DNA of 64,000 bases from Hirudinaria manillensis (taxonomy: Eukaryota; Annelida; Clitellata; Hirudinida; Hirudinidae): assembly GCA_034509925.1 (NCBI GenBank), contig CM067534.1, positions 698,501 to 762,500 on the forward strand, written 5' to 3'. The notes under the pieces are model-generated. The model saw only the letters and a list, made by a program, of their open reading frames with translations. It was not told the origin of the DNA and searched no databases. A program made the position numbers and the translations under genes. Below are positions 1 through 64,000 of this stretch, one piece after another; the stretch's first letter is position 1; every line of letters begins with the position of its first letter.

Positions 1-1021
1 CCACAGATGAATCAGAGTCCTTTCTCATTTGCTTCTCAGCAAACTCAAAGTAATATTTTTGGAAAAACTGTGGAGAACAACATAGCAAGTGTATCCCAGC
101 AAGGGGCCAATCAATCACTTACTTTTGCAAAGTCAAATACACCTCAAAGTTTTACATTTGGTTCTCTACAAGCTCAAAATTCTGCTTCTGGATCATCTAA
201 TCTGTCTACTATGGGAACACCCCAGATTTCTCAAAACTTTAAATTTGGAATGCAAAATTCATCTCAAACGTTTGGAATGCAAAATTCATCTCAACCGTTT
301 GGAATGCCTCAGCAGCAGAATACAGCTTTTGGTGCACCAAAATTGTCTGTTGAAACCCAAAGTTCCCTTTTTGCAACTTCTCAGCAAAATTCCATTTTTT
401 CTCAGTCAAATCTTAATTCATTCTCTTCAACAACAGAAAGTCAGAAGAATGTTCAATCTAATATGGCATTTCCAAATATTCAGTCAAACCCTCTGAAATC
501 AAATAACCAATTTCAACAAAACCCTTCATTTAACTTCCAAGCAAGTCAGCCTACAGCCCTGCAATCATCGCAGACGTTTAAGATGGGAAGTGGATTGGTT
601 GCCAATAATGCTAATGACAACAAGGTTAATTTTTTTTTTGCTTAATTCACATCAAAAGGATCATAACTTTTTTGTTGCAATATTTTCAATATTTATGTTC
701 AATTACCAGACTAGCCAGTTCAGTGCAACACCACAGTTCAACTTTTCTGCCATTCCTAATAACCCTGTTTCTGAAAATCAAGGTAAGTGTAAACATATAT
801 TTCTAATTGTAATGGGTTGTAATGTTTTGCTTAAAATTTGTATTCATTTTTCAGGTTTTCCATTTGCTGCTCCACAGCCTGCTCAAGGCTTCAATTTCAA
901 TGCCGGGTCGAATCAGTTTCCCTCGTTTGGTGGCGGTGGATCTTTTACGTTAGGTGCTGCTAATGCAACAAAAACATCAACCACGGCCAACAGGGCAAGA
1001 AGGAAAACTTTGAGGAGATGA
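1..1021 (+). CDS. FG-repeat nucleoporin, C-terminal part (Nup153-like), partial at window start
   Basis: Three exons can be read: 1-624, 710-782 and 855-1021. The introns are GTTAAT..CAG (phase 0) and GTAAGT..CAG (phase 1). The joined frame is 288 codons with the stop and stays open through both splices. The protein is rich in Ser, Gln and Asn with many FG, FGM, FGAP and SFTFG-type dipeptides, the phase-forming FG repeats of the nuclear pore. It ends in a short basic tail (RARRKTLRR) after a Gly-rich FG stretch; vertebrate Nup153 and POM121 also end in basic tails, and the Nup153 type seems the better match. Frame 1 is open to the first base, so the gene starts upstream of the window. No zinc fingers or membrane helix are in the visible part, so the exact family member is inferred. 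Confidence 0.82.
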
Positions 1022-2152
1022 ATTGATAAAAAATGAATGAGACTCTGTTTAATACCAAAATGCATTTTGTTTGGATGTATGATTTTTTTTTATCATGGTA
1101 CAATAACGTCTCATGCTTGCATTTGCTTTATCAAATTAATTTAATCTTGTTGATGTTCCTTATCTGGATTATTGCAGTGACAAATTCTAAGAATTGCTTA
1201 ATTTGTTAAATGAAGTCTTGATTAGTTAAAGTAGCAAAGCTTGTGGTTTGTGAAGTTCCTGACATGATTGGATTAGGGAAGAACTGGGTGATTTGATAAC
1301 AGCGATGATTTAGATGACTTATATTGAGGTTTCCTTTCCTGTGCTTGAAGGGACTTTGCTTGTGGGATTATCCGGATTCGGCCCTTTGTCCGAAACCTGC
1401 CCAAAGACTGTAGGACACGCCTTATAATTTCACGATGACTCGCTGAGTCCGGAATTACTCAATTTCATAAATAATGTCGCTTTATCACGAGACAACCCTC
1501 TTGAAACTGATAAGGGTGCTTGTGGCTTGTAAATTACGCAAATCAGGTCGGAGAGCATAACGTACGGCCGAAGCCCACTTTGAAATACTGAGTGATGGTC
1601 CAGCCCACCGGCTCCGCCGTCAACAATTTGTTTACAGTGCAACAAGTGAGAATATCCTCAGGATTTTCAGACGATTCTCAAATTCTGCAAGCTTAATAAG
1701 TTCTTAATTAATTCTTAATTACTTTTGACTATTGATTGTGTAAAAAAATGCTTGAAATTGAGTAAAATCTAATGAAACGAGTTATCAAGAAATTCTGTCC
1801 TCACTTCAGTTTTTCTTTGCACCTTATTTATATCGTATTCATTAGAAGTGGCTATAACCTTAATTATGCAAATATGTCGGCTAGTTTTGTCACAATCGGT
1901 GTGACAGAACGTGCTATTTTTTTGTCATACCGTATAAGACTTACATTATAGTTGGTCAGAAAAATTCGACCCTTGTAGCTCTCTAGTAAGTTGTGGCTCC
2001 ATGCAACATGTTTGCAGCAACTCTTCACGCTAGATTTAGCAGCGGAAAGATTATAGCTGGCGGAGAGCACTTTCGTAATATTTACTTCATTGTTGTTGAA
2101 GGGATCTGCTCTCCACTAAGAGAATTTTCGTTGGTTCTAAATTCTTGTTATT
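1022..2152. other. Intergenic region between nucleoporin and SH3BGR-like gene
   Basis: No convincing gene. About 1340-1640 is less AT-rich than its surroundings and contains small open frames without codon-like character or splice context. The last 200 bases should hold the 5' UTR and promoter of the SH3BGR-like gene, but no TATA box or initiator stands out. Confidence 0.5.
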
Positions 2153-5100
2153 ATGGTTGTTAAAGTATATCTCTCTTGTACGACCGGAAACACGGACGTT
2201 AGTATCAGCACAATTGTGGCTTGTTATAATAACATATTGGATATAATTCAAAACTGGTTTAATTTATCATCATTCTAGTTTCAATAGCATCACTCGCTTC
2301 AGTTTAAAAATTACTAGAAATGGATGATATCCTGAATTTGCTATATTACTCTCCTGCGGTCTCATTACCCTTAACTTTTCCTGATAAATATTATTTTTAT
2401 ATTCCTGATAAATATACTTTATTTGTGATAAAGGAAAATATACCATAGTTGTTGTAAAGAATATATTTTTATTGAGTCTTTTTGCTATTTAATATCTAGA
2501 ATTGTTATACAATTTGTAGATTCGTAAAAAACAAGACTATATAACGTGGCTTTTGGAATCCAAGCAAATTGAGCATGAGGTGATTGATATAGGGGATCCA
2601 TTAAATGAAAATGAGAGAAAATTTATGAGAGAGAATACCTCTAAGAACGACAACGACAAGCTACACGTTCTACCACCTCAAATATTTAACGATTCCACTT
2701 ATGTCGGAGTTAGTAGATGAATGCGTTCTATTCTCGACAAATTATATTGGTTATATACCTTGTTTGTCAGTTAGGTTTAGGTCGGTGTTATTGCAATTTA
2801 TTATTAATTGTTGGATGAACATGATCGCTAGCGAATAAGAAACAATGGCCACATTAATTATTACATGTAATTAGTTTAATCTCGAGATTAAATTTGTTCG
2901 ATTCATCGCTCTGGCAAGTTTGATCATGCATAGATTTGTATGATTTGTAAGGTGTAATTTTAAGATTTGTCAATTTAACATCATTTTATCTTCAAACATC
3001 GTGTCCCTTCGATTAGGATTACAAGTCTTTTTTCGAGGCAGTCGAATGTGAACAGTTGTTCGAATTTCTCAAGCTTGATATTCCGAAGGATGAAGTGGAG
3101 TACATCATAAAATTTGCCCTAAAAGAGGTACGTGGACAAAAAACTTCAATCCAATCAAGATTTCCAATCAAAACAAATAATTGAAATATAATAAAATTTA
3201 ATTAAATTAAAATGAAGAACTGCTCTGCCTGAGATTACCAGGGCAAGTTAGTGAGGGTATTGTCAGGGGCCATTAGACTATTATTATTATTAGAGCGGTT
3301 CGTATCGCTTTGATTAATTTAGTATTTATTTATTACTGTTATTTAGTCTTAAACATCTATTCTCTTAAAATCAATTTAAAAATAAACATCGATTTAATAA
3401 TATCTTTTTTTTCTCGGAAAATATTTACCCAGCTCAATGATTGATTAAGAGCATGAGGATGTTCCCAAAATTTAAATTTTACAACTTACGTGGGATTGAA
3501 AATACAGAAGATGTGTAAATTTCCAAATGTAACTTAGCTTTTTGTTCTAGTTACGTAAACAAATAATGGAACCCGTCGTGTACTTGTATTTATTTTGTTT
3601 TGAATAAATGAATTTTTTTAAAAATAATATAAAAAAGAACAGCAAATTTTATGGTAAAGAAAACTATAACAACTTCAAAATGAGTTAAATCATTCGAGAA
3701 ATAAACGTGAGCTCCGTGCTCGTTCCATTATCAATCATGTTTATCAATTTCAATGTTTCTACAGAATAACAAAAATACTCAGACTTTCACTTAAGAAAAG
3801 GTTAACATAATTTCGTATATACTCCATTCGGAGTGATAAAAACTCCTAAAGCCATCATCATAGAAGCTGACGTTGTAACCACTTCCTGTCCAGATGCATT
3901 CAAATCTATCTTCTACTTTGCATTGCGAAGCCCGCACTTCTGCATGTGACATAATAGCATGACATGGCATAATAATACATGTAAAGACTATAAACTTTAT
4001 TTTTAATAATAGGTTTTTCCTAATTATATTTTTAGGCAGAAGATGCTAAAGTTAGAAAGAACGAGGAGGTAAAAAATGGCTTTATTAATAAATATAAATA
4101 ATAATTTTATACCAAAAGGACAGCTTCAATAGAGCTTGCTTAAATAATAAATAAAATTCCATTATAATGAATTTTCCTTTGAAATAGAAAAGCATAATTT
4201 TAATTTTAAATTAGTTTTCTGATAAAGTTTAAAGTTAAATTAGATACTTTTAGCAAAAAAAAATTAATAATCCAAAACCAATACAGCAACTAAACGTGAC
4301 CTAACCCTAACCCTATACCATTTTTCGGTAATGTTACTAAAGTGTAACATCGTTTTATAAATGAATAAACCTTAAATTAATTAGTGATTGATAATTGCGT
4401 TACAGAATGATGAGGTTGATAAGGCTGGTAATGAAGAGAAAGTAAAGGAAGGAGTAAGAATGATTATCCTTAAATTATTGTTTAAAAGTTATTTAATGAT
4501 ATTAAAATATGCAAGAATTTGAAAACTGAAAATTATTCAAAGAATTGTTTCTAAAAAATCAGTTTTATTTTAATTAATTAAGTATTTAATTAATTTAAAT
4601 TAATTATTTTTTTGTTTACAATCAAATTGACCAAAAAGGAATCAGGTGACGACGAGTCTAGTGAATCTGAAGGCAGTACAACAGAAAAGAAGAAATCCAA
4701 GAAGAAGAAAAAGAAAAAGGGAGGAGTTAGTTTCCATCTTTATCGTTATTTGTTCAGATTAAATGCAAAATTTTTGGAAAATTAAACTTTCTCTCTTAAT
4801 TTGGGATGCGAAGAGTCCCAAACTTTAGCCAAACCTCTAAGTGGCTAGTCGGCTAGTGCTTACATTTTATATGTTGCATGAGGTCTCAATTGAGCTTAAG
4901 ATTTGTTTAACAGTGGACAATTTTTGAAAATTTGTCATCTCCGATGTGAAACGATTTTTAATGTAGACATTATTAATTCCAAATATTATGACGCTTTTTT
5001 TTACTAATTTTATTTAAAGTAAGCTATTAGTCGAAATTGAATGTTGATTTAAATTGATTTATTATTTATAGGTATCTGAGGAGTCAAGTGAAGATGATGA

Positions 5101-8100
5101 GGAAAAGGTAAGTCACCTTACTATAAAACTATAAATATATATAGTGGATAAAATTTAAAACACGAGAACATAATTTTACAGGGAGACAAAGAAAAAGAGG
5201 TTAAGAAAAATCACACTGATATACAGCAGAAATTTACTTTTTAAAGATCTATTAATATTAATTTGAGATCTATTTACTAAATAATTTCTTTATCTCAAAA
5301 AAATTCATCTTTCAGGGTTCTTCGAGCGACGAAAAGGCTAAAAAGGAAGAGCCATCAGCAAGGGCAATGGAAATTGAAATAATTATTTTTAGGAATTTAG
5401 GACGATTAAAAATATAAATAAATATTTTAGATAAGATCCAATAATTCAATATAAACTAGTTTTTATTTTAAATAGAATTTTGATTCTAGGAAAGTTCATC
5501 CGAATCATCACCTGACGAAAAAGAAAAGGAAAAGGTTAAGAGCAAAGAGAAAGCTGAAAAAGTATTATAATAGGAATATTCATCTTTATTTTTATTACAA
5601 TTTTGTTTGTAAATAGACTTGCGATTTGTCCATAATCGATCTCGAGTTCTATAATTTTTTTATAAACAAATAAATCAAGGATTGTGACAATTAAAAATGA
5701 ATTTATTCTTTATATTAGCGATAAACCTGGCTTAAATTTTGAGTTGGCTTAGCGATTGAATATCGTGCATCGTGATTTGGGTGATGACAAAAATTGAATG
5801 GAGTTAAAATCGATTTTCAGAGTTCGTCCTCTTCATCGTCCTCATCATCGTCATCATCATCGTCGTCATATGCGTCGTCATCATCATCTTCTGAAAGTGA
5901 AAAATCAGGCGATGCTAAGGAAAAAGCAAAAGAACCCGCTTTGACCAAGGTTTGGTAATATTCATTTTGTTTAGAAAAAATAAATAAAATAAATAAATAA
6001 AAATCGCAAAAATGTACATTAAAACTCTAATGTTATGAAATGATTTGTAATTTTTATATAGTCTAACATTTAATTATATATTTTTTAAGTGATAAACAAA
6101 TGCTACACTAAAGATGAGATCTTAAATATTAATTATTCCGCTAAACGAGCTTTGAAAAGTGAACTATTTTGTAAGGGAAAGAAATCATCCTCATCGTCTT
6201 CTTCTGAGAGTTCATCTGATAATGAAAATGTGAAAAAAGATCTTTCGACTGCCGCAAACAAATCTGGAGCTTCAAAAAAACCCGATACACCATCAACCGC
6301 CAAGAAACCGGAGCCACCGACAACCACCAAGAAACCCGATACACCATCAACCGCCAAGAAAACGGAGCCACCGACAACCACCAAGAAACCGGAGCCACCG
6401 ACAACCACCAAGAAACCCGCACCACCGACAACCACCAAGAAAACGGAACCACCGACAACCACCAAGAAAACGGAGCCACCGACAACCACCAAGAAACCCG
6501 CACCACCGACAACCACCAAGAAACCGGAGCCACCACCAACCGCAAAAAAACCTGGTATTGAAAAGAAGGTAGAGTTTCAGATCACATATGTACCCACATA
6601 AAAGTATACTTTTAACACGAATTTTCAATAAAGGTCCAATCTTCATCTTCTGAAGAAGAAACCCCTAAGAAACCCGAGGTTGGTGTCATCGGTTAACTTG
6701 CTGTCTTATTTGCATATGTTAATGAATATGTTAATGCACATGTTAATTGACCTTAACCGATTATTTGGGTTCCCATGCATCACAAGAGGATATGAGTTCT
6801 TTTCCATCTCTTCAATGTTTCTATGACATCCCTTTCCTCTGGCAAATTGGATTGATAACATTAGACAGTGCCGTATTTTAGTGCTGTTAATACTGTTATT
6901 AAATAAATAAATTGAAATAATTACAGCAGTATTAATTAAGCTTTCAGCACTCACACAATATAATAAAGACAGATAATAAGAATATCACGTGATTGACATT
7001 CTTCACAATAACACATTGAACAACAATACGGAAAAATACAAGGAATAGGGAAATAATTCCCATTAAAGCATGCATTTTAATTGTTTTACTTTAATTGTTT
7101 TTGTGTTATCGAAGAAAAAGTCAAGCTCATCATCAAGTTCCTCATCGTCCTCGTCATCTTCATCTTCATCATCTGACGAAGATGATAAAATTCAGCCAAG
7201 CGTAGCGAAGAAAGCTGAGGAGGCCAAGACTGTGAGTCTATTTTAGTTAAACAAATTCGTCTTGCGATGTTGAAGGACTGACGACGCCAATTTTAGAACT
7301 CAGAACTAAATATAATTCAGTAACAAAACCTTCAATCCTAATGAATAAGATGGTTCCGACCGAATGCAATTCTAAAGTCAAGCCTTTCTCTTCAAGTCAT
7401 TTCAAGAAATTATAAAAAAAAATAATTTAACTTTGAAATATTCCAAATTCGGGACTTCTACTATGTAGGACTACATAGCGATTAGATTATTTTAAAAATA
7501 AATTGATGATGATGAAAGTATTTTTAGACTAAAGGTAATGAGGTCTTTCTTATTAAAACACACCTTTTCATTGTTTCACTGTAAGTTTGTATCATTGAAG
7601 AAAAAATCAAGTTCATCATCAAGTTCTTCATCTTCGTCATCAACATCTTCATCATCCGATGATGATGATAAGCCAGCAACAAAGACTGCGAAGACTGAAC
7701 CTGAGAAAAAAGTGAGTGAATTCATTCACCTCATAATGTACCCATAATGTACCTTGTTTTTTACCAATTTGTCCAACATCAGGAAGCGGCAAAAAAATCC
7801 TCCTCTTCATCCTCTTCCTCCTCCTCCTCCTCATCTTCATCTTCATCATCATCTTCTTCTTCTGATGATGATGACAAGGCCAAAAAACCTGACGACAAGA
7901 AGGTTACTTGTCTGATCAAAATGAATATTATAACGTACCACATGTATTTTTCATATTTTGCCTTGAATAATTTATAAATCATCATTAAAGTTCTGATTAA
8001 AGCTGTGCTGGGAGGGAAGCAATTCTTACAATTTTCCCACATAATATACCTAGATGGCTGTGATCTGGAATTAAAATAATTATAGCTATGTGTATATTCA

Positions 8101-8963
8101 AAAAATATTTGTATGATTAATGTGCAAAATCTGATCATTTTTTTACTGGGCAAAAACAGAAAGCCTCATCGTCATCTTCATCATCGTCGTCGTCATCGTC
8201 GTCATCGTCGTCTTCGTCTTCATCGGATGAAGATAAAAAAAAGGCCCCAGCGCAAAAGTCTCCAGCAAAGAAAAAGGTGATATTATTATTTTTGAATTTT
8301 TCCTCGTCACTTTTACATAGGATTTCATACGCATACTTATATTATTTTTTGTTTATTTATTTCATTATATTTGCATAACAACATAAAGTACGTATCACAA
8401 ATATTAAAAAAAAAAAAACCTCAGGCGAAATTAATTAACAAGGAAAAACCATGAAGCTTGAACATTTATTATTAAGGAGTTTCACTTCACTAAAGATTCA
8501 TTCTTGACCTATTTCATATAAAAGGGCATTTTCTGTTCCAATCGGTTTTGGAGAATTGTGTGCCTGAAATTTTACGTTACTAAATGACGGGTATCCTTGT
8601 AATGTTATTGGTCCAAATAATCTTTACACTTTAGTTAATAAAATTGAAGATTAAAAATGGTGATTGATAAGTAAATACACTTCATGGTGACTGTTAAGAA
8701 TCTCAGTTTATCATTTATGTAAAATCCCTTTCATAAGTATCGCCGAAATGTTGGTCACTTTGTGACAGGCTATCCTCTAGAAAGGATTTAAATTATCTTG
8801 GGATATACCATGAATTTGTGATTTTTTTTGTGTGATTTGGTGTAATTATATCTGGTAATAAGTTTAAATTCAATTCACGAAGGCTTCCAAATTATAATAA
8901 TATTGTTGTTGACAGGAATCTTCTTCATCGTCGTCTTCATCATCAGATTCTGACAGCGATTGA
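2153..8963 (+). CDS. SH3BGR-like protein: thioredoxin-like head plus long Ser/Lys/Asp-rich tail, 18 exons
   Basis: Exons read: 2153-2197, 2520-2708, 3017-3127, 4036-4068, 4406-4453, 4639-4725, 5072-5107, 5182-5199, 5316-about 5363, 5490-5561 (or 5534), 5821-5949, 6176-6568, 6634-6678, 7115-7231, 7601-7711, 7783-7902, 8160-8276, 8916-8963. All borders are phase 0 and the product is about 580 residues. Exons 1-3 give a SH3-binding glutamic-acid-rich (SH3BGR/SH3BGRL) domain of about 115 residues: MVVKVYLS start, RKKQ, WLLESKQIEHEVIDI, RKFMREN, LPPQIFN (the family's Pro-rich motif) and a DYKSFFEAVE segment. This is a glutaredoxin/thioredoxin fold without an active CxxC. The rest replaces the usual Glu-rich C-terminus with Ser runs followed by DDDDK or EDDKK, Lys-rich blocks and a KKPEPPTTT repeat. 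The tail resembles acidic serine tracts phosphorylated by casein kinase 2 (inference). The exon 9 donor is not GT (see findings), and exons 8-10 are the least certain. Family call for the head is firm; function of the tail is unknown. Confidence 0.83.
6275..6544 (+). repeat. 27-bp coding minisatellite, ten nonapeptides of type KK(P/T)xPPTTT
   Basis: Ten 27-base units inside exon 12 of the SH3BGR-like gene encode KKPDTPSTA, KKPEPPTTT, KKTEPPTTT, KKPAPPTTT and similar variants. Unit edges are in frame, so copy-number change keeps the reading frame. The block is much more GC-rich than its surroundings, which also leaves antisense frames open; those are shadows. Confidence 0.93.
8699..8831 (+). 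repeat. Relic of a LINE 3' end in the last intron of the SH3BGR-like gene
   Basis: This stretch starts CTCAGTTTATCATTTATGTA and ends GAATTTGTGATTTTTTTT. It matches, with many changes, the 3' UTR of the minus-strand LINE at 29146-29280 read in its own sense. Both share the CTCAGTTTATCATTTATGTAAA start, a CCCTTTCAT block, a TATCCnCTAGA block and the same T-run end. It is a 5'-truncated copy of the same or a sister LINE family. It lies in the sense orientation within intron 17. Confidence 0.65.
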
Positions 8964-9037
8964 CAAGGCTTTGAGGACAAAAGACGATTTAAACTTTGTG
9001 TTTCATGATTTGATGTCGCCAAAATATCACGCCATAA

Positions 9038-9043
9038 AATAAA
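9038..9043 (+). terminator. Poly(A) signal AATAAA of the SH3BGR-like gene
   Basis: AATAAA lies 75 bases after the TGA stop at 8961-8963. The same 3' UTR block recurs in the second duplication unit near 18740, where it is joined directly to a decayed serine exon. Confidence 0.6.
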
Positions 9044-9456
9044 CTTATAACTGAGACCTGTGGATCAAAATATCAGCAATACTTGCAATTGTATAACAAT
9101 TCGTATTTTACCCAATGTTTTAATTGCTACCCTTTTTCAGGTTGAAGTTGAACTCGCTTTCCTAAAAGAGAGTTTGTATTAGTTTTTATTTAAATAATAT
9201 GTTGTTGTTGTTGATTTATGGTGTGATTTTCCTCGACCTTTAACCATAATAAATTGTGACAATGTGATGAATTTCTTTACATTTTTACAGTTTTTTGATA
9301 GATCGCTATACGGAGATGAAGAATCAAGAATTTTTCCGTTTTATTTGAGACCTTAGAAATACTCACATTTACGCTAATAATTTATGAATGGTAACCCAAA
9401 TGATACCTATATTTAGGAATAAAAAAAAAAATAATAATAATAATAATAACAATAAC

Positions 9457-9485
9457 AATAATAATAAAACCCCTAACAAACTTGG
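9457..9485. repeat. Target-site duplication, left copy (29 bp)
   Basis: The 29 bases ending in AACCCCTAACAAACTTGG recur at 11766-11794, flanking the non-LTR element. Unit 2 has a single copy (AACCCCTAAGAAACCTGG near 19437-19456) with no insert: an empty site that confirms the insertion. The duplication includes part of an AAT run. Confidence 0.85.
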
Positions 9486-11556
9486 CTGATGATGATCTCG
9501 CTGTTCACATGTCTCTCTGGTTGCTAACAGGAGTACCTCCCGCAACATTCAAATCGGGAATCGTCACATTCATTCCGAAGAATAAAGAGGCCTCGACTCC
9601 GAGCGATTATCGACCTATCACTGTTGGTCCGATTATGGCGCGTCTCTTCCATCGCATCCTTGGAGGTAGAATGTTGGGGAATTGGCCCCTGTCATCGAGA
9701 CAAAAAGCTTTCTGTCCGGGGGATGGCATTGCACAAAATCTCTTTCTCATCAAATCAATAATTCAAAAAAAGAAAGAACAGATCCAAAAACTTAACCTGA
9801 CATTTGTCGACGTCACCAAAGCTTTCGACTCAGTATCCCATAAATCTATCCTCAGGGCTGCTGCCAGACTCGGCACTCCACCTCTCCTCCTAAACTACTT
9901 AGAGGAACTGTACAAAGAAAGTGAGGTTCACTTTAAAGTCGAAGGAGTACTTACTAGAGGGGTACAGGTGAAAAGGGGAGTTCGTCAAGGAGACCCGATG
10001 TCCCCCCACTTATTCAATGCGGTCATGAATATGATAACCAGCGTACTGGATCAATAAATTGGTGTCACGGCTGGCAGAAATTCAACGATCAGATGCAATT
10101 ATATTGCATTCGCTGATGATCTGGTAGTGATGTCAACAACTGACATCGGAATGAAGAAGTTGATGGAGCAACTTGAAACTGCAATGGGCAGCGCAGGACT
10201 TAAGATCAATCCAAACAAGTGCGCTCACTCAGAACGGAAACTCATTGCAAGGAAAATCAATCCTACGCCCTACATTAAATTTGAATCACAGGATATCAAA
10301 GCAATAGACGTCTCACAGACTTACAAATACCTGGGGATACAGATTGGAGTTCGAAAGCAGCCAGTGTCGATCGGTTATGAAATTCAAAAGTCTCTCAACT
10401 CCATTTCAAAAGCACCAATTAAGCCTTACCAACGCCTATATATTCTAAAAGTTCATCTGATACCAAGCCTCGTTCACAAACTTACCTTTGGCGAGGTCAA
10501 CCTCGGTTCTCTGAGTTCCTCAGATACCGCGATTAGGAAAGCAACAAGACATTGGCTTCATCTTCCAAAGGATGTCCCAAAGCCATTTTACCATGCTCCC
10601 GTCAAATCCGATAGTCTGGGAATACTTCCACTTAAACAATGGGTTCCCCGGCTCAGAATAAATAGATTGACAGAGATCTTCTCTGAGACAGGTGGTCGTA
10701 AAGATGAATTCCTGTTGGATGTTCTTAGGAACAACACCCTGATCATGAGAGAATTCCGGAAATTTGGAACGTCGGAGGCAAAACAATTAAAACTGGATTG
10801 GAAAGTGGCGGCCTCAGAGAGCCTATACAAAACTGTAGACGGTTATGGATTAAGATCATTCACCAGAGGAATTGGAATGAGTGATTGGATTTCAGCAGCG
10901 GTTCCAAGAGTTCCATCTGGCCAATACATCAAATGCATAAAAGTCCGAGCGGCCGCACTTCACTGCAGACTCCGAGCATCGAGATGGAATCCTCTGGCTT
11001 CAAGGAGATGCGGGGAGGGCTGCAATTCTTTCGAATCGCTGGGCCACATGATCCGAGAACAGATGGCCCAAGGCATGAAAGACACAACGCTGTCGTTAGG
11101 GAATTAGAAAGAGAACTACGAAAAAGGGGCTATACTACGGTAATAGAGCCCCGTATTCCCACAGAAAAGGGATTCAAAATTCCTGATTTGTGTGCCTGGA
11201 GAGGTGACCTCTACATAGTGACTGATGTTGCCGTGACATCCGATGATTATGATTTAGACAAGTGTCATGAGAGCAAGGTTTCAAAGTACGACATTAAAGA
11301 TGTTCATGATTGGATGTTGAGGAATGTCACAGTCGGCGTCCATAGAATGCTTCCGAAGGTTGGCGCCTGCGTTTGCAACTGGAGAGGAGTCATGAGTGCA
11401 GAATCATACAGATTCTGGAGAGAGTGCGGCGCTTCGAAGACGAGTTTAATGTACGTTGTGCTCTCGGTCCTCAGCCACAGTTACAAAATCTGGAGGGCTC
11501 ACAGGTGCCCACTTCCGAGGGCAATGGCACTTTTTCGGACTGCGAATTTTCAATGA
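9486..11556 (+). pseudogene. Reverse transcriptase / restriction-like endonuclease of the R2/R4-like element, broken
   Basis: The frame opens directly at the truncation. RT motifs run in order: FIPKNKEASTPSDYRPI, a TFVDVTKAFDSV motif, a RQGDPMSPHLFN motif, and FADDLVV near 10108. A TAA at 10055-10057 interrupts the frame between the QGDP and FADD motifs, and the same frame then continues to 11107. A frameshift at about 11055-11070 moves reading to a second frame ending at 11556. Just before the shift is a C-x3-C-x7-H zinc knuckle whose last Cys is missing. After it comes the endonuclease core IPDLCAWRGDLYIVTDVAV followed by a Lys, the PD..D..K pattern of RLE nucleases. A short deletion that removed the knuckle's last Cys would explain both defects. 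Not functional as it stands. Confidence 0.85.
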
Positions 11557-11732
11557 CATTGGCAATTGACGTTACTCGGCGCGTTCGATCGTGATTTCAC
11601 CTTCTGACCGAATGTCCAGGGTGATCTCGGGCCCTAGTGCGGACACTAAACTTTGGAGAGGCCGTCGGAATATTGTTGTTTGTGTTTTGAGTGTGAGGCC
11701 GAGAAAATAAGAGAAAAAAATAAATAAAATAA

Positions 11733-11764
<32 letters not shown>

Positions 11765-11765
11765 T
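9486..11765 (+). mobile_element. 5'-truncated non-LTR retrotransposon with restriction-like endonuclease (R2/R4/Dong-like), copy 1
   Basis: A 2.3-kb insertion in duplication unit 1, bounded by a 29-bp target-site duplication. Its 3' end is GAGGCCGAGAAAATAAGAG followed by A-rich sequence and an (AAT)n tail. The insertion point is itself beside an AAT run. The coding part begins inside the reverse transcriptase, so the N-terminal zinc-finger/Myb part was lost by incomplete reverse transcription. The RT sequence and C-terminal endonuclease place it in the RLE group of non-LTR elements. The R4/Dong lineage is known for insertion at TAA repeats, which fits, but the clade has not been tested by phylogeny. 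Confidence 0.85.
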
Positions 11766-11794
11766 AATAATAATAAAACCCCTAACAAACTTGG
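11766..11794. repeat. Target-site duplication, right copy (29 bp)
   Basis: Same 29 bases as 9457-9485. The AAT run before it is one unit longer, consistent with slippage or templated tail addition at target-primed reverse transcription. Confidence 0.85.
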
Positions 11795-12785
11795 ATGATT
11801 AAGGATTAAGCTAATCCGATCTGCTCATAACTTTAGTAGAAGTTATTTTTATTTTCAACAATAACAACATCAACCAAATGAACAAATTCAAATGTTAAAA
11901 CTCAAGCAACACACTGTCATCCACAGATAAGAACATAATGAACATAGTCACGTGACCATACAATTTACAGCAATCCAACCATTATTTGTATTTTCTTTGT
12001 CTCTTCCACGCCACAACTAATTGTTTCCTAAACAAAGTGAATGAACTCGAAATTCTTCATGACGATGACTTTGACAATGATGATGACGATGATGACGCTT
12101 TGACAGCGGTGGATTGGCTCGTGAAGATCAACTATGTATGACGATTAACAAGGCCAACATGATGACGTTCAATATTAAAACCTCAGGCTTCATGACACCT
12201 GTTGATGAAAATAAAAATGCAATTTCACAAAATAATCAATTTAGTAATATCGTAATAAATAAATAATTAATTAATCTAATAATCAAATAAATTAATTAAG
12301 TAACCAATCATTTAAACACGTCAGTTAATTAAATTAGCGTTCTTATTGCCATCCATCCGTCCTCAGTATCTAGATCATCACTCCAAAATTAGTAACACGA
12401 GTCGGACCAAAAATATCCTCCAATACGAAATGTTAACCTTAACCTTTGTGCTAGTGATTCTATTTCCAGCAATTAAATAATATTTGGGATTATGATTAAT
12501 AATTATTAATAATAGTAAATAATAAGAATAATTAGCAATATTACTATTTGTATCTGTATCTATATTTTTTTTTATTAAAAAGTTCAAAATTAATATAAAA
12601 TTGAAAATAACTCTTTCAGAAAATATTGACTTTCAGATGAAGAGTCAAACTTTCCGGCCTTTGGATCTGAAATTATAAAAATTAAGTTGGAACATTTAAA
12701 GATCATAAATTAATTATTTAATATTTAAATACGGAATAATATTAATATTAAAATTAAAACAATCATCTATCATTTATAATAACAT
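11795..12785. other. Non-coding part of duplication unit 1
   Basis: AT-rich sequence almost identical to 19457-20465 in unit 2. It holds a GATGACGATGATGAC run near 12060-12100 but no supported gene; the small open frame at 12378-12587 lacks coding character. Confidence 0.6.
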
Positions 12786-13408
12786 TTATCACTAATAATA
12801 GCATCAACAGTAACGACAAGACGGTTACGAGTCTTTATAAATCTTTAAATACTGTTATAACCCGGGGGAAAGCAAACTGATCAATACGAGGTCAGGTTTA
12901 TTGGAAATATTCAGTCAATGTATCTAATCTGAGATGGGGAAAAGTTATGAGTTTCTTTAGACCTTAGTATTATTTAGTATTGAGGACCAGACTATCTAGC
13001 TATTGCATTAGAGATAATGCTACAAACACTATGAATGATGGAATAATTACTATTATTATTTCTCTAATAACTACTCTAATTATTATTATTATTAATTGGG
13101 TCAAAGATTACAACGATACAATCATTTTTAATAATTAACAAGAAAATAACTATAAACTTTGGTTTTATAAATGGTTACATAAATATTTTCTTTATTAAAG
13201 GCCTCAGAATTATTGTAAAATTGAAAATAACTGTACTGTACTAACCATCAGATGACGGCTTTGTTTCTGAATTGAGAAAAAGTATGTGAAAGCATTTAGA
13301 AATTATGAATTAATTATTTAATGTTAAATTACTTAATAATATTAATATTAAAATACAAATCATTTAACGTTAATAACAGCAACAGTAATGGCAATATCGT
13401 TATACGTA
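12786..13408. repeat. 590-bp repeat unit (single copy in duplication unit 1)
   Basis: Runs from about CAACAGTAACGACAAGACGG to AACAGTAATGGCAATATCG. Unit 2 has three tandem copies of it. Inside, CTGTTATAACCCGGGGG and, 25 bases on, AGGTCAGGTTTATT match the reverse complement of the 3' end of the solo LTR at 18811-19103, so the unit contains an old reverse-oriented LTR end. Confidence 0.75.
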
Positions 13409-13574
13409 ATAATAGTATTAATAACAATAGTAACAACAACAACAACAACAATTATAATAATAATAATATTAATAATAATAATAATATTGACAATAACAAT
13501 AATAATAATGATAATAAGTCTTTAGAAATTTTAAAATGCTATAATTTGCAATAAATAGCTAAATAAACAAGAAA

Positions 13575-14082
13575 CTAACTGACTACGATAGTTTTGTTGA
13601 TCGTTATAGAGCTATAGGATTCGTTCGTGGCCACGCATATTAGCTTGGCAGTTTGGTCCACCCAACTCTCAGGTACATTAAAAGCCACCTTACCATGGCC
13701 TTTCACGATTTGCTCGGTTTTGTCTTCTTCCCTGTTAATTATTACCTCCGGCGAGGGGTTTCCGTCGGCCTTGCACAACACTTGTTGGCCAGCGAAAAAT
13801 TCATTCGTCTCTGGCTCAAAGCTAGCGTGTCTCATAGGATCTAAAGATGAAAAGTATTTTGGTTAGATGTTTTTATGAGTTTATATTTAAAGATTGTTCT
13901 TAATAGAAATGATAGGCCGTCAATTTGAATAAGGCCATGCTCGTCATTCATGTTCAAATCAGGTCAAATTGTTTGATTTTTCCCTCTCAAGATCTTTCGT
14001 AGAATCAACACATACGAACAAACGAACATGAATTCACATAAAAGTGAACGAATAGTAAACTTAAATAAATAATTAAATACAG

Positions 14083-14163
<81 letters not shown>

Positions 14164-16334
14164 ATATATATACTTTTTAAAACGGACAAGCTAACGTTTA
14201 ACTTCAAAGGTGACGTTACATTTCTGATCCACGCTGTCCAACGTTGATGTACACATAAAAGTCTGCTTATCGTCTGTTGGTCCAAGAGCGGTCTTGAAGT
14301 GAAGATTCAAGAGATGCATACCGGCATTGTCATCAATCCTATCGTCTTCTTCGACGGTGAAAGGCTTGTCGAACTTGACCATTTTCATGATGGGTTCTCT
14401 TCCGTTGAAAGCAATCTTACAGTCGAATTCAAAGAAATCTCCCTCCATATATGTTTTAGATGCTCCGGTACAGATCAATGGACCTGAAACGGAGCGTTTC
14501 AATGAATCGTGGAGGTATAAAAACCATTACCATTTCGTTTTTAACAATTTTTTTGGCTCTCAAAGTAGTTTTTTTCTGAAAAAATAAATTAAATAAATAG
14601 AGACGTCCACTTTTGTAAGGAAACAAAGTATTCGAAAATGATTATAAGCAGAATTATCTTAATTTAGGCCTTTGTCGGGGGCAAGCGATGTGATAGGTTG
14701 TTTGATGTTTCGTCTTATTATATCGGAGGTACATTATTTAAAAACATCATTCAACACTATCATCGTCATGATAATCATGATAATTATCATCATCATCATT
14801 GCCAGGAACTCACCGTAGACGCTAAAATCGTAAATGATCTTGAATTCATCATCTCTGACTTTACTCTCGCAGGAGTAACTGCCATGGAATTCGAGGCTTA
14901 CATTGTAGATCGTAAGTGAATACGTCTTGAGGTCAATCCCAAATTGGGAAGCTTTGGTATGGCCATGGTTCATCATATTGCCTTCCTCGGTAACCTTAAA
15001 GATGTCTGAGTTGCCAAAGACGTCACCCCACCACCTGATCACCGGGGTCTCGTTCTTCTCTAAATTGCATTCCATTGTCACATTGTCGCCTTCTTTGGCG
15101 CTAATTTGGATGTCTGAAATGAGCCAGATGGTGCTGGTCGAGACCGGGAAGATTAAGATGGTAAAAATGGTAGTGATCAATAGTTATTTGTAAGGTGAGG
15201 CGATTATGACAGAATCGTGAATTCGTATTATAAGGATCCACTTTACTCCTAATGCTGTCTGAAGGCCAAGGACTAGTGATCGACCGGGGCGTCAATTTTG
15301 GCCGGGGCCGGGTTAGGGGGAGCGGTTGCCGGGGCAGCCGGGACCGAGGTTCAGGCGGGCCGGGGTTAGCCGGGGCCGGGGTTGAAGCCGGGGTTAGGGA
15401 TGCAATCTATAATAACGTTAACTAACGGTGCTTTTATTCTCTAAACATGTTGTAAACGTCAAATAATATATAAGTATGCTTATTATGTCAAAGAGATTCT
15501 GTAAAACCTGTAATTAAAAATATTTTCATAACGACAACTCTTCCACGCTCCGTTGCGAAAACTTAGAAAAATCATTAAATCGTTGATGGAATCTCATGAA
15601 AATCAAATCTTATTGAATACTAATTGATTACTGTTTTGTGAACGCAATAGTGATGAAAATTAAACGGTAATTTATTTTAAAACTCATAGTTTTAAGGACA
15701 TCATTCCAGGTTCCAGCCGATGATGTTTTTTAACACCATCGAGTTAAGGAAACTTTCTCAGGCTCCTTTCGAGGGGAGGTACCTGAATCTTGTTGAGGAA
15801 CCCAGTAATGTTTTTTTTTTAATTAAAAGCTACGAGGAGATTGGATATCTAGGATGACTGATGGATTTTCCAGAAAGTTCCATGAAATATTATTGGTGAA
15901 TGGGTAGCTGAGGACTTTAACTCTCTGAACGATATATTTTATGATTCGTCGGATGATGAATAAATTTTATTTAAGTTGGCAAACCTAAAAATTCCACTTT
16001 TGTTTACCCCCGGCTAAACCCCGGTTGAATTTAAGCCGGGGCGGGACCGGGGCCGGAGAATGTTAAAAAGCCGGGACCGGGGCGGGGACCCCGGTGGTAA
16101 AAAAGGCTGGGGTTCAGCCGGGTCCGGGGTCTCCGGTCGATCACTACCAAGGACATTGCTTTGAAATCAGTAACTACTCAAAACCACCAATTAATTAACT
16201 CATTAAATTACTAATTACGAATAAAGTTAAAAATCCCAACAAAAAAAAAAGATAAACTCACTTTCAATCGTGGGGACAATACTTAATAGGTAGACATAAA
16301 GTAAGGTACCCCAGAATAATAATCTGGTGACCAT
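13575..16334 (-). CDS. Secreted three-Ig-domain protein, paralogue A
   Basis: Four exons on the minus strand: 16262-16334 (signal peptide MVTRLLFWGTLLYVYLLS), 14814-15113, 14196-14483 and 13575-13840. All introns are phase 1, the usual arrangement for Ig exons, with donors GTGAGT, GTGAGT and GTTAGC. Product about 319 residues. Ig1 shows the Cys, WW and S-L-T-I-Y..G-S-Y-S-C pattern of a V/I-type domain. Ig2 has its two Cys in FDCKI and TFMCTS. Ig3 has VLCKADGNPSP and LICVATNES. Several NxT/NxS sites suggest glycosylation. The frame stops at TAG after INKTIVVS with no membrane helix; a GTTAGT donor overlaps the stop, so a further exon cannot be excluded, but none is visible. Intron 1 contains an 873-bp hAT-like insertion and intron 3 a (TA)n run. 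Role unknown; cell-surface or humoral recognition is inferred. Confidence 0.8.
14081..14173. repeat. (TA)n microsatellite in intron 3 of Ig gene A
   Basis: About 90 bases of TA dinucleotides with a few ATGTATG interruptions. The equivalent intron of paralogue B (25505-25625) has a different, more broken AT run. Confidence 0.9.
15274..16146. mobile_element. Non-autonomous hAT-like DNA transposon, 873 bp
   Basis: Perfect 14-bp terminal inverted repeats TAGTGATCGACCGG / CCGGTCGATCACTA, flanked by an exact 8-bp target-site duplication CCAAGGAC (15266-15273 and 16147-16154). An 8-bp duplication and TAG-type ends are typical of hAT elements. Ig gene B lacks the insert at the same place (CTAAGGACATTG near 26706), an empty site. 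Both subterminal regions, about 130 bp each, are dense in GCCGGGG and GGGACC motifs, while the middle is AT-rich. No transposase frame is present, so it must have been moved in trans. Confidence 0.93.
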
Positions 16335-17586
16335 TTTATCTTTTACTATTTACTCTGACGATTTGTAGCTAAGAAGAGATGATAGGTTCTTTATTATGCA
16401 ATACATACGATATATAAGTGCAATATGTATGCTTTTATGATGGTATTATTTATATATTTATGATTATTTATTTCCAATGCCATCTGAGGACCGATGCTTC
16501 TCCATTGCTCACAACAATTAATGAGGGGCTAACTAAACTAGGGAAAAATTGATAAGGGGACGTAAACAAATGTTTAAATAATAATAACAATAATAATAAC
16601 AAGTCATGACTACCAATAAGAGATGCAAATCAACAGTAAGATATCAATATGGTAATAGGAAGAGAGTCTACTTTAACTGTGCGATTAATAAAAGTATCTA
16701 GTGGAGTCTATTGTACATATTGAGTCCACATCTTAGTTAAATATGATACTCTCTAGAGGAGGAATAGGTGGCTTCATGAATGTGATTCATGATCAGTAGA
16801 TATGAGATTATTTGGATAAATGTAGAAAATGTGTAGGAAGTTCACAGGGCAACATAAAAAAATGCAAAAATAAACTTTTTTTTAAAGTAAAACTATACCC
16901 TCGATTTGAATTTGAAAAATGATGCCCGACGATAGAAAGATCAGGCAATCTTGCAAAGTAAGGATATCATCTTATTAAGTTTTAACAGCTTTGTCCAATA
17001 CACATTCGGTCATCGCAACAAGAAGAATACCAATAATAATAATAACAAACCCTAACAAACTTGATTGATTAAGTTTTCGACTAATCCTATTTGCTAATAA
17101 CTTTAGGAGAATTTATTTAGATACTCAGTCAGTTGCAAGGTTCAAGTTAAAATAGCTTTAAATCTTTCAAGATAACTCCAAAGATGGTACAAATAATTCC
17201 ATAAACCAAGTTTCGCCCTGTATTTGTTAAATTTTTTTGCGATTTATTAATAACGGAACAGATAATTTATAAACAATAGCGACAGCCAGCGTAACCGTCA
17301 AATTCAAATTACAACGTATTAACGAGCTTCAACGAGCTTTTCACATTAATTTAAAAAAGTTACTAGAAAAAAATTATTTGTTGCTAGTATATTATTAGTA
17401 TATTATTATAACAGACATGGTAACTACAGTGACTAGAATAGAAAGTGCAACCTAAAGCATTTGAAGCCATGCCATCACACTATAAACAGTTGAAAGCTTT
17501 TTATAGGCCGCTCACTATTCAACGTTTAATAATATTTGTATCCAATAATATGACATTAAGCAGATTGACTTTGTTTAAAAAGCTAG
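16335..17586. other. Upstream flank of Ig gene A, end of unit 1
   Basis: Non-coding. Contains short AAT runs (16575-16600, 17032-17045), another AACCCTAACAAACTTGATTG block like the one at 9466-9485, and the duplication breakpoint. Promoter elements of Ig gene A would lie at 16335-16500; a TATATAAG at about 16412 is suggestive only. Confidence 0.5.
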
Positions 17587-17856
17587 CTCTGGCTAATTTG
17601 ATTGATAACATTAGACAGTGCCGTATTTTAGTGCTGTTAATACTGTTATTAAATAAATAAATTGAAATCATCACAACAGTATTAACAACAATTAAGCTTT
17701 CAGCACTCACACAATATAACAAAGACAGATGATAAGAATATCACGTGATTGACATTCTTCACGATAACACATTGAACAACAATACGGAAAAACACAAGGA
17801 ATAGGGAAATAATTCCCATTAAAGCATGCATCTTAATTGTTTTTGTGTTATCGAAG

Positions 17857-18760
17857 AAAAAGTCAAGCTCATCATCAAGTTCCTCATCGTCCTCGTCATC
17901 TTCATCTTCATCATCTGACGAAGATGATAAAATTCAGCCACGCGTAGCGAAGAAAGCTGAGGAGGCCAAGACTGTGAGTCTATTTTAGTTAAACAAATTC
18001 GTCTTGCGATGTTGAAGGACTGACGACGCCAATTTTAGAACTCAGAACTAAATATAATTCAGTAACAAAACCTTCAATTCTAATGAATAAGATGGTTCCG
18101 ACCGAATGAAATTCTAAAATCAAGCCTTTTTCTCATCAAGTCATTTCAAGAAATTTAAAATATATATATATATATATATATATATAACTTTCAACTATTC
18201 CAAATTCGGGACTTCTGCCGTCCTACATGGCTAATAGATTATTTTAAAAATAAATTTTTGATGACATTATTTTTGGACTGAAGGTAAGGGGATCGTTCTA
18301 ATTAGAACACGCCTTTTCATTGTTTCACTGTAATTTTGTATCATTGAAAAAAAAGTCAAGCTCATAATCATGATAATCTTTATCATCATCATCATCGGAT
18401 AATGGTGATAAGCCAGCAACAAAGACTGAACCTGAGAAAAAAAATGAGTGAATTCATTCACCTCATAATGTGCATAAAAAGCCTTTTGTAATGATCAGTT
18501 TTCATGAACTGTGCATTAAAATGGTTTTCACGGAAAAATAATTATCATTGAAAACAGCGTCGAAGGCATTTATTGACGCAATTTAATTTAATATGAATAA
18601 AATAAATAAAACAAATAAAACTTAAAGATTTAAAAAATTGTTTAACATTAGAAAAGTAATTAGTTTTTTACCACTTTATCCAACATCAGTAAGTGGCAAA
18701 AAAATCCACCCCTTCTTCCTCCTCCTCCTCCTCCTCCATAAAATAAATTTATAACTGAGA
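17857..18760 (+). pseudogene. Decayed duplicate of the 3' exons of the SH3BGR-like gene
   Basis: 17857-17973 is an intact copy of exon 14 with its CGAAG acceptor and GTGAGT donor and one Ser-to-Arg change. The exon 15 copy (around 18348) has lost its AG acceptor (TTGAAA instead of TTGAAG) and gains a TAA after AAGTCAAGCTCA. The exon 16 copy (around 18690) keeps only the first Ser codons and is fused by deletion to the 3' UTR (CCATAAAATAAATTTATAACTGAG), so exons 17-18 and the stop are gone. Since the 5' exons exist only upstream of unit 1, this tail has no head. Confidence 0.85.
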
Positions 18761-18810
18761 CCTCCGGATCAAAATATCAACAATACTTGCAATTGTATAA
18801 CAATTCGTAT

Positions 18811-19103
18811 TGTTAGATCCCTGGATCCAGATAATTGAAGAATAATTAAATTATATTGCTGATTAATTAATTTAGTAATTAATTAAATTGAGTGGCAATA
18901 TAATTTGAGAATTAATTGGTACTATTCAGAGTCCTTGGTTATAAATCTAGACAAATAGATTTATCTCGAAAAGAGAGCGAGAGTAAGGGAAACAGCAGAT
19001 TCCAAGACTTAGACATTTGAGCATTGTACATCTTCCAAGCCATCTGAACACTTTCAATAAACCTGACCTTCCATAATTAGTTTGAGGACCCCGGGTTATT
19101 ACA
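18811..19103 (+). mobile_element. Solo LTR, 293 bp
   Basis: Begins TGTTAGATCCCTGG and ends GGGTTATTACA, with 4-bp flanking repeats GTAT on both sides (18807-18810, 19104-19107). Unit 1 has the uninterrupted site TTCGTATTTTACCC at about 9100. It contains a TATAAAT at about 18940 and a CAATAAAC poly(A)-type signal near 19057, as expected of an LTR promoter and terminator. No internal retrotransposon sequence is present. A 5-bp duplication GTATT is an alternative reading of the ends. Confidence 0.85.
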
Positions 19104-19456
19104 GTATTTTACCCAATGTCTTAATTGCTACCCTTTTTCAGGTTGAAGTTGAACTCGCTTTCCTAAAAGAGAGTTTGTATTAGTTTTTATTTAAATAATA
19201 TGTTGTTGTTGATTTATGGTGTGATTTTCCTCGACCTTTAACCATAATAAATTGTGACAATGTGATGAATTTCTTTAAAAAATTTTATTTCTGTCCGGAG
19301 ATGAAGAATCAAGAATTTTTCCTTTTTGTTTGAGAGCTTAGAAATAATCACATTTACGCTAATAATTTATGAATGGTAACCAAAATGATACCTACATTTA
19401 GGAATAATAATGATAATAATAATAATATTAATAATAAAACCCCTAAGAAACCTGGT

Positions 19457-20465
19457 TGATTAAGGTTTAAGCTAATCCGATTTGCTCATAACTTTAGTAG
19501 AAGTTATTTTTATTTTCAACAATAACAACATCAACCAAATGAACAAATTCAAATGTTAAAACTCAAGCAACACACTGTCATCCACAGATAAGAACATAAT
19601 GAACATAGTCACGTGACCATACAATTTACAGCAATCCAACTATTGTTTGTATTTTCTTTGTCTCTTCCACGCCACAACTAATTGTTTCCTAAACCAAGTG
19701 AATGAACTCGAAATTCTTCATGACGATGACTTTGACAATGATGATGACGATGATGACGCTTTGACAGCGGTGGATTGGCTCGTGAAGATCAACTATGTAT
19801 GACGATTAACAAGGCCAACATGATGACGTTCAATATTAAAACCTCAGGCTTCATGACACCTGTTGATGAAAATAAAAATGCAATTTCACAAAATAATCAA
19901 TTTAGTAATATCGTAATAAATAAATAATTAATTAATCTAATAATCAAATAAATTAATTAAGTAACCAATCATTTAAACACGTCAGTTAATTAAATTAGCG
20001 TTCTTATTGCCATCCATCCGTCCTCAGTATCTAGATCATCACTCCAAAATTAGTAACACGAGTCGGACCAAAAATATCCTCCAATACGAAATGTTAACCT
20101 TAACCTTTGTGCTAGTGATTCTATTTCCAGCAATTAAATAATATTTGGGATTATGATTAATAATTATTAATAATAGTAAATAATAAGAATAATTAGCAAT
20201 ATTACTATTTGTATCTGTATCTATATTTTTTTTATTAAAAAGTTCAAAATTAATATAAAATTGAAAATAACTCTTTCAGAAAATATTGACTTTCAGATGA
20301 AGAGTCAAACTTTCCGGCCTTTGGATCTGAAATTATAAAAATTAAGTTGGAACATTCAAAGATCATAAATTAATTATTTAATATTTAAATACGGAATAAT
20401 ATTAATATTAAAATTAAAACAATCATCTATCATTTATAATAACATTTATCACTAATAATAGCATC
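19457..20465. other. Non-coding part of duplication unit 2 (copy of 11795-12785)
   Basis: Near-identical to the unit 1 sequence; differences are scattered single bases. No gene seen. Confidence 0.65.
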
Positions 20466-22265
20466 AACAGTAACGACAAGACGGTTACGAGTCTTTATAA
20501 ATCTTTAAATACTGTTATAACCCGGGGGAAAGCAAACTGATCAATACGAGGTCAGGTTTATTGGAAATATTCAGTCAATGTATCTAATCTGAGATGAGAG
20601 AAAGTTATGAGTTTCTTTATTTAGTATTGAGGACCAGACTCTCCAATTTTAATGCTATTGCATTAGAGATAATGTTACAAAGACTGTGAATGATAGAATA
20701 ATTTCTCTTATTATTTTTCTAATAATTACTCTAATTATTATTATTAATTGGGTCCAAGATTATAACGATACAATCATTTTAAATAATTAACTGTACAAGA
20801 AAATAACTGTAAACTTGGTTTTGTAAATGGTTACATAAATATTTTCTTTATTAAAGGCCTTATAATTATTATAGGATTGAAAATAACTGTGCTGTATTAA
20901 CCATCAGACGAGCTCGGCTTTGTTTCTGAATTGAGAAAAATTATGTGAAAGCATTTAGAAATTAAGAATTAACTATTTAATGTTAAATTACTTAATATTA
21001 ATATTAAAATACAAATCATTTAATGTTAATAACAGCAACAGTAATGGCAAGACTGTTACGAGTAATAATAGCAGTCTTTATAAATCTTTAAATACTGTTA
21101 TAACCTGGAGAAAAGAAAACTGATCAATACGAGGTCAGGTTTATTGGAAATATTCAGTTAATGTATCTAATCTGAGATGGGGAAAAGTTATGAGTTTCTT
21201 TAGACCTTAGTATTATTTAGTATTGAGGACCAGACTCTCTAGCTATTGCATTAGAGATAATGCTACAAACACTATGAATGATGGAATAATTACTCTTATT
21301 ATTTTTCTAATAATTACTCTAATTATTATTATTAATTGGGCCCAAGATTCCAACGATACAATCATTTTGAATAATTAACAAGAAAATAAATATAAACTTT
21401 GGTTTTATAAATGGTTACATAAATATTTTCTTTATTAAAGGCCTCAGAATTATTGTAAGATTGAAAATAACTGTGCTGTATTAACCATCAGACGAGCTCG
21501 GCTTTTGATCAATCTTTGGTGCTGAATTGAGAAAAATGATATGAAAGCATTTACAGATTATGAATTAATTATTTAATGCTTAATTACTTAATAATATCAA
21601 TATTCAAATACAAATCATTTAACGTTAATAACAACAACAGTAATGGCAAGACTGTTACGAGTAATAATAGCAGTCTTTATAAATCTTTAAATACTGTTAT
21701 AACCTGGAGGAAAGCAAACTGATCAATACGAGGTCAGGTTTATTGGAAATATTCAGTTAATGTATCTAATCTGAGATGGGGAAAAGTTATGAGTTTCTTT
21801 AGACCTTAGTATTATTTAGTATTGAGGACCAGACTCTCCAATTTTAATGCTATTGCATTAGAGATAATGTTACAAAGACTGTGAATGATAGAATAATTTC
21901 TCTTATTATTTTTCTAATAATTACTCTAATTATTATTATTAATTGGGTCCAAGATTACAACGATACAATCATTTTGAATAATTATCAAGAAAATAAATAT
22001 AAACTTTGGTTTTATAAATGGTTACATAAATATTTGCTTTATCAGAATTATTGTAAGATTGAAAATAACTGTGCTGTATTAACCATCAGACGAGCTCGGC
22101 TTTTGATCAATCTTTGGTTCTGAATTGAGAAAAATTATGTGAAAGCATTTAGAAATTATGAATTAATTATTTAATGTTTAATTACTTAATAATATTAATA
22201 TTCAAATACAAATCATTTAACGTTAATAACAGCAACAGTAATGGCAATATCGTTATACGTAATAA
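20466..22265. repeat. Tandem array of three 590-bp repeats
   Basis: Copies are marked by CTGTTATAACC at about 20512, 21095 and 21694 (periods about 583 and 599). Each is followed by the GAGGTCAGGTTTATTGG block and ends with AACAGTAATGGCAA. The second and third copies share CCTGGAG where the first has CCCGGGGG, so the array grew from one copy after the segmental duplication. Open frames inside are AT-rich chance frames. Confidence 0.85.
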
Positions 22266-22288
22266 TAGTATTAATAATAATAGTAATA

Positions 22289-22299
22289 ACAATAACAAC

Positions 22300-22372
<73 letters not shown>
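22289..22372. repeat. (AAT)n microsatellite
   Basis: About 28 AAT units directly before the R4/Dong-like copy 2. The corresponding place in unit 1 (13430-13515) is a mixed AAC/AAT run without insertion. Confidence 0.95.
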
Positions 22373-22373
<1 letters not shown>

Positions 22374-22387
22374 TAATATTAATAATA

Positions 22388-24716
22388 ACGATGACGACTC
22401 GAGAATAATATTGCTGCTCGAGCGGTTGACCGGTACAGACGAAATATCGTTTGCTCGTTACAAATTACTGCTTTTGCGCACTGTAACGAGTTTTTGCTTC
22501 GAATTCTGGTCAATTTGTGTCCCCTACCAATCTTTTCGTGGTTGGTTAGCATAACTTCTGGAAAAAAAGGGGAAAATAAAGCTGTGAATTGGAAATAACA
22601 GTTTCTTTGATTGTCTGATAATTTAGTTGATAGGACTTCACAGTTTGCAAAGGACTTCGAGCTAGTTTGTTCAATTTCTCCAAGTATCGCTGGTCGGAAG
22701 AAGAATCTCATATGCTTGCAAAATTGAAATTGAATTAAAGCAGGAAGGTTTCAAGAATGTAAATATTGAAGTTCAAAAAAGGTTTCAACATCGATCCTTG
22801 GCAGCCATCAGGAGCCATAGACACCAATCGTCTTACCGAAAGATCATGAGGGCTCAGTCTGTTGATATGAACAACAGAGAGGTTACGGAATCAATTGATG
22901 AAAATAACGAAGGAGATTGTCCAGCCATTCCTTCCGTAGATGATGATGAGCGAAAACATCGCCAGAGCAGAGTTGAGTTTGAACTTATTAGAAAAGAAAA
23001 GAATCAATCTGGCCATACACAGAATCGTGCCTCAATTTTCAATTAAATCAATTCGGAAAATCAGAAATAAACCCAGTTATCGCCAATATCTTAATGATAT
23101 CATAATGCAAGAAATAATTTCAAAAACCAAAGAAATAAGAGTTCCTTCGATCCAGTGGAAGATATGGTAAACAGTGAGATCAAATTACAACAATTTATTC
23201 TGAATCGCTATGAATGCATCCATCTTTCTAGCGAAGAACTGTTCTTGCTGCTCTGCAATTCAACAGACAAGACCACTCAGCAAGAGCTAATAGACAAAGA
23301 ATATAGCAAGTGGACAGAAAATCTTCTCTCCTCAATAACCGGTCAACCATCATCCAAAAAACTTCGAAACGACCCACACAAAAGAAAAGAACAAAGCCAA
23401 ACAATGCCAAAGGTCGAATGTTCGTGAAAGCAAAGACTACACTCAGCAAAAAAGAACTGAGAACCATTGAAAGTCAGAGACAAAGGAAAGTAATTCAAGA
23501 TTTGTTCAGGAAAAATCCAGCAGCAGTGTTGACAGAGGAATTCAAAGAAAAGTCAAAGGCAACTCCAGGAAAAGAATTGATCGAGTATTGGGAGCAAGTT
23601 TTCTCAAAAAAGTCAGTTGAAGATGATAGACCAGTGACAGTTGTTGGCGGAACTCTGTATGATTTAGAATTGCCAGTCACCAGCGATGAGGTGAACTCTG
23701 CTATTAGAGGTCTCCGAGATGCTGCGCCAGGACACGACAAATTAAAGAAAGAGCACATAGAAACGATCAAGAATATTGACTTTGCAGTTCACCTGTGTCA
23801 CTGTGGCTATTAAATGGTTTGCCCCCGTCTTCATTCAAAATTGGGATCGTCACATGCATTCCAAAAATAATTGGAGCCACCAACCCAAGCGAGTTCAGAC
23901 CAATAACAGTGAGTCCAATCATTGGTCGACTCTTTCATAGGATCCTCAACAGACGGATGATCTCCTTCTTGCCGTTATCTCTGCACCAAAAAGCGTTTCG
24001 TCAAGAAGATGGTCTGGCCGATAATATAGTCCCTCATCAAGAAAAAGAAGAAGGAACTGAAAAAGTTAAATTTGACCTTCGTAGACGTATCTAAAGCGTT
24101 TGATTCAGTTTTTCATCAAACAATCATGAGAGCTGCTCCTCCATTGTTTATCAATTACTTGACAGAACTGTACAGAAATAGTTGGGTTCAAATCAAGACG
24201 GCGGACGGAATTAGTAATCGCATTCAAGTGGACAGAGGCATCGAGCAAGGAGATCCAGTGCCTCCTATGCTTCTCAATGCCGTTATTGACATGGTCCTTA
24301 GCGAAGTGGACAAGTCAATCGGCGTAACAGGAGACGCTGAGTCCAGAATAATAATAGAAGCAATAGCAGAAGAGTCTTGGAGGGTTTGGAGGAGATTTGG
24401 GGTCTCGAGGAGGTTCCTCATGTGGACCTCCATAAAAAAGACCCATAAGATTTGGCAAACTTTTAAAAATAACGCCTGGAGAAGGAAAAAGAAGAGTTGA
24501 ATTGAATGACATTTGTGAATGTAGAATGACTATTAAGATCGACTTGAAAGTCATTTTTTTCTTCGATGGTCTGACTGGATTTCCCAGGCCCATTGGCGGA
24601 CCTATAATTATTGAATCGGATTATGAACTGATTGCTTTTTGTGAGGTTTTGGACGGGCTAATAAAGGAAAAAATGATGACGACGATAATAATAATAATGG
24701 TAATAATAATAATCCG
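22388..24716 (+). mobile_element. R2/R4/Dong-like non-LTR retrotransposon, copy 2, full-length-like but internally deleted
   Basis: It lies between an AAT run and a GATAATAATAATAATGG run. A 5' leader (22388-22740) is followed by decayed coding sequence. Near 22800 there is an N-terminal segment (HRSLAAIRSHRHQSSYRK), then a pre-RT region with APGHDK, then an RT core with IGIVTCIPK, TFVDVSKAFDSV and EQGDPVPPMLLNAV. The sequence after GVTG jumps to a region equal to the post-endonuclease end of copy 1 (AESYRFW-type and YKIW-type motifs), so the FADD motif and the endonuclease are deleted. Confidence 0.75.
22738..24500 (+). pseudogene. Decayed polyprotein of R2/R4-like copy 2
   Basis: Successive frames must be changed at about 23040-23160, 23310-23420, 23795 and 24070 to follow the protein. 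The shift near 23795 interrupts FAVHLSLWLLNGLPP, which is collinear with the start of copy 1. The catalytic FADD and the PD..D..K nuclease core are absent because of the internal deletion at about 24328. Clearly dead. Confidence 0.8.
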
Positions 24717-25095
24717 CTTATGTTCGAGCGAGCGATAAGTGCGTACGTTTTATTTTGGCTCTCGAGTTTAAACGATTAAACATCGCTTCAAGGTCAATTT
24801 TTAAAATTGATTTTACTTTCTGCTCGTGTCCCCTACCGTTAGTTTGTCTTTCGGTGAAAAGCCTACTTCCCCGAGGGAATTTAGAAAAAGGGGAAAATAT
24901 ACATGCACAACCGTAGTATTCGATATTTCTCTCGGGTAACAAGCAGGTTAAGAAACACAGGAATCGTTATTCCTCAGCGGTTGGTTGTATTTGGTGTTGG
25001 TTTGGTGATTATGAAAGATTAGAACGGTCAGAATAAAGCCCGTGGCTTTCAAAGACCGTTTTTGGCTGAGAAAATAAAGGATAAAAAATAATGAT
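24717..25095 (+). mobile_element. Short non-autonomous derivative: 5' leader joined to 3' end of the R4/Dong-like family
   Basis: 24717-24940 resembles the 5' leader of copy 2 (22400-22600); both contain GTGTCCCCTACC and, about 50 bases later, AAAAAGGGGAAAATA. It continues into a 3' end GGCTGAGAAAATAAAGG like that of copy 1 (GGCCGAGAAAATAAGAG). There is no coding sequence between. It starts after an AATAATAATAAT run and ends in AATAATAAT, so it looks like a separate insertion at an AAT run rather than the tail of copy 2. Confidence 0.55.
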
Positions 25096-25166
25096 AACAA
25101 TAATAATAAGTCTTTAGAAATTTTAGAATGCTATAATTTGCAATAAATAGCTAAATAAACAAGAAA

Positions 25167-25599
25167 CTAACTGGCAACTACGATAGTTTTGTTGATCGTT
25201 ATAGAGCTATAGGATTCGTTCGTAGCCACGCATATTAGCTTGGCAGTTTGGCCAGCCCAACTCTCAGGTACATTAAAAGCCACCTTACCATGGCCTTTCA
25301 CGATTTGCTCGGTTTTGTCTCCTTTCCTGTTAATTATTACCTCCGGCGAGGGGTTTCCGTCGGCCTTGCACAACACTTGTTGGCCAGCGACAAATTCATT
25401 CGTCTCTGGCTCAAAGCTAGCGTGTCTCATAGGATCTAAAGATGAAAAGTATTTTGGTTAGATGTTTTTATGAGTTTATATTTAAAGATTGTTCTTAATA
25501 GAAATGATAGGCCGTCAATTTGAGTAATATATTATAATTAAATATTATATAAATATTATATATATAATATATATTAATATATAATTATATATATATAAT

Positions 25600-25631
<32 letters not shown>

Positions 25632-26893
25632 TTCTCTTTAAAACGGACGAACTAACATTTAACTTCCAAGGTGAAGTTACATTTCTGCTCCACGCCGTCT
25701 AACGCTGTTACACACATCAAAATCTGCTTATCGTCTGTTGGTTTAAGAACGGTCTTGAAGTGAAGACGCAAGAGATGCTCCACGGAAATATCATCAGTCT
25801 TATCATCTTTGGTGTGAGGATTGTCGAGCCTTATTATGTAAATCCTTGGACTTCTACCGATGTAATCGATCTCACACTCGAAATCAAAGGAATCTCCTTC
25901 CATGTATGTTTTAGATGCTCCGCTACAGTTCAATAAACCTGAAACGGAGTGTTTTCAGGTGTAAAAACCATTACCATTTCGTTTTTAACAATTTTTTTTT
26001 TGGCTCTCAAAGTAGTTTTCTGAAAAAAATAAATGAAATAAATAGAGACGTCCACTTTTGGAAGGAAACACAGTATTCGAAAATGATTACAAGCAGAATT
26101 ATCTTAATTTAGGCCTTTGTCGCGGGTAACCGATGTGATAGGTTGTTTGATGTTTCGTCTTATTATATCGGAGGTACGTTATTTAAAAGCATCATTCAAC
26201 ATTATGATCGTCATGATAATCATGATAACCATCATCATTGCCAAGAACTCACCGTAGACGCTAAGATCATAAATGATCGTCGGATATTCATCTCTGATTT
26301 TACTCCAGCAGAAGTAACTGCCGAAGAATTCGAGGCTTATATTGTATATCGTAAGTGAATACGTCTTGAGGTCAACCCAAAGTTGGGGAAATTTGGTATG
26401 GTCATCGTTCGTAATATTGCCTTCCTCGGTAACCTCGAAGATGTCTGCGTCGCCAAAGACGTCATCCCACCACCTGATCACCGGGGTCTCGTTCTTTTCT
26501 AAGTTGCATTCCAATGTCAGATTGTCGCCTTCTTTGGCGCTAATTTCGATGTCTGAAATGAGCCAGATGGCGCTGGTCGAGATCGGGAAGATTAAGATGG
26601 TAAAAATGGTAGTGATCAATAGTTATTTATAAGGTGAGGCGATTATGACGGAATCGTGAATTCGTGTTATAAGGATCCACTTTACTCCTAATGTTGTCTG
26701 AAGGCTAAGGACATTGCTTTGAAATCAGTAACTACTCAAAACCACCAATTAATTAACTCATTAAATTACTAATTACGAATAAAGTTAAAAATCTCAACAA
26801 AAAAAAAAAGATAAACTCACTTTCAATCGTTGGGACAATACGTAATAGGTAGACATAAAGTAAGGTACCCCAGAATAATCCTCTTGTGACCAT
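25167..26893 (-). CDS. Secreted three-Ig-domain protein, paralogue B
   Basis: Exons 26821-26893, 26253-26552, 25657-25938 and 25167-25435, with the same phase-1 borders as paralogue A. Signal peptide MVTRGLFWGTLLYVYLLR. All three Ig domains keep both Cys and the Trp of Ig1. Compared with A by eye, the signal exon differs at 2 of 24 residues and Ig3 at about 5 of 86, but Ig1 at about 26 of 100 and Ig2 at about 40 of 96 plus a 2-residue gap, while introns differ by only about 5 percent. Intron 1 lacks the hAT insert. Ends at TAG after INKTIVVAS without a membrane helix. The intact frames and splice sites in both copies indicate both are under selection. Confidence 0.82.
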
Positions 26894-28787
26894 TTTATCT
26901 TTTACTATTTACTCTGACGATTTGTAGCTAAGAAGAGAAGATAGGTTCTTTATTATGCATTACATACGATATATAAGTGCAATATATATGCTATTAAGAT
27001 GGTATTATTTATATATTTATGATTATTTATTTATTTCCAATGCCATCTGAGTACCGATTCTTCTCAATTGCTCACAACAATCAATGAGGGGCTAACTAAA
27101 CTAGGGAAAAAATTGATAAGGGGACGTAAACGTAAATATTTAAATTGATACTCTCTAGAGGAGGAATAGGTGGCTTCATGAATGTGATTCATGATCAGTA
27201 GATACGAGATTACTCATTATTTTTATGAGAGGGCGATGTTCTATTATTATTATTATTGTTATTGTTATTATTTTCATTACTATTATTATCACTATCATTA
27301 TTATTATTATTGAAACTTTTAAAACAAAATTGCTAATTAGCTATACGTTTAAGCTATACTGAAATTATGAACTATTTGAATAAATGTATAAAATATGTAG
27401 GAAGTTCACAGGGCAACATATAACGCATCAAAAATAATTTTTTTTTTAAATAATCTATACCCTCGATTTGAACCTCGAACATTATAATTCATTAATTAAA
27501 TATTTTTAAAAAATAATAATATCATTTTTAAATACATTCAGTAATATTTCTTTAGAAAATTGAATTACAGATGATATTTCGCATCATTAATAACAAAATT
27601 GATGCCCGACGACAGAAAGATCAGTCAATCATAAGGCAGTAAGGATATCATCTTATTAAGTTTTAACAGCTTTGTCCAATACACATTCGGTCATCGCAAC
27701 AAGAAGAGTATCAATAGTAATAATAATAATAACAATAATAACAAACCCCCCTAACAAACTTGATTGATTAAGTTTCCGACTAATCCTATTTGCTCATAAC
27801 TTTAGTAGAATTTATTTAGATACTCAGTCAGTTGCAAGGTTCCTGTTAAAATAGCTTTAAGTCTTTCAAGATAACTCCAAAGATGTTACAAATTATTCCA
27901 TAAACCAAATTTCACCTGTATTTGTTAAATTTTTTGCGATTTATTAATAACGGAACAGATAATTTATAAACAATAGCGGCAGCCAGCGTAACCGTCAAAT
28001 TCAAATTCCAACGTATTAACGATTTGAAGCTCGTTTGAAAATTTCAATTTTAAAATAAATTTTTTAACCGTTCATTTTTAGATTAAAAGTTACGAATTCC
28101 AAAAAATATAATTCTAATTTTTCAAAATTTTAAAGTTTCAGAGTTGCTTTATTTATCAACATAGAAACCAAGGTTCCGACTATGAATTGGTATGAATTGT
28201 TCATAACTCTGTTTGGTAGACATTAATTAGACACTCACTTCAGTGAATGGTAAGGTTCCAGCAAGTCTTTTTTTTATATTTACATATTTAATAAAATATC
28301 TATTTTGAGACTGCCTCGGTTTGGTAACTATCTGAAGAAATTAAGGAAACGTTATTACGTGTTTTATTAAATATTAAATATCAAATTAAATTTGGTTAAA
28401 CATGTTAAATCTTAAATTTTAGACCTTCGGTTATTCCTTTTACTCTTTTTAGATTTTGTTGACTCAATTCTCTTTTTTTGCTGTTAGATTCGATTAGAAT
28501 GCGCGATTTGGCTTGTTTGGAGTTCTAGAGGCCAATAAATTTACGAGCTACATTTGTTAGACTTATTAACCAACGAACATATGATCCTCTTGGCTTGATC
28601 TTGAGAAATCAAGGTTATCCTAAAAAGTGGTAGGCTATAATATTTTCAACCTCTGCATTAGTATCTACTGCGTCCGCGCAAAGAACAAAAATAGGATTTG
28701 TTTCGTTAACGCTCAATATTCAACGTTTAATAATATTTGTATCCAATAATCTGACATTAAGCGGATTGACTTTGTTTAAAAAGCTAG
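26894..28787. other. Upstream flank of Ig gene B, end of unit 2
   Basis: Copy of 16335-17586 plus extra sequence. Includes an ATT-rich run (27241-27312) and an AACCCCCCTAACAAACTTGATTG block at about 27743. No gene. Confidence 0.55.
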
Positions 28788-29145
28788 GGGATGATTTCCG
28801 TAGTCATTATTCACTTCGAAAGGATGATCTGTGAAAGAGATGGTTAAAAAGAAAAGGATTAAAATTAAGATTAAATTGAAAAAGTAATTGTGTTGATACA
28901 CAAATAGCAATAATTTAAACAGTAAGCATAATTTAATTATTAATTATATTTATAAACTTTCAAATTCCAATTGAACTCACTGTACAGTAGTTCTTAAAGC
29001 ATTCCAATGGCAGATAACAATCTTCATCCTATAAATATTCACTTGATTTGATTTTTAAATGGCTTTAGTGTTTCTTAGAGCTTTAACGGTTATGAATTCG
29101 TTTATTCAAAAAAAAAAAATTTTGAAATATACACAGATCATGCCC
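28788..29145. other. Unique spacer after the duplication
   Basis: AT-rich, no open frame of interest, no repeat recognised. Confidence 0.5.
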
Positions 29146-29429
29146 AAAAAAAAAATCACAAATTCATCAATGGTTTATCCCAAGGGAATTTAATTCCCGT
29201 CTAGGGGATAGGCTAATTCATATTGACAAAGTTGAAGGGGCGTATGAAAGGGTCTTTACATAAATGATAAACTGAGATTAGGATGACAAAACTTCTAAAC
29301 TTCTAAACACGATGGGAACAACGAACACCTGATAATGAGAGATGTAGATTAACCAGGGAGGTGCTGTGACAGAAGACCAAGGATAACGAAAGGAATGATG
29401 AATGATGAAGTGATGAGGAAATGTGCGGT

Positions 29430-32390
29430 TCAACAACTGGAGAGAATGTGTTTTTTAAGAAGGGATTTAAATAGAGAGGAACTGTTTAAAGAAGTAAGGG
29501 ATAATGGCAGAGAAGAGAACAAAAATGGACCTTTACAACATATGGAGAATTTTTTGAAGGTGGTACGGGAAAATTCAGATCTAAATTGATTGGATGATCT
29601 AAGATTGTAAGAGTGGATATCTGAGGATTTGGAAAGCATATTACCAAAGGCAGAAGGCAGCAAGTTATGTTCATAATTATACATGAAGAGGCAAGTTTGG
29701 AATTTATTGATCTGATGAATATTCAAAAAACCATTTGAAATGAAGAAGTCCTTTGTGTGAGCACGTGGATGGAGGCGAAACATAATCCTGATTATTCTTT
29801 TTTGAAGAGTGAGTAGATGGGTGAGTTTAGAGGGATAGCTGGATGCCCAAGTTATATTACAATAGATGAGATAGGGATAGATTAATGAATAGTACAGCAT
29901 AGTAAGAATTTTTCTATCAACAAATGAACTGATTTTTGATATGACTCCAATATTTTTTTAAATTTTGGTGGCAACATAATTGATGTGGAAAGACCAGTTT
30001 AATTTCTCATCGATAATAATGCCGAGGAATTTGGTGGACGTAACATGTTTAATCTGAAGGTTGTTAATGCTGGGTTGAATGATATGAGTTCTATCCTTGT
30101 TCTTTGAGCAAAACAGCATAAAGTTTGTTTTTTCAATATTTAAAGATAACTTATTGGCGCGAAACCATATGTCAACATTAGTTAACTCCCTATTAATGGT
30201 AATAATCAACTCATTAAGATTTTTGCCAGAGGCAAATACATTAGTGTCATCCGCAAATAACAAAAATGAAAGCAAAGATGAGGAATTGTGTAGGTCGTTA
30301 ATATAAATGATAAATAGTAAAGGACCAAGAATAGAACCTTGAGGAACCCCACAAGTTACGTCACTGAACAACGATCTAGACCCATTAAATTCTGTCAATT
30401 GTTTACGACCCGCCAAATAACTTGCAAACCATTTCAAAACGCAGCCACGCAAGCCATAATAATAGAGTTTTGACAAAAGTATTTCATGATTTACGGTGTC
30501 AAATGCTTTAGATAGGTCAAGAAACACACCAATGGTGAACTCACCACGGTCTAGAGCGTCAGCGATTCTGGAATGAAGTAACAACAAAGGCATATATGTG
30601 GAGTGATTTTTTCGAAATCCGAATTGTTTGTTGCTAAGGAGACTGAACTTTGATAAGAAGATTTCCACTCGACGATATACTGCCTTTTCAAAAATTTTAG
30701 AAAAATATGGCAGGATTGAGATAGGTCTGTAATTGCAGATCTTGTTCAAATCACCAGATTTATGCAATGGAATCACTTTGGCCAATTTTAAGTCATCAGG
30801 AACATTCCCCGTTAACAAAGAACAATTAATTAGAGAGCTGAGGGTGTCCGAGATCAATGAGATGAATTCACCAGCAATGCAAGGATCAACACCATCAAGA
30901 CCACAACTATGGGAGGTCTTCAATTCTTTGACTATTTGAATGATCTCATCTGCCGAAACAGGGAAAAAAAACATTGTGGGGGTGGAAGATCTCGTGAGGA
31001 ATTTATCGAAGGACTTGGATGAAGGAATGATTTTCTTTGCCAAGTTTGGTCCAAGATCGGAAAAATATTTGTTGAATTTTTCGGCTATTGCAATTGGAGA
31101 GTTTATTTCGCACCCGTCGTCGTCCGAGTAAAATATGTCGGGAGCTACAGCTGGTTTGCTCCCTCTAGACAAAATACTTTTTATGATATTCCAAGTACCC
31201 TTTGGATTTCCTTGATGACTCTGGAATCTTGATGAGAAGTGTTGACGAATTATGGCCTGCTTGATAGTTTTGAATTTGTTTCTGTAATTTGAGAATTTGA
31301 TTTTATTTTCTGGAGTTGGATTCTTTAGATATGTCTTGTACAGATTTCTTTTTACTTTACAAGATTTTAGGAGAGCAGGGGTCATCCATTCCTGTCTTTT
31401 CATTCCCGATCGGGAGCCGACGATTTCCAAGGGAAAACAATGATTATATAGATTTTGATATTTCGATATAAAAAGTTGATAGGCGTGAGATATATTTTGG
31501 GATTCACACTCTATGGTCACATCGGACCAATCCTCCGCAGTCAAGCTTTCTTTAAATTTCAGTTTAGCTTGTTTATCCTGTCTTCTGCGCAGCATTGGGA
31601 GCTCCACTATTTTTACAATCTCATGCAGTTTAATATTGATATAGAGAGGGAGGTGATCCGAAATGTCATCAATAACTATTTTGGGAAAGCATTTGCTGAG
31701 GGAGATATTTGTGAAGATATTGTCTATGAGAGTGGCAGATGAGGGTCCAATTCTTGTGGGTTTGAGGAATGCAGGCATCATGAGAAAAGAGTGGAGGATG
31801 TTTAAAAATTCATTGGTGGGTTGACTGCTTTCAATTGCTAATAGGTTAATGTTAAAGTCGCCCATTATTATTGCCTTTCTGTTGTCTTTGATCGTGTAAG
31901 AAAGGAATTCTGAAAATTCTTTGTTAAAAAATTTTAAGCTGTTTCCAGGTGGGCGATAGATAATGGCTACAACAATGTTCTCTCCTCTGCGTTGGCTGAT
32001 TGAAATTAGAAGATATTCAAAACTTTCAAATTTCCAGTCACTCGTGTCAATGAGATTAAATTTGATGTTGTCTTGGAGAAAAAAGCCAACGCCTCCTCCT
32101 AGGCTACGTTCCCTGTTTTTCGAAACAAATCTGTAACCATTAATAGCAGGTGCAGGATCACTGTCTTTCAGCCATGTTTCACTGACACCCAGGATCTCTG
32201 CATGACAAGAAGACAACAACAGTTCCACTTCCTGGAGTTTATTTGAGATGCTTCTGCAGTTTATATGCATCAAAGAAAAGTCTGATTTACATAATTGGGC
32301 CATATCTTTGGTTGTGACATAATTTGAAACCTCGTAAAACTCCGGCAAGTATGCATCCGGGTCAGATGAAGAAAAATCAAAATCCGCCAT
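29430..32390 (-). pseudogene. LINE ORF2: endonuclease and reverse transcriptase, one premature stop
   Basis: Open for 810 residues from ATG 32390 to a TAA at 29958-29960, then open again in the same frame to 29430 (986 codons in all). APE-type endonuclease motifs: HINCRSISNK near residue 45, VSETWL, GDFNIN near 176-181 and DISDHLPL. RT motifs: YRPISILPYFSKIFEK, LDLSKAFDTVNH, GVPQGSILGPLLFIIYINDL, LLFADDTNVF (Asp pair near residue 714) and TKFLGIIIDEKLNW. The C-terminal region after the stop (LIYCNITWAS, RIIRIMF) is typical of CR1/Jockey-type elements. The stop is a single base change from Ser (TCA to TAA). Catalytic residues are intact. Confidence 0.88.
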
Positions 32391-32393
32391 TTT

Positions 32394-32591
32394 TCATACT
32401 TTCTTGGTACTTGTTGATGAATCTACAGTCTTTCCAGACAAAGAATGCATTATAAGACTTATATCATCCAAAACTGTTGAAACATAGTCTAAATTGCCGG
32501 GGTTAATAATGGAGACGAATGAAACTGAAAATAAATCTTCTAGAAACAAAAACCCCAAGATGAGAGGAAAAGAAAAATAAACCACAGACAT
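32394..32591 (-). CDS. Short ORF between LINE ORF1 and ORF2 (65 codons), hypothetical
   Basis: It starts 13 bases after the ORF1 stop and ends with TGA three bases before the ORF2 ATG. That spacing would suit termination-reinitiation for ORF2 translation. The first half is hydrophobic, the second half Ser/Thr-rich. No family recognised; it may be chance. Confidence 0.3.
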   Translation of the reverse strand: MSVVYFSFPLILGFLFLEDLFSVSFVSIINPGNLDYVSTVLDDISLIMHSLSGKTVDSSTSTKKV

Positions 32592-32604
32592 CGACTAGAT
32601 GAGG

Positions 32605-33324
32605 TTAGTATTTCTCCAAATCCATGAGGTTGTGAACTCGAGTTGGCCCCGAGTTTTCACTTCTCTTGAAATAAACTTGACCACTCCATGTCCATGTCGA
32701 TGATAACTTTTTATCCTTTACAAGTCTCCTGGCTTTGGCAAAGATCTCTGAGTTTGACTTGGTTAAGTGCTCGTTGATGTAAATCTTTGACGATTTGTCT
32801 TTGTGCAGGGATTTTCTCAGAGCAAGTACTCTGTCTCTGACCATCTTTGAAGCGAAGGTGACAACTATTGGACGAGGTCCACTTTTGCTGGGGATCCTGT
32901 ACCCAGAGTGAATGTCGCTCTCTGAAATGTCTACGCCGAGTTTTGACTTGCAGCAATTGATAACTGCCCGGACTGTGTCTCTTCGATTCATACCTTGATC
33001 CCGACTTGGCTTCTCGCCTGAGGAAGTAGCGACCACCTCGGCCAAAGAGGCATCAGGTATTCCGTGGAATACCAGATTGTTGGCTCTCAGCTGGGTTTCG
33101 ACTGCGTCTATCCTCGCCTTTAGGCGATTGTTTTCCTCGCTGAGCTCGCTCACCCTTCCAATCAATGCATTCATTTCCTCTTTGACCGCAGATTTAACCA
33201 GTCCAGGCATCTCCTCTCTGATCAACTCCCTTATAGACTTCAAAATCTTTGCCTTGATTTTGTCAGCTAAATTATCAATTGTGGCCTCTTCGAATTCCTC
33301 GCATTTTACGTTCTTTCGTGACAT
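32605..33324 (-). CDS. LINE ORF1 protein, coiled coil plus RNA-binding C-terminus
   Basis: Start chosen at the MSRKNVKCEEFEEATI methionine (33324). An earlier in-frame ATG at 33468 would add 48 residues that look like leader sequence. A heptad coiled coil covers about residues 45-85 (SELSEENNRLKARIDAVETQ), followed by LRANNLVFHGIP and a C-terminal part with GPRPIVVTFASK and KIYINEHLT, the pattern of CR1/Jockey ORF1 chaperone-like RNA-binding proteins. Frame intact. Likely role: trimerising, nucleic-acid-binding partner of ORF2 in the retrotransposition particle. Confidence 0.75.
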   Translation of the reverse strand: MSRKNVKCEEFEEATIDNLADKIKAKILKSIRELIREEMPGLVKSAVKEEMNALIGRVSELSEENNRLKARIDAVETQLRANNLVFHGIPDASLAEVVATSSGEKPSRDQGMNRRDTVRAVINCCKSKLGVDISESDIHSGYRIPSKSGPRPIVVTFASKMVRDRVLALRKSLHKDKSSKIYINEHLTKSNSEIFAKARRLVKDKKLSSTWTWSGQVYFKRSENSGPTRVHNLMDLEKY

Positions 33325-33553
33325 TTTACAGGGGAGTGTCGTGAGTACTAAACAATGGAACAAACGAAGGCCATGCAAAACAAACACTTGTCTCGAAAAT
33401 TTAAGCACCGGCAAGAAGCGAAAAACGACGACGAGTCGAACAATATAACTTTTATCGAGTTTTTTCAAAGAAAAACATCAGAAAAAAACCGAATTAGTAG
33501 CAAGCCACAACATTTGACCCTTCCCACTCGCTCGCTCGCTAAACCCACAGCTT

Positions 33554-34524
33554 AATTAATATTTCTCAGATATTAATCATAAAAGGCACAAAATTCATTT
33601 CAATCCTACCCTCACACAGTAATCTCCAAATCTCTGTCCAAAAGCTACGCCTTAATAATAAATTTAATATTTTTAAAACGTTAGAAGTTACATTATTAAA
33701 AAAATTAATAAAGATTCTTTGAGAAAAATATGATAAAAAGAATTTCAAACCTAGAAGGCAAAGATGGACTGCAAGCAGAAAAATTAAGACAGTTTTCATT
33801 TCCAGAGATATCAGACCAATCTAAGCTCAAATTAACATAAAAGATCTCTTTTTAAGCATAACGTCTGTTACCGGTTGCCTGAGAAATTTAATATCGATCG
33901 TAATTGATTAAAAACTTCAAAGTTTAGTAACGAATTTTTTACATTTTTTTTTAATTCATCAATTTTTAATATCATCCAGTTTTAATAACAGAACTTGCAT
34001 TTGTCAAACATATCATCTTAAAGCATGACTTATAAATCTTTCCTATCAGATGCTAGCTCTCCATCATGAAGGGACAAGCATTCAAACTTTGCATTGGATT
34101 TTTTCATGTAAACAATATCGCAATAGTATTTATATATATATTTCTCTATTTATTTCACCAAATTTAAAAGTGAATCGTTGAAGATATTTGTCCATAATTT
34201 AAGCAAAGGTCAGCAACATTAACCAACGCTTTTCTTAGAAAGGCTACATGTCACGTCAAATTGCAGAAATCGATTTCATACGCAAAGTCATAAAAACACG
34301 AGAATTTCTTCAAAGCAATATTTTAAGCATATCCATATATACAGATTTAGTTTTGATTCGTAAAGTTTTTATTAACGACTTTAACTATAATTAAAAATAT
34401 TGATATTTAGTTTTAATGATTTTCAATTAATGAAATCATTAATCATCAATAAAAATTAAAAACCATTAAAAATGTCGTGCCATCTTCCACCTTCCTGGGC
34501 ATTAAAAGCACTTGATTCTCACGT
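33554..34524. other. Intergenic, AT-rich
   Basis: No supported gene. A 77-codon minus-strand frame at 33566-33799 begins with a signal-peptide-like stretch (MKTVLIFLLAVHLCLLGL) but continues without family features. Confidence 0.5.
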
Positions 34525-35328
34525 CTACTTCATGGATTTCGATACTGATAAGTCATGGCCCTTTTGTCTTGTGTTTTTGTCCAAGCATATTCTGAGTATA
34601 TCCTTGCCAGATAAATTTTTGCGGTCTAAAAAGCAGTAAGTGTTGGTACTTAGAATGCCACGATCCGCGCACTTATACTCTTTCTTCATAGACGTCTTAA
34701 GGAACTTTAAATAATCTTTGGTGTTTTTGAGTTGGCACTGCTTCAACAAAGACAGTTTAGGTTTGCTACAGTATTTCTTCTTTAGTCTTATATTGATGGA
34801 CTTGTTCAAATCGTCTGCCATTTTTGACTTCTTTGATAGATTGTCTGGGCTCGATTGTTCAGCTTTCCTTTTGAGAGAAACGTTTTTCTCAGAATCGGTA
34901 CTTTTAATTACATTCGAATCCACTTTCGATGTTTCTGGATTAATGGTTGATTCTTTTGTCAGACATTTCTCTTCAATAGTACCAGGTTGACCAACTTGAA
35001 CAGTTGCACAACATTTGTTAGACGAGCAAGAAGGAGAAAGTTCAGAAACATCGTCTTTTGAGAGAGGAGGTTCGACTTGAAGGGATTTCATATTATGCTC
35101 TGCACTTGAAAGCTTGTTAGGGGATCGATGCTTATTTTTTTTCTTTGGATGCTTCTTCTGAGGCACACTTTCTTTTACAGAAGCATTCTTGATTAGATAC
35201 AACGGTTTCATTGGGGATAGCGCGACGCAATCCTCGGTGATTCTACCATTCAATTTGTCAGAAGTCATTTCCAATAGCTTCTTAACGTTTTCCAAAGCTT
35301 TAAAGTATCTTCCAGTTTTGGAGGCCAT
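34525..35328 (-). CDS. Intronless Lys-rich nuclear-type protein, 267 aa, paralogue 1
   Basis: Single open frame from MASKTGRYFKALENVKKL. A basic cluster LKRKAEQSSPDNLSKKSKM at about residues 152-170 looks like a bipartite nuclear localisation signal. The C-terminal block (about 194-255) contains LKFLKTSMKKE, STNTYCFLDR and GKDILRICLD, conserved with the neighbour at 36209-36859. The middle is low-complexity and rich in Lys, Ser and Pro. No known domain recognised. The paired conservation of both ends argues for a real protein rather than a chance frame. Confidence 0.6.
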   Translation of the reverse strand: MASKTGRYFKALENVKKLLEMTSDKLNGRITEDCVALSPMKPLYLIKNASVKESVPQKKHPKKKNKHRSPNKLSSAEHNMKSLQVEPPLSKDDVSELSPSCSSNKCCATVQVGQPGTIEEKCLTKESTINPETSKVDSNVIKSTDSEKNVSLKRKAEQSSPDNLSKKSKMADDLNKSINIRLKKKYCSKPKLSLLKQCQLKNTKDYLKFLKTSMKKEYKCADRGILSTNTYCFLDRKNLSGKDILRICLDKNTRQKGHDLSVSKSMK

Positions 35329-36208
35329 TGTAAATGTGACTTATTTTTTGTTAGGAATTTGGATATAAGCAAAGAGCGCTTCTTGTATCCAATCACTTAA
35401 AAAGATTGTGAATATTTTGACATTGAAAATAATTATAATTTCATTTATTTTTAAAATATTTTAAATCTATTTAGAAATGAAATAGTTTCCCAGAATACTT
35501 TTAAAGTACCTAGTTTATTTATGGAATGGAAATTCTAGATTAATATTCTATTAACTTATTTTACAAATCTATTTTCATTATTAAACTCGCTTTTCAGAGC
35601 CAAAATTGGAGTTTCGGTCAAAATCCCGTTCATAAACCTAATGTTGACCTAACCCACTTTGATTACTAAAGGAATCTCAGAAAATAAAATGTCCAATAGA
35701 AACTTCAGCCTATGATTACATGCGATTGATTCACACCTGATCACCCTCGGGTGAATGAAAATATAGTTCGAAAGTGCAGTGGTAGAAGAAATGTTATGAC
35801 CTACCACTTTTTTTTACGGTAACCTTGATTTTAAAAGTCATACAAAGTCCAAATTAAGTGGATATGTATAGTATTCACACAGAATATATATCTTAAATTT
35901 TTTTTACTTAGATATGGAATTAAGTGTAAATTCAACAAAAAATCATTTTTATGTCTCGAATTCCTATCTCGAACTTGAATTAGAATTCCTTTTTCATTAA
36001 ATAAGCAAATTAATGTTGCTTTAATTTTATTAAGAAATAAAATCTGGAAACCTCCTTCCCATTGTTTTTTTTTATTGCATGAGTGTTGCTTTCCTCAATG
36101 TGAAAATTCAGTTTTAATTTTCAAGTTGCTACCAAATGCTCGACATGCTTAAAGTTATATAGTTTACAAATTAATTTAAATTTATTTCTAACGTGTATTT
36201 TACTCGTT
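35329..36208. other. Spacer between the two paralogues
   Basis: AT-rich, no gene. It holds the 5' region of paralogue 1 and 3' region of paralogue 2. Confidence 0.5.
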
Positions 36209-36859
36209 TCAATTATTAATGTTATGTCGAGTTCGCTCTGGCAGACTATGCTCGTCCAAGCATACCCTAAGTATATCTTCGCCAGTCAATTGAATACGAT
36301 CCGAAAAGCGGTACGTATTACCACTGACAGTGCCATTCTTCAAGAAATGGCGTTCTGTCTTCAAGGAATTCTTCAGGAAAGTTAAATATCTGCTTGTGTT
36401 TAGAAGCAGACAGCCTCTTAGCATAGATGGTTCGTGCGTGTAACGGTGTTGCTTCATTTCTTTCTTGTCCTGAGACTTCTTTAGTCGCTTTTCCATTTTT
36501 GGACTCTTCGTTGGGTTATCTGAATCCGAATCTTCGGCTTTCCTTTTAAGAGATTTGGTTTTGAACTTTGTTTCTTCTTTAAGTTCCAATTCAATTCCAT
36601 CGCCCTTTTCATCGACTTCTAAGGCCGAGCATTTAGACGTAATTTCATCAGTGGGACACGATTGTATAATCTCAATATTCTGGTCTCGATGCTTGCCCGA
36701 ACGAGGAGAGGGAAGATCTTTACTTTGAACTGGTTGTCCCCCTAGGGTAGATAGGTTCAGGCTTGGCAAAAATTCACAGCCATCATAGGGTGCTATTTTG
36801 TCCGATGTCATTCTGATCAATTTTCTAATTTTGTTTAAAGCTTTGGTATACGAGGCCAT
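36209..36859 (-). CDS. Intronless Lys-rich nuclear-type protein, 216 aa, paralogue 2
   Basis: Starts MASYTKALNKIRKLIRMTSDK, matching the start of paralogue 1 (KLLEMTSDK). It has the same basic cluster LKRKAEDSDSDNPTKSPKM and the same C-terminal block (LTFLKNSLKTE, SGNTYRFSDR, GEDILRVCLD). The linker between is shorter and not alignable. Same strand, 880 bases upstream of paralogue 1, so a tandem duplicate pair. Function unknown. Confidence 0.6.
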   Translation of the reverse strand: MASYTKALNKIRKLIRMTSDKIAPYDGCEFLPSLNLSTLGGQPVQSKDLPSPRSGKHRDQNIEIIQSCPTDEITSKCSALEVDEKGDGIELELKEETKFKTKSLKRKAEDSDSDNPTKSPKMEKRLKKSQDKKEMKQHRYTHEPSMLRGCLLLNTSRYLTFLKNSLKTERHFLKNGTVSGNTYRFSDRIQLTGEDILRVCLDEHSLPERTRHNINN

Positions 36860-37259
36860 TTTATATTTTTAAGTTTGACTATGCTGATTTCCTTCTTGGT
36901 TTTTTTTTGTAAAAATCGAATTTTCGAGGTAGCATCACACGAAAAATAAAAGATACTAAACACCGCTTTTATTACACAAATTTTCTATTGAATTTTTTAA
37001 TTAATACATTATTCATCAATTATTCTTTAATAAATGATTTATCATCTTTAATTCTTTAATAAATAATTCAAATGTAGATTTATCTTATAGCTCACATTTA
37101 TATAAAATAGATATTGTTTAAATAAATATTCCGACAAGTAGAAAGTTAGAGACCTAATATTTTAAATTCGTCTGAAGGTTTTTTGTGGTTTTTATATGCT
37201 ATAAAACATTGGAAAGCTATAAAAAAAATTAAAAAGAAGTGTCAAAGTATTTACAAAAC
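36860..37259. other. Intergenic, AT-rich
   Basis: Nothing recognised. Confidence 0.5.
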
Positions 37260-37265
37260 TTTATT
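37260..37265 (-). terminator. Candidate poly(A) signal of the adenylate-kinase-like gene
   Basis: AATAAA on the minus strand about 180 bases after the stop codon at 37445. A (AAC/AAT)n microsatellite (37325-37398) lies between stop and signal, in the 3' UTR. Confidence 0.4.
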
Positions 37266-37324
37266 TTATTTGTCCATAATTATGAACAGGTAATTAAATA
37301 AACAGGTGTACAATAAACCTCAAA

Positions 37325-37398
37325 ATAGTAACAACAACAACAACAATAATAATAATAATAATAACAATAATGATAATAATAACAACAATAATAATAAT
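37325..37398. repeat. Mixed AAC/AAT microsatellite
   Basis: Run of AAC then AAT triplets with one GAT, in the 3' UTR of the adenylate-kinase-like gene. Confidence 0.9.
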
Positions 37399-37444
37399 CA
37401 TTCGATCCTCTGAATTGTTACAAAAGACCATCTCCTATCATCGG

Positions 37445-40400
37445 TCAGCACCTTCTCAGACGTGCCAAAGTCTTGGCAATGTAGTTGCAAATGTCCTCGT
37501 GGACTTCACTAGAAAAGATGCAAATCTCGTCCTCCAGCGAAACCACGGCTTTGTAGTTGATCCTGTCGAAGTGGTAGCTGGAAGACCAGCAGCTGGGAAG
37601 ATTCGGACTTTCCTTTTGGCCGTCGAACGTTATTTCTGCCAACTTCTTTTCCTGCTCGACATAATCGCATCAAGGTGATGGCTTTCGAAGGCCATATTTC
37701 TTTTCCACATTCTTTTTTGAAATAAATATAATAATACTGCTAGGAAAATACATGTGACGGCAGTGATAATGAAAACAATCTTAGGAGATTGAAGAGGAAG
37801 CATTCATGGACCAGATACAAAGAGGCATCGACTAGATTATTCAATGATAACTAGCCACAAGATTGGTTAATTGGATTTGGTAAATTAATTAATTAACTGT
37901 ACTTAATTAACCTTGTAATTGCTGGCCACGGTCAACGGTGTGCCTGCGGCTTCGATGATGAATTCATTGGTCAAGTCGTATTTCCTTCGAATGACCAGCA
38001 ACAATTTCTCCAAGACTTCATCCTAAAAGAGACAATTAACATTAATTTGCATAAGTTTTTTTACACTTACACAATGAATTTGCATAATTTATTAAATAAT
38101 ATTTCATTGTTATTGATGTTGTTGTTATGTAATAATTAATAGTCATAATTTATACTTTCTGCTTACTACTGTTAACTTATTGACGTTGGGAATTTCTGCC
38201 CTGAGATTGATTCTGTGAGTGAAGACCGCATCAACGGTGTCCATCGATTGACCTAATGATTGATTGACATGATTGAATGGATGGTTGACATGTTTGATTA
38301 TCTAATTTATTCGTTCAGGCAAAGTTCAATAGTTGCCATTACTTTTTATTATTTCGTTAATGTTTGAAACTTTTAAAAACATTATTTGACCTTCCAGCAT
38401 CACAGACATCTACCATTTATTTACATAGTGCTTGTAGCGGTACGTGCGGGAACACGAGAACACGTAGCGTAGATGAAACGCTCGACAAGTAAGAGATACA
38501 TCAACTCACAGAACTTGAAGATGAGTATTGAGTTGATCGTCCTTTTGGGTGCGATGCACAGACGCCGAAAGACTTCGTAAATCCTCTGCCAGATTTGCTG
38601 CCTCTGACCACAGGAGACATCGACGGTCACAACCCTTCCTGACGAGCGGAAAAATTCCAAGAGGTTTCGAATGCTTCTTTCGTACGTGGAAGTCCTTTTC
38701 TGAAAGATGATTTTACTATTCGATGTTGTAGTCACCATTTGTTGTTGTTGTTGTCACTGTCACTATAGATACTGTTGTTATTGTTATCGTTATTTATACT
38801 TCTTTGATTGTTAATTTAATTGTTAAAGTAATGGCAATAATAAAGTTAATAATATCATTAATAATTACAGAAAAGGTCTGTGGACAAGTATCATGTCCAT
38901 TAAGAAGTGCCTTTACTGCTTAAGAGGATGGGTAAAGCACTCCAAAGATAGGTTAAATAAAAAAAGAGTCATGTTTCCAGGAAAGGATTCTTATGTTAGT
39001 TCAGACTATGATTTTCATTTCGCTCAAAAGGTGACAACACATCACGAGATTCAGTTTATATATATATATATATATTAAAATGTGAGCTTTGTTGGAATAC
39101 AAATTTAAGAGTTTATTTTATTTGCATTTATTTTTTAATTACGTTCATTCGAACTAAAATATTCTAAACTATGAATTTTAAGGAACAGTCTTCACACATG
39201 CGTGCACCTGGGAGATTCTACCTGAATTGATTGTACTAAATCAGTCTGGTCTATTTTTGGAACTAAAAAAATTTTTTTTTCTTATTGCAAATATTATCTG
39301 CATTTGCTTAAAGTTGTCTAAATTGAGCCTTGAATTTATAACCATCATCATCATCATCGTCGTCGTCGTCGTCATCATCATTAACATCATATATTTATTT
39401 AGAACTTAGCACTGTTGATTTAAGGATTGATTAAGAAATATAATGTGTGACAAATAGGTTCAAATAGGTCATTCTTTCAGAGAACTTTGAGGAATAAACA
39501 GCTTTGAATGATTTAAGATCACAGAACGCAAAGTTTTTAAAGGTAAATCGAAGTTATAAAAAATTATATTGTTAATCAATAAAAAAAACCTTCTATGGAA
39601 ATAAAAATCTCAATTGACCGACTTTTTTAAACCCTATTTTGATATGGCCTAAGATGCTCAAAGCTGCTAATTTAGAACCTGGTTTGACCCAAAAAAAATT
39701 CAAGTTCAGTGGCTATAAGTGGCTTATTAAGGCTGTAAGTTGTGAAGTGCCCATCAGCCAATAAATTGTCTCTTCAAAATTGCATGATTGCACATTCACG
39801 TGTGCAAGGCCCGTCAAAAGTTAATCGTTCTGAATTTATAATGAACTACCAATTATTGAAGGAAGTTGTTCAATAACTTTAGTTACAATCCTTGAGTAAA
39901 AATGTTTATGTACTTAACTAATTATTTATTTATTTATTTAGGACCACCATGGTCCCTCATAAATACTTAAAACAATTTTTAAAAAAATACTTTTGAGGAG
40001 TTAATTGTACTTTTACTTAATTTATTGAAACTCTGTACTTTTGGCATGGTTTTTATTTGAATTAGAAACGTGGTATATATTTATTATATATTATAAACGT
40101 TCATTTATTAATTATCCAATTATTACAATAATGTCATACTGCCCCAAAATAACTGCATCCAATCAGGGTGGTGTGATCCATAATCAAGCAATTCCTTTAT
40201 GATTTAACTGAATACTAGCAATCAGAAAATATTAATATTCAAGTTTCATCCAAGTTTATTACATATTCAAGTGATATTAATTTAAATAATTATAATTACT
40301 TTCAGCTTCAATATGTCAGCTTCGTCTGCGATTTTGTTTTGAGAAGAGATGTCGTTTTTGAGGGACTTTCTTGAATCGAAGAGTTTGTCGTGTGAGATTG

Positions 40401-43171
40401 TCAAGTTGAGGGCGAAACTGATTGGGAACTGAAGTTTTGAACAGATTAAATGGTAATTTATCAGAAAATTGTGCATAATTTGAATAATAAATTGTCCATA
40501 AACTCGGTAAATCGTATGATCAAGAGGTTAACTTATAAAATACGACATGCATTGTTCAAAGTACAAGTAACGTGACTCTGGCTGGCGGTATGTGATTGGT
40601 CGCTGTGCGTTACATTCAATTGCTTCGTTCATCAAGTGAACCTCAATTTTCATGCATAAGTCGATCAGAGAGAAATAAACTAGTGATGGATCTAGAAGAC
40701 CTTAAACACTGAGGGTTAAAACTTGGATGATTGAAGAATGCCATGCCCTCCACTTTTCCTCCACCAGATCCATAGATCTGCCAGATTTTAAGTTGAATTA
40801 GTAAGTCACAATTCTACCAATTGTAACTATAGCTGTCACTACTTGATTTTGGATTTTGCTATTCAACTTTCAAGGCCATGAAGCGAATCTGAGAAATCTA
40901 TCTTTATGGTCTAAATGCCACTCATTCTAATGCATTCTGCTGCTAAAAAGATTCTCTTGATTTATTTCGCTTGTTATTAAAAATTAAAATAAAAAGATGA
41001 CATTTTGACCGTTTAAAAAATTAATTGAAGTGACAAAAAAAAATGCATGCAACAGTTTTATATCCATGATATTACATCTTATTACCAAACACTAATGTTG
41101 GTTTACACAATATAATAAGAGAAATATTAATTTAATTAATGCAACTAGTTATATTTAATATTATCAAACCTAAAGTTGTAAATCATTAGCAAAAGGTAAT
41201 TTCTATCTTTTAGTGCTCCTAATGGATTCAATGGTCTCACCTGAGCTTCGAAAGAGGAAAGGAAATCAAAGACATTCTTTTCCTGTAGTTGATTGATGAC
41301 CTGAAAGTTCATGTTGGGCACAATGTCAATCAGGTACTTGTCCTTTCTGCTGGTCACAATGCAGTCCTTCATCTCGTGTAGAAGTCGAGTGGCTTCGCCC
41401 TCTGGGCCCTAGAATGTTTTGTAATGTTTGATGATTAATTCGATTCATTCAAAGATTAATTTAGTGGTTAATTTGATTTATATTTTGTTATAAACTGCAA
41501 TATCACATAAGAATTAATGTTCTTTATTATCCACTACAGTTGTTGTTATTGTCAGCAATTGTCCAAACACTATCTTGTCTAATCTAAGAGGGAGGAGCAA
41601 ATATTTCCCTCCTAGTGAAGCTGTGGTAAAGATTCCACAATAGCTTCTATAGTTAATCTGTGCTCCAGTGTTTATGGTTTAACCATAATGATCAGGTTCT
41701 GTCATTTATTTTCACCTTCAATTCGATGATTGAAATGTCATCAGAATTTTAAAAATAGTTTTGTGGGAACCGACTCATTCTAGAAAATTTCTTATTGGAT
41801 CTTTCCTATAATGATTTATATATCTCCTTGCTTTTTTTAAATATTTGTCTGCACATCCTTGTACCCAGATAATCTTAATTAGCATGTGCAAAAAATGTTA
41901 TTTTTCAATAAGTCTACTTTAATTAAGCACCTTCAAAGGACTCCTTTTCTTTCTTTATTTTGCTTCATAATTAAAAACTAATTATACTTTTTTAAAAATC
42001 ATATATTTGAGATCAAATTATCAAAGTTTTGTGACAAAACATATTCGTAAGAAGCTACAGTAATTCTCAAAAGACCTGAGCATTTTGGCTAAATTTAAAT
42101 CAACTCCTTACTAGTCGATAATACGAGTGTAATATTTAATTCCACAATTCGCCAAATAGATAAATAAATAAATAATAAAGAGGACGAGAGGTTTGGCATT
42201 CACCTCTTCGGAGCTGTTCTTGCCAGCATCCCATGCCAAATAATGGAAATCGAATGCACTGACAAGATTGTTTATCATAAGACCTTTCTTGGATCCCGGG
42301 CCGCCTGTGAAATTATGTGATTTATTCCAGATTAAAATAATTTTTAAATTATAATAAATAGAAAAGAGAAATTAAAATCTATTTTTTAAAGGTTGAATTT
42401 GTTACGTTTAGGAATGGATTGGTTGACAACAATTGTTAGTAACACATCCGTAAAGGCGTCTCTATTTAGCAACATTACTGATACACTTTCTTACAAAATC
42501 ACGAATGTATGGAATCATTCTGACTGTTGTTGAGGAGTGAATTTGCAGTTTTAGAGTTTATAATAACGATAATCCAACACAATACTTGAACGAAAAGCAA
42601 TAGGAAAAGCGCTTTTGAGACTTAAAACGTTAAAATTTTAAACCATCTGGTCATAATTATAATATTGATTATTAAATTCACTGTAATAAGTCAGTAAAGG
42701 ATCTGAAATGAAATTTTTAAAAGTGATTATTTTAAAACCATTTATCAACAGCCGACAAATTTAAACATTTAACATTTAAAGGCAATTTATTATTTTAAAA
42801 TATTTTCAGATGCAACTTCTGCTACAGAACCAAGTTATCTAAGCCAGCATTATCTCGCTTTAAATCATGTGTTTCATCAACAATTACCTGTTAATTAAGT
42901 GATCGTTAAGTTGCATCCTAATTTTTTCTGCTGATAAACTTAATACAAAATTGTCATAAATGGTCATTTTGTTTAGACAAAGGAATAAATAATAAAAAAT
43001 AAATAACTCACCAAATATGAAAACGAGGAGAGGGCGCAAAGTTGGATCAATGTTGGAACCGATGTTGACATCGATGTCGATGCCGGGATAAGGTAACAAG
43101 TCGCAGACCTTGTTCTTGTTAAACCAGTCGTTCTTCGTGGAAAGACAGCTGCTCGCTCCACATCCCATCAA
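37445..43171 (-). CDS. Adenylate-kinase-like protein with MGCGAS N-terminus, 8 exons
   Basis: Minus-strand exons 43012-43171, 42204-42304, 41241-41408, 40300-40428, 38510-38699, 38170-38252, 37912-38022 and 37445-37651 join without a break to 382 residues, and the phases agree at every border. The N-terminus MMGCGASSC suggests N-myristoylation with palmitoylation if the second Met is used. PLLVFIFGGPGSKKG (about residues 46-60) is the P-loop of the nucleoside monophosphate kinase family, but the usual GGPGSGKG is GGPGSKKG. FPISFALNLTIS follows where adenylate kinases have their FPR..A region. SGRVVTVDVSCG..QQIWQRI resembles the C-terminal strand and helix of the fold. About 140 further residues form an extension without a recognised domain. 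The changed P-loop makes weak or absent catalysis possible. Membrane-anchored nucleotide sensing or scaffolding is inference. Confidence 0.75.
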
Positions 43172-44649
43172 CGAATTGTCGTGTTTAATGGGGCCCGATT
43201 ATGACCGGATTGAGGGCACCTCGATTGATCGATTGAGGAGTTGGATGAGTCTCTCGTCCGACAGGTGAAACGGGCGAAATCTTTGCTACTTTCCGAGGTT
43301 ATTAGACGTTAGTGTCTCGATCGATAGACTGGTTGCTGTTGCATGAGATGCGTTTCGTACTATGGAATTCATCATTTACTATTTAGTCCCCAAATCTACT
43401 AAAATGAAATTTAAACGCGGGAACTTAACGTCTAGTGAGTTTCCAATTACATCAATAACTAATTATATCACTTAGTTGAGAGATGGCTCGTGGACAAAGT
43501 ATTATCGTATCTAGGTTTAACATTATGCTATAGAAAAAAAAAACTACTAATGTTGAATTTAATTCTTAATGCTTGTAGAGGAAAACGTAAGGTATGAAAA
43601 TAGTAACTTATTAATCTATTAAAAGGAAATCTATTACTAAGTTTATTATTACGTATAGCGTGTGAAATACACTATCAATAAATCCTAAAATGGCCAGCAT
43701 GGTATGATCTATGTACCCGGGGAAATTAGAAAGTTAAAGTTGTCATGAAACACGGGATTGTCTTGGAATGCATTTCAGGTTCATTCCTTTATGCAGAACC
43801 TTTTTCAAGGCTATTCATTCCGAGACAATGTTACAAACTGTCAAGCTAAGAAAAAATGAAAATAAAGTTATATGAATGACCTATTCATCTTAGCCATTAA
43901 GATGTTGTAATTATTTTGAAAATAAAAAAAAAAACTCCGTAAGTAAGAAAAAACATATGAGAATGACGGAACAAGGTCGCCCTAATAATTATAATCCCAG
44001 TCCAAATTGTTTAAAACTTTAACATCACGACAATGTATCACAAGATTTTAAGGATGTCTGTGCAATTTTCATGAACAATTACTTCTGAGTGAAACTGGCA
44101 CAAATTTTAAGCACATTTGTCTCAGAAAGCAACAATAGTAAATTGTAACTGAAAAAAGTACAAAAAAAGAAATATTCTGACGATAAGAGACACTTGAGTT
44201 AATGAATTCAATGTGAAGAACTGATAACTGGTAATCTATCATCAACGATGTCCTGATAAACTAATTTTGAACATCTAAACTCGCCAGAAATAACATTGAC
44301 TCGCATGTGATACAATTATATGAAATGAATCATCTGTCACGAGTCTCTTGAGATCCATAAATATCTCATGTTTCTTTCAGATTCCTTGAAATTTATTTCC
44401 GATATGAATTTTGTCGGAAATCGTAAATTAAAAAGTAACTAAAAAGAAAATTAGCGAATTGAAAAATAAATGTACTTGTGGCAAAAGTTTTAATTTTAAA
44501 CTTTCATTCTATTGTTTCTCTTAAAAATAAGTTCCGTAGCGATCCCAGCTGAGATTGTAAATAAATTAATTTTCAATGCCGCTAATCTTGATAAACGTTG
44601 GACCGCTTAAAAAATGTTAAAAAATTTTAATTTTTTTTGAGACTTTATC
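43172..44649. other. Divergent promoter region between AK-like gene (-) and ABCA gene (+)
   Basis: About 1.5 kb of AT-rich sequence between two genes transcribed away from each other. No TATA box stands out. 43172-43330 is less AT-rich and adjoins the AK-like start. A nested inverted repeat lies at 43757-43829. Confidence 0.5.
43757..43829. other. Nested inverted repeat / 73-nt hairpin
   Basis: Outer arms ATTGTCTTGGAATG (43757-43770) and CATTCCGAGACAAT (43816-43829) pair over 14 positions with one G-T; inner arms AGGTTC (43777-43782) and GAACCT (43796-43801) pair within the loop. The size suits a small-RNA precursor or a cruciform, but the spacers are asymmetric. Confidence 0.4.
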
Positions 44650-47600
44650 ATGAAAATGGGTTTTACTTCACAATTAAAGACACTGCTGTGGAAAAATTAC
44701 ATTTTGAGGCGAAAGAAACCTTTGAGGTTGTTTGCCGAATTGGTCTGGCCTTTGGTTATTTTTACGGCTCTGGCGTTAATCAAAATAAAATTCAGATCGT
44801 CACTGATCACTGATATGGAAGAGTGTCACTTTGAAGATGTTCCGCTACTTTCGTCGGGTTTGTTGTCTTTTTTCAGAGGATTCTACTGCAACATAGACTT
44901 TCCGTGTTATTCAGGGGTGAAGGATGGTTTACAAACTTCTTATTATGGTAGCAAAGGATGGTCTGCAGAAGATGAATTAAGATATTTCTTCATGTCTGAT
45001 AGGATTTATGAAGTCTCTCAAGAGTTAGAGAACTTTTTCAAGAGTCTTTGGAAAGTAGATATAGCAACTATGCTGAAAAATGCAATGGATACCATTGAGG
45101 TTGTCAAGCCCAAATTTCTTCCTTGTTTTATCCCATTGTATAAAGTTGTTAAAAATGACACATTGGATGAATATCCATACCTCTTGAATGGAACCTTGAG
45201 TCTGCAGGAAATGTATGACTTTTCAGATTTGTTTGCACAGTCTGGGGTGTCACTTGATCTCCTTACATCTGATATGTTTGATGAGATTTGTTCGAACGGA
45301 AAAATTATTGAATTTAGTCATGTCGCCAGTAAAGATGAATTCTGTAAACTTGATCAAGAAACTGCAGATTTGATTTTCACTGAAATTTTCACAAATGGTT
45401 CATTTGACATAGGTGATATCTGTTCTGCTCACTTGGATTTTGGTGAATATTTTACCTTGCTGGAGTTGGCATTGGATCTACAGAAGATTTTAGATTTGAG
45501 ATTTGAACTTGCCAAAAGCACTGAATATCTACAAGAAATGGAAAATCTCATAAAGAAAGCCAGAGAAAATCAGAGCGATGCTGAATTTGATGTTCGGAGG
45601 ACCATATGCGGGCAAAGGTCGCTCAGAAACAATTATTCATTTCTGAATCTTCTCACCCCTGCTGGCTTCCTGAATCCACAGGCAATCAGAGACTTGTTAT
45701 TCAATGTTAGAAATGATTCTGCAGAGTTCTGCCACTTTTCACTGCTAAGCCTTAAAGTAACCAGCTATCTTTCTCTTGGAAAAATAGTCTACACTCCAGT
45801 CACGCCAGAAACCAAGAGACTCATAAAGTTGGCAAACAAAACTTTTGAAAATCTCGATAAAATTGTGAGACTGGCAACAGAATTCGATTTATTGATTACT
45901 GACATGCTCGATATATTGGACAGTCCCATCTTGAAAGAGGCGGAAATATTCCTAACCATGTTCAGTTTCAATGAAGGAGCGAAATTAATTCTCAACATTA
46001 TGACAGTCGACGGAATACAGACGACTTTAAAGGAGATGCAAGATGCATTGAGGGACGTTATCAGAATTTCTGATTGTTTTGATTTCAATCGATTTCAAGG
46101 AGTGGAAACTGAAGAAGAATTGGCCATTCTTGGTCAGATGCTTAGCAAGAACAGGACCTTCCTTGCTGGCGTGGTGTTTCTTGTCAACGAAAATGAGACT
46201 GGCAAACCCACTCACCCTATGAGTTACAAGATCCGCCTCCACCAAAATTTTGTCGACTTGGGCTTCAAATACAACATCGAAGGAGAAACTAAAAGAGGAT
46301 CTCTGCCCACTAATCCGAGAATTGCTTCTAGATATATGAGGTCTGGATTTGTATTCCTTCAAGATATTATCGACCATGCCATCTTATCCATGGAGAATTC
46401 GGTGGACGATGTAGGTTCCATCCTTCAGTTATTTCCAAGTCCGTGCTATGTCGAAGACGTTTTCAAACTCGTCCTGGTCCGTACTTTCCCTCTGCTCATG
46501 ATCCTTGCTTGGATCATCATGGTGCCCATAATCGTCAAAGACATCGTTTACGAGAAGGAGATTCAGCTCAAGCAGTTCATGAAGGTCATGGGTTTGTCTA
46601 AAGAGGTTCATTGGGTCTCTTGGTTTCTTTTCTACTTATTTTCTATGACAGTCTCCGTGTTCCTTCTCTCTGCTTTGATCAAGTTCGGTAAAATTCTTGA
46701 ATTTACGGACGTGTTTCTACTCTTCGTATTTATATTGGTCTTTGTCATTGCTCTGATCACTCAGTGTTTCATGTTTAGTGTTTTCTTCAACAATTCTAAT
46801 GCAGCAGCCACTTTCACTGTGATCGCTTACTTTTCTTCATTTCTTCCTTATCGATTTTGCGTTTTGCATATTGAATCCATGTTGCTCTGGCACAAGTTGC
46901 TTGCGAGTCTCTCCTTTACGACAGCTTTTGGACTCGGCTGCAACTCCCTGGCCATATACGAATCACTGAGAAAAGGTATGCACTGGCGCTACATGTTCAC
47001 TTACCCTTCACCTAAAGACAAATATAGTTTTGCTCTCAGCATTGTTATGATGTTGTTCGACTCAGTTTTATATATGATCGTAACATTGTACGTTGAGAAC
47101 GTTTGGCCAGGCAGCTACGGAATGCCAAAGCCGTGGCATTTTCCAGTTTCCCGACCCGTGAGGTGGTTGCTAGGACTTAGACGTCACTTTACAAGAAGGA
47201 ACAACCAGTCTCTGAATAATCCCATGCAGTTCGATGACCTTGATGTCAACTTCCACGAAGGCAATGATGAGGACCTACCAGTCGGTGTTTTGGTGCACCA
47301 CCTTACCAAAAGGTACGAAAAGAAGCGACCTCTGGCAGTAAACAACTTGACAGTCGAGTTTTACGAAGGGCACATATCGAGCTTGCTAGGCCACAATGGT
47401 GCTGGGAAATCTTCCACCATGTTCATAGTGACGGGTCTCATGGCTCCTTCTGACGGAACAGTCTACATTAAAGGCCTGGATGTGAGGACCAATAGCAAAG
47501 AAATCAAAAAGATCATTAGCTTCTGTCCCCAGCACAACATTTTGTATGACTCCTTGACAGTTTGGCAGCATCTTCTTTTCTATGGTAAACTCAAAGGACT

Positions 47601-50600
47601 TGGCAATGAAGAGTTGATCTCAGAGTGTAGCAGGGTTCTTGCGGATGTCGAGCTCAGCAATAAGAGAGACGTGGAATCGCAATATTTATCTGGCGGTATG
47701 AAGAGACGCCTGTCTGTTGGAATAGCCTACCTCGGTTCTCCAAAAGTCATAATATTGGACGAACCTACTGCCGGCGTCGATGCCCGTGCCAGAAGATTCA
47801 TATGGGATCTCATCCTCAAGTACAAAGTAGACAGGACTACCATTCTATCCACCCATCTCATGGAGGAGGCAGAAGTGCTCAGCGACAGACTGGCGATTAT
47901 CAACAAGGGCACGCTTTATTGCAGCGGCTCAATCATGTTCCTAAAGAATCATTTCGCCTTCGGTTACAGGCTTACTGCAGAGTTTCGAAAGGACAGCTTC
48001 ACTGAGTCATCCAGACAACGATTCATCGACCTGGTTATGAATGCCGTTGAAGATGCGGACGTTGATAATACCATGTCTTTTCCTCACAGTATAACTTTCA
48101 TTCTTCCTCTCAAAAATTCGGATCAATTTCCAAACCTCTTCAAGCAAATCGAACTACAGAAGGACAAGTTCGTCCTGACTAGCTACGGCGTCTCAAGTCC
48201 GACGGTGGAAGAGATATTTGTCAACGTTAATAATGCAATCGATGCCAGCGAGTCGAGAAACAATTCCTCTAGACCTTACGAAGAAATCGAAAATTTTACT
48301 CCCTGTCCATATTTCAAGCCTGCCACTGGCGCCCGTCTGGCATTTCGTCAGTTGTTTGCACTGATGTTCAAAAGGTTCCGCTATTTCACGAGGAATAAGA
48401 AGTCGATTTTCTGCCAGCTTATTTTGCCGCCAATCTTTTTGCTCCTGACGCTCGCCGTATTGAGGATCGTCTTCGCCCTCAACTTGATATTCGAACATTC
48501 GCTGAAACTCAATCCGAAGATACACAGCGAGGAGAAGCAGTTGAATTTCTTTGTATCTCGCAACGATAAGGTCAGATGGGAGACCGATTCCGTCGAAGAT
48601 TCACTAGTGGACGTTTTGGGTTCAAAGGACGAATGTGCAGATCCTTTTCTGCGAGAGTTTAACAAGGACAGTTGTCCGAAAGACGAAGTGCGGTCGAAAA
48701 TCAGTTATTCGGACGCCTTTCGACCGGGTTTCGCGGTCAATTGTACCTGTGCTAACGGTTGGCAAAGTTGCGACTCGAAAGTTGATGGCGAACTGCCAAA
48801 GAACACCGCGCTGAGCAATGGAGACATCGTGTTCAATCTGACTCATTACGACATATCCAGTTACCTATTAAAGACTCACAGTGACTTTTCTGAGAAGCGA
48901 TTCGGAGGGTTCGAGTTTACCTCTAGCAAGTATCCTAAAGAACAAATATTAAACAATCTTGAGCAATTTTTGGAGTTGATTGATACAGTTTCAGCTGCTT
49001 TAAATAAGAACGTTTCATCGAGAACTAATATGCTGATGGCTGGACTTAACGAATTGTATCCTTATTTGACGAGGGATAAGTTTGCTAAAGTCTGGTTCAA
49101 TTTCGAAAGACCTGCATCTGCCGTTACTTACCTGAATTCCTTGCACAATGCGTTTTTGAGGGCAAATGATTCCGAAAGAGACAGCTCGAAAGGCTTCCTG
49201 TCAATTTACGATCACCCTCTCAATTCGACCAAGGAAGACTTGGCAGAAGTCCAAAGCATACTGGAGATTCTGCCTTCAGTTTGCGTCATGTTTGCCATGA
49301 GCATCATTCCTACGACGTTTCTGTTCGTTCTCATCGAAGAGAGACAGAGCGGCTTCATGCACCTACAGATGATCAGTGGAGTTCATTCGACAGTTTATTG
49401 GATCAGTAACATCATCTGGGATTCGTTTAACTACTCCTTCACTTGTGCCATCTGCATCGCTGTTTTTTACATATTCGACGTCAAGGAGTTTGTATCTCCT
49501 GGTAATATTTCTACATTCGTGGCCTTGTTGTTCGCTTACGGATGGGCTGTCGTACCTCTGACTTATCCGTTCGCATACGTCTTCAAAGAGGGAAATGTGG
49601 CCTACATATTCACTTCCGGGGGATACTTTTTCAGCGGTTTGATTCCCACCACCATCATGTTTGTTTTCGACTTTATTCCGAAAGAAAGGGATGAACAGAA
49701 TTGGGGGGATTTTCTCAGATCGTTTTTCATGATTATACCACAGTTTTGTCTCGGCAGAGGTCTCATGGAAATGATCGACAATCAAATAACGTACACCTCT
49801 CAAGTGGCCGTTTTCGGGAAAAGGGCAAAGTTCGTAGACCCCATGTCTTTTGACATGATAGGAAGATACATTATGTCTCTTATGATCTTCGGCTTCGTCG
49901 CCATGACAGCTTTTCTCGTCGTCGAATATTTTTCTGGTAGGGAATTTCGATTCTTTGAGAAAATCTTGAAAAAGTCGAGAAGCAGCAACACCAACCTGAG
50001 CAATTTCAGCGGCGAAGACGACGTTCTCGAAGAAGAGGAGAGAATTTTGAACGATCCCGAAGGCGACATTCTGATAGTAAAACAGGTCACGAAAACCTAT
50101 CGCAATCGAATCGGCCTCTGCAAGCACAAGAAATTGAGAGCCCTCGATGGGGTAACGTTCGGTGTCAAGGAAGGCGAATGCTTCGGTCTCCTAGGTACGA
50201 ACGGCGCTGGAAAGACGAGCCTCTTCAAAATCCTGACCGGTGACATCAGGCCGACCCATGGCGATGCATTTCTGGACAACTTGAGCATCAGGGATCAAAT
50301 TATAAAAGTTCGAAAGCATTTCGGTTACTGTCCTCAATTCGATGCCTTATGCACTTTGCTGAACGTCAGCGAACATTTAGCACTCTTTGCCAAATTGAGG
50401 GGTGCCTCAGACCAGTCGTTGAAGGAAGTTTGCAGCTGGGGACTGAGACGCCTCGATCTCAATCATCACGCCAAGACCCTATCGAAGAATTTGTCCGGCG
50501 GCAACAAGAGAAAGCTCTCCATTGCCATCTCGCTGATCGGAGGGCCAAGAATCATCTACATGGACGAGCCGACTGCTGGCATCGATCCTCGAGCGAGAAG

Positions 50601-51039
50601 AAGCGTCTGGAACTGCGTCCTTGGATCTGTCAGGAATGGATTATCGGTCATCTTGACCTCTCACAGCCTAGAGGAATGCGAAGCCCTCTGCACTCGTGTG
50701 GCCATCATCGTCGGTGGCAGTCTTAGGTGTATAGGTACGATTCAACATCTGAAAAGCAAATACTCAAAAGGCTACTACCTCAGCGTTAAATTCGCCGGTG
50801 ACGGCCCAGAAAGAAGCGACTTTGAAGGCATTCTGGATCGGAACTTCTTCGACGTCTCCTTACAAGAACAGCACGGCAGGTATTCCAACTACCTTTTGGC
50901 GGACACTTCCTTGGAACTATCCAAGGTCTTTCAAATTCTTGCTGAGGCCAAAAAAGTTGGATTGTTACACGATTTCTCGATCAATCAGACCAGATTAGAA
51001 CAGGTTTTCATGAAATTTGCTGAATCCGTTCGTAAATAA
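44650..51039 (+). CDS. ABCA-family full transporter, 2129 aa, single exon
   Basis: One uninterrupted frame from MKMGFTSQLKTLLWKNYILRRKKP, the usual ABCA start. Membrane helix 1 is at about 25-45, then a large first extracellular domain (about 48-600). Helices 2-6 at about 610-800 include the short EKEIQLKQFMKVMGL coupling segment. NBD1: Walker A GHNGAGKS at 914-921, signature LSGGMKRR at 1013, Walker B ILDEPTAGVD with D1037 and E1038. Helix 7 is near 1251, the second extracellular domain at about 1280-1545, helices 8-12 at about 1545-1750. NBD2: Walker A GTNGAGKT at 1849, signature LSGGNKRK at 1948, Walker B IYMDEPTAGID with D1972 and E1973. It ends QVFMKFAESVRK, like the VFVNFA motif of ABCA1. 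Length and the large first ectodomain fit the ABCA1/2/4/7 group of lipid exporters. Both ATP sites look complete, so it should be active. Lack of introns is unusual for this family. Confidence 0.95.
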   Translation: MKMGFTSQLKTLLWKNYILRRKKPLRLFAELVWPLVIFTALALIKIKFRSSLITDMEECHFEDVPLLSSGLLSFFRGFYCNIDFPCYSGVKDGLQTSYYGSKGWSAEDELRYFFMSDRIYEVSQELENFFKSLWKVDIATMLKNAMDTIEVVKPKFLPCFIPLYKVVKNDTLDEYPYLLNGTLSLQEMYDFSDLFAQSGVSLDLLTSDMFDEICSNGKIIEFSHVASKDEFCKLDQETADLIFTEIFTNGSFDIGDICSAHLDFGEYFTLLELALDLQKILDLRFELAKSTEYLQEMENLIKKARENQSDAEFDVRRTICGQRSLRNNYSFLNLLTPAGFLNPQAIRDLLFNVRNDSAEFCHFSLLSLKVTSYLSLGKIVYTPVTPETKRLIKLANKTFENLDKIVRLATEFDLLITDMLDILDSPILKEAEIFLTMFSFNEGAKLILNIMTVDGIQTTLKEMQDALRDVIRISDCFDFNRFQGVETEEELAILGQMLSKNRTFLAGVVFLVNENETGKPTHPMSYKIRLHQNFVDLGFKYNIEGETKRGSLPTNPRIASRYMRSGFVFLQDIIDHAILSMENSVDDVGSILQLFPSPCYVEDVFKLVLVRTFPLLMILAWIIMVPIIVKDIVYEKEIQLKQFMKVMGLSKEVHWVSWFLFYLFSMTVSVFLLSALIKFGKILEFTDVFLLFVFILVFVIALITQCFMFSVFFNNSNAAATFTVIAYFSSFLPYRFCVLHIESMLLWHKLLASLSFTTAFGLGCNSLAIYESLRKGMHWRYMFTYPSPKDKYSFALSIVMMLFDSVLYMIVTLYVENVWPGSYGMPKPWHFPVSRPVRWLLGLRRHFTRRNNQSLNNPMQFDDLDVNFHEGNDEDLPVGVLVHHLTKRYEKKRPLAVNNLTVEFYEGHISSLLGHNGAGKSSTMFIVTGLMAPSDGTVYIKGLDVRTNSKEIKKIISFCPQHNILYDSLTVWQHLLFYGKLKGLGNEELISECSRVLADVELSNKRDVESQYLSGGMKRRLSVGIAYLGSPKVIILDEPTAGVDARARRFIWDLILKYKVDRTTILSTHLMEEAEVLSDRLAIINKGTLYCSGSIMFLKNHFAFGYRLTAEFRKDSFTESSRQRFIDLVMNAVEDADVDNTMSFPHSITFILPLKNSDQFPNLFKQIELQKDKFVLTSYGVSSPTVEEIFVNVNNAIDASESRNNSSRPYEEIENFTPCPYFKPATGARLAFRQLFALMFKRFRYFTRNKKSIFCQLILPPIFLLLTLAVLRIVFALNLIFEHSLKLNPKIHSEEKQLNFFVSRNDKVRWETDSVEDSLVDVLGSKDECADPFLREFNKDSCPKDEVRSKISYSDAFRPGFAVNCTCANGWQSCDSKVDGELPKNTALSNGDIVFNLTHYDISSYLLKTHSDFSEKRFGGFEFTSSKYPKEQILNNLEQFLELIDTVSAALNKNVSSRTNMLMAGLNELYPYLTRDKFAKVWFNFERPASAVTYLNSLHNAFLRANDSERDSSKGFLSIYDHPLNSTKEDLAEVQSILEILPSVCVMFAMSIIPTTFLFVLIEERQSGFMHLQMISGVHSTVYWISNIIWDSFNYSFTCAICIAVFYIFDVKEFVSPGNISTFVALLFAYGWAVVPLTYPFAYVFKEGNVAYIFTSGGYFFSGLIPTTIMFVFDFIPKERDEQNWGDFLRSFFMIIPQFCLGRGLMEMIDNQITYTSQVAVFGKRAKFVDPMSFDMIGRYIMSLMIFGFVAMTAFLVVEYFSGREFRFFEKILKKSRSSNTNLSNFSGEDDVLEEEERILNDPEGDILIVKQVTKTYRNRIGLCKHKKLRALDGVTFGVKEGECFGLLGTNGAGKTSLFKILTGDIRPTHGDAFLDNLSIRDQIIKVRKHFGYCPQFDALCTLLNVSEHLALFAKLRGASDQSLKEVCSWGLRRLDLNHHAKTLSKNLSGGNKRKLSIAISLIGGPRIIYMDEPTAGIDPRARRSVWNCVLGSVRNGLSVILTSHSLEECEALCTRVAIIVGGSLRCIGTIQHLKSKYSKGYYLSVKFAGDGPERSDFEGILDRNFFDVSLQEQHGRYSNYLLADTSLELSKVFQILAEAKKVGLLHDFSINQTRLEQVFMKFAESVRK

Positions 51040-51194
51040 GGACTCTAGAACTTATTTTTTAAAACGTTTTTACCGATCCTTCTATGGTTTTTTTTTTTTG
51101 AAGCGGTATTTAATCTTTATTTTTTTAAATTTTTTTTGTGGAATATATTTTAATCTTTAAAATGCAAATGAACTTTTGATGAAATAACAAAGAG

Positions 51195-51200
51195 AATAAA
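51195..51200 (+). terminator. Poly(A) signal AATAAA of the ABCA gene
   Basis: AATAAA 156 bases after the TAA stop (51037-51039). Confidence 0.55.
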
Positions 51201-51784
51201 ATTGAATATAATAACTGCTTCAAAAATATCATCTTAATGGATATGAACGCCAGGGGGTTATGCGGTCGCTCCACTGCGGAGTGTGTCTTATCTCTGACGG
51301 CACCTTGCACCCGTCTGGCCATCATAAACTCGAATGACTTTCTGGTCCTCCCCCAATTCAGTTCTCGGGCGTTTCGCGATACCGGGCTAAAGTAATTTGA
51401 GATTCAACAATTCGAACGGAAAATAATTCACGGACGACGTTTCGGAGGTCGCAAAATACAATTCTGTCGCCAAATGGAAAGTTACAACGGCCGTTCGATT
51501 GGGTTCAATTTGAATTCGACTGCCGTCATAAATTGCAATGAATGCTCGGCCTTGGTACAATGCACTTCGTCGGGAAATAATCGAGAATCGGAGATTTAAT
51601 TTTGCCGAGTATAGACGGAACCGAAATGGAAACAAGGGATTCGGTATAAAACTTCGTTTGTACGTCGCCTCGTGCCGGGCTATGCTAAATCTTCGACGGC
51701 TTCAGGGCCAAGGGATGGAAAAGCTGGCTCTTAATTCAAGATGGATTCATTGCTTTGCGAACGACTGAACGGATGTAGCGGCCA
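51201..51784. other. Intergenic between convergent ABCA (+) and CUB/sushi gene (-)
   Basis: 51235-51740 is clearly richer in GC than the average and has several short open frames in different phases, none with family features. It may include the 3' UTR of the minus-strand gene. Confidence 0.45.
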
Positions 51785-62733
<10,949 letters not shown>

Positions 62734-64000
62734 CTGTTGTGACGATAGCAACATGAAACGAAGAATGGACAAACGCTTGGATGGATTCAAATGATTTGCA
62801 AGCACACACACGCACATTAACGCACGTACACTTGTATGTATGTATGTGATTTAATTGTAACGAACATGTTTTAATTAATTATTATTGATTAATTGTTATT
62901 AGTTACTTATTTTTTGGTCTAACAAAGTTGATAGTAGATTTTAGTATTATTTGAACCATTTGTAATTACCATATGATTGTGTTATGGATGGGTGGCTGTT
63001 AAAAATGGATCCTTTTACAACCTCCGGTCGAACGGACGGACGGATGAATTAATGGACGTATGTTTGGATGGATGGCTGGAAGAAGGGAAGGGACGGACGG
63101 ACGTACAGATAAATGGGCGGAAGGCGGGATGGATTGCGCAATCTTAAGCTCATGAATATAAAGCAAGAGAATAATATCCGGTCCGGGCTGAGGCATGTTT
63201 TTTCGGTTTCAAATATTCAAAAAGACGAAAAATTAATGGCCCATAAGTCAGCACTAACAATGGTTATAATAATAATGTTATTATAATTATAATTATAACA
63301 AGGTGTTGGTATTATTAATAATATGAAAAGGATCCTTATTACTATTTATTGTTATTTTTATTTAATAAATTTAATAATAATAATAGTTCATATTAATAAT
63401 AATAAATATTAACGTTAATAATTATAATGCATGCTCCCGTATAAATCACTCGAGTATAACCCGCATGTATTGATTCAATTGCATTCAATCAATTAAGCTT
63501 CTTGTTTGCACACGAGACGAACTCATTGATGCCGTCCATGCCTGTGATGTTGCGACTTTGTTTGCCCGGTTTTCTTATTGTTGTTTGCATTGTTTGCGTT
63601 GTTGTCGTTGTCGTCGTCGTCGCTGTTGTTGTTGCGACTTCAAAAAGGAAAGCAAGCAAGTGGTTGTAAATTAAATTGTAGTTTAACTCAAATTTAGGCA
63701 CGGTTAGGGTTAGGGTTAGGGTTAGAGTTAGGGTTAGCTAAGATGGTCGCGCTTACTGGACTCGCGATTTCGACTCAAGACTGCAAGATTGCAGAACTTG
63801 TCCTGTCTCTGTCCCTTTCTGCTTTGTCCCTCTCATCCGTGTGGAATGGACTTAATGGGCTCCTGATGCTGGGCATTCGGCAAGCAGGTTTATCGCAGGG
63901 GGAACGGTAAACGCCCCGGAGTTGAGTCCTTTGAAGGATTAAAAGTCCTGCCTTGGCTGGAATTGAATTGACGCGCTCGCGACTCCGGAAAATGAGATTT
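62734..64000. other. Unassigned end of window
   Basis: It should contain an intron and perhaps the first exon of the CUB/sushi gene, but no start exon is convincing. A frame at 63489-63701 is partly poly-Thr from CGT/TGT repeats. GGAC/GGAT-type tetranucleotides lie at 63020-63130, an AAT-rich stretch at 63255-63430, a TTAGGG tract at 63702-63736 and a GC-richer 260-bp block to the window end. Confidence 0.45.
63702..63736. repeat. Interstitial telomere-like repeat (TTAGGG)n
   Basis: Five TTAGGG units plus one TTAGAG variant, directly followed by a GC-richer block that may be a repetitive element. Confidence 0.85.

Follow-up and report, generated by a model that had tools for sequence, protein, structure and literature searches.

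The window analysed here, a stretch of 64,000 nucleotides from the leech Hirudinaria manillensis (contig CM067534.1, positions 698,501 to 762,500), holds two neighboring genes, A and B, for proteins with three immunoglobulin (Ig) domains, and raises the question of why two exons of these copies differ far more than the introns beside them. The assembly also contains the annelid haemoglobin-linker family Eryth_link_C, for which 14 control genomes gave no match. As the earlier note on this DNA had recognized, the genes lie in a tandem duplication: the A and B segments align in blocks (Table 1), and each holds part of a second gene, presumably NOLC1-like, together with one Ig gene. An 875-bp mobile element that is high-copy in the genome occupies part of intron 1 in A and is absent from B, so its insertion probably postdates the duplication. 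C, a distant third copy, lies on the same contig about 1.8 Mb from A and B; we looked for its signal exon and found none.

We located the exons of A and B and spliced them in silico. Both genes are read from the minus strand; each Ig domain has an exon to itself, and every intron is in phase 1. Cysteines, frames and splice sites had been described as intact in both copies, and indeed the 8 cysteines of A are matched in B and the frames are open. The gene ends, previously placed at 13575 (A) and 25167 (B), had to be revised. In A, B and C, a donor site (A|GTTAGT) immediately precedes the stop taken as the gene end, and on the present model this stop is therefore intronic, with a predicted extension to 12128 in A and 19789 in B. 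The extension comprises small, Ser-rich stalk exons in predicted phase 1 (A has two, B has four, and one was found for C) and a last exon of 71 nt with a predicted hydrophobic tail, identical in A and B and with a counterpart in C. These stalk and tail exons are predicted from genomic sequence rather than from transcripts. In both A and B the stalk exons lie within tandem repeats, each roughly 600 bp, which suggests that repeat expansion enlarged the stalk. The predicted spliced proteins have 349 (A) and 373 (B) amino acids. In the predicted products of A, B and C the C-terminal tail is hydrophobic and without a cytoplasmic segment, and this hydrophobic tail points to a GPI anchor for A and B.

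In a Pfam scan, Ig_3 and I-set scored above cut-off for Ig1 of both A and B, Ig3 of both stayed below cut-off, and Ig2 of A and B gave no Ig match; Ig2 of C gave a weak I-set match. The modelled structure of Ig2 from A has an Ig fold. Its four cysteines fall on predicted strands A, B, F and G of this model, an arrangement that suggests two disulfides.

Table 1. Features of the duplicated Ig genes, in positions of the window.
Feature	Position	Strand	Basis
Duplication unit 1, NOLC1-like gene part and gene A	6837..17325	.	block alignment
Duplication unit 2, NOLC1-like fragment and gene B	17587..28022	.	block alignment
Gene A exon 1, signal peptide	16262..16334	-	in-silico splicing
Mobile element, high-copy in genome, 875 bp, A intron 1 only	15274..16148	.	
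Gene A exon 2, Ig1	14814..15113	-	in-silico splicing; Pfam Ig_3 2e-8, I-set 5e-7
Gene A exon 3, Ig2, four Cys, most diverged exon	14196..14483	-	in-silico splicing, A/B alignment
Gene A exon 4, Ig3	13580..13840	-	in-silico splicing, Pfam scan
Gene A stalk micro-exon 1, predicted, 21 nt, phase 1	13246..13266	-	splice sites and repeat unit
Gene A stalk micro-exon 2, predicted, 36 nt	12631..12666	-	0/36 differences from B; counterpart in C
Gene A last exon, predicted, hydrophobic GPI-signal-like tail and stop	12128..12198	-	0/71 differences from B; counterpart in C
Gene B exon 1, signal peptide	26821..26893	-	in-silico splicing
Gene B exon 2, Ig1	26253..26552	-	in-silico splicing, Pfam scan
Gene B exon 3, Ig2, fast-changing copy, 2 codons shorter	25657..25938	-	in-silico splicing, A/B alignment
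Gene B exon 4, Ig3	25172..25435	-	in-silico splicing, Pfam scan
Gene B stalk micro-exon 1, predicted	22084..22119	-	
Gene B stalk micro-exon 2, predicted	21486..21521	-	
Gene B stalk micro-exon 3, predicted	20902..20925	-	
Gene B stalk micro-exon 4, predicted	20291..20326	-	
Gene B last exon, predicted, hydrophobic GPI-signal-like tail and stop	19789..19859	-	

Exon-by-exon alignment confirmed that the outer Ig exons of A and B have diverged faster than the adjoining non-coding DNA. Ig1 differs at 38 of 300 nucleotides and 26 of 100 residues, and Ig2 at 60 of 282 nucleotides, plus one 6-nt indel, and 39 of 94 residues. The signal exon shows 5/73 nucleotide and 2/24 residue differences, and Ig3 7/264 (a count that takes in 3 bases beyond the true exon end) and 6/87. 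Among the non-coding parts, 8 of 273 positions differ in intron 1 (pieces 1/113 and 7/160), 20 of 311 in intron 2, 1 of 92 in the alignable part of intron 3, 10 of 245 in the 5' flank and 6 of 85 in the 3' flank, which pool to 45/1006; the 875-bp element, the AT-microsatellite part of intron 3 and 24 bases by exon 3 were excluded. Two further non-coding blocks gave 48/1653 (3' block) and 67/864 (NOLC1-like block). Ig1 and Ig2 both exceed the pooled local non-coding DNA (p=2e-6 and p=2e-16) and also the most diverged large block, 67/864 (p=0.014 and p=3e-9).

Faster change in coding sequence than in introns, as first claimed, thus holds for exons 2 and 3 but not for exons 1 and 4, and equal divergence of introns and exons is contradicted by the contrast between Ig2 and the local non-coding DNA. 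The earlier estimate of about 5 percent for introns 2 and 3 needs a correction: the non-coding DNA is not uniform, its blocks ranging from 1/113 to 67/864 (p=2e-6 over 9 blocks). Per 100 bases along the Ig1 exon we counted 6, 14 and 18 differences, so that only the last two thirds are raised, and the divergence profile rises inside exon 2, falls at the 3' end of that exon and is highest in exon 3. The drop beside exon 3 is less sharp: the adjoining bases differ at 4/24 in intron 3 and at 4/40 in intron 2, compared with 14/231 for the central part of intron 2, although these numbers are small.

Because the non-coding blocks differ among themselves, we measured replacement and synonymous change in exons 2 and 3 against three baselines: the local one, the higher-divergence blocks (134/1921, picked after the block divergences had been seen) and the NOLC1-like block. 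Replacement change exceeds them 4.73-fold (p 1e-16), 2.90-fold (p 8e-12) and 2.61-fold (p 3e-8), and synonymous change 3.00-fold (p 0.001), 1.99-fold (p 0.022) and 1.75-fold (p 0.068), respectively; compared with each other, the two rates give p 0.11, 0.18 and 0.16, and under an unequal-base nucleotide model this comparison gave a ratio of 1.83 (p 0.03). Counting put plain dN/dS at 1.08, and a likelihood fit put it at 1.51 (p 0.17). (For Ig3, the plain dN/dS set ran over 88 codons, up to the false stop; later comparisons used 87.) The ratio in exons 2 and 3, about 1.1–1.8, is not significantly above 1 in most fits because the synonymous rate has gone up too, most of all in Ig2, where by itself it reaches 2.3–4 times the non-coding level (p 0.035 to 0.0014). 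The synonymous rise of 1.75–3-fold in exons 2 and 3 is not accounted for by selection alone.

Including C adds a direction to the comparison. In a three-sequence fit of exons 2 and 3, the ratio was 1.48 for the branches leading to A and B, compared with 0.31 for that of C (likelihood ratio 18.6, p 1.7e-5); tested against 1, the A/B value gave p 0.19. Ig3 showed no such contrast (0.72 for A/B versus 0.48 for C, p 0.6). For Ig2, protein identity is 58.5% between A and B and 60.4% between A and C, whereas codons for the same amino acid differ at 8 of 55 and 24 of 58 positions, respectively (p 0.002). After the duplication, protein change thus ran far ahead of silent change. Polarized with C, the Ig2 replacements fall mostly on B (34, against 5 on A and 10 ambiguous), and those of Ig1 divide into 13 on B, 10 on A and 9 ambiguous. 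Synonymous changes were also polarized and counted, but not used because the same-amino-acid codons of A and C already differ widely.

We weighed several histories. The one that we favor, with a probability of roughly 0.55, is that A and B are duplicated genes for anchored three-Ig surface proteins, that selection diversified the outer domains and most strongly Ig2 of B, and that gene conversion acted in patches elsewhere. Diversifying selection had been proposed before; in its favor are a replacement rate of 2.6–4.7 times the non-coding one and an A/B ratio above that of C, and against it stands a dN/dS that mostly does not significantly exceed 1. The sequence of events would begin with the tandem duplication of a segment of about 10.5 kb carrying such a gene. 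Selection for altered binding would then have changed the membrane-distal Ig1 and Ig2, with most Ig2 replacements on B, while Ig3, stalk and anchor stayed nearly unchanged, in part through gene conversion homogenizing the 3' half. Such patchy conversion would make the 3' half look younger. A GPI anchor would hold the protein on the outer leaflet, with the Ser-rich stalk and Ig3 as a spacer, and Ig1–Ig2 may bind a partner, which could sit on a second cell, belong to the matrix or be carried by a foreign particle. A and B would by now have different or altered binding partners. The main loose end is the raised silent change in Ig2, which leaves room for a deeper coalescence or the import of a diverged allele.

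A deeper coalescence is possible but unlikely. The duplication would be older (about 7–8% or more), later conversion would have homogenized introns, Ig3 and anchor, and exons 2 and 3 would have escaped by selection or chance. The patchy non-coding divergence, lower in the 3' block than in the NOLC1-like block, fits this history, as does synonymous change in exons 2 and 3 that is clearly above local non-coding DNA but only marginally above the oldest-looking block. Replacement change, however, is still 2.6 times that block. Moreover, intron 2 lies between both fast exons and has so few differences that conversion tracts would need ends near the exon edges, and four-fold sites of exons 2 and 3 differ at only 2 of 39 positions.

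Somewhat less probable again is that Ig2 and part of Ig1 of B were copied from a diverged allele or from a lost or unassembled paralogue. The one-sided Ig2 replacements, the synonymous rise in Ig2 and the raised-looking borders of exon 3 would all suit such an import. The earlier note had suggested conversion from other family members and a genome-wide search for donor copies. We searched the H. manillensis assembly (148,429,096 bases, 23 contigs) with protein and DNA queries and recovered only A, B and the distant C. Three protein queries gave 17 matches (11 on A, B or C), 8 (7) and 12 (9); the remaining 10 were weak, with E 4e-4 or worse and identity of at most 32%. One DNA query matched B, A and C and nothing else; the other gave 72 listed rows (40 of 182 candidates scored), all but 6 of them hitting the mobile element in intron 1 of A. 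No donor for exons 2 and 3 beyond A, B and C was thus found in this genome by either kind of query. The same-amino-acid codons of Ig2, far closer between A and B than between A and C, argue against a normally constrained old donor. Together, the searches and these codons lend no support to conversion from other family members.

We consider it improbable that exons 2 and 3 carry alleles long maintained by balancing selection, two divergent ones of which were captured by the tandem copies, at a leech locus for self/non-self or pathogen recognition. Balanced alleles raise both synonymous and replacement change in MHC genes; here the flanks would recombine freely and stay similar, and both kinds of change would be raised in exons 2 and 3 only. 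If true, this reading would mean that an annelid has a polymorphic recognition locus of the Ig type.

We give little credence to relaxed constraint, that is, to neutral drift of the copies or their outer domains. A ratio indistinguishable from 1 in most fits is consistent with it, and hydrophobic and polar sites changed alike (Ig1, 11/39 versus 15/61; Ig2, 17/37 versus 22/57), which also lends no support to a targeting of the surface. By itself, however, relaxed constraint cannot lift replacements above the non-coding rate, and Ig3 and the tail are intact. We simulated random mutation of exons 2 and 3 of A with the same number of changes (20,000 runs, two transition biases). Freedom from stops and retention of all 6 cysteines of Ig1–Ig2 coincided in 0.2–0.4% of unconstrained runs; the real copies show this, without a frameshift. 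The 98 changes altered 65 codons, against a mean of 65.6–66.9 under unconstrained mutation, so that, although the total is raised, protein change is on average in near-neutral proportions. Since some sites are held, the remaining ones must evolve somewhat above neutral. Local mutation bias or assembly error is highly improbable: nothing but the raised synonymous change speaks for it, CpG bias was rejected as the cause since 7/38 and 5/59 of the differences in exons 2 and 3 are CpG-context transitions and exon 4 is not raised despite a similar CpG number (14 versus 12–19), and the assembly is described as built from PacBio HiFi reads (PMC10671345).

The exon-faster-than-intron pattern of duplicates has a known precedent. 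For the serum-protein (SSP) duplicates of the snake Protobothrops, intron divergences of 0.065 and 0.049 and KA/KS of 1.74 and 1.54 are reported (PMC6609765), numbers close to those of A and B. The SSP products are soluble serum proteins, whereas A and B encode a predicted anchored Ig protein in which the rise is confined to two exons.

IgLON, lachesin and DIP are three-Ig, GPI-anchored adhesion proteins. A and B resemble them in their three Ig domains and may also share the GPI anchor; they differ in the four cysteines of Ig2, the predicted Ser-rich micro-exon stalk and the fast evolution. Among the best 60 of 386 matches in a PDB sequence search we saw no close match; Dscam (7e-4) and DIP-theta (0.05) appeared with many antibody chains intermixed. 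CD2/SLAM and CTX-type proteins carry a membrane-distal pair of domains, the second with two extra cysteines, and the extra pair in Ig2, here on predicted strands A and G, recalls them. Unlike the two-domain ectodomain of CD2/SLAM, A and B have three Ig domains, and in sequence the link goes no further than generic Ig matches.

Alr proteins span the membrane and signal inside the cell, whereas the predicted A/B chain would stop at the membrane. The Hydractinia Alr allorecognition family, like A and B, consists of invertebrate Ig-domain proteins from linked genes, but it has 41 genes (PMC11999971) against 3 members found in the leech assembly, where our searches revealed no such large linked family. 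Searches of open-licence PubMed Central papers listed none that, judged by title and opening of the abstract, deals with this leech Ig gene family.

The pattern in A and B is a pointer to selection for new binding and does not by itself imply an immune role. Fast-evolving Ig duplicates occur in immunity, reproduction, adhesion and neural settings, and the present data do not separate these uses. Surface recognition receptors of this animal group have, to our knowledge, been little studied, and this locus sets fast change in the exons for both outer Ig domains cleanly against introns, an inner Ig and an anchor of the same gene that are nearly static. By eye, we also noticed reverse-transcriptase-like frames between Ig3 and the stalk of B.

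Each repeat unit in the stalk regions of the tandem three-Ig genes A and B holds one predicted stalk exon, a phase 1, Ser/Pro-rich exon of 21–36 nt between Ig3 and the last exon. Therefore, judging from sequence, the stalk seems to grow through repeat expansion. In paralogue C, the distant third copy, we detected one stalk exon and a counterpart of the hydrophobic tail; its signal exon was looked for and not found.

Features and their coordinates (in the window unless a contig is named)
Feature	Position	Remark
~600-bp tandem repeats, gene B stalk region	20226–22370	four predicted stalk exons
~600-bp tandem repeats, gene A stalk region	12566–13517	two predicted stalk exons
Paralogue C	contig C9 2484000–2493500	exon plan as in A/B
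Ser-rich, presumably NOLC1-like gene fragment	17587–18471	copied together with gene B
High-copy mobile element	15274–16148	intron 1 of gene A only
Reverse-transcriptase element remains	9404–11107	Pfam match
Reverse-transcriptase element remains	22666–24500	by eye only
Reverse-transcriptase element remains	29430–33477	Pfam match
ABCA-type transporter, 2132 aa	44641–51039	Pfam ABC_tran, R1_ABCA1

The Ser-rich gene partly duplicated with gene B is one that we take to be NOLC1-like. The fragment, perhaps a pseudogene, differs from 6837–7739 at 67 of 864 sites. Within the gene, 27-nt tandem repeats (6221–6598) encode PTTTKKPEP-like units.

The mobile element carries inverted ends, and by eye a target duplication of 8 bp seems to be present, a length that leads us to regard it as hAT-like. 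One of the two Pfam-matched reverse-transcriptase remains contains an 811-aa endonuclease-RT frame. The ABCA-type transporter is encoded in a single open frame without interruption, which to our knowledge is unusual for an animal gene this large.
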